Assembly: GCA_020055645.1 (NCBI GenBank)
Contig: CM034547.1
Coordinates: forward strand, 16,834,513 to 16,898,512
Direction of reading: 5' to 3'
DNA: 64,000 bases
From: Tomocerus qinae
Taxonomy: Eukaryota; Arthropoda; Collembola; Entomobryomorpha; Tomoceridae
Shown here: positions 1 to 64,000 of the stretch, piece after piece
Numbering within the stretch: the first letter of the stretch is position 1
How the letters are laid out: each line of letters begins with the position of its first letter
Notes under the pieces: model-generated
Told to the model about the DNA's origin: nothing
The model's database searches: none
The model's input: only the letters and a program-made list of their open reading frames with translations
Position numbers and translations under genes: made by a program

Positions 1-3000
1 GCGACGGGTGGAAATGTTAGCCGCGCATTTGTAAGTCTGTATATATAATTATATCATAATCCGAAACCGAGGCACCTTCGGCGGTACTCCCTGCATAAAA
101 CTACCTGTATGATAGGTCTCAGATGCCTACTTTGGTAGTACTCCCCTTGATTTTTGGCCGAATTTGGCTTGGGTACCCTTCCTTTTAAAAGCTGATGTTT
201 CGGGTGAATTATATAATAAATATCTTAAGCAGACTTAAGATATTTAGTCAAAAATATTTCTAATTGTTCTGTAATGAAAATAACCTTTTCTATAGGCCAT
301 GGCAGGGGAACGAGCGTGTTACAATTCAATATTGTGTTTCAATAATCAAATGGTGGTTTTGGGTACAAAGTCTGTCCATGCATTGACAATGAGATCGTGG
401 CACGAACGATTAGATTATTTAGTTCGACAGCAACATTTTACAGAGGCTTTGCAGTTGGGGTATGAATTATATTTAGAGAAAGCAAAAGCAGTGATTGGGC
501 TCAAAGGGACAAAGGATTCAAAAAAACTCATTATTCGAGACAAGGTAAACAAAAATTCTAATTTATTGGCCTTATTAATTATCTTTCTATACTTATATCA
601 TTCAAAAAATTTACATTGACACCAAGAAAGACTGATAAATCCTATTCCGTAAAGCTATCTCCTGTATCAAGAGAGAGTTGAATTCGAATGGTTGAAAATT
701 GCTTTCTATTACTGTAATGGCAAAAATGAAAAAATACGTATTGAAACTTCTAAGCATTGAAATTTAGTTAGTATATGAATATGTGATAAATGTGAATGTA
801 ACTATTTCAGATGCTGTACATTTTGGATCGTTACGTTGACAGAATCTCGTCATTGAAGTTATTAGATGATTTAGTTACAGCCAAGCAAAATTATCACGAA
901 ATAATATCCTCCTGCATAAATTATTATGTTTTACTTGATAATATGTAAGTTGAAGTGGTCTATATTTATTTATACATATATATTGATGTATTTATACATA
1001 TAGACCCAGATGCCCTTCTGAGTCATTGGATGCAGTTTTGGAGGTCTTACTTTCATCGATATTTTTGTTATTTTAGAGAGCCAGTAGTCGATAAGCTTTA
1101 CGAATTAAGTGCGTGTAATCCTATTTCAAAGTCAGCGTATTTAGAAGCGTTGGAGCCATTTATTTTGAACGATCAGTTAAGATCCATTCCGCCAACAATA
1201 GTCAAAGAATTTGTTTGTTTGTATGAAGACATGGAAAAATTTAAGGTAAAAAGCTAAATTGCAAGTCCTTATCATAATATGGTCCAATTAGTTAATTTAA
1301 CCTTCAATCTTTTTATAGCCCCTGGAAGCGTGTATAGTCCACATAAACGTGGAATCTTTGGACATTCATCAAACAATGAAACTATGTTGGACACAAGGTC
1401 TTTATGATGCCATAATTTACATTTATAATCAAGGAATGTTTGATTTTACTTCTCCTCTTGAGGAGCTTATGACTGAATTACAGAGTGCGTTGACTACAGG
1501 TAGATTTATTTTAAGCTATACTATTCATAATTTGTGGCAATATATTTGGTGTACAAAAAGTGCTGTTTCTATACTAGTAATTATCACAATTAACTTTTGT
1601 AGGATGTCAATTGACAGACGCTCAGATAGCATTGGGAAATAAAATTTTGGTTTACACATCCTGTTGCTTAGCTGGAAGAGCGTATCCTTACGGCAATATT
1701 CCTTCAAATTTGGTTGACAAAGTTCAGTCAGATGTTTTTCGTGTTATCACTACTCTTCATTCCAGAAATTCTACAGAAAATGAACAATCTTATCCTTACC
1801 TTAGGTAATGTTCAATTATATAGAATTTCAACCGCATGTATACTAATTGTAACACCCAGTTTCTCGAAATGCAAATGTGATATTAATTTTTAATTTGTTT
1901 ATGCAGGACGTTTTTACAATTTGACACTAGAGAGTTTCTTAACGTTTTGTCGTTAAGTTTTGAAGAGCCAGCTTTTCAATCTGAATTAGGTCGGCGACAA
2001 AAACAAAGAATGGTCGACATTCTTCTGCAAGTAATGGTGGAACAAGGAAATTTTACGGTAATCATTTACTTTTGTGAATTTATATACTCAGGTGGAGAAA
2101 TGCTAAAAATACCCATTTTCATGTTTTTCCTGTAGCCCACACAAGTCGGAGTTTTGTTCACATTTTTAGCAAGACAGATGGCAAGAGCTGAAAACAGTTT
2201 ATATGTTAGCAAGCTTCTCTTTGAGCAGGTACTGTGTTTATAAGCATGGGTTTATTATTATGATTTCTCTTTTGAGAAAGTTGTTTAAGGGTTTCATGTG
2301 CTGCAAGGAAAAACGCCTTTCTCTCAAGTGTTGTATTTTGTACTTTTGATTTACTGGGTTATTCGAATTTGTAGGTGTTGGAACATTTGACAAGTGCCAA
2401 CGAATCTTCAAGAATTGATGAAAGACAGCAAGCCTTGCTAGAACTTTTGTTGGCTGGTGGGATGCAACATTTTGATCATCAGAAACTACTTGACAAGTGC
2501 CATAATGCGAAATTGTAATTGTTCACGTTAATTTTTGCACTTTTTTGCATTCTTAATTTATAGCTAATCGTGATTGTGATGTATACGTTTCTACAGTTAT
2601 CGAGTGTGTGAAATGCTTTACGAAAGACAGCAAAAACATGATAAAATCATTGGTTGCTATTTGTTGGATGATTCGAGGCAGCACCAAGTATATTCATTTT
2701 TGCAGAAAATGTTTTGCTTGCTGCCGGAGAAGAAGGAAATTTTTCAGGAAAATATCAAAGATAATTTGGAGGTACATTTTTCCTTGATCTATTTTTATGT
2801 TTTTAATTAATAAAATTGGTAAGTGAATTTTGAAATTCGACTTACCAACTGTGTTTGAATTTATAGAAACTCGTGGAAATTGACAATAAGAAGACAGCAC
2901 AAATGATATATTTACATATGGGGACAATGATTCCTGAGTTGGTCAACGGTCTAGAACGGAAGCCAGATAAACTATACTTGTTCTTACAAGGAATCTTTAA

Positions 3001-4836
3001 TACTAGGTTAGTGATCTGAAATTGTAATTTTACTAGGACAAAGTTCAGTGCTTGTTAACCATTGGGCAAATAATAGTCTTTGCCCAATTATTAAAATGTT
3101 TATATTTAGATGATTAATTTTTTTAGGGAGCAAAATCACAATAGTATTCAAGTGGATATTTTAACTACAGAAAGATACATAGAATTAATGTGTCGATATA
3201 ATTCGGCCCTTGTATATCCATTTTTGAAATCTATTGATACGTACCGTATTGAGCATACGATGGATGTAAGTCAAACACCATTACAATGTATTTTTTGTAT
3301 GTCAATTCTAAAAATGTAATTTTCTATGGCGGAACGTGGAAACATAAATGTGTTTTTCTATTTCAGATTTGTAAAAAGTACAAATTAATTGAAGCTATGG
3401 GTTTCTTATTGGAAAAAGATGGCAAAATTTTGGAAGCCTTTGATTTGATGCTAGCACAGTTTAGACAAAAGCTTTCCCAAGTAAGTTGATTATGTCCCGT
3501 ACAATTAGTAAAAGTTAAGTCATTCACACACCAGTCCCATATGTAGTATTGTGAGAGTATCTTTATTAATAATTGCCTAATTTATGCAGATTTTTGAAGA
3601 AATAGAAGCATTGCAATCGAAAAATGAACAGTCGGAAAATTGTCAAGGAAGTAATGTAGCAGAACTTATCTATTCAAATATATCCTGGACACAACTCCAA
3701 GCACTGTTTCTTGTCATGGTTCAATTTTCCCAAAGAAACTCGCCAAAGATGATCAGTGAGGAGAGAGACAAATTATGGCTACCCCTTCTAGAATTGTTGA
3801 TAACCGCGCATAACCGGTTTCAAGGGCGCAACGGAATAAGTTCCGCCTTTAACGACATGACAAAACATCTTTTGAGTAGCATGATGGGTCATGTATCTCT
3901 TCCAACTATTGTGGAAATAGTCATGAATGATCCTTCATACCATAAAGCAGCGTTCTCTGAAATAAAGGATCTAGTGTTAGGTATAATTTTACTTTCATCT
4001 TACGCCATTTTATTTGTACGTACATGCGGTTTTTGCTTAATACGATAACATTTTAAACAATTTTTGCAAATATCATAGGTATGTTAGATACTTGTACATA
4101 TGAGGAAATGATGGTAACACTAGTCAAGCGTATCACCCAATCCGATGTTCATGACAAGTTATCCAAGAAAATCAAATCGATTCGGAAAGGATTCGCTCCG
4201 AAAAACAAAAGATGTCCAGCTTGTCATACTGCTCTTACTCCGGATTTTCCACCAAAGGATGTCAATGTTGTCATATTCCAGTAATTAACATTTAAATGAT
4301 TTTAAGTAGTTGTTACTACATATTTATAGTAAAATTCGTATGAACATTAATAATTTCTCCAATGTGAACATGATTTATTTGAGTAACTCAAATAATAGTG
4401 TAGAAGTAGCATTGCATCTGTGGATAGGATTAGGATTTTGATTTCATTCATATTACACTAATAATAAAAAATATTTTAACTTTTCTTTCAAGTTGTGGAC
4501 ATTCCTATCACTACGCCTGTTGCGAAGAAAGCAGACTAACTACATGTAGTTTGTGTAGAGTTTCGGGTGCGTCAACTTCTCGTGTTAGGGAACCTGAGTC
4601 TCCTGAAGAAACTAACGTTTGTTTCCAAATCCCTAAGAAACCTTCCAGGTAACAACCTCTTCCTGCGATTATAATGGACTAAATAATTGGTAAAGTCGTG
4701 TACTCTATTGATTTCAATTTTGATTAGTTCTTCTGAGGACGACTCGGATGATGATAGCCAAGAACAATTGATCAGTCATGCAGAATTTGAACTTAAGCTG
4801 GATGGCCGAGTTAAAGTCAGTCTTGAGAAACAATAA
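1..4836 (+). CDS. Vps8: VPS8, CORVET complex subunit (3' part of gene)
   Basis: Seventeen exons join in one frame for 924 visible residues: 1-30, 296-544, 811-944, 1077-1245, 1319-1499, 1603-1804, 1907-2057, 2136-2228, 2375-2514, 2597-2771, 2867-3006, 3127-3265, 3367-3480, 3590-3980, 4079-4280, 4493-4648 and 4728-4836 (stop TAA). All introns are GT/AG. The N-terminal beta-propeller part lies left of the window. The visible part reads as VPS8: a GTKSVHALTMRSWHERLDYL-like stretch, a long helical solenoid, and a C-terminal RING-type zinc finger (CPACH in the 4079-4280 exon, then CGHSYHYAC and CSLC in the 4493-4648 exon). A serine/acid-rich tail follows. VPS8 is known as the Rab5-binding end of CORVET, which tethers early endosomes. 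A polyadenylation signal (AATAAA) is near 5510. Family assignment is firm; small exon-edge errors are possible. Confidence 0.93.
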
Positions 4837-5879
4837 TACTGATTGATGATTATTGGTGCAGCTGTTTCTTCAGAAAAATTTGTTAAAGATGTACCTATGC
4901 ATTTATTCATCATCTATAACAACGCCATAATAAATACCACCATAATACATACTTACAATACAAAGGTTACAAAACAAACTGGACATTTATACATTTTTAG
5001 GAACGTTTTACGTCCTAAACAAGTATAAATATTCGTTCATTCATTTTCTTACTCTTGTCTAACTTAAGATTTTTAAATGTTGTTCTGATATTCCTATGCG
5101 CTTGTGCTGCTGCTTGTTTATTGTTAGAATCAATATTATGCTTATTTCCATTTTTCGATCAAATGTAATTAAATAGATTGTAGATAAACCAGTTGTAGGC
5201 TAAATGCATATGTTTATAGAAATAATATATTTTAAACAAATATATATTATTCCAGGCGAATGCTGTATTCGTATTTATGATTTATGGTTATGAATGCGTG
5301 CATGATAAAATACATTACAATTGTAATTGTTATACACAGTAAAATAGCACGTTGATGCTTGTGATCTGAAATCTGAATATCCGCTATAATTTATGTGATT
5401 TAATCATTCTGAATACATTACACTACTGCAAACTGCTTAATAATAAAGTATTATTTGTATTAGTCAATATCATGCAACTATTGTCACATTGTTATCGACT
5501 TATTAAGAATAAAATAAAATAAATTACCAAATGTAAGTTACACTTGATTTTACTATTTTATCGTAATTTTAAAATTAAATGAGGTATATACCATCTTGGT
5601 ATGTAAATGTTTAAACTCTGTACATAAAAATGTTTGGAAAACATTGATTTCGCAAGACATGTCCTTTACGTTTCTCCAACTTACACAGTTGCTTGGATGG
5701 AATGATATTTTTTTTTATAATTTATAGGTAATGGAAGTAAGCATTGAAGTTCATTTTGGTCCCTAATTAATTCACAAGTAGTCGAACGTCGTGAATTCAT
5801 TTGGCACTTGACTGCTAATTAAGACGGTGATTGTAACAAAGAGCAACTGACCAAGGAAATAATAATATGATTGTATTAA
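4837..5879. other. Convergent 3' ends of Vps8 and PIKfyve
   Basis: AT-rich spacer between the stop codons of two genes that face each other. It should hold both 3' UTRs. AATAAA-type signals for the plus-strand gene occur at about 5441 and 5509-5520. No further gene is visible. Confidence 0.6.
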
Positions 5880-8800
5880 TTAAGAGTCGACACCTAATCC
5901 TAATCCCATCCATCTGTCAGGAACTAATAGGAAGTATCGATCCATTGCTTCACAAAACCGTGTTTGATATTCTTCAGGAGATACCACTGTCGGCGTTTTT
6001 CCTTGACCGCCTAAGATTCCTGAGGACTTGACAAAAGTTTCTATCCTTTTATCCCACGTAAACGTTCTAATATAGTCTGCACGAATTTACAAAATTATTT
6101 ATGAATTCAATTATACTTATGCCTTATGCCATACCTACCAATTTTTGTCTATTGTTGCATCTATATTATAATTGTTGTAATAACATACCAATTATTCCAA
6201 CCACTAATTCTTGTTTGGATTCATCAAGTCCCACAAGTAAAGAGTAATCCATTACCATTTGGGACGACAGAAACTTGGAGTCGTTATTTAGAGCCATAGT
6301 CAGCACCGTCTTAGTATGTGGGCGGATGTACAACGGGTTTTCACACGCCACTATTAGATCAAATTTTTTCTAAAAAATTAGACTCAATAATATTGATCAA
6401 ATAAGTAAATATTTCTGCTTTATTCTCACTGTTGACTAGATTTTCATCAAGTAATACTAGATCTTCTTGCTCTTTTCCAGATGTATTAGCTAGACGATTT
6501 CGAATAGATCCCTTCAAATCAAATTTTTGAGAAATGTTTCTCTCGAAGAAAAGATTTTCCATTATAAGAATGTCCATCTTGGAAGCAGAGTTTGTCTGAG
6601 AATTTTTAAAGCCTATTCGGTACACACCAACAATTTTGGCTAACACGGTGGGCTTTTTCTCTTGATAGGATGTTTTCATATAATCAAAGTAGTTAGGAGC
6701 AAAATCAAGGAAAGATTGAATTTCAAATTTTGACATTTGTTTGACAACAAATCGATCATCTACATAGAATATTTTAAACATGGTATCAGTAAAGACAATA
6801 CATTCTTTATGATTTACTACCTCAAAAAATAAAACGTACCGACTGTTTTGCAAAAGGTTGACCCAGACTTTCCACCGCTAGCGGCCCAAGAAACACAGCG
6901 TGATATGGCTCTAATATAAAATTCTTCACCTTCGGCAATGCAGATTTTTCTAAGTTGCCGAAAATTCTCCGCAAAGTACACCCGACAGTAAAATTTAGCA
7001 GTACTGCTACTAAATTGAACTTCAACGTGACCATCCGCTTTACCAGATCTACAAATTGGTCACAATACACATTAAACGTAAACATAGTTAAGACTAGTAT
7101 AGCGATTATGGGATAGTAAATGATATAATTAAATATTAAATGCGTCCACTATTTTGATGATTATAGTCCAATACAAACATACAAATTTACCTATCTTTAT
7201 CTTCATTTTCATTGTCCTGAGCAGGCTTGTCTTCGCCAGTATCCATTAATTTTCCGCTTATGTGATTGATGTTTGTTTGCAAGTCCTCAATCACTGCGTC
7301 ATTTCCATATTTTGCCTTTTTCATAGTTCTAAAACACAACACCATACTTTTTAACCATCAGTTCTTTTCTCAGAATTACATTGATACCACTTAATTTGTG
7401 ATTTACTTACGACTGGTCATCTTCCTCTAAAGACTTATTGATTGGTTGTTTTTCCATTAGTTTGCTTTTGTATTCAAATGACCCCAATGTAAACGCAACT
7501 ACTGAGCTAGGTTCATTTTCATACACAGAAACAGGTATTGAACTCATGTGAGCTTGAAAATTATGTTCGGTTGCTGCCCAAGGGGACTGAAAAATCGTCA
7601 AAAACACAATGAATGTCTAATGCATGAAAAAATATTTTAAACCAGTTACACTTTATCTTAAAGATTAAAATACATGAATTTTTAAGTGCAGATTCCATTA
7701 ACCTGTATAAGTTGTCCAGAACCAGACCCAGACAGAAAATGAGATATCAAAGTTTTCATAGCACTGCTGTTGTGCTTTTTCTCTTGTCTACCAAAATCTG
7801 TCACCTCCTCCGTGTTTTCAATATTAGACCTCAAAATTTTTTCAGCGGCCCCATCGGATTTAGACCTTTCATGATGTTCTACCTCAGACCGCACTGAATG
7901 ACTGGGTGATGGAGGAAGAACTGAAGAAGCATCGTCATAACATTTACTGGGTAAAAGCTCTTCGATGACTCCGGAAATGCTCATTTCTACAGTGCTTGTA
8001 GATGCTACATTAGTATTCATCAAAGATATATAAATACATAACGATATGGTCATGGATTGCATCTTCAAACTCATTGCAACCTGGATATTGGCAAAATTAT
8101 GATTTGTGTAAATAAATGAGTTCTTACTTAAGCTAATGGTATCTCTTGATTTCACTTCAAGACTGCTTTCTAGAAGTCCCGTTTTAGTGGATTTAAAAGA
8201 GTCTTCTAATTCTTTTGTGGAAAGGAGTAAAGTGTAGCCAGCCGTCGATTGCGATGGCAATGCTGGGTCACTTTCTATGCGTGGCAATGGTGATCTTTGC
8301 GCTGCTATTTCGGTTGCTTCAGAATCAATTCGAACAATTCCCTAGATTTATAAAATGTTAAGGGATTACCGAAGTAGTTCAAACGATGTAACAGAATTGG
8401 AAGATATTTGCCCTGTTTACGGTATATGTGCTATATATGTACTAACCCTTGCTTGTTTCTCCTCACGTTTTCTCAAAGCAATGAAATCATTCAATCTATT
8501 GTTCCAATTCTGTATAGTGTCCGCAACATTGCTTTTTAAAAAACCCAAAGAATCTGTAACTTTCCAATGAGAATCGCTTTCTTCTGAAAATTATAAAAAA
8601 TATAGAAGCTTTTAGTGTATGACTTTTGTAAGACAAATACAGAACAGCTTAAGTTTACCTTTGTTTTCCCTTTTCTCGTCTATGCTTAATGACGACAAAT
8701 TGACTTGAATGTCTTCAATTTTTGAGCGAAATGAATTTCTCTCTGCCTTCAAATGTTCCAGTAGAGCAGTAGAAACCTCTGAAATAAACATTAACTATAA

Positions 8801-11800
8801 TTTAGTAAATTGAAGTCATTTTTGATAGTTGTGTGATTAATAACTGTAAACCTTCAGCTCTCAAACCAGTTGACGACTCCTTTAAGGATGAAAGTATATC
8901 AAGAATATTCCCGTACACACCATGGCCCGTAACGGCCATAATTTTAACATCTTCAATTAGTTGTGGCTTTGTTTTTGGTTCCGTTTTAATATGAATTAAA
9001 CTTGGAGGTAAGTAGATTTCCCACAACTTTACTTTATAATATCTGAAATCCATAAAATCAGCATTTTTTGTAACAATATGAATATTATAAGAGAAAAGTA
9101 GTTAAATTCCAGAATAATAATTTATACTTGAATGAAGCTACTATATTGTGTTGGGCGAAATAATGTTGGTGATCGTGGTGCAATGAATGTGAACATTGAT
9201 GGTCAAAGCCTCTTCTACTGTACATTTGACCATGGAATCGTAGTTCCAAATATTTGGCAAACGAAAGCGACCACGCATCCACAGAAATTGGAACTATTGG
9301 AGAAACCTAAATGAAGAAATATAACATCATGAACACCCATAAAAATGTTATCATCATACTATTGGCTGCTGAGGATAATGCTTTTAGGAGAAAAGTTATA
9401 CCGTTTTACAAAACGAACACCAATTCCACATGAGAATATTTTCTCCTGAGCCAAGTATTGGGCTTCCCAGCTCCTTTAGCAGAACTTGCACACAACCATC
9501 TTCATGAGCAAATCGACGAATATGATGCAACATGGATGTGTCGCACTGTCTTGCGGGACAAAGGTACGACTTTCTAAAACAATAACGCTCGAGAAACATC
9601 CCCAATGAAATGTCATTTCTACCGTACATGTCCATATATACAACCCTTGGGAAAAAATTGTATATAATTAGTACTTTAGTACAATAAAAAGTATAAATGC
9701 GCATACAGGTATTAGAGGTATTGAAAACAATTTAAATTACTTCTTAACCAATAAAAAATGTCTCACCAAGGATTAACACAGAAGTAAGGGGAATTGTTGG
9801 AAATTGGAGAGTAGCTGCAAAAAAGCACGGCAAGTTTCTGGTGTTTAAAAGGATCTAAAGCGTCAACTCGTCCTTGACCATCTAAACTACGGATTCTTTC
9901 ATTCTCCAAAGTATTCCAACTTGAATTATTACTTCTCATTCGTTTTGCAGGAGTAAGGGTACATTTACTATGAGACATAAAATCTAAACGGGCTCCCTTT
10001 CGTCTAAAATCTGCAACCATGGCTTGAATTTCATCAGAGCCAATAGCCGAGGTAAGTTTGGTAGACGAAAATGGATGTGGTGGTTTCCAATCAATTTTTG
10101 GAGTGTCTAAAACTACATTATTTATGGCAAGATATCCATGAGGTCCTCCAGAATTTAAAACTCCGCCATTACTTTCTAAATCATTAAATTGTTTTTCTGC
10201 TACTGATAGCGACCCGAGACTACTTGCTCTGTAAAGAAGTGATGACCAGTAAACTTCATCTGGAAAAAATTTTCTCAGGTCACATGTTTTCCCCGAATCT
10301 GTTTCTAAGTACGGAAGTGCATACTTTATGAATGGGGAGGCAGAGAGTATAACTTCATCCAAACATTTTTTCAGTGAATACTTTGAAGAGTCAGGCACAT
10401 ATTCCACTACAAGTGTTTCACCAGTTTCTGAATCTTTTACTGCAGGAGATCCAGACACGAGATACGATTGCAGCGGATCACTAAAATCGTCGCATATTTC
10501 CGATTTCACACTTATTCGTTTTTCGGTAGGAGACAATTTTTCTTCAACTTGCTTCTTGTTGCTAGAATCTGGCTCTGGACTAGTTAATTCTTCACGGGCC
10601 AATACAAACTCGTCACTCTCTGGGGAATCCAAAAGATTTATTCCTGGCTTTTCTACAATTGGCTCTGGTGGCATCGCAAATAGGTCGATGTGGAAAGACC
10701 TTTCTAATCTCCAATTATATGCCACAAACATCATCAGAGAGATAATTTTCTTGACTTTCATTAATTCAGCATTGTGTCCCCCTCTTAAAATTACGGTGCA
10801 GCCGAGATGCATAGCACATCCATCAAAAAACATTAAAGTTTTATTCACGCCCTCAGAAATACGGAATGTTTCCAAATAAAAGTTATGACAAAGGCCTAAT
10901 TGCGGTCGTCCAATGTGCGTATCAGCAGATGAGATAATTACGGCTTGACTTGACCGAGCTACCCTTTCCATAACAGACGGTTTTACATTAATGACTAGAG
11001 TGATCCCTTGGTCGAGCATAAATTCCTGGGCAAGCCTGGACACAGTTTTTTCAACTAAAACCAAATCTGGGGTCAAAGATGCAATTCTAGCGACCGTATT
11101 CTTTAGATAATCAAACTCTTGCATTACCAGAGGCTCCAATGACAAAAATCTATTTTCAAACCTCTGGTAGTCTATTGAAGAGCCAATCAGTAGAATTTTT
11201 GGATCTTTAAATTTAGACCTCATGTTTCTGTGGGCAATGTTTTTCGTGCAAACAACACCATTGACAATACGACAGTTTTCTTTTGTACCCCCAGGAACTT
11301 TCTTAAATTGTATATACTGCCGTATATCCATATCATCATCTGCATGGCGGACATCAGGACGAACTATTTCTGTCACTTTATGAACAATCGGTAGTATAAT
11401 ATCTGCCCAGCTGGGGGACAAATTCATGCTTTCTAACAGCTGCATTAGAAAATCGTTTTCATGTCGAATGTAAGCGTTGCAAAGAAGTTGGAAGGCAAGA
11501 AGTTCTGCATCACTGGTCAATTGTTGAGGACTGTGCCAACCTGTTGGAGCAGAAAACTCTTTCCCCCGCTCCTTTTGAGATAAGAGAGTTTTTTGAAGAA
11601 ATTCGTCTGTCATTGTCTCAGTTGTGATACTCATTGTTGAAATTTTTCTTGGATTTCTTGGTGTTGTTCTTAAAGAAGAGTTAGGCGATGCACCCGGTTG
11701 AACTTGGTAATTTGTGTAAGGATCTAGAGCATCCATTGTTGATTCTTTTGGTTTTGATATTGAAACTGTGCTATCGCACAAATTTAAATCCAGAGAATAC

Positions 11801-13608
11801 AACGACGCAGCAGATGGCAAACGCGTCTTCACATTTTCTTCGGATTCTTTTCCGTCAGTAGCATTAGGTGACTCATTAGCCTCATCTATTTTATTGCTGT
11901 TGGGGTTTTTTATTTGCTTCACCCAAAGGGGATCTTGGACAGCGGTTGACCATTCAATACCATCTCCATAATCTGAACTGCTTCTTGTGCTGATTATTTC
12001 AGGAGATTCTTCCACGATCGGAAGAGGTAGTTGAATTGGTCTGTATAAAGCATACGCATCCAGAAATATTTGCTCCGTTTGAGAAACACATTCAATTAAA
12101 TTAGCGTCAACAAGCATTTGTCCTACTTGGATGCCTTGTCCTCGCCATGTCACTTTGCGCTGGGCCAGTAGCCAATCAACTAATTCGCTGCCGACAACGC
12201 ATGAATGGAAATTCTTCATCATATTATGTCGGTGAGTTGCCCAATCTATCCCTGTCACTGGGTGGCACATTTCATCCCATAAAGCTTTTAAATTAACCCA
12301 ATCTCCTAATGACTTCAGTTTATCTTCAGGAGCTCCTCCACTAGCAGCAGCATCAAACGCATTCTCAACTTTACATCTTGAATTCGCAAATCTTTCTTCT
12401 TGGTAGCCTAATGATGCTTTTCGCCGAGGTAAAGATCGATAATGAATTGGGTGCTCTAATGATAAGCTTGAATAATTGTTGGTGCTGCCGTGTGCTATAA
12501 GATTTTCTCCAGGTGGACCACCAAAACGATTCTGCAAGTCCTCTTGGACAACTCTAAGATCGTCTGTCAGATTTGTGCTCAAATCAGCAGACTGCAAGTA
12601 ACTTAGTACGATTTTACAGCAATAGGTACATACACGAAGATCTCCTAAACAAACACAAAAACGCAATTAGTTTCAAAACATTTTTATAAATTGAATAATT
12701 ACAAATTGCTTGTCAAACTGACCTGAATACCCAATAATCTTTCCAGGTATTTCTTGATTACAGCACCGTGAGCAAAATATTTGTCCACATATACGACAAT
12801 GATGCTTTCTTCGAAATGTTGTAAATTTTTCAGCACATTCATAGCATTCTTTACTTACGGAATCCGGCATCCAGTACTTTTTGATATCAGATTGATTCTG
12901 TAAAATTCACAACCAGGACCATATTTTACAAAATTAAGTAGACTTAACCCTACACAGAATGTACGAATCCTCATTCATGAAAAAATTAAATTAAACACCA
13001 TACATTAGTTCCCATTGCGATCAGGCTACTTATACGGCGAAGGACATTTGGTAGGGTCCTAGCTTCAAAAAATGGAGATACATTTCCGTCCATAGGATCA
13101 GGAGATGGATTTGACAGATTAGAATCAGAACGATAATATGAAGGCAATGGCGACTTTCTTAATTGGTGCTGAGACTGAGGAGGCAAAGTAACATCCGGTT
13201 CCAATGAGGTCTTCTTTTCTGAGCCTACAAGAGAAATGTCTGGATTGGAAGTCAAGCTACCACTTCCGGAACTCGGACCTGATACCACTCCTCCTTGAAC
13301 TTCATCTTGCTTAGCACCATCTAAGAGCGCATAAAATTCAGTTAAAAATACTCTATTCTATTATTATTGAATTGTGTACAAACTGTGTACAAAACATACT
13401 ATAGTATTATCCCGAGAAAATTGATTATTTCCTTCAGGAATACAGAATTGTGAACTGATTAAAAAAATTATTGTACTTTATAAAAATGAAAAGTACCAGA
13501 TTTTTTCCAAAACATGAACTTGGAGAAGGAAAATTTTGCATCAGATTTTTCTTCCGCCTCCAGAGGAGGAAATTCAGTAAGCTTATTTGTAGAATCTAAA
13601 TTACTCAT
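5880..13608 (-). CDS. fab1: 1-phosphatidylinositol 3-phosphate 5-kinase (PIKfyve/Fab1), complete
   Basis: Sixteen exons give one 2067-residue frame, close to the human protein's usual 2098. Exons, high to low: 13608-13497 (ATG), 13320-13004, 12897-12723, 12644-9767, 9645-9402, 9306-9128, 9042-8852, 8778-8659, 8583-8447, 8341-7703, 7586-7411, 7328-7191, 7048-6840, 6759-6430, 6350-6189 and 6076-5880. Domains: FYVE finger at about 150-215 (WMPD, RRKHHCR, paired Cys), DEP at about 320-400, TCP1/Cpn60-like at about 595-815, a Cys/His region with YGRNDISLGMFLERYC and HSLHHDH, then the lipid kinase from about 1780. Kinase motifs seen: GGKSG at 1827, Lys1845, DLKGS at 1919 and MDYSLLVG. The enzyme makes PI(3,5)P2 on endosomes and lysosomes. 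The 2.9-kb exon is unusually long beside its neighbours. The exon at 7703-8341 could hide a further intron, but it is open and phase-consistent as one exon. Confidence 0.95.
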
Positions 13609-14922
13609 TTTGCACAAAAAAGATATATCTTTTTTTGCTTTTAAGTTTGAACTAGTTATCTTTCGCCTGTTTAACCATAACCATTTTCTCCGTCTACCAA
13701 AATTAAAATATCACACTAAGTGACCTAACTTTAAATATGCGTAACTCTTAAATCTACTCAAATATAACGAGATATTACATGAGCTACACTACTATGAAAA
13801 CTATGAATTAATCACAATACAAGAGCCCACACAGTACAGTCTTAAAAAGCCCATATGCACAAGTCCCACCGAAGTCCTAGGTTCACAGAATTGAAATTTT
13901 TTAGTAGCCTATTATTCAAAAATCTACAGAATCAGTTACACAGGACAGCTGATGAATTGTCAAAAATAATTCAGCACACCTTTGTTATTACCGCTTTATT
14001 CATTTACTTCTGTGTGAAGAGCATGCATTAGCTTGCTATCCAGCACTACAATGTACATTTCAAGCCCACAGGAGCTTTTTTTGTTTTACTGTTCCATTTC
14101 CATCTTCCATTTCTGCATGTTAGTTTTGCATTTTCCATTTAGTATTTTGCATTACATACTATACTATAGCGTTTTTGGAAATGAGAAGTCATCACATCAG
14201 CCACGCAGAAAGAAAAGCACATACAGATGACAGACACAAACGAAATCTTTGCAAGAATCATATTTTATAGTTGTATACGCTATACATTACTCTTAACACA
14301 CTTCCTTCCGATTAAATTACAATACCGGCATTATTGGAGAAGTTTATGAGGTAAGTTTATTTTAAATTCATATTCTGACGACTAAAACCTCGTCATTTCA
14401 CGAAATTAAATAATAGTGCACTTGTATGGTTTTATATAAATATAATGTAGGTAGTAGAAAAATTAGAAAATTATCGTTTTCGCAAGTTTAAAGTAGGCAA
14501 CCTATGGAGGATCCCAAAGAAAAATGAAACCCGACTTTATCAAAAAAATATTAGTAATAGGTTGATTGATATCATTAATCATTACTCATTCATAACTTTC
14601 GTGTACCATTAATGGTCGGTGAAAGTTTGACATGGAGGTGCGGTAGCATAGAAAGAGAAAGTACTACTTTCTCTGCTGAATTTTGAGTCCCCCTGTATAT
14701 AATTCTATGTTTTGATGAATCGCTATTCTTATACATACCTACATATACTAGTCATACTACTTATAAATGCTTGTTAAGGTTCAGGGGTGGTTCAAAATAC
14801 GGGGAAATTCAATGAGGGGCAGGTAATGGGGAAGTATCTATGGCTACGATTTAAAATACACAGAGCCATAGAAATTTACTCTATGACAATACAGCAAAAT
14901 GAATAGGGCATAAAAGTGACGA

Positions 14923-15208
14923 TTTTTTTGGGAAACTTGGATCTAGTCCGAGAATATTGGTCGTAGAAAGACGAAGTTGGTCTCTAAAATCGCAGAAAAT
15001 GTCAATTTATAGCAACTTGCACTTAGATTCCTAATTTTTACCTCTGGTTACGAGATATTAATTAAAATTGCAATAACTCGCAAACGAAGGTAAAAGGTAG
15101 AAATCTAAGTGCAAGCTGCTATAAATTGACATTTTCTGCGTTTTTAGAGACCAACTTCGTCTTTCTACGACCAATATTCTCGGATTAGATCCAAGTTTCC
15201 CAAAAAAA
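14923..15208. mobile_element. MITE-like foldback element, about 286 bp
   Basis: Two arms of roughly 120-130 bp are near-perfect reverse complements around a short AT-rich centre (about 15055-15080). The left arm starts TTTTTTTGGGAAACTTGG and the right arm ends with its complement. The longest matching block covers GTCGTAGAAAGACGAAG and its surroundings. There is no open reading frame. A non-autonomous inverted-repeat transposon is the simplest reading. I could not define a clear target duplication, so the superfamily is open. Confidence 0.7.
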
Positions 15209-15398
15209 GTTAAAAGCGAATATGATAGTCAAGCCCAATCGTCATTAGAAACCATACCTACCTCTTAAATAATTATTTATACTGTCAACTGTACTATATA
15301 ATATACGCAAGACGATTTATGCTGATGATTAGTTTAATCTTCAGAATTTCAATATTCTCTCAAAGTGCAATATCAAAATCTTCAGAAGTACCAAGTAC

Positions 15399-15426
15399 CA
15401 AGGAACTTGGACGTCCAAGCTCCTTG
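15399..15426. repeat. 28-bp hairpin palindrome
   Basis: CAAGGA, one mismatch, CTTGGACGTCCAAG, one mismatch, TCCTTG. A related CCTTGGTACT lies inverted about 100 bp to the right of the neighbouring AGTACCAAG, suggesting a decayed foldback. Confidence 0.6.
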
Positions 15427-15603
15427 ATAGTAGGTTAGATTTCAAAACTTCTATTGTAATTTGGAGAAATTCATGCCGTATCCGTATTTTACTTCTACTA
15501 GCCTTGGTACTGTACTATATTCTGTTTAATGGTAGCCTAGACCACAAAATCCTAAAATTTAAAATACCAATTATGTGGTTGCACATTTGGTTATGGTTAT
15601 TAT

Positions 15604-15880
15604 CAAGATGCCTCCATTACAAGGTGAAGACATAGAGGGATATTCCCCGAGTTTGCACCCAATTTGAATTCTACCTATACTGCCACAGAGAAGTAAACAC
15701 CCAAGCCGAAAGTAACCATGGTTATTTGGTTTGGGTGCCTTGGTGCCTACCTCTCTGTGGTAGAAAGTAAATACGGATTGGGTGCAAAAATCCGGGAAAC
15801 CCCCTCTATGTCTTCACCTTGTAATGGAGTTGATATTAAACAATTGCGTTACTATAGAGTGACAAATTCGAGGCATCTTG
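15604..15880. mobile_element. Second long inverted repeat (MITE-like)
   Basis: The arms at 15612 to about 15717 and about 15720-15829 are imperfect reverse complements centred on AACCATGGTT at 15714-15723. Matching blocks include TTACAAGGTGAAGACATAGA and GCCACAGAGA with its variant. An outer 11-bp pair, CAAGATGCCTC at 15604-15614 and its complement at 15870-15880, is separated from the right arm by about 40 extra bases, as if something inserted or one arm was deleted. An open frame at 15718-16062 runs through it and is judged accidental. Confidence 0.6.
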
Positions 15881-16443
15881 GTTATTATCGTTTATCTGTG
15901 CGTCTATTACTTTTGGTGGGCTATTATATTCTGCTGCTCCTTCTCGCTGCATTAGCAGTAAGTACTATCAATACCAATGCAATGAAATTGCAAATGCAAC
16001 CCAAACTGTATATAACCGATAAGTGGAATAAATCTGTATATTATAACATTTGTAACTTGTAAGCCTATGTTCTGTTCAATTTTCCTTTATTTATAAATAC
16101 AGTGGCATGATAGACAGCAAAAACTAAATAATTCATACAATCAAAAATTTTTGTCGAGTATAGGAATACTTATGGCTATATCACAAAATTATGAAATGCT
16201 TGTAATGAAAGAATAATTTGATATATAATTTTTGCTTTAAATTAGACACGGGACTTTTCTGTCACTGATAAGCTGATTCATTTTACTACTTCTATATAGC
16301 GTCTACGCTGTTGTAATCAAACTTGAAGAGTCTACGGTGTTTATGATTCTTCTTACATTCCGAAACGTAAAATAAATTATATCTCTAATCTCTGATCTGA
16401 GATAATTTTTTTGGTTTGGTACCAGTTTAGTAAACCGCATCTC

Positions 16444-18934
16444 ATGGAGGAGGAAGGTGGAAATGTGTGTACAATAAGTAGTGCAGAACACGAAGTCAAA
16501 AATGCTGATCCTTCATGTATTCCTAATGAAAATACATCTGATACTACCGCCGAGCTTGAAACGGTGACTAAATTTAACTATCTTTAATGATAATTACATG
16601 GATATCATTTTATGACTCATTTCATTTGCTTTAGTGGTGGTGAAAGCTGCACTGTACTGCAGTGTAAAGGCTCATTTCACAATGGGTTTTAGTTGCTTTT
16701 ATATGTTCTACAATTGCACTATTTTTCACTTGTAATTAATTGAATGTTAAGGAAATTAAGGAACCTATTTGCTGTTGGGAGGATTGCAAAGAAGCCTGTA
16801 ATATGAAATGCGGAGCCTGTCAAAAAGTTACGTATTGCTCTGCTGAACACCAAAAGAAACACTGGAAGGAACATCGTAAAGACTGCTGCCCCTACATTAT
16901 CAAGGAAAACGAAGAATTTGGTTCTTATTTAGTAGCAGCAAGAGATCTGAAAGCGAATGTCGAAATAATCCGTGAAGGGCCTGCTGTACATGCCCCTGTT
17001 TACAGAGAAGTGAGTTTTAATGGCCCCGATGAAGACCCGTCAACTGCGAAAGATATTTCGTTTTGTCTGACATGCTGTACTCATATGTCAGAAAGTCGCT
17101 TGTGCTCCAAATGCAGTTGGCCTATTTGCGGAATTGCTTGCGAGGATGTAAAATTTTTCTTAATATTGACTGCTAAGCTGTACCTAATAGATATTTTTGC
17201 ATGTTTTACATACGTTTGATTCATATTAGATAGAACATTATTGGCCTTAACATTATATTATTTGCTGATTACTGTTGCAGAATTTGTGCCACAGTGAGTA
17301 CGAATGTGAATACCTGTCTAAGGGCAAAATTTCATACCTCGAGGCTTTAGTGGATAAAAATGTTCAAGATGTATACAAGAGCGTATTCATTCTTCGTTGT
17401 TTAATACTTAGAGACAGAAACCCTACTGTTTGGAAAAATGTCGAGAAAACTTACATTGCAAAGGAAGAAGAATTGGAACCATCTACAGATGATAAAGAAA
17501 TTTCTAGCAATAATGTTGAACTTTACATGCAACTTATTGCTTGCTATGGGGCAGAACATCTCGTAAAAGGCTCTGATGATCTGAAGTGTGTCTTGGAATT
17601 TATTTGTTACTTGAGTGTCGGCGATACAAAAACCGTACCTTATGAAAATGGAACACGCGTTATGTAAGCAACAAAAAAATATTTATGACACTACTTCGTT
17701 TCCACATACTCACATACTCTAAATCGTTTACCTCTTGTACGTTTTCTGAGCGTTCTCTATATCTCTACTCTATTATAAGATTATCCTCTTAAATAATACT
17801 TATTAAATATCATCATTAATGACCTGCTTATTCTGTTCTGAGTACTCTATTCTCTGGTACTCATGCATGGAATATGTCTTAAATGATAAATCTTAATAGA
17901 CTTTGGGTTTTATGATGATAGGTCTGCAATTTTTATCTTTGAAAAACAGCTGATGCTTGGAAACAATAACTGCTACCCAAATGCTTCTTGGGGAATTACC
18001 TTTCCACCTTCGTTAGAAATTGTTGTTCGTTCTGCGGTTCCGATAAAAAAGGGAACAATGATATCTATTCCTCTAAATAACGAATTTGATTTATATGCCA
18101 CATATCTCCGACAATTGTATAGATGCAATGGGCGAAGAAAGCTGTGTAATTGTCAGCGCTGCTCCGATCCAACTGAATTGCAGACTAATTTGTCGTCTGT
18201 CAAATGCTTTGAATGTAAAAAAGGATATTATACTCCCCAGAACCCCACTTGTATTAAGACCGATTGGCGATGTTGTTACTGTGAAGGTACCGTGAATTGT
18301 GATGCCATATTTGATGTCATTAAGTCAACTGAAACTTCTATCCATGAAGCTCTAGATGACGGAAACATTGAAGAATTGGAGAACATTTATAATCGTTTGA
18401 TGAGATCGACATTTCATCCAAACCACTTTGTCATCGTAAATCTAAGCTACCATATTCTCAACATGCATATGCAAGATGTATTTGGTCTTAATGAATTCGG
18501 TTTGGAGAGAGTAGTTGCTCATTGTCGCAATATACTTGCTGTTGCCGATATTGTTCTTCCAGGTCTTTCAATGGTTAGAGGTAAGTATGTAAAATAATTG
18601 GTCTTAAATTAATAAATTATAAAACGTTATTCCAAACTAATACATTAACTTTTACTTTTTGCTAGCCACGATTCTTACTTTTCAAACTAAGGCTATGTGC
18701 TTGCAAATAAAAACCCTGAATTCTGATTCTAAAGCATCCATCGGTCCTAAGAAGAATGCATTAGCCAATCGACTTATGAAAGTTCGACATTATCTTTCAG
18801 ATGCATTGGAATATTATAAGACCGATCCAAACACCACACTTCCATCGGGAGAAAATATTTATGTGGAAGAACTTGAAGCTATAAAGAGCCAACTTTTCCG
18901 AACTTCAAATGAATTACAACTTCGCAATAGTTAG
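16444..18934 (+). CDS. SET and MYND domain protein, SmydA type
   Basis: Five exons give 608 residues: 16444-16563 (ATG), 16752-17147, 17281-17663, 17922-18580 and 18666-18934. The second exon starts with a MYND zinc finger (about residues 47-90, with CGACQ, TYCSAEHQKKHW, EHRKDC), then the start of a split SET domain (YLVAARDLKANVEIIREGP) and a Cys-rich insert. The fourth exon has the second SET half, LGNNNCYPNAS, then the post-SET cluster LCNCQRCSDPTE and CFECKKG. This is the layout of arthropod SmydA proteins, named after lysine methyltransferases. The usual NHSCxPN loop has become NNNCYPN, and the GTxISIPL stretch lacks the expected catalytic-site Tyr, so methyltransferase activity is doubtful. 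A 119-codon helical C-terminal part follows. The gene converges on the ligase-like gene. The ortholog is not assigned. Confidence 0.88.
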
Positions 18935-19353
18935 ATTAACTGGTAAACTCTTTTAATTTTCAGTATATGTTATAATGGTTATAGGTACAAACAGTTATAA
19001 AATAATACATTATAAAATGTGGTAATAATACATCATAATATACTCTTGATATTGTGGAGGTAGAGTGTAAAAACAACTACGTAGAAGTGTAAATTGCGGT
19101 TAGAACTAGAAAATATAGACACCTGAAAAATACTTATGACAATTATGTCATTTAAATGCGATGCCCTGAGTCCTGTGTGATCAAATAACAAAATATTTTT
19201 GTACCCTTACTTTCCCTGCACTTACAATAACAATTTAACAACGACTAGACTTTCATATTAACGTGGTTTTGTTTTGATAAATGTTATTTTTAAATGTACT
19301 TAATAAATGTGTGATAAATAATTATGGTAATTCATTTTTTGTTACCGTTATGA
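18935..19353. other. Convergent 3' ends
   Basis: AT-rich spacer between two stop codons of opposite strands. It contains several AATAAA/ATTAAA-like strings, including TTAATAAATG near 19300. No other gene is seen. Confidence 0.5.
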
Positions 19354-21361
19354 TTATGTAAATGTTAGGTTCTCGTAAATGTTTTTTAGCTCTTCATGAG
19401 AATCTAAAAATGTTTGCCACAGCACAGGAAACTGAGCTCTAATAGCTATATTTACATTTCCTCCGACTGGTATTCTTTTCTGTTTAACTGCCCACTCCGC
19501 AAATGCGATTCCTAATTTCTAAAAAAAATAATCATGACACCATGTATGTTATTACTGCTGTGTGCAACATTAGCATAACCACCAAAAAATATTAATGTCC
19601 ACTAACCCTCCAAGCAAATTTGTATTGGTCCGAAAACCCGAGCCACGTCTGGATTTCGTCCATACGTTTAGAAATCTTTTTTGTTATATCAGCAGAAGTT
19701 ATATTTGCCTTTGGATTGCACGCAAAGCATGTTTTCTCCCGAATTGAACGCAGTAAAATGTACCATGCAGTTTTCTTTTTAATAAGTCCAAATACATTAT
19801 CATCTTCGTCCATAAAGTACAAAACCTTCCCTTCATATCCAGTTTCACCTCGGATCTAAATTAAGCCGTGCAGAGCTGTTAAAAACCTGTAATCCTACTG
19901 TGTTTTATGACAATGTAGATGATAGGTAGATTTACTCACTTTTGACATAAAATCGTCAGCCGTAGAGGCAGGTATAACACTGTAGTCAACAGTTTGCAGA
20001 CCAAAACTGCGTGCTTGCTCAATTCCTTTGTCGGGAGGAATAGCACATAAAGTATCACAATCTTCATCATCACGATAAGGCGTAGTCCAACATATAAACC
20101 TATTCATGAAATCAGTATATATAATTACAGCAGTTTTCTATTAGTTACAAATCAAATATAAGTTTTACCTCAGCTCTGGGTGTTTTAAAAAACTCAAGCT
20201 TTCCACATGTTGATAGTCGGGTTGGAGTAATTCGGCAACAATCGTATACTTATATTTGCTAAAATAGGAAATTAGATCTTGTTTCTGTGCTTCGCTTACA
20301 GAATCTGTTTCTAATGTATTTCTGAAAAAAGCTTTTGCAGCACTTTTGGCAACCATATATCTACTATCTTTATACTTATCAAGGTCACCTGTAACAAAAA
20401 TGTAGGTTATATATTTTACATGTCATGGAGTTCACTTCTTGGATGATGTGAATAAGTAAATAATATCCCATGCGTACTTGAGTTCCTGGCCAATAGATGA
20501 ACATTCTTGGACCCAATGCAGAAAAAATCGGTGTTTTCAATTTTTTTATAACTTATATGAGCAGCTTCCCCATTTGCCTTAACGGTACATACTACTTTGG
20601 ATCCCGCAGTCACAGGCTAAAACACAAAAACAATATAACTCTCGCTATAATATTCAGTATTTACTTACACCATGCAGTACTACAATATTTTCTGCAACGA
20701 TTATATTATAAGCATAAATATAACAGAGAAGTTCAAATTCAGATAACATAGATAATTACTTTTATAAAATATTTCTGCCACATATTCTGAACCGCTCCTA
20801 TATCATCATCTTCATCTCCCATACCACCAGAAAACTTTCGCAATGCAAATACAAGAAATATGTATTCCGTAGTTATACATCCTTTCAAAGAATGATGAAG
20901 CTCTAGAACACAATTTCCCCGTGCTACCTGTAAAATTAGTCCATCATTCCATATGATAAATATGCATAGTATTTCTGGAATCAAATTTTTCTGATGGTTT
21001 CCTACCTTTTGTCTGAGGTCCTCATTAGCACCGTATATTTTGTCATCTGGACCATGGCCTTTTTTGCCTTGAACTTTGACATCAATTAGCGTTCCCCTGT
21101 AGCCTTTTGGCAAAATTCCTTCTGGAACATCATTCTCCGTGCATTTAACTAAGTGATGCTTCCGACACCATTCGACCCACCTAGTAAAAATACAAACAAG
21201 AAAATGGATTTTATCATTAGCCTATATTATGCATTCTAAAAGAAAACAAAACAATTCATGTGTACACATGAATCAACTTACCTTTTTGTGCCCTCTGAAT
21301 CCGGAATGTTTAAATTAACAGCATCATCCTCAGATGTCATTTTTGTTTTATCAGCCATCAT
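19354..21361 (-). CDS. RNA ligase-like nucleotidyltransferase
   Basis: Eight exons give 465 residues: 21361-21282 (ATG, or ATG at 21358), 21180-21006, 20927-20760, 20616-20436, 20388-20169, 20099-19940, 19855-19607 and 19518-19354. The nucleotidyltransferase signatures run in order: KANGE at residue 154 (motif I, the lysine that would take AMP), FFCIGSKN (motif III), YEGKVLYF at 335 (motif IV) and GLIKKK at 351 (motif V). These are covalent-lysine RNA/DNA ligase motifs. KANG resembles motif I of fungal tRNA ligases, and I believe this family is related to the 5'-phosphate RNA ligase described from amphioxus, but I cannot confirm that here. The probable role is sealing RNA ends, perhaps in tRNA splicing or repair. 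No kinase or phosphodiesterase domain is attached. The fourth intron (20389-20435) would be only 47 bp with a GTGAAC donor. The longer-exon alternative runs into a stop. Confidence 0.75.
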
Positions 21362-24336
21362 AATTACTACCTTTTTTAATCTGAAACTGTTTGAAGTATA
21401 TTGGATGTTTTCTGCAGAGCTTTAGTAGAATATTCACTTGCAAGGTTGCAACTTGCAAAAGTCACAACTGAATTACAAGGTTGTCTCAACTTGAACTTAT
21501 ATAGCTCACTCTATCCATTCCAAAGGTTTATACTGATGATTTAAGTAAGCATTCGATTTCATAAGCACTACTTTAAATAAATTATTCATGTAAAACGTAC
21601 ACAAAAGACAACTAACGACGTTTTCTACGTTCCGAAGAGTTACGTCACTTTTCTAGTACATAATTCTCTTACTTGTTGATACTCTACAAATTGTAATTTC
21701 CCATTCAAATATAATGTGCAAAGGTGGCTTGGGTTTCCATTCAGTGATGGCGATAAGTTCGCTGTAAATCCAAATGTAGTAAAGGCAGAATAGTCCCGCA
21801 TACGAAATCAATGGGCCATTCTCCGAAATGTCTAGGAGTCATTTCTTCCTAGATCGTAGATTACACAAGCTTTACTAAATTAACCAAGTGTATATTTTGA
21901 ATACGTATTTCGCTGATTAATAATTGCTTTGGTCTTTGATAATTGATATCCTATGTTGGAAGTTTGTACGAAAGAATAGGCTTTTATTTAAGAGAATTGT
22001 ATTAGATGTGTGTCTATCTATTATATTTGATACTTACCTCCATGCAATGAATAGGGCCAACGAAATTATTTTATGTAATACATTTGAAATACGTACCACT
22101 ATACTAGTGTCATTTTTTGTGGCTCACATTACGTAGGTTGGTTGGTTCACAAGTGGCAAAACAGAAAGTTTTGCGAAAGGAAGTTTAGGAACTGTTCCTG
22201 ATTTAATGAGTATAATAATATATAAATGCTTTTAATAATATAATATAAATTATAAATGGATATGCTGGTGCTATGATTTCCAAGACATAATAAATACATT
22301 AAAAATAAAGACAATCATTTACTGGTCATAATAGCAAATTGGCTCTCGAAGAAACGCTAATATTTTTTATTCTATGTTTTATATATGATAAAACGAGGTC
22401 TCTGATTAGGAAGTGACAGAGACTCCAGAAATCTTAATGGGAAACAAAGAAGGTCATATGATTTAAAGTCATTGACTCAGAGCATATTTGCAGATAGGAA
22501 GAGAATGAATAAGATACTATGCAAACAAGCATCTAGCCTCACTGGTATCTTGGAAGATCTGAATTTATACATTAGAAGGACAATATGTTTCTTTCAAGTG
22601 CCGCTGCTGCTAGTTTAATGTATGCAATCGTCCTACACAAACAATAAAACATTTTGACAACACCTACTTAGCTGAGAAAGGACAAAACATTCGGCAATAA
22701 ATCTTTATTCTGAGTCATCAAGGAAAATGTTTGAAATAATATCCGAAGCAAATATGCGGAATATGCAAGTTGCAGTTCTTAGCTTTTATCCTACTGTACG
22801 AAATGTAATTTATCTATATGAGAACGTATTAATCGTATTTTCTCATGTCGGCTACTTTAAATTCTGCGTATAATATTCTTACGTATGCTGTAGTAGGAGT
22901 AACTTGTTTAAGATTTATTACTCAGTGATGAAACAGTAATAAATATACATTGGAGTGCTTCAGTTGAATTCAGAACATTAATTCTTTCTTTTATTTCCAG
23001 GGAACATTGTAGTAACTTCAATATTCATAATGATCATGAATAAGATTCTACATACATGTAGTAACATTCAATTGTCAATACAACACAGTAAAGCGACATC
23101 GAGTTCATCATAATTGTTTTCACCTTCGTTTTAACATTAAATCCATAGGAAGTCTACGAATTACATTAACATTTACATAAACACAAACACATTACAAGAT
23201 ACTTACTCGGTTGAGTCATATTTAAGACGGCCGTATTGATACATCTTTTCATTACAATACTTACAATTAGTAGCAATTACATTTAACTATCTATGGTATA
23301 ATAGGATTTTGTTTCTAATTTTAAGAATTGAATAAATTAGGTTGTTGTAATTAACTATATATAATATTGTGTGTAGTGTACAGTAAAAAATTATAGCAAT
23401 AAAACAAAGGCCATAGTACATAATTGTCTGCGAGTGATAACGAAATAGCATTAACTAGTGAATTCTGTATAATCTCTTTCCTTACTCTAGTAAATAAATC
23501 CGTCTTATCTTTTTAACCATAATTAGCAGAAGTGCACTCATATAAAAAGCTTAGTAAATGTGGACTACAAAGGATTAAGAGCAACGATGTCCACTACTCA
23601 TGCATCAATGTACTCCGGTGAGGTAGCAAAATCTCTGGTAAGTTACGGAAATACACAAATTGAACGAATTATCTTTACATTACTTTTTCTTGTGTTCAGT
23701 TTAATTTACATAAACCTACTATTACAAACTACAAAGTTTTAGGACGCGTTTTCTACATACCCATTCAGCTATAAATACAATATAATATATTATCAAAGTC
23801 AAAACCGTTTTATATCCAGTAAATAGCGAAATTCAGTCAGGTCAGGTATAGGGTTTAACATGAACAACATTATCGAACTAATTGCTATGTATAAATATTT
23901 TATGCCTACAACATTTAATTTATGATCATAAACATTACATAGGTATTCATAGTACAATTTAATGTTATAATATCCACTTCTTTGTATTTCCTTTGTGGAA
24001 TTGTTTTGTTTCTTATTGTAGCTAACAGGGTTCAGATTCATTAAACAGGTTTTTGGAAGTGGAGAATGTTTACTAATTATAGTTACTCTAATTTGACTAC
24101 TATAGCTAATTAATACTATACTAATACTTATACCCATGCATGTAAATATCATATTGGTTTTGGTGAGGAGGGCGAAAGCAACTGAGGACGACAGTAACAG
24201 AATAGAAATAAAAATCTCTTGTTTTCCAAGAATGTAGTAATGTTCAGCCTTTTCTTGCTATTCTCCGTGGCTTTCTGTTGTGAAGAAATAAATATGTGGA
24301 TTAAGGTTTGATTGGAAAAGCTAGCTAGACAAATCA
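21362..24336. other. Intergenic, includes probable nkd 3' UTR
   Basis: AT-rich sequence between the ligase-like gene's 5' end and the nkd stop. It should contain the ligase promoter and the 3' UTR of nkd, whose end I cannot place. Only short frames without recognisable domains are present. Confidence 0.5.
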
Positions 24337-27300
24337 CTAGACGATGATCGGCGTTTCTTTCGAATAATGATGGTAATGGTGGTGAACATGTTCGTGAACA
24401 TGATGGTGTTCATGTTTCTTGACAACAGGCGGACTTCCGGGTAGGGGATTAGTAGGAATTGGATTTTTCCTTGGGGAAGAAAACTTTTTCTCACCGATGT
24501 TTTCCCTCTCTAACCAGCTTATAACTTGAGCCATTGCTCTCGCATGCTCTTGCTCTCGATTCCGATGTTTGAGTTGATGGGGAGAGGCAGTATTGGCTAA
24601 ATTGGTATTTTTATTTCTAGGTGACAAATGTTGACTGAGAATACATCCACCAAGAATTTCCACACTCTCCTCTTGATGATGGTGTAGAGTATTTGTATTA
24701 TTTTGATTGCAGCACATTTGAGAAGGAATTGCTAATGGAGATGGTTGCGTCAGGAGCTGATCTCTATCTGAGAGTAAATGGTATTTGAACAGATTTTGAC
24801 TGAGGTCGTGGGATCTCGATCTGTGATGACCATGCTTTTTACAAAGATGGTGATGTTGACCAGGGATCCCTCGGTGAACTTGGGAGTCGTACACTTTGGC
24901 ACCAAGACCAACTGGGACACGGGAACACAAATGAGTAGCATCCATCATTTTCTGTTTGCACAGGTTTTCATTCACCAGAGGTAGAACCGGGCAAGTGGGG
25001 TCAATCAAATGATTGTGAGAACAGGGGACTGAGGAATGCTGTTGATGCTGAGTGTGGTCGTGACGACAGCAAGGTGTCACATTGTTCTTCTCCATGTTCG
25101 CTTGCAGAATTTCGAACAGGTCGGGTCGCTGCAATGAACAAGCCCTCTCCCTCCACTTTTTACGATTTCGAAGGGGAGATGCGCTACAATCTCGAAATAC
25201 TTCTGGGGAAAGATTTCTACAACCTCGACATCCCAAGTGGGCTGAATTTGGTAACCGGACAGAATTAAACTTGGGCTTCTCGACATGGGAGTAACGATCT
25301 TTGTTATCTCTTTCACGACGTCCGCTGCCACCTCGCTCGCGATTTAAATTCTCTTGAATTGTAACATTTACGTTATTTCGCAACTTGGGTCGCCCGTTTG
25401 CTGGTGATGAGTTCACGTTGCCCATTTCGCCGGGAGATAAGTTGTTGTTTTTGTTGCTTGGGTGGTGGTTGTTAGAATTTGAGGCTTGCTTCTCCGGAGT
25501 TACTGTCAGTCTCACTTTGATAGTTTTCTTGCCGCCTTGAGGGACCGTTATGGAATCGTTGACTGCTCCGTAGATACTCCTCACTAGTCCAGCAATATCC
25601 TGTCAATTTCAAAAGAAACATTCCCATTTAGTATATTTATAAGGATTACATTAGTCATCTCACATGACAAGTTGACTAGAATGAAGTTAGACCTCCAAAA
25701 TAAAAGCCTCGCCCTAAGAAAACCTCTCAACCAGAACCAACATTTTCTCGATCTACCCACTACCCTACATCCTTACTAAAACAAAACTACTACTGGTATT
25801 CATACTTCATCGTACCTACATGACTTTATATAAGAAGATTCCTACCAAGTCTTAAAACTGATACACCTACTTAAGTACCTCATCATAACTGTCACTGAAA
25901 ACGACTGCTCCCTAAAAATGATTTTTACATTGGTAATTGCTATGTGATTGATAACAGTGTGGCATATTTTCAACAGAAAATAGATAAAACACTCACGTCT
26001 TTGGTAATCTTCCCGTGTCCGTCTAAATCGTAAAAAGTGAAGGAAAACTCCTTTCTTTCTTCACCGGATTCACTTCCTTCCACATGAACATCACATTCGA
26101 AATCCTAAACAGAAATACAAAAATCTATTAACTTCAAGTCAAACATTATTTTCTCTTAGCATATCTTAGATAAGTCAACAGCCCATTTCCATACAACGAA
26201 AATCTTACGCAAAACATAAATATTTCGTCTCACACCCAAAATTCAACCAAACCCATTTATGTCTGAGCACAATATCAAGAGTCAAAACCAGACGATGATA
26301 TCGAGGAGTATGACTTGTTAAATTGCCTTACCCATATCTCCCTAAACTCAAGTTATGCTGACTATAGTCAGAATATTTACATGCACTAGATTTCCCTTCG
26401 CCACTAAGATATTCGAGCTGAGCAGACTGAATTTCTGAAGAATTTAATGCAGGCAGGGCTTTACAATTCAGAAGAATCTATCTACACCAACTAACTCAAC
26501 TAAATAATGAAAACATCAGATTGAGCGTTTTTGTTTTATTCGGATAAAGTTCCAAGAGACTGTCATACAGAGAAGAATAAAATGTATTTGTAAAAAGCAA
26601 CCCCTGCCAATTTGCATAGAGCATTTCTTCACAGTCTTGCTAAGAGATACGCCACAGAAAGGTTTACAGCATTCATAAACTGGATTTTCTACAGAGGAAA
26701 CTCAAGGATGTGGATGTCACTGCTCTGCCGGTGCATAATAAGCTAAGTCATTTAAATCTTGATTCGAGATTAAAGATAAAACTCAATTCGATTCAACTCA
26801 TTCAAAAACAGTCGGCGGAGAGACAAAAAGGATGAAAGTCTACATTAAAGGAAGCTTGGCTGGTTATGGTTGGTCTGACTTGACTTCTTCTCATCCTGAT
26901 AATACATATGTGTGTACATACATGTACCGAGTATATGTACTTCTTACCAAACCAATAGATACTTCGTCTGATACAGTCACTCTGTGTTAACTCCCAGCTA
27001 ACTTACTGGCACGACTAAATCAAAGATCCAATGACCTTTGAATTTGCACATTATTATACGCTTGGAAGAGCAAACGTGTAGCATCTCTGTAGAAGTAAGC
27101 TAAAGACAATCTACTACCTCATCTCATTGGGCTTGCCTTGTCGTCATGTTGTAATATATTTTTTAACCAATGTACATAGTAGTTGTAAATATGCAAATCA
27201 TTTCTTTATGATTATTTCGTATCTTCCCTTGGCTCCTCATCAAATTACCTACTTACGCGTACATTATACTTACTATCACTATACTCATCTTACGACTGAC

Positions 27301-30300
27301 GGACGACACTGCCTTTTTCATGCATAACTCTTGTCTATACCGCTCTTTTTGATATCTATTAACGGCAGATCCACTATTATATTCCATCCATGAACATTTT
27401 TACTTCGACTTATTTAACAAAACAATCTCCACTATTTAAGATGATACATACTTGACATTTGACTTTATAGCCAACTTAACTGATAATTAATATCTCATAT
27501 CAGGCTGAAGCAACCAGTTAGCATTATTTAGTACATGACATGCAAAAACATTATAAAAACTTCTAACTGCTCCGCTGATTTTATTTGACAGTGACGCACA
27601 CACCACTACTAGCCCCATCGCATGCTATCATGGATATAAATTGACATTTCATTCTCTCTCTGCTTCAACTCAGATTCATGCACGAGTATAATATTATAAT
27701 AACAATAACAAGTAATCATTGAATTCTACCTGCTTATAAATAATAAGTAGGTATGCACATACTAGTTATGCATGGCTGTATACAAATATTCTTTTCATGA
27801 TTCAATTCATACTTAAAGCATATGGAATTATCTCCTGGTTGCATCACTTGATACAGTTATTTTTACACTACACCGTACTGGTAAAAATGTAAAATAAAAA
27901 ACTGTCTGTCAATGTCAACATTTTCATACAGTTAACAAAAATACCAGCACATACACTTATTAAAAAGTATTCACGGATTTTCTGATTATCAATGGGAATG
28001 GATACTGATATGCATTTTTCCTGCTTGTAGTAGTATTTGCTTCCAATATAAGATGCCGAATGTCTATCAAAATTAATCTTTTAAAGTCTAAAATGTATCT
28101 TGGATTCGTTTGAATGGGAATAAAATCTTTTCATAGATAGCCATAGGAAATTGGTTGGAAATAAGAATGGAAGCGTCAAATTGAAGCTCATGATAATAAT
28201 CCATGTGAAGTTTGATTTGTTGTGGTGGGCTGTACATAAGCTGAGCTCTTTCCTTAGCAGTATAAAGTATGTGCATTGTGTATGGATTATATTTAAGCGA
28301 CCCGTTTCGAAATAACTCGTAGAACTGAATTAGTCCGTCTGACGAAAGCATATTTATGTTTCCTTATAAGAAAAGAAAAAGAACAGAGTGGGACTGGGAA
28401 GGAAACCAAGGATGATGGAGCCGTAGGCCTTTCTTTAGTCTACAGGGAGAATTTAACCCTTTACTTTAACATTTGCTTTGCCTTATTTGCTAGAACTAAA
28501 TCGTGGTAGTAATAAGGATATATCGTTGTAGGTCCTGCAGACGTAGAAATAACATGGAGCATCGTATTACATGTTGAGTGTAGGTAAGTATTAAGTAGGC
28601 ATGTTTACGAATAGATGACATGAGGTAGGTTGCTAAAACCTACGTGCACTATATAAAGGGCTGATTATTATTCTACCTTCAGTAAATTGTAAATGTACCC
28701 TTATTGAGCATATACAAAACGAGCCTCAGTAAAGCTAGAGAGATAACTATCTAGATTCCCAGCAAGGTGCAGGCAGTTTCTTTACTTATTTTCCAAAGCC
28801 GGCGGATAGCCCAAGTAAGTCAACAAATGAACACGCAGAAAGGGAAGGAAACAAGAGCCGAACAAATTCTCAAGACAAGACACTACTAGATAGATAGAGT
28901 TAAATATAAAGGTGTATACTGAATTTCATCAAATAATATCTCTAGGTTTTCATCATGCAAGGTGAGATGTGTTTTTACAGTGTATCCCAACAGTATACAA
29001 TTTAACTAGGTAAAGGTATGATATCTAGAAAAACAGATAATGAGTACATAGCTACTAAATGTACCTATGTAGGTTGATTGTGATTCGGAGCCAACTCAAG
29101 GCAAGACTAGTCTACTCCTTTTAGTCTCTATAATCAAATCATTCAGATCATGCAAATGAAGCATCTTCAACTGAATTACTTGTGTACTTATTTATGTTGC
29201 CTTTCCACCTACCTAAAGAATATATCTACAGATTGCCTTACATAATGTATACCTATATCAAAAACACGTTTCACAAAATTTTATAAATGCATACCTAATG
29301 TAGTAAATGAAGACTTCAAACTCAATACTTGTAGTAGATGGCAAAATAATTCTCAGCATACGTGCGAAACGTGTATGTACCAATAAAATCTTGACAAAAT
29401 GGTCCTCTATCATAAACACGAGTCTAATAGGCATGAATTAGATCTCTAGTGATAAACGGATCAAGTAAATGTTTCTGTCGTGCATTTAAATGTTATATAT
29501 GTTTACAAGGAGAGAAAACACCTTTCTCAATCTGTAGTTTCAGGTATACATTTTTATGATATACTTATAGCTGTCATTTCTTGGAATTCAGGTTATAATA
29601 GGATGGTCATGGCTATAAAAATCCACCACAATTGTGCATCATCCACTCAAGCAATTGAGAAACAGAGAGAGAGACAGCATTAAAGTAATCGTTGAAATGC
29701 AAAGTGAAAAAATACGAAAATCAGATAACATCTAGTGATAATATACCCAGGGCATACTAGGTACTTATTACACAAATGGTAATGCTATCAGTGAATTCCT
29801 TGTTACTTTTCGTAGTAATCATACTAACATTAACAAGCACGTTTTTCACTGTTTGTGTCATAAAAACCAATTGTCACTGCTATATTGAATGTATTTCTAT
29901 TTTATATTTATAACGCAAAGGTGCAGAAGAACAAGTCAATATCTCACGATTGTACTGACAGGCTTGTGTAGCAATTTTTTCCATTGGAATCACGGCAAGA
30001 GGCATAATAGCATAATAAGAAAGTTAAGTATTTGCTCATCATCTTCCATTAAGTTTTTCAGGATTTTAATGTCTACCTTTATGTAACTAGAACGAATTTT
30101 ACGACGTGGCTTCGCTCGCGTTTTGCATTTACACCATTCCATAATAGTAGATCACTTTTCTAGAGAATTCTCATGTAGGTATATTTTTGTGTTGTTTTAG
30201 GTACAAGTGTTCATGCAATATAAAGTGTAAAAAGCCTCAGGAATGTGAAGGAAGAACAAAAGGGAACGTGCAAGTCTACATTTCCTATAGGCAAGATATT

Positions 30301-33300
30301 CTATTTTGAATATTCTACATTCTATAGAAAATGCAGCAAGTTTCACATTCTGAACAGCACTTGGTTAGGTGCTCTTCATTCGGATTCTTTTATTACATCT
30401 TGACGCACATGTTAAAAGTTGTAAAATGCTCAATGAGGCAAAATTCCACGACGCAAGTATAAGTTATACCGATAAGGAGTCAATATCTCTAAATGTATAG
30501 GAAATAGGACATTCCTACTTATGAATTGCATAGAGGAGGTTGTTATGCTCATGCAATGCACATGTTAAGCTAACTAAATACAAATACTCAGCGTTTGTTT
30601 ACTAAAGTTGAGCTGGATTTTTGTCGTTAGTATGTATATGGTAGACATGATGTGTTGAAGGTATCTAGCTGTTTGTCGTAGACGTAGCAATACCTACCTA
30701 AGTTGTTCACTGATCTCACATCACATTTCCAATCTACTTTAGCCAATAATAATATGTATAGAGGAGATGTTTAAGAGTCAGTTTAACATACAATGCATGC
30801 TCACGAAAAGAAGGCACAAACTCTTTAGAATTTTCTAAGCATTTCTATGCACATGAAATGAAGAGAGGAATGGATGAAATGGATCGGATGGTCTCCTTAC
30901 ATACAGAATAACATCACGACCAAGATGAACGAGCATCTTCTTCATTTTCTTTGCTGTTCTTTGGCTATTCTGTCTGGCTGGTGCCCTTCCTAGCCCCCAA
31001 CTATTTCAACAAGACCTATTCATCCCATTGCATTCGCTCCTCTCTCCATTTATCTGTGTACTCTCTGTTCAGCCTTTAAATTCTCTCCTTTGTTGGTCTG
31101 TGTGGTTTAGTTTTGGTTTACAATTTACACCACACCAACCTTTGCCTGGTATTATGTCTTCTTCTATGGATTACAGAATATCTCTTATATACGTGTACCT
31201 GAGTATTATGCTCAACATACCTACATGTACTTATCAAATGCACACCTAACCTAATAAATGCGCAATGCCTTTTTCTAGATTCTTATGAATCCAATCTATC
31301 TCCATTTCATTCAAGGATTTATTGGCTGACGTGACTGCATAAGATACACACACATATAAAATCATATAAAACCTTGCGTTATACCTATATACTATATAGT
31401 TATACCCGGAGGTTGTTTTCTATAAGCTGGCTATTCTATACTACAGACTGCCTTTGTAGACTGTGTTTTGTTTATTGGATATGTAAAGAAAAAATCCTGT
31501 TTCTTCAGGGGAAACTTACAATTTAACAGTGGAAACTTTTCCAATGAGCTCAATCCATCACCATCAAATGTAGTTATTGACAAGCAATCTAATACTATCC
31601 GTACAAAATCATACACAGATAAACTTATGCTCACTACCTAAGTGCTAGTAGGAAATTGCCCTTCTTTTGTAACATGACCTTAACAAGGAAAATGTTAAAA
31701 TAAACAAAAATATTAAGTTTTCTCATCGTGATTAACAGGTATTCAGAAATTTTCAGTTTTGCCTTCCCTTTTTCCTGCCCCTTAGTTTATACCTTTTGAT
31801 GACGAGTTTTTAATTAAGGAGGAAAGTGAGAATATGCACTTCATAATGTTCCTATGATCGTTTCTACAGATAACAAATGCTACGTACTACGAATTACAAA
31901 CCTATTCATTCTTCTGGTAACAGACATAACAAGAAACGCTTTTTAAGGTATAAATCATGTTCTCCTTAAATGGCTTTGGTCGAATTTTAGTGTGAGAAAT
32001 ACACAGAACAACCACCAAAAATGTTGTTTATTGTTCAGTAGGCAAGAAATATTTATGTTTGTAGGATTATCTACAAACTGTAAGCAAATGCAAACAAACC
32101 TCAAATTTAACTTCGTTCGACAAGAATTCGGGATGATCATGGGAATGTATTGAGGATTCCGAAGAGGCAAGACCCGCATTCACATGAGCGCCATTGTTAC
32201 AAGAGGAGGATGTATCATCCCTTACAAGGTCTTCCGTGTCAGATGGTCTTCCATCACTTGCGTCCGAACCCAACACTAAAAACAAAGAAAGATACATTCA
32301 CAAATTAATGAGCTGCATTTCAACATAAATATAAATATCTGATTGGATTCCTTTACGAGTTTCTACAATACAAACTGACATTAACTTCGTCTGAACAACA
32401 ATCTACATATATGGATAATCTACCAAGATTCATGATTCATTCCAGAATTTTTCATCCACGGGGGATTTCCACTTTTAATGTGCTATCCCAATGTAAATTC
32501 TACCCATCAACAAACACAAATCCACCCACTTCAAACACATTAAAATACTATTCTATTAAACTTATTTTCTCTTACTTGAAGGTTTTCTACCATTTCTTTG
32601 AGAATAAGTATAAATTAATTTATATCAACTTACAGATATTCTTGACATGCGAATAAATTTATAACGAATGCAAACAGTGCTATGTATTAACCAACATGAC
32701 AATGGCCATTTAACAATTAAATCAAGACGAGAAAACGCAACTTTTAAATAGAGAATAAAAACCAAAAATGACTGCCAACGGGGCAAAGTGGAAGTAATTA
32801 AATCACCCATTTAACATGCAGCCTGAGTAAACATTTAAAATTCCGCTAGTAAACTAAGGGAAGAAGCATCTGTAATCTTCTAATCAGTACGAAGTATTCC
32901 TGATCATGTTCTTACATAACATAGCTACTAGTCGAAGAATTATGCATGTAAGAAATGCGGTTTTGTATGAATGAATGAACTTGTATGACGGAGTAAGGAA
33001 TGCGACCGTTTTTGTTACGGATTGGAGTAACTATGCCATTCCATGTAATACTACGTCTACAAGTGCAACAAAACAAAGGGTCTCTACGAAAAGGAAAGAA
33101 GGTATGTCTATTTGTTGGAAGGTAGATAAGTCCAGGTAAGTAGGGTTCCATTATATCTGTATGGTTTTCCCCTTATTTTCAGTAGACACTTATGTATTAC
33201 ATTAGAAGGAAGTTGAGAGTGATCTTTGGGTCCCATTCCCGCTTTAGTAAAAGGCAGGTAAGCAGATAGAAAAGAGAGGGCAACGGCAGATTATGGAATC

Positions 33301-36300
33301 TGTCCGTCAAAAAAGAAACCACAGAGCAGGGAATGATTAGGATGGTGTTGGGTCTGAAGAGATGGAAGTATAACATGGTTACATATAATAATTCGGTTGT
33401 TGTGTGCACCTTTTAGTTGTCTCATGGGTTGTGTGTGACTATTATTCTTGTCTCTCTGGTATTCCTATTTATTTTGCTGGCTCACGGTTCATGAAACGAA
33501 GGAATGTGAGAGAAGAATGGAAAGAACTCAGGGTGTGTCTCCCTCAAATCCTTTGCCAAGCCAAACCAAACGATATCAAGACAAACGAAACTAACTCAAG
33601 ACACAGATCCATTCATTCATTCTTGCCTAACTAACTAAAGTATAGCATCTGAGGAACAAAAGCTGGATTCCATTATTCGCATCACATAGGTAAGAGAGTG
33701 AGTTGAGTAAGTAGACAAGACAGGATGGGAAAAACAAAGTGGAAACAAAGCCAAGTTAAACCAAACTAACTAACTCATACTATGATAATAGCGTTGAGCT
33801 GACTGAACATTAAACATTAGTCTAACTCGGATTTGCTTTGGCTCTGGCAAAGAAAAGAAAACCAGCTAGCAAATTGTACATAATGAAGTGGTTGCACCAG
33901 TCGCAGTCACTTCTCAAGGATCATCAACGTTCAGCTTTTTTGGCTGAAAAGCCGCATCCGCGGGTTTCTCAATGAAATCAAATGAACATAATCTTGTCTA
34001 GCACAGAGATAGGCATATCTTATATTTATATCGTTGACTCGACGTTCTTGATTCTGTAAGACAATTATACACCACAATATACTTACTGCTTATAGTCTAC
34101 AGTGCACTTGAGCGCTAGTGCATATAGATTGTAGAATATATCTATTCATACTGTGCGTGGACTGCGTATCTAAAACACAATAATATTTCTGTTCATAGAT
34201 AGGTAAAGGTACCTGTTAAGTAAGTACATATGTCAAACACACGATCTTTGATTTTAATACTGCAGTACACAGGTTAAGAATTCTGTAATATTATTTACAA
34301 TTAGTGTAGTAGGTACACTCTAAAGATGCGGCTCTTCAAAGTCCTGCGCTCGCAGGACTAAAGTGCTATTTCCTCGGAGTTTGGGACCCTCCTGCGATCT
34401 CAGCACTTCAGGAAAGTGCTGTGATCGCAGCAGGTAGGAGTACCGGGATTACCCGGACTGCTAGGCTTCTGCAATGGTTAAGGGTTCCACGTAACCCCGG
34501 TACTTTAATCTGCTGCGATCGCAGCATATTAGGATTGTACTACTATCCCCAGGAATGGTTTTTATGCAGTGTCGCAGTATACAGCATGATATGCATTAAT
34601 ATATGAGCAAAAAATCGCCATTTAAAGTAAAATAAATACATTATAATATTTATTACATTTTTAATTATCGATTAAATAATTAATCACTGCATATATAAAA
34701 CATTTACTACTACTACTAATACATACTCAGATACTTATACTTACTTAACAATTGGCATTGCATGTAGAGAACTCTACATACAATGCCACAAAACAGAAAT
34801 AAAATAATAAAAGCTTTTGCACATTTTAGACATTCAAATTTATAATTTAACCAATCGAAACGCAACGAACGACGAAATCGCTGTATATTATTGATAAAAA
34901 TAGTAATCAATAACTAAAAACTATGAATTAACATTGGCACATTCGATTATAATGCATCAAAAAACAAACACTGCGTATATATAGCTAATAGAACGTAATT
35001 AAATAAGGTGAACTAAAATTTGATAAAATAAATGATTAAAATTTAGTACATATTTGACCTATCAACGCACGGAGATTATAAGATAGCTTGCAGCTTCCCA
35101 TTTGTTTCCCGTAGATGCCATATTGCAAAAACTGCCAACATGCTTTGGTTTCAGCAGGAAACTCATACCCAAATACAAAAAATGTCTTGAAACACGTGTC
35201 GATTGCCTGAATAAATGCCGTTTCACAGGGAACTGCAACGTCTTCAAAGACAACAAAAGTTTGGATGAGAGAGATATCGTTTAAGCTTCCTCTGACAACA
35301 ATATGAGGTTTATGCACTCTGCTTTTAGATAATACTTCAGTAATTGCGTCGTTTGACTGAAAAAACCAAAAATTAACAGTCACTGTATGAGATTCGGATA
35401 CGGTTCTCAATATAAAAAGGATGCTTGATACTACATGGTACTCAGAGTACTCTGTAAGTGCCATTGAGTGTGTAGCATTTTATATCTTTGTATTATTTTT
35501 ACACAAGTCGGTTATTGTATAAGAAACGGAATGGATCATAAAACGTACCGATATGAACTTTAGAATGCATTCCCTGTTACGGATGGCAGGTGACCGTTTA
35601 CATGTTCCTCGTTTTGAAACTTTCGTTGGCCTTTTTGCATAGTAGTATCTGGAGATGCTAATACTGTATTTGGCAATTCAGTATTTTTTGAATTTGTGGT
35701 AAATCCAGAATATCTCAAAATGTGTGGCAAAAGTAACAATCCCACGCATGCGAATTGATCTATACATTTCAAAAATGAATTACAATGATATAATGGCAAA
35801 GTATGCTAAATATTATATCAAATAATAAATTAAATAAAAACCATTTTTAATATTACCATCCGACCATTCGTGACTGCAAGTGTTAATACCTATGGATTTT
35901 AAATGCCTGGATTGTTTCCTTCTGCATAGGAAACTAATAATTTACTAGCTGGAATCCAATTTTGGTAAAGCTTCATCGACAACGATTTGTAGTGGACGTT
36001 AAAATCCTGAACTATCTTTACCAAACAAACATGCATATTTAAATATAGTCAGTGACAGGTTTATATCAATTGTTGTCAATGTAAAAATTGCAGGGGAAAT
36101 AGTACGCAGAGTACTCTGCGTACCATTTCCATTGCAATTTCGTATGCAAAATAAAAGTATACTATTGGCAAAGTAACACTTACCATTCCTACTGTGTCAA
36201 ATAGACGTGGCATAGCAGCTTTAGTTGCAACAAAATCATTTTTCCTTATTATTTTTCTACGAGAGTATACTGTGCGCTCCATTAGAATTGGTACATCCTT

Positions 36301-39300
36301 GGACAGCATATTAGCCTTCAAAAACTGAATTGTATCTTCATCATCCACTACTTCTTCTGTAATAATTAAATACTTCTGACCAACCAAGCAGTCAAATTTA
36401 TAATTTATAGTAAATTTAGTTGAGTATATGTAATTTACCTTCGTTAGAAGTCCATCCACTCGCTTCCTGTTCTGTTGTGATTATCTCACGGTTTTTCATT
36501 AATTTTTTTCGCTGCGATTGAAGTCGTTCTACCAAATACCCAGTGGCTCTGGAGTCACCATTTGGAACATAATACCAAATTTCTTTGCCCAGACTTGCTT
36601 CGGTAGTACATCCCAAGGAGGGGAAGTAAGTAACGATGTCAGTAGCTACATCAGATAGTGCCTCCTTGGATGGGCTGTTAATAAAACACCGCCATTATTT
36701 TAAAGTGTTAACATATCAGATTAATGCCAGAACAAGAACTTACTACAATCCGTGGTTTCTAATAAGGACATCTACCAGCACTTTTGAAATTTGAAGTCTG
36801 TCAGTCTCATAAATAAACTGTTTGTTAGGTATTTTTATGTTGAAAATGTCCATCGTACGGGGGTCGGCAAAAAGTTCCGTTGTCAAATCCTAAAATAAAA
36901 GTTAGAAATTATTATTAGTTTTATTTGGAAAAAAATGTATGTAAAAGTAATGCTCGGATATAATATCGACACTTACAAAGTGATAATTTGACCTCTTGCT
37001 ATTACGATGGATTGATGTAGGTGCAGGTGAAATAAAAATTGTACTAACTTCGCCCGTATGTAGAACTTTTCCAGCATCAGTAACTTCTTGATCCAGGGTA
37101 AATGAGGTTCCAGGTAAACAGCTGATGTCCACAACTATATTATCTCCGTCAATAGAACCATTTTCAATCTCGTCTACTGGTGCTTGTGCAACTTTATACT
37201 GATTTGTTTTTACAAAAAATTTTAAACAGACTATAGATTACTTTTTCTCCAAAATGTAATGACACTAACTGTCGAGTACTCGACAGCATGTGTCATTAGT
37301 TCTTTGAGTGACTATTTACAACTTACAATAATATCTACCATTTGAATGGCATAGTGATATATACTTTATCATCATTAGGAACAAAAGACTGAAAAGAGTA
37401 CAGAGGCATATAAAAAAGAATATCTTTTGGATGTGTAACACAAACTTCATTGTCAGATTGGATTTCGTACATATTATAAAACTCATTGGCTGTCCCAAAG
37501 TATACAGTTGTTAAAAAACATAATTTTGTGTTATATTTAACACAAAAGTTCAATTTACCAAATATAGGAGCCCCGTCTAAAACTTTTAAAAGTATATAAC
37601 ATCCTATTCTGTAAGAGCAACCATTATATTCCACATTGTCTATTATTTCTACTATTGAGTCCTCTGCCGTATTGTAATATCTTGTAAGTTCTTCTTTAAA
37701 TAATTCAAAGTCCGATATGTAACTTTCCTCACATATATTGTAATTTAATGTATCAGCTTTCCAACAAAGTGTTGCTAAATTCTCAAAACATTTATGCAAT
37801 TGATATCTTTGAGAGGTAGTTTTGGCAATGTTTTTAAAATTACAGCACACATGGGCTACACCTTTGAAGAATTTATGTGTACTTTCAAACGTCATTGACC
37901 AATACTGCTTTAAAGGACCTAAATCTTTAATTATTCCTTTGTAGTGCGTCATATGATGATGTTTAGGTTTTAAATGCTTACCAGTGACTTCAATATACTT
38001 AATTAAATATTCAGTAATAAGTAAATCTAAACGTAAAATTGTTGCAGTAGACATTAATGGGGTTAATAATAAAATACATATTTCACGTAAAATATAACAT
38101 AAACGCCAATACACGTTGTCTGTGTCAATCTTATCAGCTAATAATAGAGGTAATACAACAACTAGACACATAATTTGGGATGCTGTTTGACCCCCCGTTG
38201 CATCATTGTAAATGTAGCTATCCTTTACTTCAGAGGGTTTAGATTTAACGTAGTGATAACCATAATTAAAAGATTGTATTCGATAATTTAACGTGTGGAG
38301 TGTAATAAGTCCATTGTCAATAAATTCCCTAATCATTAGCTTCAGAAAATCTGGAACAACCCCTTCAAACACATCATGCATAATATCAAAGGAAGTGAGA
38401 GTGGTTACATGATGATACGGGAGTTCGTTCAATATTGTTTCGAAATGAATTCCAGTTTCAGAAAAACATTTTTTTGTCACGTCAGCATCGTAGTTAATTT
38501 TTGTCCTTAAAAGATTTTTATCTTCTGTAACTGACGATTGACAAAAAGATTTACTCATTTTGCAACGGCGACATGGATACTTAGCATTAAATCCCTCCGT
38601 AAAACCAGTAATTGTATGAACTCCTAAGTTATCCCCTAAAAATTGTGCTAGAGCAATGTGAATAGTTTGAGAATTATTCTGACCCTGAATGCCGAGTACT
38701 CGTCCTTCGGGGTCAGAATTAACTTTCAGGCCTGTTTCCCATAGTACTTTTAACTCCTCCACAATATATTTCAATACCGCATTTGGTGTACAAGATTTTA
38801 AATCGTCTGCTTTCAATGATGCCACTAAAAAGTAATTCTTTACACTTCCCAAAAATGTTGAGGAAGGTCAATGATTGAAAAGTAAAACTGCGCTAGCTTG
38901 TGTTTTAAAATTTTCGATCCAAGGTTCACCACTTCTATTTCGTCAAATAAAGGTTTATAAAAAATGTGTCATCTGGAAATTCAGTGTTCTTAAAAAACTG
39001 CCCGTCCCTAAAGTGGGTGTAATTGTATGGAATATCATTGATCTTGTTTATATTGCCTCGAACTACCTCCATGAATCCAGGTTTAAAACACAAACGTTTC
39101 AAAGTTTCTGCAATGGGAACATATTGCATTGACAAAGGCCTGTAATTTTGAAAAACTCTTCCCTCTCTCATTGAATACATTATATCGCTATCTAGACTAA
39201 TTGCTTTAGGAGCAAGTAAGTGTCCATCTTTTTCTAACAGACGCTGAAGCTTGTAGAATGTGTCGACTTCGATAAAAAAACTCATGATTTTTTTAATGTC

Positions 39301-42300
39301 ATTTTGAACGACCTCATTGCTGTTGGGCAAATAAGTTGTTACTATATGTTGTATAATTTCGCCTACTAAACTTTTTATATCTGCAATTATCACATTCACC
39401 GAACTTATCGGAAATTTTCCTGATGTTAAAATAGTTCCTAACAGCTTCAAAATTACAGATTTAACATTTGCTGATGTAAAGGAGTCACTAAAAGTTTGTC
39501 CGTCTATAGAGTTGGTGTCTTCGTCTACTATATCGCTAGCGTCTTCTGTATCTACATTTCTAGTTTTTGGTAAGGAAAACTCTTTATGGGACCTTAGTAT
39601 ATGACGCGTATGTCGCAAATAACTACGTCTGTTACTTACAAAGTTACAGTGACTGCACCTATATAAATGGTTAGCATTTAAATTTTTATGTTGAAGTTGT
39701 AAATGTTCCAGAAAAGTTTTATACGACATAAATCCATAACTACAAGCACAACATATGTACACCTTTTTGCCTCGGAGCGCTGCAATAGTTGTCGACAATT
39801 TGATCCTTGGTCCCATTTGGGGTATGAGGTCTATCAGCCAATTATCCGGAATGTTCAGAAAACTCTCGTAATCAAATTGCTGTTCTGCAAAAATATTGTT
39901 TATAATAATAGTGAAATATTAGCAACACTTGACTACATAAACATATATAAATATAATGAAATGATAAACTGATGATAATGATAAAATGATGTACATATAC
40001 CTTCAAATGCTGAAATGTAGCTGGCCATTCCAAGGTCTGCGAGTACTTGTTTCCAGTCGCCTTCCATATTAATATCGCACGTCAAGTACTTGAAGTGCGA
40101 TATCCACGAAGCAGACTGACTATTGTCAACGATGATCTAGGACTGACTGATGTATATTTAGCGTGAAGTGACGATAACGATAAATCAAAATTTGACAATA
40201 AATAACCAAGAATGACAGTAGAATTAAAGACTCAAGTGGATTGAAGCGTGGTCGTCCTTTACAAATACAGTAGCAAATGCCCGTATCAAGCGATTCCACA
40301 CGGCCGCCACGTGGCATAACTTACACCACAGCACTACTACAAAGCGGTTAGATTTGTTTTCTGCCAGCGGGATTGTGAATGATCACAATTTTCGAAAAAG
40401 CGTGTTTTTTAATGACCGATAAAAGGACTGAAGAAATAATCGTGTCCGAAGTAAGGGACAGATGGTTGAATATACTTGATCGTCTCTACCCTAGCAACAC
40501 TTCAAATTACAGCAATGACCCAGAGGAAATAATTGATTCCATTCTTTTGGAGGAAATTCAGTCACGAATGCTGTTTCTTCGGAAAGGAAACCAAATGTTA
40601 TCTCGGTCTGTTACTACAAACTTTTGTGTTTTTGCAAACTTAACGTTTCGTAATAGCATTTATATAGTGGTTAATAACTTTAATATTGTCATTACATTAG
40701 GCAATTCAAGAAAAAGACAGCTACTTGTTCAATTACCAGTATTTTAACTCAAAAACAATCTACGGGACAAATCAGCGACACTAATTTTGCTGAACAAGGA
40801 ATCCAGCTAATAGATTCAGATATTTTGGATGACAGCACCATTGAACACATTGACAGAGTTGGTGTAATAAAAAATAATTGGGATTTTAAGTTGAGTCCGT
40901 CTCCTAAAAAGACGTCAGTTGATGCTATTGACGGACAGAAAGAAAAGAAGGCAAAAATTGAAACTGAAAAATTAAGAAGTAAAAAGCTATTGTCAAAGTA
41001 AAATCATTCACATTCCTCTATAGTCACTATATAAAGTATTTATATGTATTTATAGTGATTTTCGTTTACATTGAACTGTATTTTGATATTGCCACATTAT
41101 ATTTATTATCACTTCTAAGCAGGCTGTTTGACAGTGAGTCGGACGAAGATTAGTTAGTGATTATTGACAGCATAGATTCGAATATCTATGACTTGCGTTT
41201 GAACTACAGCCTACGTGTTCTCATCCTGGTTTTGCCATTCTCACATTGGAAGTTGGCGTTGCTTAATCGTAATTTGCTAGTATCTCAAATTTTATTTAAA
41301 TGCAAAAGAAAGTAATCCCGTGTTCCTTAATACAAATGACCCTGCATGTAGAGAACTCTACATCCCGGGTCGTCCGGGGAAAACAATGGCTGCTAGTCTA
41401 CTACAAAAATCGAAGTAAACTTTTAAGCATAATTTATACTAAATATTACCTATTTTTATCGTAGAAGCAAAGCTAGAGGTCTAATTTTGTTCTTATATTT
41501 CAGAAAGAGGAAAGTAAATTGGATGGTTGAGAATTCAAAAAACGAAAAGATATATGGTTGTGTGCAAAGACCCTTATGGGAAATATACCCCAAACTTAAG
41601 GATGCCATCGCTGTAAGAAATTCTGAAGCGGACTTCATGCCCGAATTTACTTGCCACCCTCATAAATCTTTTAATAAGACTTGTGAAGACAGTGACAAAG
41701 GTAATTATTTACCTTGCAATTATTAACTATCAATTTAAAGTACACTGATGGAACTAAAGGAACTTTCTTTTGCTAGAGTCGAAAATAGTATATTATTATA
41801 TGTGCTTAATTGTCCACAATTAAAATAATATTTTCAATTCTGCCACGTGGAATGCTCCTCCCATTTAATTTGTGTATTTTTATTATTTGAATTTAAAATT
41901 GCTTATAATATAATGGTTTCGAGGGACAATTTACATGACACATGACATGAGTTGCTATTATTATTACAACTGGGTCATTTTCAGTCAAACAGACCTATAA
42001 AATATGTACAATTTTAAATTCCAAATAAATATGTTGCTCTGAGGTGCATTCCACGCAGGAACGTCGAAAATAATATTATCACAACTGGGTATTAATCTGT
42101 ATTCGCAATTAGTTTATATTATACAGAATGTGGACATAAGTAATTACCCAGTTATGATAATATTGCCGGCTGTGTCATATGGATTGTTTCCCCCTGTTCA
42201 ATATATATTGTTTTGAAGTCAAATTTGTACATATGAACTGGGGGAACATTTGATGTGACATAGTTGAAAATATTATTGTATAATTGGTTTACTGAGTATC

Positions 42301-45300
42301 CCGTTATAACATTAATTTAATATCCACTCTGTCATGTGAAATGTCATTTTTCAGTTGCAAATATTTTGAATTCAAAATTGTAAATACTAAAAAAATATTA
42401 TAACTGGTTAACTGAAAATTACTCTGAGATAATAATTTTGTTGATTGAATAATATGCAATGATCGTTCAAATCATATTTACAATGTACAGTTTTGAATTT
42501 TTTATTTATAATATTTTTATGGAACTGGAAGAACACATTCAACATGGCAGGTGGAGAATAATATTATATGCAGAATATTGACACAAATAATTACCCAGTT
42601 ATTATGATTTCGTCTCTGCCTTGTGGATCGTTCCTTCAATTCGCAGTTCAACTTATATTTTTTGAATTCAAAATTATATTATGAATACATGCTGGATAAC
42701 TTTCCTTATGGCATAGTCAAAAATTTTATTATGGTTAGTTGAGAATTACCCAGCTATACTAATATCGTTCCTCCGCAGCTTTTAATTTTTTACAATGTAA
42801 AATTCAAAATTAAATTTAATTTAATTTAAATTAAACTTCAGGAACAATCCACAAAACAGAGTCGATATTATTATTACTGGGTAATTATTTGTGCCCTTAG
42901 TCTATACTGAATGAAAACATTATGAGAATTAACCAGGTATAATAATATTTTAATCTCCGTCATGTGGAATGCTTCGCCTGTTTGTGTGTACAATTTTGAT
43001 TTCAATAATTATATAACCATATTTAATAAATAATAGAGAATAAAAGGAATTATATGTATTTTTCTTATATAGAGTTTGGACATCCATATTATAAAGAAAT
43101 TTGGAGCTTTAGCTTGCCAGAAGATTTGAAAACAATATTGCCTCCAATATCATTTCTTAAAGCCAAAATGCCGACAATTGTAGACCCTGTTTGGATTCAA
43201 GATGAATCAACATTTTCTCAATTTATTGATTATTTGAATAATTTAAGTGTACTTTTTATGGATTTGGAAGGTCATAGTTTCAGGTCTTATAGGGGTATTA
43301 CATCATTGGTACAAATTTATGATGGCTATAAAGTGTACTTCGTAGATACGTTGTCTTTGTCAGGAGAAATTCATAAACTAAATGCAGTCACCACTAACCC
43401 CACTATAATTAAGGTATTAGTAGGTGCTGCAAATGATGTTAGAAGTTGTGAGAGAGATTTTAGTCTGTACTTTGTTGGAGTAATTGATATACAACTGTTT
43501 TATCAAGTCCTTTATCCCTTTGAGCCTCTCGTTGGATACGATGCTTTGGTGGAAATGTATTGTGGTATTACTGTAGGTAAAGGAATTAGATCCAGCGATT
43601 TCAGGCAAAGGCCTTTACATCATAAGCAACAATTATATGCATACTTAGATGTTCTTTTTTTACCCCAAATTTTAAATTCAATTATGAATGAAATGACTAA
43701 TGATAATATTAATATGGCTATGCAAAATTGTAAAGACTTGTGTCTGGTGAGGTACTGCAAGCCAAAAACATTACCATGCTCATCTGTAAATAACGAGAAT
43801 CATTTAGAATGGCTGAGACACAAAGTAGCGAAAGTTGAAGATGTAAATCCTGAGCTGGTGTTAAGTAAAACTGCTATGAAAAAACTTGTGTCTTTAAAAG
43901 AAGTAAACGAGTTAAAAATTCGACAGGAGGTGTGTTTTTTGTCAAAGTTTTGGGACACTGAGAACCGGATGTCCCTTTTATTGCAGTGTTTAATGGGTGC
44001 CGATGATTTGATTCATACCGCAAACAGAGTACTCTGCTTGCAAATATGTGAAAAGAGTTCTCGGCCACCATTTTGCTTAAAGTGCAATCAAGTAGGCCAC
44101 CTGCGCCAGTCCTGTACAATTAGCAAGGCAGAGGCCAAAGCTATTAAAAAGCAAATCTTTATAAATAACCCCGAGAAGAGAAAGGCTGATAATCGGAGAA
44201 AGAACTTAATAAAACGATCAACGAGCGATAAGAGGAGAGTTAGAAACAGAAAGACTCTTTTGCGAAAACGACGTAATAGATTAGAAAAGCTCATGGACAA
44301 ACGACAGTTAGAATAACTGGTTAGCAATTTGTCTAAATTCAGCTAATTTTAAATTTGTCATCTAATTCATTTCAAATAATATTACGATGCACCTATGGCA
44401 AAATCATATACATACATGATGGAATATATATAGAATAATAAACGAATAAAATATGCACAGAATATTATGTACTTCACTGATTAATATGTATGTATTAAAG
44501 TATGTATGATATCTGTTGTTCTAATTACAAAACTCATTCTGCTTTACCATCATTTACTGTCTACAATTCATTTAATTAAGGATGCTATGCTACAAGACCC
44601 CTTTTGGCATACCACACAATGCATAACGACTCCCAGGAAATGTAGCACTTCATCAAGTGCTGAGGATCTCAGCAGTCGAGTCCTGCGACCGCAGTAGATC
44701 GCCAAGTCCTGTGTACCCCGGTGCCCTTTTTTCTTAGAGTGTACCTAAGGATCTTCAATCTATAAGTTTGCCTATTAATCCTGCATACAAGTACCTAAGT
44801 ACCTATGAACATCCAGGCAGCATGCAGATCAACAGGCACTCCAACTAATGTAACGTAATGTACGTATGTAATGTTTCGCATCTGATTCTATCAAAAGGAG
44901 AGAAGAGCATAATCCACATTCCTTCAACCACAGCCTATTGCTCCCCTGGTGGGTATTAATGCCCCAACTTGAATGCATTATTACCACAATTATTAGACTC
45001 AAACGTGGATAAACTGTGAAACGCTGCCACAACCACATAGTGAAAACATATCACACACAAACAATCAGTGCAGACGTAGATGACTATGTTGGAAAGTCCA
45101 ATGGACAGATTTAGTCAAAAAATATTTATATGTGTCTACGCTACAAAAATGACCAAATTGCATTTTTGAAGACAGTATTATTAGTTCTATATACCAGAAC
45201 CGTACATAGTATGTCTAAATTGGGTATTTACATTTCAGATTGTTAAGCAAGTAAATACAAAGACATGTGATTGGTATGGATTTACTTATATAGGAATGTA

Positions 45301-48300
45301 CTTGATCAAGAAAATAAAAACTTGGCCTACAAGAGAGACGAGACAAAACAAGCTATCTAACAACAGGCCAGCCAGGCTATGGCTATGATGATACCGAAAT
45401 GAAACGAAATAAACGAGCTGCAGACTTGCCTAGACATTTACGTGTACAACATTCATAAAATACATGTACATGTTTTCTATTTTATTGCCTGCTGAATTGT
45501 GGCATGGTATACTGCAATCTTATGTGGGCTTGTAGAAGGTACCTGTCATGGCTATTATATGCTTTACTTTGTCTTGCACTTTGTACCCACAATGAAATTC
45601 TGAAAGAAAAGACGTCTACGTAGATAAACAATAAAACTAATGCAATGGCAATGTTATGTGAGTGAGGCAAACATCAGAGATCATGATGATCAGAAAAAAC
45701 TAGCACGCATATACCCTGCATGTTATTATTTCGCATTGTTTGCAGCTGTACTTGTACTTATCTGCACACATATTATTTACATACCCACAATTAATAGTAA
45801 TGTATACATTAGCTACATACAAATCTGAGCTGTATTCAATTTAATTCAAACTAATAATCTCTCGAATCAAACTTCAAGCTTACTATAAGTGTTCTCTCAC
45901 TCCATATAAATCTATATGGCTAGTATAATTTTCAATCCAGTTCAACCTTCAGGCATCAGCCTTTATTAACATTCACCATCTACCCTAAGTATACAATTTA
46001 TATAGATTAGTTCTGATATCAAATTACACCGTCGTCCATGGAGGTAGCAATAGGTACATACTACCTACATGTATACTAATAAGTAACAACAACCGGTACA
46101 GTAATCTATGTAAGGTAGGTAAGCTTAAAATCTCCTTAGCACTGCCAAGTCTTAATACATTATCAAAACACTTTGGCATTTGGCATACATTATATTAATT
46201 TCCGTCCAACCTATCCTCACAGGTGATTTGAAAGATAAACAAGGAATTAATACTACTCTATATGCACGAAAGATCTATATGATATTTCAAGATATACCAC
46301 AACAGAATTTAAATCGTCTTAAAATGAGTAATAGCATCCTGTAGTAATGAATTAGGTATAAAATCTGAAGTCACAGTACCATGCATTAACGAATTGTCAA
46401 CAAACGGCTAACTATTAAATCATTCTCATAACACTCCAAAGTGAGACCGACAGAGACAGACTGAGATGTGGTAAGTTGTGTGGTGTGTATAAGCATTGAC
46501 AGACAGAGACAGGAAAAGGAACAGACAATTTATTTCCACGAGAGAAGTCTCTAACTGTAGATATCACAAGAGTGTGTAGGTGAAAGACTAAGAACTTTGA
46601 ACGTAACTTAACAGATTACCTGACGGGAGATAAAATTCAAGTAGGATTGTTCAAGCGAACTGTCATTATATTATCTAGGAGACAAGACAGAAGACTCCTC
46701 ATCAATGACCATTTTTATTTCTCTTCCTTCCTTCCAGGAACAGCTGCAGTTGTTTCAAACAGTTTTCCCAAACTCGAGAAATACAATTACGAGCTAACGA
46801 AACCTACCTAGCTCTAGCCCTAGCATCATCGGCTTAGTTTTAATAAGGACTCGGAATTTCCACGCAGCCTTCAAAGACAACTTAAAATAGACCGTGTGCT
46901 CAGGTTGGTAGAGGGAGAACAAACGGAGACTCTCTTTACTCACTGTTCATGAAACAATTAACAATGAATGGAGCCACAGTTCTAATTTGGGCTAATTACT
47001 CATCACATCACCGGAAAATGCCATGTTGAAAAGCTGTTGGCAACACAAACGACTCTATAGCTTCAAATCCCTACTTATGCAGATGGAGTGTAGTAGAGAG
47101 TTCAAGCTTCAGTTTTATGAGCCTTTCACACTATGTACCTATATAGTTGTCGACTTAGTGCTATATTGTACTATATCTAATACCCAGTGGACAACAAACA
47201 TTTTATTTGCAATACGTAACTTCTTTTACAGTGTAAACAGTCCTAATAGCATTAGGGTTACAGTATAGAGGCTTAATGGAAAGCATAGGAGTGCTTAGGT
47301 CCATAAATATATTTTTCACTCCAGGTCGGCACATCAAAGGCGGCCGGTAGGGTTGACTGCAAACACCAAATCCTACTAGCATATCCTAATTACCATTGTC
47401 AAACTTTAAAGACTACGAGCAAGACGACTTGAAAAGTCAAAGGACTGTGAGACCCATTCCAGACTAGTAGAATAATACTTATTGAAAATAAAGAATACCT
47501 ATTCCTATAATCTTTTGTGAACACTCTATATACTATATGAAATATATAGAATTTTTGGTGCCGAGTTATTTTACGTATACAATAGAAACTGGAAATACAG
47601 TCCCCAGTACTTGTACTTAGAGATACTTGGCATTCTAGATAACAGACAGAAAAGATTACTCTCGTTGCGACTACAAAGCTTCCTGGAATTTAAATCTGAT
47701 ACTGACGACTCACATTCCTGGGAGCAATGGAAACAATAATACATCAGTTAGTGTACAGATAAACACATACCTTGCCTGCAGGCAATTGCAGAGCTAGCAA
47801 TGAGCTATCTATTAGCTAATAGATCAAGATAAAGTGAGTCATGGATTTTCTCTTGAGTGCTTGGCTGTGTATTTATAGTCATTGCATTCTGCAGTGTCCC
47901 TTCTTGTGTTTCTGCGGTTTTGTCTCTCTTATGTATACATTTTACTTAGCTATGCACTTAGGTGCACACTAAACATAAATAGCATAGGCTGTATAAACAA
48001 ATCCAAGACAATATATTAGCATGGTTGTAGTTTGTAATAAGCAACGGACTAAATGAAACTCAAACATAAAAGACAAAGCGACAGGGACCGACAGAAGAGG
48101 AAAAGACAAGTTAAACCAAATGCAACTTCAGCCAACCAACGAATCATGCTAACAAAGTTACAAGCAAATAAGTAAATCATAAAGCCTTGCCGCAACTGAA
48201 ACATTCTATCAAAGAATGCACAATAGAGCAATCAAAGCAATTAATGATAGTTATTGTACATTCCTTCCATACATGCTAACTCATATTATTGTCAAGAAAG

Positions 48301-50535
48301 TAAATAGACACCTACAGTGTAAACGTGATCATGGAAATTATAATTTTCTATTAAAATTGAACATGACAGGAAAATCACATTTAGCCAAAGCACTCCTTTT
48401 AGACATAAAAATGCATTTACTATAAAAATGTTTTTGTAGTTTGTGTAGAATGTAAATGGTGTAAATGCATCTTGAGTAAACAAAAGTTGCATTAACACTG
48501 CATCGTGTGTGTTGAGGTTTATGTATTTTTTAATTCTGCAGATACCTCCATTTATTTTTTAATAAGCTATAAAATTGTTGAGCTTCTTTGACTACTATCC
48601 TCCTGTGACGCATAGTAGTAGAGTCAGAGTTAATATTACTGGTAGAGAATATTTTAGCGAGAGATAATAAATATTATGCTTAGTCAGTAAGGTTTCTTAC
48701 ACTAGAATTAGTATATAGTAGGTAGAAGTGCATGGGAGAGATAGAGAAAAGAGTTGGCTAGCTGTTAGCTACCTATATAGGTAAAATAAACTGTTTAAAC
48801 TTGAGGCAGATAGTTTATATAGTGAGTACGGGATAGGGAGAGTCGGCTATTAGAGCAAGTGAGTGAGTGACTGAGACAGAGCAAAAAGAAAGGGTTGATG
48901 TGGACACTGAGGATGTAAATGATGGTATGGCGGCGAGCAAGAGAGAAGTCTCAAGGACCTCTTTGTACTTTGCCGACATCAATTGACTGCGTGGGGACGT
49001 CGTAGTGCAGGGAACAACATTTTACGTTGGGAGGCCAAGCCAGGCCACTTTAGCATAACCATCACTATTTACTAGCCATTTTATATTTCATTCCAGTTTG
49101 GCTCCGCTTATTAGTATTAGTCACTAATCTAATGCTACACACACTGTTATTTTCCCTATAGACATAAGTAAGCTCCACTAATCTAATAGAACATGATGGA
49201 GCTGTTCCTTGTCTCTGTTTATGTATATGCACTTGTACTTGTACTCATATACAACTTATTACATTTATTCACTCCTGATAAGTCACACACGTTCATTTAC
49301 ATTCTATAGTCAATGCAGTGATTTCTGTACTCGTATAAATCTAGTGGATCGGTGAACAGTGACAGACATGCATTTTTAAGACCTAAAACTACATTCTTTT
49401 TTATTTACGTATAAGGATGGAGAAAAACGATGTTCACATTACACAGCAAATAAATTGTCTTTTCTTTTCTGTCAACTCGACTAATTATCAACGAATGTCT
49501 TTAATAAAAATGCATTCTTGCACTTTTCTATATGGATTAACTCTTACTATAGTAGAAAACGTAATAATAACCCAGATACTATTAATAACTGTATCAAGTG
49601 CATTTAGTGAATGAAAGGTACTTGTAAACCTTACAAATACTTGAGTAAATAAAACAATACTGTCAATTACACTAGAATGAAGGAGGGACATTTATGAACT
49701 AACTCATACATACTCTAATCACCTTTGACAGCAACAAAAATTGACATGACATTTTTCACTCCATTCACTTTCAGCTAGCATTTTTTTAACAAAAAATAAA
49801 TTCCTTGTACCTAAAATGACATAGTCTCTAAACCCAAGTGCGTTTCAAGCTTTGAACTTCATCAATTAAAATACAAGAATAAACTACATGGATTTTGAAA
49901 GGACAATTGACCACTTTTCAACTACGTGGATTTCATGGTTGTTGGAATGAATTGGACGAGAACAAGGTCTGTCTATCTCAGTTCAGTATACCCAACACAA
50001 TATAATCATGTATTATGTCAGCAAATAACATCTTTAATTTCTTTCCTGTTTTCTCAGAAATGAATGAGTTTTGAAATGAGGGATAATGCCGAGAGGCACT
50101 ATAAGAATTATATGAGGCAATAATTTTATGTGCAATAGAATTCTATTGCTATAAGGAGACTGGTTTAATTTTATACTTCATTCATCTTTATGACACAACG
50201 ACAGGATCATCTAAACAAATTATTTTACTACCCATTGAAAATTAGCTGTGGACAGCATTTGGGATTATTAGATACTTAAGCTTAGGGAACTACTCTACTT
50301 ATTAGAAATCTTTTGTGGAGATAAGTTTAACGTATAAAGGTCGCATTTAATAAACACCTGCACTTGGTCTTTGTATTAGAATTTACAATAGATTATACTT
50401 AAACTGTAAGAGTTTCTGAAGCCGAAACGTATATCTGCAATAAAGGAAATAAAGCTTACCCGAAATATTTTTGTATGTGCATGATGTGCTAGTGTGGAAT
50501 TTTGTTTTCCACCATTTAACGAACTGAGTAGCCAT
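24337..50535 (-). CDS. nkd: Naked cuticle (Nkd), Dishevelled-binding Wnt antagonist, complete
   Basis: Four exons give 540 residues: 50535-50460 (ATG), 32275-32100, 26104-25997 and 25599-24337 (TAG). Phases agree across introns of about 18.2 kb, 6 kb and 0.4 kb. Exon 1 encodes MATQFVKWWKTKF, like the FVKWW start of fly Nkd. An acidic linker is followed by the family's single EF-hand (loop 110-121, YDLDGHGKITKDD). Residues after it (DIAGLVRSIYGAV, KKTIKVRLTV) match the Dishevelled-binding segment. The protein ends in a His-rich tail (HEHHHVHEHVHHHYHHY). Nkd is a feedback inhibitor of Wnt/Wingless signalling that binds Dishevelled. The second residue is Ala, so the N-myristoylation known for vertebrate Nkd is not expected. 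Intron 1 contains a 10.4-kb transposon in 34316-44741. An in-frame upstream ATG at 50568 would add 11 residues; I prefer 50535. Confidence 0.92.
26105..32099 (-). other. nkd intron 2 (6 kb)
   Basis: Non-coding, AT-rich. The only frame with a protein-like composition is at 28088-28351, listed separately. No transposon ends or long inverted repeats were recognised. Confidence 0.6.
28088..28351 (-). other. Unrecognised 87-codon open frame inside nkd intron 2
   Basis: ATG-started frame with mixed hydrophobic and charged residues (for example GLIQFYELFRNGSL and ISNQFPMAIYEKILFPF) and no low complexity. I do not recognise it and see no splice sites that tie it to nkd. It could be a transposon remnant, a small nested gene or chance. 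Confidence 0.15.
32276..34315 (-). other. nkd intron 1, part left of the transposon
   Basis: No gene or long repeat recognised. A TCF-like CTTTGAT occurs near 34245, close to the transposon end. Confidence 0.5.
34316..34790. repeat. Left terminal and subterminal repeats of the transposon
   Basis: Terminal CACTCTAA is followed by a 9-bp inverted pair AGTCCTGCG/CGCAGGACT at 34340-34359. A stem-loop spans 34392-34430 (CTGCGATC...GATCGCAG with CAGCACTT/AAGTGCTG inside), and an inverted pair of AGTACCGGGATTAC lies at about 34439-34504. The perfect 16-bp palindrome TGCTGCGATCGCAGCA sits at 34511-34526. A 34-bp hairpin at 34754-34787 has ATGTAGAGAACTCTACAT at its tip. CACTA elements are known to have such subterminal arrays as transposase binding sites; that role here is inferred. 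Confidence 0.75.
35443..35454. repeat. Palindrome CAGAGTACTCTG, copy 1
   Basis: Exact 12-bp palindrome lying in an intron of the companion gene. Confidence 0.7.
36085..36140. repeat. 56-bp nested palindrome containing CAGAGTACTCTG, copy 2
   Basis: A perfect 22-bp core at 36102-36123 is flanked by inverted GGAAAT/ATTTCC and AAATTGCA/TGCAATTT arms. It lies in an intron of the companion gene. Confidence 0.75.
37257..37298. repeat. 42-bp nested palindrome around CGAGTACTCG
   Basis: Perfect core CTGTCGAGTACTCGACAG at 37269-37286 with outer arms TAATGACAC and GTGTCATTA. It lies in the first intron of the companion gene, just after the transposase stop. Confidence 0.75.
37335..40067 (-). pseudogene. 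CMC/EnSpm-like transposase with SAM domain and C2H2 fingers, frameshifted
   Basis: Exon 1 is 40067-40001 and exon 2 starts at 39884. Residues about 1-65 read as a SAM domain (WKQVLADLGMASYISAFE, then IPQMGPRIKL). Two C2H2 fingers follow (CCACSYGF...HLQLQH and CSHCNFVSN...HILRSH). The body has transposase motifs: LGDNLGVHTITGF, CRRCKMSK, FDIMHDVFEGV, LKPKHHHMTHY and YWSMTFESTHKFFKG, with the two Asp and one Glu expected of a DDE/RNase H-like core. The frame breaks twice between the conserved blocks, near 38931 and near 38857, both at T-runs and each a one-base loss relative to the conserved frame. This copy should be inactive unless these are sequence errors. It ends at TAG 37335-37337. Most relatives I know of lack an obvious SAM domain, but I could not check this. 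Confidence 0.8.
38677..38718. repeat. 42-bp palindrome around CGAGTACTCG inside transposase coding sequence
   Basis: Arms TTCTGACCC and GGGTCAGAA are exactly centred on CGAGTACTCG (38693-38702), with non-matching 7-bp spacers. It encodes the SDPEGRVLG region. Confidence 0.7.
40068..40378. promoter_or_regulatory. Bidirectional promoter region of the transposon
   Basis: Gap between two divergent starts. It contains a 32-bp palindrome (40072-40103: ATATCGCAC, TCAAGTACTTGA, GTGCGATAT) that ends only 4 bp upstream of the transposase ATG, and an E-box palindrome GCCACGTGGC at 40306-40315. Both are candidate binding sites for the element's own proteins; the role is inferred. Confidence 0.5.
40072..40103. 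repeat. 32-bp palindrome next to transposase start
   Basis: ATATCGCAC and GTGCGATAT arms flank TCAAGTACTTGA, with one mismatched base pair. Confidence 0.75.
40379..41001 (+). CDS. Small transposon-encoded protein of unknown function
   Basis: Two exons, 40379-40605 and 40701-41001, give 175 residues with intact phase. The N-terminal half is helical and acidic (VSEVRDRWLNILDRLYP, EEIIDSILLEEIQSRMLFL). The C-terminal half is rich in Ser, Asp and then Lys (SPSPKKTS, DGQKEKKAKIETEKLRSKKLL), which looks like a nuclear, nucleic-acid-associated tail. Translation could also start at the ATG at 40412. It is divergent from the transposase with a 311-bp gap, suggesting a shared promoter. No family recognised. 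Confidence 0.6.
41346..41363. repeat. Palindrome ATGTAGAGAACTCTACAT before the exonuclease start
   Basis: Exact match to the 18-mer at 34762-34779 near the left end of the element. It ends 22 bp before the exonuclease ATG. Confidence 0.7.
41386..44316 (+). CDS. Transposon-borne DEDDy 3'-5' exonuclease with CCHC knuckle (EXD1/RNase D-like)
   Basis: Three exons, 41386-41414, 41504-41700 and 43073-44316, give an intact 489-residue protein. The exonuclease motifs are present in order: LFMDLEG (Exo I Asp and Glu), GAANDVRSCERDF (Exo II Asp) and YAYLDVLFLPQ (Exo III Tyr and Asp). A CCHC zinc knuckle CLKCNQVGHLRQSC and a strongly basic tail (KRKADNRRKNLIKR...DKRRVRNRKTLLRKRRNR) follow, which should bind nucleic acid and enter the nucleus. 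The fold is that of RNase D, WRN-exo and EXD1, the last being a piRNA-pathway protein whose catalytic site is degenerate; here the acidic residues are kept. Placement inside the terminal repeats makes it element cargo. It could trim 3' ends of RNA or DNA, but the substrate is unknown. Polyadenylation signals AATAAA lie near 44437-44450. Confidence 0.85.
41820..42990. repeat. Array of about 12 diverged units in alternating orientation
   Basis: Fills most of intron 2 of the exonuclease gene (41701-43072). The unit reads roughly AATTACCCAGTTATAATAAT, then an ATTG/CG stretch, TCTGTCATGTGGA and TGnTTCC. Forward copies start near 42140, 42295, 42588, 42745 and 42921; reverse copies lie near 41941, 42048, 42241, 42531, 42690 and 42841. 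Adjacent opposite copies can form hairpins. It may be a set of nested foldback elements or an expanded recognition array. Confidence 0.6.
44020..44041. repeat. 22-bp near-palindrome with CAGAGTACTCTG, copy 3
   Basis: Core at 44025-44036 with arms GCAA and TTGC. It lies inside the exonuclease reading frame. Confidence 0.7.
44317..44741. repeat. Right subterminal and terminal region of the transposon
   Basis: AT-rich 3' region of the exonuclease gene, then a GC-rich end with AGCACTTCATCAAGTGCT (44645-44661), AGTCCTGCG (44679-44687), AGTCCTGTG (44705-44713) and terminal TTAGAGTG. Confidence 0.7.
44742..50459 (-). other. nkd intron 1, part right of the transposon
   Basis: No gene seen. It contains ATCAAAG strings near 48208 and 48232 and a Helper-like TGGCGGC at 48928-48934. 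These are possible regulatory sites but short motifs occur by chance. Confidence 0.5.
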
Positions 50536-53500
50536 CACTTGAAATATTAACTGTGAGCCGAAGCTCAAATGACTATAGCTCTGTATCTTGAAGGTGGTAT
50601 TTAACTTAAGAGTAGTCAGAGTGGTCTAGTAGTAACAACACTTTAAGTACAGCATAGCTAAGAACTGTGCACAGAACTAGTAACGCTGTAATTATAGAAT
50701 GAATGGTATATATTCTTGAATTTTGAAGGAAGAAACACTTATCAACTGTTGAATGAGAGGATTATATGTACGATGACGATTATTATTGCTAAGATAGTAA
50801 TCTGATTTGGTCTAGAATAATACAAATCACTGTGCGTGGTAGGATTCCCAGTTGTTGCTAATTATTAGCGAGTAACTTTGTTTGGGAGAGCTAGAGCTTG
50901 GAATATTATTATTATGATGATGATAAGAGGGCTGGTTAGAGCTCAGAAACTTGTCTGGATATGTAATTGTAGAAACTGGAAGTGAAGAGCTGAATGAGTG
51001 AACTGTGAGCTGAGCTGACTGACTGAGTGAACTGATGCCGATAAAGTAAATTGGTTGTGTTGTTCAAGTTGATGTTGATATAGAGTTTAGTTGAAACGTA
51101 GTTGTTGGATATGCTTATGCATATCACTCTAGTCGAAGTATCTGCGATGGCAGTGTATATAAATGCGATATGGTAGTCGAGAGAATGGGATTGAATTGAA
51201 AGAGCGACCGACAGACACAAACACAACTGAAATGAACATAGCCCAGAAGAGCAAGTCTTACGTCAGCATCAACATTCAGCACGAACACTTTGCGGCACCC
51301 TTCTATCTTTTGCACTCGGCGAATAAACAACTTACAGAAGAGGAAAAAACAGACGAATAAAAGAGAACAGGTACCTACGCTCAACTCTTCTACAATTCTC
51401 AACTACTATTACCGACTATTAGCAAACTGTAAACGGAGTGTTCTCTCTCTGACTCAGTTCTTGAGATGCACAGAGCGTCGCGCCGTCGGCATGTCATATA
51501 ATCATTAATATATTATATGATATAGTGTGACATTCGTTCCCTTTCACAAATTATGTCCGTTCAACAATGCTCGATAGATATTTAAGTGTTTTATGTACGC
51601 ACATGTGTGTGTGAGTACTTGGATGATCTGCTTCTCTGACTCGATACGCTTTCTCAGTCAGACTCCCTTCCGTCTTCCGCCGCAATAAGGACAGCAAAGC
51701 ATTCACTCCATGGAATGTTTTCGGATCTGATGGTAGCTAAACTTGTACCATTCCATCTATTCAGTTCACCAGTCAACTTTATTTTTTTACAGCATCCGAC
51801 AAATCCTTTCATTTAGCTCCAAGAAACGAACCAGTAGACAACTATCTCACCATCCAGAAGAGAAGATGTAAACATCAACTCCATGGGCTTCTTCAATCCT
51901 TGCATTCATCCTACTATCTCTAATCTATGCTTTCTCTGTAGTACAATACATTCAGATGCAGTTAGACCTAGCAGTAGTCTTTATACACACTCTTATGCTC
52001 AGCCAACCTAAGTGCATAAAGTCCCGTTTCAAACTTTAGATTTAGTTTCGCCGCGATTTTTCTCTTCTAGTACTCTGTAATTGACTAATGATGTAATGTA
52101 ATATACACTTGGAATGAGACACGCCAAAGTTCACAGCTCTACTTTTGACAGACAGAAACGTTATTTTCTATACATACAAAAGTAGGTAAGTAGTATTCTT
52201 AGTTACACCAAATGTGATAATTGAAGCTGATGTGATAACGCAACTTCTTAACTCGTCAAATGTTGTCTGAAGTTGATTTGTTTGTATTGTATTAGGCGGA
52301 CTCCGAGAGGATGCTGGTGAGAATTACAGAAAAGAGAGTGAGAACTGTCTTCAAACGAATTCCCTTTACCTTGGACTGGATATTCTGTGCTACTGCTATA
52401 GTTATTCACATCCACTGTTCTCAACATTAAATACAGTTTCACAACAACACTCCCATCAAAAACAAACGATAACTGGGGTTGCTACTGGATTATGAAACCA
52501 ATAGACACAATTGTAGTTTCAATAGAGCTAATCTCTTATTTCCTCCAAATAATGCTAACAGTTCAAGTGTTGATAACAATATAATTTCCACGTCTGAACG
52601 ATAAATACCATCTACATATTGAAGTAGTATTATATGCTATATCTCCCACTCACTATTTAACAAACACTGAACAAAACAATTCCTAAAATTCTTAGTGTGC
52701 GTAACGATAGCGTGTGTATGATCTCTGTTTGGTGAGACTTGTGTAAGCTCCAAAGGTATAGTAAACAGTTTAGTGTTAGTGAGTCTCAAGCGAGGAGGTT
52801 TGCAAATTCCAAATATTCGTAACAGTGAGAGAGGTATTTCCCAAATGGTTGTCGCTCCACAAAAATTCAGAGAATACTGATATTTATTACATGTTTGTCC
52901 ATAGCTGTGACGGACGGACGGTGTGAGAGCAATGCTGAAAGTGCAACTCGTAAGAGCGGACTATTGAGTGGCCTGTTTGGAGCAGAGGATTTGGAAGAAG
53001 AGAAGAAGGTTAGCGTAGTTAGCCTCCCAGTGAATCAAGGGTTTGGTCCCTCTCGTCTCGCTATTATTATCCGAAACCATTCCTCTCTTTCCTTCTCCTA
53101 TGTAAGTATCTATGCTTAAATGTACGTACGAGTTAGTCGCTCTCCGTTCGTTCTGAGCATTGCATGCATGCAATGACTCTGTATCATTCTGTGTTAGCCA
53201 TGTCATGCCATAAGTCTATTTCGTATTATACTACTCTCACCAAGAACAACTATGTAGGTATATACTACCTCTCTGCTATTACTTTCCTACTTACTTTGTA
53301 TTGCTAAGCTACTACCTACTTTACAACTAGTACTCTCGTGATGATGGCCAGCTAGTCGAAGAAGCCAAACCAAAAGGCAAGCTGCTCCTGCCGAACTTAA
53401 TGTTTCTAGCATGGCATGTCATGAGAAGAAGGGAATAATATTATTATATACCATTCCTATACTCTATAAACTATAACCTTACGCATGTTTTCTATATACT

Positions 53501-56500
53501 ACTTCTGTTTAGCTATATCTAAGTGCATATAAAGGTCTTACTCATCGTAAGGAATATTTTAAATGCATATTACATTCATAGTGAGTGTGGAGTGAAGAAT
53601 ATTTACTTATATTATACAAGTACAGTACGAAGAACAGTATGTTTCTGTGTAATGACGGTCGAAATTCAAGGAAAAGTAGTAAACTATAAGAATAAGATTT
53701 TCATTCTGTACTAGGAGAGTAGTAAGAAGTTGCGTTGAACAACGTCTCTAAAGAAAGTAATACAGAGTTCCTTATGTTGGGCTTAGTTAGGAGCAGGAGC
53801 AACCAATCCACCAAATCCAATCCAATGCACATTCAACATCCACCCCTAAAGGCTTTCGTGCTCATAAAAAGTTGGACGGGAGGTCGTTTTTGTGCATGAC
53901 AACCACCACCCCAAGAGAGAACGGTCGTTGCCATATGTTCCGCTCCAGAGTCCACCAACACCACCGAGATGCTCACTCAAGGCCCTTCGACAACAATGCA
54001 CATTGCATCCAGGGGTTCCTTGTCGTGAGGACCCTTCCAGCCCAAATGGCGGCCAGAGGGGGTGATTGGTGAGCTTCATTGTCCATTCCTACAGAATTAA
54101 GGAAAATGGCCCTTTGAAACTGCCGATCTGTTCTAAGGCAAGCCGAAGTCTCCGAAGGACTACGCACCTCACCTACAAATACATTCCGTCATAACCCCAA
54201 ATCCTTCCCTCCCAAATACCCTTAGTACCTACTACTATGTACTACCTTCATCCCACTTACAATAAGGCACTACTTAACTAATACTTATCTATGTCATATA
54301 CCCAAGAAACATTACATCATATCGGATTCTCCATCTCTCCGTCTAAAGAAAGAGATTTTCGTGTAGCGATACAAAACTTACTACATTCACTTACGCATAC
54401 ATAAGCAACTTGAAATTCTTTTCTTGCATGTAGAAACACATGAAGTAAAAATTACATAGTCATATCCACCACGAACTGGCTTATACATAGAATACATGCT
54501 CTTTCGCATATAGCATTAGTTAGAGAGATACATTTTTCCAGTTCTTAAATTACACAGGGCTATTAGTTCACAACTTACTGAAAGTAAGACAAGACGGGTA
54601 GAAAGGAGAATATAATATAAAGAATAGGATGTAATAGTTGAAGATTCACATTCACACCAACCGTAACACTCCCTATGCACAAAATACAAATGAAGTATCA
54701 CTCGACTCACACAATCGGTTGTTGAGTTTCAGTCCGGAGGCTGTTTTAGTGTGTATAGAATGTAACGCATCGCACAATGCTACCTGACACAATATCTATA
54801 AATGTATATAGTGTTTTTATGCGGGGTAACTCTTATTATGTTTGTTGAGTAGCTACTACTTGTATGTGAGCAAAAGGTGATTATATGTATAGTGTGTCTA
54901 TGTAATTCGAACAATGAGCATAATAGATGTCATAGAGCAGAGAGTGAGTGGTAGCCTGATGCCTGTGATGTGTACATGTTCCATGGCATTGCTATGTTCT
55001 GCCCAAAAGAATCCTCTTACTCTCAAGTCGCCGACAAAATCAAGGCATTTCTATTTTTCCTATCCCTTAGGCCTCTTATCACCAATATGATAAGAACAAT
55101 AAATTCTCTTTGAACCATGCGCTTTCCTTGATGGATATGGTATCTCACAGTCATAAAATGTGCACACACTATCTCTTCGACAGCAATTCACGATTAAGCT
55201 CTACTTACATTACAGCCATTAAACTTATACAGGTCCAGTTCACCACTCAGTCCGTCCAACTCTCCATTACGACAACAAAACACACTGCTGCATATATCAT
55301 ATGACCATTTAACCAGATCTTTATAAACACATGCTCATCGCTAGATACTTATAAATACATAAAATAACCAATTCAGCCTAGTTATTGGCTATATCAATTC
55401 CACAGAGGTGAAATTACTGCAAAAGTAATACTAACTGTGTCATTTACATGTCCACCGTTTATGATGTAACTTTAGCTTGTAGAGAACAATTTCAAAGTGC
55501 CTACATATTATTACTATTATTTTGGCTGACTGAAAAATATGAATCTGTACTACTTCTGTATGTGCCTTGCCTTCAGTATGAGCCAAACCCACAACACCTA
55601 TTCGTAACACCAGCAAAGCTCCCACACACCCGCCAAACTGTTATTACTACTCTATGTATGATAAGTATACGTGGAAAATATAGTTTTTGTGGATGATGGG
55701 AGTGGAGATCTAAACGTGAGTTTTTCTACCTCGTACTTTTACTGCTCATTTATGACCATTATTTATTTCCTCCGTATATCAGTTCCATTAGATTTTTCCT
55801 TTGCAAGCCCCTCGGCTTTGAGACTTGATCCCACCGTCAGACAATCAAACAAAACAAGCCAACTTTTAAACTAGTGCATCAGCATCACTTTCATTATTGC
55901 TACCCATTTTCAAGCCCTAAACCCTCGTAATTCAATTCTATCATCTAATATCTATTTCTTTTACACATATTTATCTTACCCTACTATGTACTACTGTAAC
56001 CTAATAGCCAAGAACTATTCTTGCAACCTTAGCTCAGCACAACACGAGTAAATACAACCTATCTAACCCCTTTCAACCACAAACAGTTCGTGATTGTGAT
56101 ACTGTAATGCAAAGTCTGTGCGTGCTCTTAAGAAATGACTCGAGACTATTTGAGTTGGCCACTAGGACACACAATCAATGTTTCATTACACATTATCTAT
56201 CGTATATGGCATGCTAATACAATTATTACTATTGATTCCTAAGTGATTGCAAGAGTATTGTGGGTGCGGCTTTTTCTATTCTCTCAACAATAAAAGTCAC
56301 CTTCACCTCCTACTTATATTGTATCGCCTATAGGTATTTGCATATCAAATGTGGGACAGAATTCCTCTCTTGAGTTATCAAGGGGTTTTAGATCAATGCT
56401 GAGAGTTACTCCAATTTAACTTGCATCATAAACCCATAAACCGATAATGTCTTGGCTTCAACTAATTGTGCAACTTTAAGGGCAACCAAACTTTTAGAGC

Positions 56501-59500
56501 TCAAACTACCAATTACTGCTACCAGTGTTCTTACTGGATCTGAATGAACTAAGTAGAAAGCATTTAATTGCTGAACACCCAAATAAACACAACGACACAT
56601 TGATGCATAATTTTGATACCCAGAATAAATATCAAGTTTTATAAAATACCAATAGAATAATATTAATTGTAGTGTTTAGTATCATATAACCGAATTAACA
56701 GGATTGGGAAGAAATCTAGCCGTAAAATATCTTGTTATTACAGGTTGTAGTTAAGAGAGGTTGGTGATGTTTTAGTTTAAATATCATCAATAGTGTTTAT
56801 GGGATTTATAAGTTACTGTATGCATGGTTTGAAATGTTGAGCGCTGGACTTGAAGGGAGTGAGACAAGGAAGACAAGAACATTCCTTTTGTCGGGTGTGT
56901 TGTTCCTTGATTGCGCTCATTTGGTACTAATATGAGTTCGAATTGCAGATTCAAAATACCGCAACGGCTACGGCAACTGCAATGCAATCCGACACTTGCC
57001 CTGTACAAGAGTAATGTGCACCAAAAGCAGATCTTGGTTCGAAAGGAACCAGAAAAGAATCTGTAGCCCATATATCATTTCTCGAGTGGAAAAGAATAAT
57101 AAACTGGAATAGTCCTCTCCTTGTCTGACAAGATCTTCTGCAGTTGTTGATGGTGTCTGCATTATACTCTGTCTAAAACTCCTTGGCATTTGTACATATA
57201 GCATTGTTAATACACTTAGTAGCTTATACATACTCGTAACTTTACTACATATTCAGCGAACAGCTACATGACACCATAAAACTACTGTCAACATTAAGTG
57301 TAATTCTATGTACAGAAAAATATATTCCAACTTGGCTGTGTACCATAGTATTATAAACTGCAGTCTGATGGTTGGTTGATACAGATTTCTTTTAAGGAGT
57401 ACACAGTACACACGTAGATACTCTAAAGAAGACAACAGTCATCACATAGTTACTAATTTTACTGCGTTGAAAAACTGTTTAAATTTTACCGTTTACTCTA
57501 ATGCTTAATTATTGGATGACAAACATACGACGACGTTACCTGTTTATAATTATGGTAATACTTTATATAGTTTTACAATGTGAAAATGAAATATGGTATG
57601 TATGTTAACGAAAAGGTTTGAAGGATTGATGTGAATTTTATATGGGATTCTTAGAGCTTTGAAAATGGTATTAACAACAATGTAGCTAACAATAGTTGTA
57701 TGTTCATCGTCACGTCAGAATTGAAGAATGTTGGTAAACTCTATAGTAAGAGGAACTTGTTGCCTTGAAGCCGGAATAAAAGTAGAGCCCTAAAATGAGT
57801 AGCTGTTGGTGTTTTGTGTAGCGTGGTTGGTTTGGTTCAGTAGTGATCTAAGAAAGCGAGTCCCGTGTGGTGTGGCTATTGAAAAGGAGTTCAGTTCGGT
57901 CTTCTTGATTCTCTCAGCCTGGCTTGGCTTCATTGTCCATAACTAACCTACTATAGCCAAGTCACTCATGGACTAACAAGACTGAAACATAAGCCTGCCG
58001 AAGGGATTCTGAACTAACTAACTACTACAATATAACTCACTCGGTCAAAGTTGGATCCCCAATCCATCATCTGTTCCGTGCCAAATGTCAAGTGTAAAGG
58101 AAAAGGGTCTTTTGAACAATTTTGTAGGATAATAGGGATAGCTACCCATTCCAGTTGAAAAGATGACTAACAAGAAAATACAAACTACAGAAAATGATCC
58201 TTTCTTAAAGTATTAAAGTGCCCGAGATAGAAGAAACTAATAAACTTGATAGTAATTTTCCAGTTTGAGAAACAAAGTCATGTCAAGTTATAGGAGGGGA
58301 AAACTCCGGTAGAGAATCACACCAAAAATACGATGACCAAAAGAGATGCGACAGTCGAGGAGCCGAAAAGAGACCACCATGAGAACTGCAATAAGAAAAC
58401 TTGCTCTCTAACAAATTCTTATCAAACTGAGACAGACGTTTGAAACTGAAAGCTCATAAATGACTCCATACATACTAAATGAAATAGATGAAAAGAGCTG
58501 TGTTATGTTGTCTTGTCCTTTCCATAATATTGAATGCATTCCATCAAAACCCACGCTGAGTCATTATGATGACAAACGAAGGCAAGGACACGGACGAATT
58601 CCGACATACACAACCAGAACAAATAGGAGACAGACACAAACTGATACTTCAAAGCTGTTGGATTGGAATCTAGATAAAAATGCAGTTAACTTTACCCAAG
58701 AAAATATAGGAAAATCTGTCTCATAGAAAAGTTATTTACCTCCACAAAAGCTAATGTAATATCCAGAGGAGATAATCTTGGAAAACAGTACATAATAAAT
58801 ACACAGACGTATTTCTCCATTATGTCTTCTCATCGTAAGTACTACGTACTTAGTAATAAAGCTAGCACTTATCTACACAAAGGCAGACATACCGATACCT
58901 CATATCAAATATTTGACAGCTATCTTTCTTTTGAAGTTTGATGTAAAAGACCCGTTTCCTGTTTCCCAGAAATATGCAATAACATTCCATTCGACACATA
59001 GCCTTGTTATTATCCAGCACAACTCTAGGTATATGAACTCTCGTCCTCATATCCAAATCTGAAGAAAAATCAAAAAATCTTCTCGCTCCTAAGAATTCTC
59101 TTTACGCAGTGTTTGCTCATCCATTACATCAGTAAGAAGAGTAATTTAGAATTAAAATCAATTAAGAAAATTACTGTAACCAGAATGTGTAAGAAATGAT
59201 GATAATTTTGCTTTGAGTAAACATCCCACCGACATTTAATGCTCTATTGCCATACACTTTAGGATGTGTTTACCTATAGAGAAATTCCATCAAATTAAAT
59301 TAATATGCATTGCATGTAGGCGTAAATGGAATGTCTAATATGTTTTTGACGTTGTTCGTTGTGAAAATGCATAATTTCCAGTGCGTGATTGCCAGCCACA
59401 GCAAAATTGCCTACCTACTACTATAATGTAGTAAGTTTTGTTTGTATATTGTGGTATGTGTGACAGGACACGAGATGAGTTAATAATACAGAAGACATCG

Positions 59501-62500
59501 AAAACCATTTAGTAAAGTTTCAGCTCAAGTCTATAACTATGTATGGCTATATACTGTGTATTTATAGCTATATAGAAGTAAATAGGGAAACTTGCCATTA
59601 CTTACTTACTACTCCAAGATAACATTTACATTAGAGTTTGGAATATTTATAATCATATATACATAAAATAGTATCGCACAATTCACACACAATTATATAG
59701 TATAGAGGATGCCAAACCAAACAAAAGCACGCTAAAATTGACAATAACAAAGGGGAACGAAATCCTGAGCACGGCTTGTAAAGAGGAGAAATATTAAGTG
59801 CTATGCACACAGAGATAACTTATCTTTTCCGCTAAAGCCATCATCCACCACATTACACTATCGGCTATTCTTTTTATCCGTATCATTCACATTCGCATAT
59901 TCCACCTTCATTCATTACTTTGTTTGACTTACATTCAGGATCACATCGCTCAGTTCAACTCGTACAGTCTAATATTACTATCGTAAAACTTGATTCAGGA
60001 CATAAACTACAATAAACTCTGACGTGACGGGCCATTCTGCTGAAATGGAAATTAATTCCATGTGCGATATGCAAGAATTCAACCAACCATATAAGCATGG
60101 AGAAAACCAACATCACTGTTAGCACCATAAAATTAACTGCAGTAACTACAGAGTAAGTCAGGTTGAGTTGACACCACACAGGCATTTGTGTCAACACACG
60201 CAACTTGAAACTTAAATGGGCTACTTATGCATTCTCTACACTAAAACCCATGCCAAATGCATAAAGTCCAAACAAAACTCACATCAGCCACACATACACT
60301 GTTTATACACAGATAGAATCGGGATACAATTACATATAGGATTTATGCATACACAAAAACATCAATATATCTAAATTATACTTAGACTCAACCTACAGAC
60401 ACATATTATATTTCACTAGTCACTCAGGTCAAGTGAAATTGCCTACGCAGTGCTTCATTGCATCATAAGTAGATCTAGCCTCTACTTACCTTGATGTTCC
60501 ATATATAGAATATTCACAAATATCCTTAATCCTTATTAGCCTGGCTTTGTTATCTTAATGTTCTTGACATAATCTTAGATCTGCTGTGCAAACTTAAATA
60601 TGACAGCCAAAACAAATTAACCTCTGCATTCTTACAATAATTAACAAAATCGACTATAAACTATTATCATTATTTAATATATAAAAACACTTGTACAGTC
60701 AGAAATTATAATTGGCGAAATATATTTCCAGATGTTTTGCATTTATAAGTTTTTTTCTTGTCCAGAGTCCAGATTACTTTAAAAGTTCAATAATTTGCTT
60801 TCTGTATATGCATCCATAACTTCATAACCCACAGGGTTTTAATTCAAATTGAAAGTTTTACTGCTAGCGTTTTTTAATATGGTGCAATGCAGCAAATGAC
60901 ATGAAAAAGTGCAGAATATTAACTAGGAATCTAGGCTTTTGGCTAGTCATTTTAGAATTGTTTTTATTGTCCAATCCATAAACAAAATTGATTGTGGCCT
61001 GCATTCCTTTTCTCTGGAATTATTAAATTACTGCAACGAGCCAAGTCTCCAAGATAAGGTTTGCCCGGATTAGAAATACAGGATTGTTTGGCGTATGCAG
61101 TAAAACTGTCGATGAGAAGAAAGAAACAGTAGATTGTAGAAAATGTAACTGGAGAGTAGCGGAGGGATTGTGAGTTGCCGGGCAGGGCAACGAGGCCAGG
61201 CCACCGTGTCATGGACACTATACACACGTGTAAACGTGACGAGATATTCTGGACTCAACCTCTTTCTGATCTGAGATTTGGTCGAGGAATGAAAAAAAGA
61301 TTTCGTGCATGCAAATCAAGAAGTGGTGTGCCTACCTTCAGACCACCAGGTGAGTTTACAATCATCCAGCAATGAAGAATTGACGTTATGCCGAAGGGAC
61401 ACACATTGATTCCAGAAGCTTAAACAAAACCTGCCGACTCACCATGTTTCCATTACAAAATCAAGAACTCCGCAAACCTCATCATCCTTACGTAGCGTTA
61501 AAACACAATAGCATCCGCTTCCTTACAATTTCTAGGTCATTATGAGAGAAATTCATTGAATTACACGGACTAATGATTCCAAAATACATTTTTCTTGTGA
61601 TTTGCTACAACTTGCCTTGCTCGACCTATCAAAACCTAGCTGGAACGTGAAACGATGTGCATAGATAGAAGAGTTCTACGACACTAATCATAAATGACTC
61701 AAGTATTAAATGTTTACAGTAACAATAAAACTTTTCTGAAAAAACTATCATGATTCCAACACATCGTGGCTAAGATCAACTCAAAGCCAAGTTATTAGTA
61801 CCTTAGTCGTTGACCATGCACTTTTCCAAGTAATAAAACGAAATTACAATGCACACAATTTTCCTGTGTGTTTTGAATGGTTGAGAGAAGTTTGAGGAAG
61901 AGGTGTGACGAGAGTGAGTGACCTAAACATCCGGCTTGGCTTAAGTCATTTCGGTTTTCCATTCTTAAATTTACAAAAGCCAACAAACGACAAACATAAT
62001 ATCTTTCTATAGAAAACAAGACAGTAAAGTCCGGCCCAGCCTTCGCTAGAAACCCATATGGACCAGAAAGAAGACTTAAATACAGTCATTATATCATTAG
62101 CATTGGAGTTACTAGATAGATAGAAGATAGACGGAGGATGAGCTGACTGAAGGGAAACTGAAGAACGTGTGACAATAGATGTAATGTTGCCGGTTCTGAA
62201 AAGAGAACTGAACCAAGTGAGATTGCATAGAGTAAGGCCGATACAGGTGTTAGTCTTAGCAGGTGGTCTTTAGTGTGCAATGGACATGGAATAAAATTTA
62301 GAGAAAACTCCCTGCCAGGATGAACCTCCATTCTGATCGCCGACCAACAATATTCCTCAACCCATGAACAATAGAGCTCTAATAAATTCTTCACTGGGAA
62401 GGAAAGCTCAAAGCAATAGAGCCCCAGCATGTTCGTCCCATAGTGCACCAGTTGACACCACCAACTCCAAATGGTGTTAATCAACTTCCAAAACTTTCAA

Positions 62501-64000
62501 ACGCTAAATATCAACAACAAAAGTCTTTTCTCCTCGCTTGCAGTTACTCTTGAATGTGATTTAAAATTCTCTTTTAAAACTCTAATGGCTACAAAGTATC
62601 TGTGAAATGCACTTAGATTTTAAAAGAGCAAAGAACTATTATTGTGAACCTAAAATCCTATTTTGTCTGTACTATTTCAAAATGTCTTATGATATCATCT
62701 CCGCCTCTTTTCCTTTGGGAATCTTTCAATTCAATGAATGATATTTTCCGACAAAATTATTCCTACACGTATAATATTTGTAATCTTTTCATCCATAGAT
62801 TTACCTGAGAGAAAACTACTTGAGTAACAACGTAGACATGGAGTTAGGTAGTCATAAAAATAAATAGGCAGCTCTAACTTAAAAGCGGAACTTCAGTTAC
62901 TATTAAAGATAAAGTCCGGTTTTCGGTTAGAACTTATTTGATCCTGTATGTACTTACATACAGTAAAGTACTGATAAATCAAGTACAGATGAGTTCCTGA
63001 TAGAGAAAATCTATGGTTATTGTCAGTTTGTTGCATGGCGTATCTAATTCTATACTAGATTCATATCGTAGATCCGTGCATTTGGATTTTCACCAACATA
63101 AAATACAAACTGATGGGATTTGATCAAATCTTGTAATAATGTAAACTCTATTAATTTGCTGTATACTCGTATATAAAAGGACTAATCTAAGAAACTTATC
63201 ATTTTATATGTATACACGATGTAAAATCTAAACCTGGATGCGTACAAGCCATAATACTTATAAATTACATAGACACTTGCTTGCATATAAAATATAATAT
63301 GCATGTAAGTAATGTACATAAAAGCAATGTAAAAAGATGTTATCATTTATATTGTTATATCTATATCGTTACTTATGATATTAATAATAATATCAGTAAT
63401 ATATGGTGAGTCGTTTTCTCTGCATCTAACTAATCTATCGTTTTGATCTATTCTCTCCTACCAAACTACCCTTCCGATTGAAGAGGCAAAGCATAACACA
63501 ATTAAAGTTCTACAAAGAAGCTCTTGACGATGTCTATGTGTTGGATTTCCACGTGGAAAAATCATCTTGATTGTTAATAATTTCCCATTGCCATGTCTGT
63601 CGGTATGATGATGAGACTACGATAGCGAATGCCTAAATACAATGGAACGCTGTTTAAGTTATCTATATATTACATTATGTTATTATTACATCACATAACG
63701 AGAATATTCAGATGGAACACACAACTAACTCTGTCGGTGTCTTACAATCGAACCTACTATGAAAAAGAAATGCTATATGTGTAAATCTAGGTAAATTAAA
63801 GAGTTAGTAAGCATTTAGTATTTCTTATTGATATGTGCATTTAGTAATAATACATGTAGCTACCTATGTACAATTACAGAGAGCAAACATTTAAAAGAAT
63901 CCTAACATAGTAGTAGTAGTAATAGAACAATAAAGTTGACTTATTACTATATAGTTTTTACTGCATAGCCTATTAGGCTACATAGACACAATACAAAGAT
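50536..64000. other. Upstream flank of nkd, no supported gene
   Basis: AT-rich with scattered short frames (largest 131 codons at 62089-62484, minus) that lack recognisable domains. It holds a perfect 18-bp palindrome CATTGCATGCATGCAATG at 53158-53175, simple repeats (TGAG/CTGA runs near 51010, TAG runs near 63910) and the GC-rich island listed separately. It probably includes the 5' UTR and distal control sequences of nkd. Confidence 0.5.
53830..54175. promoter_or_regulatory. Relatively GC-rich island with TCF-like and Helper-like sites
   Basis: Stands out from the AT-rich flank about 3.4 kb upstream of nkd exon 1. It holds CCTTTGAA (54111-54118), fitting the TCF/LEF consensus, and TGGCGGC (54047-54053), the complement of GCCGCCA, which fits the fly TCF Helper consensus GCCGCCR. 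Fly nkd enhancers are known to use this pairing. Activity here is inferred. Confidence 0.35.

Follow-up and report, generated by a model that had tools for sequence, protein, structure and literature searches.

A low-copy CACTA/EnSpm transposon of 10,426 bp occupies positions 34316-44741 of the window (the whole 64,000-nucleotide stretch of Tomocerus qinae DNA analysed here), and an RRP6-like exonuclease gene within it is very probably maintained cargo of the element. The gene appears to move with the transposon and to be kept by selection. To the complete statement, i.e., that a CACTA lineage captured an RRP6-type exonuclease, keeps it as an accessory gene and uses it at the RNA level in the nucleus, we assign a probability of about 0.5.

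Element boundaries and copies

The unit ends in CACTCTAA...TTAGAGTG with TA target duplications, and GGTACACTCTAA has only two zero-mismatch sites in the window, 34312-34323 (+) and 44734-44745 (-). The boundary features are the following (window coordinates; a strand is given where the feature has one):

34316..44741, CACTA/EnSpm element; homology to copy 2 begins and ends at the TA-flanked ends, and the inverted ends are exact
34314..34315, TA target-site duplication, left; TA adjoins the ends in copies 1, 2 and 3
44742..44743, TA target-site duplication, right; TA adjoins the ends in all three copies
34340..34526, left subterminal repeats of the AGTCCTGCG type, palindromic units; family D4, 4 copies
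44679..44694, right subterminal repeat; family D4, 1 copy

We found three genome copies of the element, including the one in the window. Copy 2 (C2:~23.01-23.02 Mb) is 99.5-99.8% identical to the window copy and has the same ends in unrelated 1-kb flanks: with window positions 33300-45800 as the query, it aligns with 34314 to 44744, and the ~1 kb tested on each side is unmatched. Because the match to copy 2 stops at these limits and both copies read TA, CACTCTAA...TTAGAGTG, TA in this order, the unit is placed at 34316-44741, the same coordinates that an earlier sequence-only reading had given for a CACTA-like element. The near-identical copy in unrelated flanks shows that the unit has moved recently. 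Copy 3 (C1:36.37-36.39 Mb) has 68-79% identity and the same type of ends with TA adjoining, and carries 10 kb of extra DNA, examined by an ORF scan. Scans of the window with Rfam at gathering scores and for tRNAs gave no matches.

Transposase and ORF2

The CAC..GTG (CA..TG) termini of the three copies are those of CACTA/EnSpm (CMC) elements, and the 2-bp TA duplication on both sides of each copy fits the 2-3 bp known for this group; a 2-bp target-site duplication is given for its animal relatives in the published descriptions, which also define the DDE transposase by C(2)C and H(3-4)H between the second D and the E. The genes on the minus strand are as follows:

35036..37237, - strand, ORF2 region, several open pieces without defined exon borders; ~70-75% nucleotide identity to copy 3 counterparts over most of the region
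37335..39884, - strand, transposase exon 2, C2H2 and DDE region; three collinear segments against P0002 and others
40001..40067, - strand, transposase exon 1, start of a SAM domain; from splice reconstruction

The window transposase has the motifs FDE, GDNLG, CRRC, KPKHHHMTHY and FEST, and the residues D348, D442, C462/C465, H667/H671 and E691 are invariant in 14 homologues, a set that does not include the window protein. By this residue assignment, which is our own, the predicted transposase fits the DDE definition with C(2)C and H(3-4)H. Pfam Transposase_21 does not appear among the window matches at E<=1, of which the best, Plavaka, has 0.0015, below cut-off; in the homologue P0013 Transposase_21 reaches 0.0064, also below cut-off. 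The SAM_1 score of the window transposase is 19.7 bits, under the cut-off of 23, and the springtail homologues P0002 and P0013 exceed a SAM cut-off. The ORF2 piece 36961-36755 is weakly similar to the C-terminus of the Folsomia protein P0024 (tblastn E 0.001, without composition correction).

Every copy has at least one transposase lesion: two frame changes in the window, at places where copies 2 and 3 both read through, one frame change of its own in copy 2, and one stop in copy 3. The element shares with animal CACTA/EnSpm (CMC) transposons the CAC...GTG ends, TA duplications, subterminal repeats, a C2H2 and DDE transposase and an ORF2-like region, but stands apart from them by its internal palindromes and by the RRP6-like exonuclease gene that its other strand encodes.

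The exonuclease gene and its identity

That a nuclease gene lies within the terminal repeats had been claimed from the window alone; the same gene is now found inside the same ends in three copies, with copies 2 and 3 both bracketed by the repeats. The predicted product is longer than the 489-aa protein first proposed: the gene model has four exons and 654 aa, each exon being at least partly recognisable in copy 3, where one can see the donor sites of exons A, B and C as well as the acceptor of exon D. No match to the first part of exon B was found in copy 3.

40379..40605, + strand, exonuclease exon A, first ATG at 40379 or 40412; 67% amino acid identity in copy 3
40701..40997, + strand, exonuclease exon B; 46% amino acid identity in copy 3 over matched residues 104-175 of the model
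41504..41700, + strand, exonuclease exon C; 59% amino acid identity in copy 3, donor site kept
43073..44316, + strand, exonuclease exon D, with DEDDy domain, linker, CCHC knuckle and basic tail; open in all three copies
43189..43695, + strand, DEDDy 3'-5' exonuclease domain, PF01612, residues 46-214 of the frame 43054-44313
44074..44118, + strand, CCHC zinc knuckle; E 0.23 in the window protein, below cut-off

The Pfam PF01612 match has an E-value of 7.7e-28, and D70, E72, D128, Y195 and D199 of 43054-44313 are invariant relative to P0001 and four RRP6-type proteins, two of which are named RRP6 by their source; the DEDDy acidic residues are thus kept, as the sequence-only reading had it. The basic tail that it described is common to the window protein and P0001. 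Its CCHC knuckle is weak in the window protein and is not listed for the 654-aa model, but in P0001 it scores 23.9 bits, above the cut-off of 20.8. P0001, which lies on a 2,000-base metagenome contig and has the same exon D architecture at 43% identity, was the one relative retrieved by a single-sequence protein search; a two-sequence search added only RRP6- and RNase D-type proteins (we take P0110-P0112 to be of the 'RNase D' type, a label of our own). Scans of viral_contigs and genome_contigs with exonuclease and transposase found no relatives, and a PHROGs search with two proteins returned nothing.

With its DEDDy residues kept and RRP6 as the closest family, the predicted protein is best described, by profile and by fold, as RRP6-like rather than EXD1-like, the fold model having been built from an alignment that contains RRP6-type rows. 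The interpretation offered in the sequence-only reading is supported in part; its EXD1-like identity gives way to RRP6. EXD1 shows 14% identity in the fold alignment and is cited as catalytically inactive, whereas the active site here is intact and not that of a pseudonuclease; EXD1 is also absent from the sequence match list at E<=10, an absence that alone proves nothing. An HRDC domain after the exonuclease looked suggestive by eye but is not supported: hhalign gave a probability of 1.9% (E 0.026) in a region where model confidence is low, and PF00570 had no match in the window protein or the 654-aa model. PMC2NT is an N-terminal domain characteristic of RRP6/EXOSC10 orthologues. Since the 654-aa model has no PMC2NT match at E<=1, with filters that drop weak matches, we file the protein as RRP6-like only and not as an orthologue. 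With RRP6/EXOSC10 it shares the DEDDy domain residues and an upstream linker that aligns; it differs in being transposon-borne, in the CCHC and basic tail, and in the HRDC and PMC2NT results.

In a tree built without EXD1, Nibbler and Egalitarian rows, and subject to long-branch warnings, the window and copy 3 exonucleases form one clade with P0001 (support 100/99), and 16 of 17 retroelement exonuclease rows form a separate clade (99/98); the tree does not resolve the order in which RRP6 and these two clades branch. The retroelements, which carry a gypsy-like integrase, have their own RRP6-like ORFs in this genome, as in bdelloid rotifers. An integrase match adjoins 16 of the 18 distant exonuclease loci examined (17 loci and L053), and none was found in the CACTA exonuclease loci L009-L011, including 1.5 kb on each side, so that the bdelloid-type arrangement of an exonuclease beside pol/integrase is not that of the CACTA loci. 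The best genome match to the RRP6-type protein P0106 is L053 (C1:123764643), which has no integrase match and is a tentative candidate for the host's own RRP6.

Cargo status and function

An exonuclease match within 30 kb was found at 3 of the 31 transposase loci (at 5.7, 7.4 and 14.8 kb) and not at the other 28, both locus lists being lower bounds. On these numbers, we reject the view that elements with this kind of transposase normally carry the exonuclease. Between the window and copy 3, exon D has pN 0.217 and pS 0.824 (saturated) over 411 codons, which shows constraint at the protein level and points to maintained cargo. The transposase pS values, 0.519 and 0.602, are lower than that of exon D; the history of the exonuclease may accordingly be older or partly exchanged, and part of the constraint may predate the present location.

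In our proposal, the gene for an RRP6-type DEDDy exonuclease was captured by a CACTA lineage, apparently ahead of the split between the window copy and copy 3, and has since been carried there as a maintained accessory gene, divergently oriented from the transposase. The protein would have 3'-5' exonuclease activity, with the CCHC knuckle and basic tail as its guides, and its substrate would be mainly nuclear RNA: it might trim or remove surveillance or silencing RNAs, and in this way counter RNA surveillance or silencing in the nucleus, or process transcripts of the element. This RNA-level role is a tentative assignment, to which we give slightly less than even odds. Two points favour it: the family nearest to the protein is one of RNA exonucleases, and RRP6-like genes of a separate clade reside in retroelements of this genome, an RNA stage being shared by the two kinds of element and a cut-and-paste DNA end not. 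RRP6 is described as a silencing factor for some transposons and heterochromatic repeats in Drosophila (PMC4577213). The rotifer ORFs did not deviate significantly from neutral expectation, and no clear-cut correlation with copy number was reported for them (PMC5408684), which counsels caution against assuming a benefit.

That the enzyme instead trims DNA 3' ends exposed in excision or integration is unlikely in our estimate, although such a role has been proposed for the DEDDy domain of Dada (PMC3706591) and, as degradation of DNA intermediates, for the DEDDh domain of KolobokD (PMC9587614). The DEDDy fold does include DNA exonucleases, e.g., WRN, which appears at lower scores in the match lists, but the closest family is RRP6, the 28 transposase loci with no exonuclease match within 30 kb suggest that the family does not need one, and retroelements with RRP6-like ORFs have no CACTA end processing. 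A captured gene that merely rides along, of no use to the element, would agree with the finding of only three copies, and the pS of exon D, higher than that of the transposase, would allow for constraint that acted at a previous location; transposons commonly capture host genes. We nevertheless judge this explanation to be less probable still, given the pN and pS of exon D, its open state in all copies against a transposase damaged in each, and the same architecture in P0001.

Since RRP6-like ORFs beside integrases are frequent in the genome, a nested element had to be considered a real possibility for the origin of the exonuclease, and the intron between exons C and D contains repeats in the window and additional DNA in copies 2 and 3. 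However, in the diverged copy 3 the gene lies at the corresponding internal position and its exons match, and the lack of integrase matches in L009-L011 and the separate clade speak against a retroelement ORF nested in the CACTA element. Copies 2 and 3 refute the idea that the inverted repeats lie around a host gene by chance. Taken jointly, chance flanking and nesting are highly improbable. The element shows that a cut-and-paste transposon can carry, apparently under constraint, a relative of an exonuclease that serves nuclear RNA surveillance and contributes to transposon silencing.

Relation to known systems

Exonucleases on transposons are already described for Dada, KolobokD and bdelloid retroelements. 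Dada is likewise a DNA transposon encoding a DEDDy 3'-5' exonuclease, but its domain lies inside the transposase, whereas a separate gene is present in this CACTA element (PMC3706591). KolobokD, an exonuclease-bearing DNA transposon of arthropods, molluscs and cnidarians, differs in its DEDDh family (TREX/Exuperantia/ERI1-like) and Kolobok transposase (PMC9587614). Bdelloid LTR and Penelope-like elements have a DEDDy ORF3 that is also a separate ORF of a mobile element and parallels the integrase-linked ORFs of the T. qinae genome, but they are retroelements, and the rotifer ORFs were described as more closely related among themselves than with cellular homologues (PMC5408684). A CACTA element with an RRP6-like exonuclease was not recognised in the papers searched, a set that leaves most subscription papers and Repbase entries outside its scope. 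Since retroelements of the same genome have an RRP6-like clade of their own, the reasons for which mobile elements take up the enzyme can be compared within one genome. This makes testable a question raised for rotifers, namely RNA-level counter-silencing, 3'-end processing or ride-along cargo.

Internal palindromes

Palindromes of 22-56 bp with AGTACT-like cores occur throughout the element, including its coding exons, and the motif is absent from all 16 other transposase loci checked. TNPA sites are located near element ends, unlike these palindromes. The internal palindromes may be a further cis-acting layer, and we know of no description of such conserved internal palindromes. As a speculative and rather improbable idea, exonuclease and palindromes could be halves of one system, in which the palindromes, distributed over both coding strands, would be recognised, as RNA hairpins or an array of DNA dimer sites, by an element-encoded factor, possibly the CCHC exonuclease, so that RNA or chromatin of the element is told from host or silencing RNA; if true, a DNA transposon would here possess a means of marking self against non-self. 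Most palindromes have counterparts in copy 3; those located in the window are given below:

34753..34788, palindrome with core GAGAACTC; copy 3 shows no clear equivalent
35443..35454, palindrome core CAGAGTACTCTG; counterpart in copy 3 is longer
36085..36140, palindrome of 56 bp, counterpart in copy 3
37257..37298, palindrome of 42 bp
38676..38719, palindrome of 44 bp within the transposase coding sequence
40072..40103, palindrome of 32 bp directly upstream of the transposase ATG
41338..41371, palindrome of 34 bp in the B-C intron of the exonuclease gene
44020..44041, palindrome of 22 bp within coding exon D of the exonuclease gene, extended to 36 bp in copy 3

Copies of the element and their ends

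The element in the window is 10.4 kb long, with termini CACTCTAA...TTAGAGTG; its extended terminus GGTACACTCTAA is exact at 34312 (+) and 44734 (-), and near-end repeats of the form AGTCCTGCGCTCGCAG (repeat family D4) occur four times on the left and once on the right. A search of the genome that the window comes from, 334 Mb in 115 contigs, gave two further copies; its gene content and the springtail relatives of the transposase mark this genome as that of an animal, probably an arthropod. Copy 2 (C2:23.01-23.02 Mb) aligns with window 34314-41889 (99.5%) and 41885-44744 (99.8%); TA adjoins both of its ends, and the roughly 1 kb of flank tested per side gave no match. Copy 3 (C1:36.37-36.39 Mb) has the same termini, TA on both sides, and pieces aligned at 68-79%. 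A 307-bp left-end query matched at these three element places only. The element moved recently, and the sequence-only reading was right to place the exonuclease gene within CACTA terminal repeats, since the window element and copies 2 and 3 share TA-flanked ends. The third exonuclease intron is longer than in the window by 1.9 kb in copy 2 and by about 10 kb in copy 3. The intron sequence at 41780-43030 is AT-rich and contains diverged repeats, both direct (D1) and inverted (several pairs).

The exonuclease, the transposase and constraint

Coding features of the element
40379-40605, 40701-40997, 41504-41700, 43073-44316, plus strand: exonuclease gene, 654 aa, four-exon model (exons A-D)
40067-40001, minus strand: transposase, first part of a SAM-like domain
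35036-37237, minus strand: second gene region, one piece weakly resembling the C-terminus of the Folsomia protein P0024 (E 0.001)

The exonuclease model is a reconstruction from sequence that is backed by copy 3, in which identity to the window gene is 67% for exon A, 59% for C, 65% for D and 46% for part of B; the splice donors that follow A, B and C can be recognised there, as can the acceptor in front of D. Of the 489-aa EXD1/RNase D-like cargo proposed earlier, the intact DEDDy nuclease is retained (active-site residues are kept, and exon D is open in all three copies), the length is replaced by 654 aa, and the type is RRP6-like.

The minus-strand transposase is of the animal CACTA kind (104 homologues in a database search, the top one a protein of the springtail Folsomia) and also has C2H2 fingers and a DDE core. 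Its two frame changes in the window, near 38.95 and 38.85 kb, are read through in copies 2 and 3, which carry lesions elsewhere (one frame change and one stop, respectively).

Between the window and copy 3, exon D (411 codons) has pN 0.217 and a saturated pS of 0.824, dN/dS is 0.167 for exon A, and the transposase segments have dN/dS of 0.108 and 0.202. The RRP6-like gene inside the element keeps its active-site residues and is under protein-level constraint. Because synonymous divergence in exon D exceeds that of the transposase (pS 0.519 and 0.602), the exonuclease may have a separate history: elements may have exchanged it, or it may be older than the transposase copies compared here.

Other exonucleases in the genome

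Merging 39 matches into 31 transposase loci, we found an exonuclease match within 30 kb of at least three; both searches score the best candidates only, and both counts are lower bounds. One of the 28 transposase loci with no exonuclease match within 30 kb lies on C75, a contig without any exonuclease match. The exonuclease query gave at least 88 genome matches, 85 of them distant from the CACTA copies, and we looked at 18 of these (L012-L028 and L053). An integrase match, from four queries taken from these same loci, adjoins 16 of the 18, i.e., 16 of the 17 loci L012-L028 (L013 is the exception); none adjoins L053. We call these integrases gypsy-like, provisionally, because rve is above the Pfam cut-off in L018 and a Tf2-1-like SH3 in L024; matches in four others are below it. 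Among four ORFs of this pool scanned, HRDC is above cut-off in L016 (28.0 bits) and below it in one other. L053 (C1:123764643) has an open frame of 431 codons that includes an RRP6-like exonuclease region and may be either a host gene or further mobile cargo.

In the exonuclease tree (28 rows, 25 different), the window and copy 3 proteins join P0001, a homologue from a metagenome contig, in one clade (support 100/99), and 16 of the 17 pool rows form another (99/98; L013 in, L024 out). The fork of these clades and RRP6 is without resolution and the tree carries long-branch warnings, so that separate captures by CACTA and pool elements are likely, not proved. The tree names no source family for the CACTA exonuclease.

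Known systems and possible roles

According to the source text available, Dada transposases contain DEDDy exonuclease domains, KolobokD elements have DEDDh exonucleases, and TET/JBP dioxygenases, a proposed aid to escape from silencing, ride on fungal EnSpm and other elements. The accessible part of PMC5408684 describes DEDDy ORFs in bdelloid retroelements, where LTR elements have the exonuclease-beside-integrase arrangement of the L012-L028 loci. The RRP6-like DEDDy ORFs of L012-L028 parallel those of bdelloid Vesta and Juno. In the literature searched we found no separate RRP6-like gene carried by a CACTA element; therefore, we regard exonuclease carriage by transposons as known and this pairing as new.

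Drosophila RRP6 silences a subset of transposons and heterochromatic repeats, as stated in the part of PMC4577213 available. The exonuclease is predicted to be active, with RNA as its substrate, and to act in the nucleus against surveillance or silencing RNAs. An element-borne RRP6 relative could (i) compete with host RRP6; (ii) strip small RNAs; or (iii) finish element transcripts, and these possibilities would look alike at the sequence level.

Palindromes

Palindromes in the element
34753-34788, 35443-35454, 36085-36140, 37257-37298: AGTACT-like cores
38676-38719: in a transposase coding exon; copy 3 counterpart
40072-40103: directly before the transposase start; copy 3 counterpart
41338-41371: AGTACT-like core
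44020-44041: in exonuclease exon D; copy 3 counterpart

Strong imperfect palindromes (score at least 11) number five in the element, where they share AGTACT-like cores, versus two in the other 53.6 kb of the window; 60 shuffles of the element gave a mean of 0.02 and a maximum of 1. The motif GAG[AT][AT]CTC, picked after the repeats were seen, occurs eight times inside the element and once outside. Seven of the eight window palindromes have copy 3 counterparts (the 34753 site has no clear one), and for two further copy 3 palindromes (positions 3821 and 8100 in the joined stretch) no window counterpart was identified. Over 18 offsets in six matched pairs, 77 of 108 positions are paired and unchanged, three are paired in both copies with both sides changed, 26 have changed without being paired in both copies, and two are unpaired and unchanged; the palindromes are conserved between the window copy and copy 3, with little covariation. 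Same-residue codons of exon D in or beside the palindrome are identical in 7 of 8 cases versus 122 of 266 overall. In RNA folding, none of 200 shuffles was equally stable for six of seven palindromes; for the exon D palindrome, 15 of 200 were, which makes it unexceptional.

All four loci that represent this subfamily (its three copies) contain GAG[AT]ACTC; the motif is absent from all 16 other transposase loci checked (of 28), each taken with flanks of 1.5 kb. Five matched copy 3 sites, a chosen subset, lie by their coordinates 1423, 1408, 1406 and 1413 bp apart; the window intervals are less even. These spaced sites fall in L007/L008/L029 (C1:36371001-36394500), with other palindromes between some.

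Neighbouring host genes

Host genes at 6359-12666 and 16740-17219 have PIP5K, TCP1 and DEP domains and a MYND finger (Pfam); the gene combining PIP5K, TCP1 and DEP is read, from its domains, as PIKfyve. The region 24337-25602, with no Pfam match, is presumably naked cuticle.
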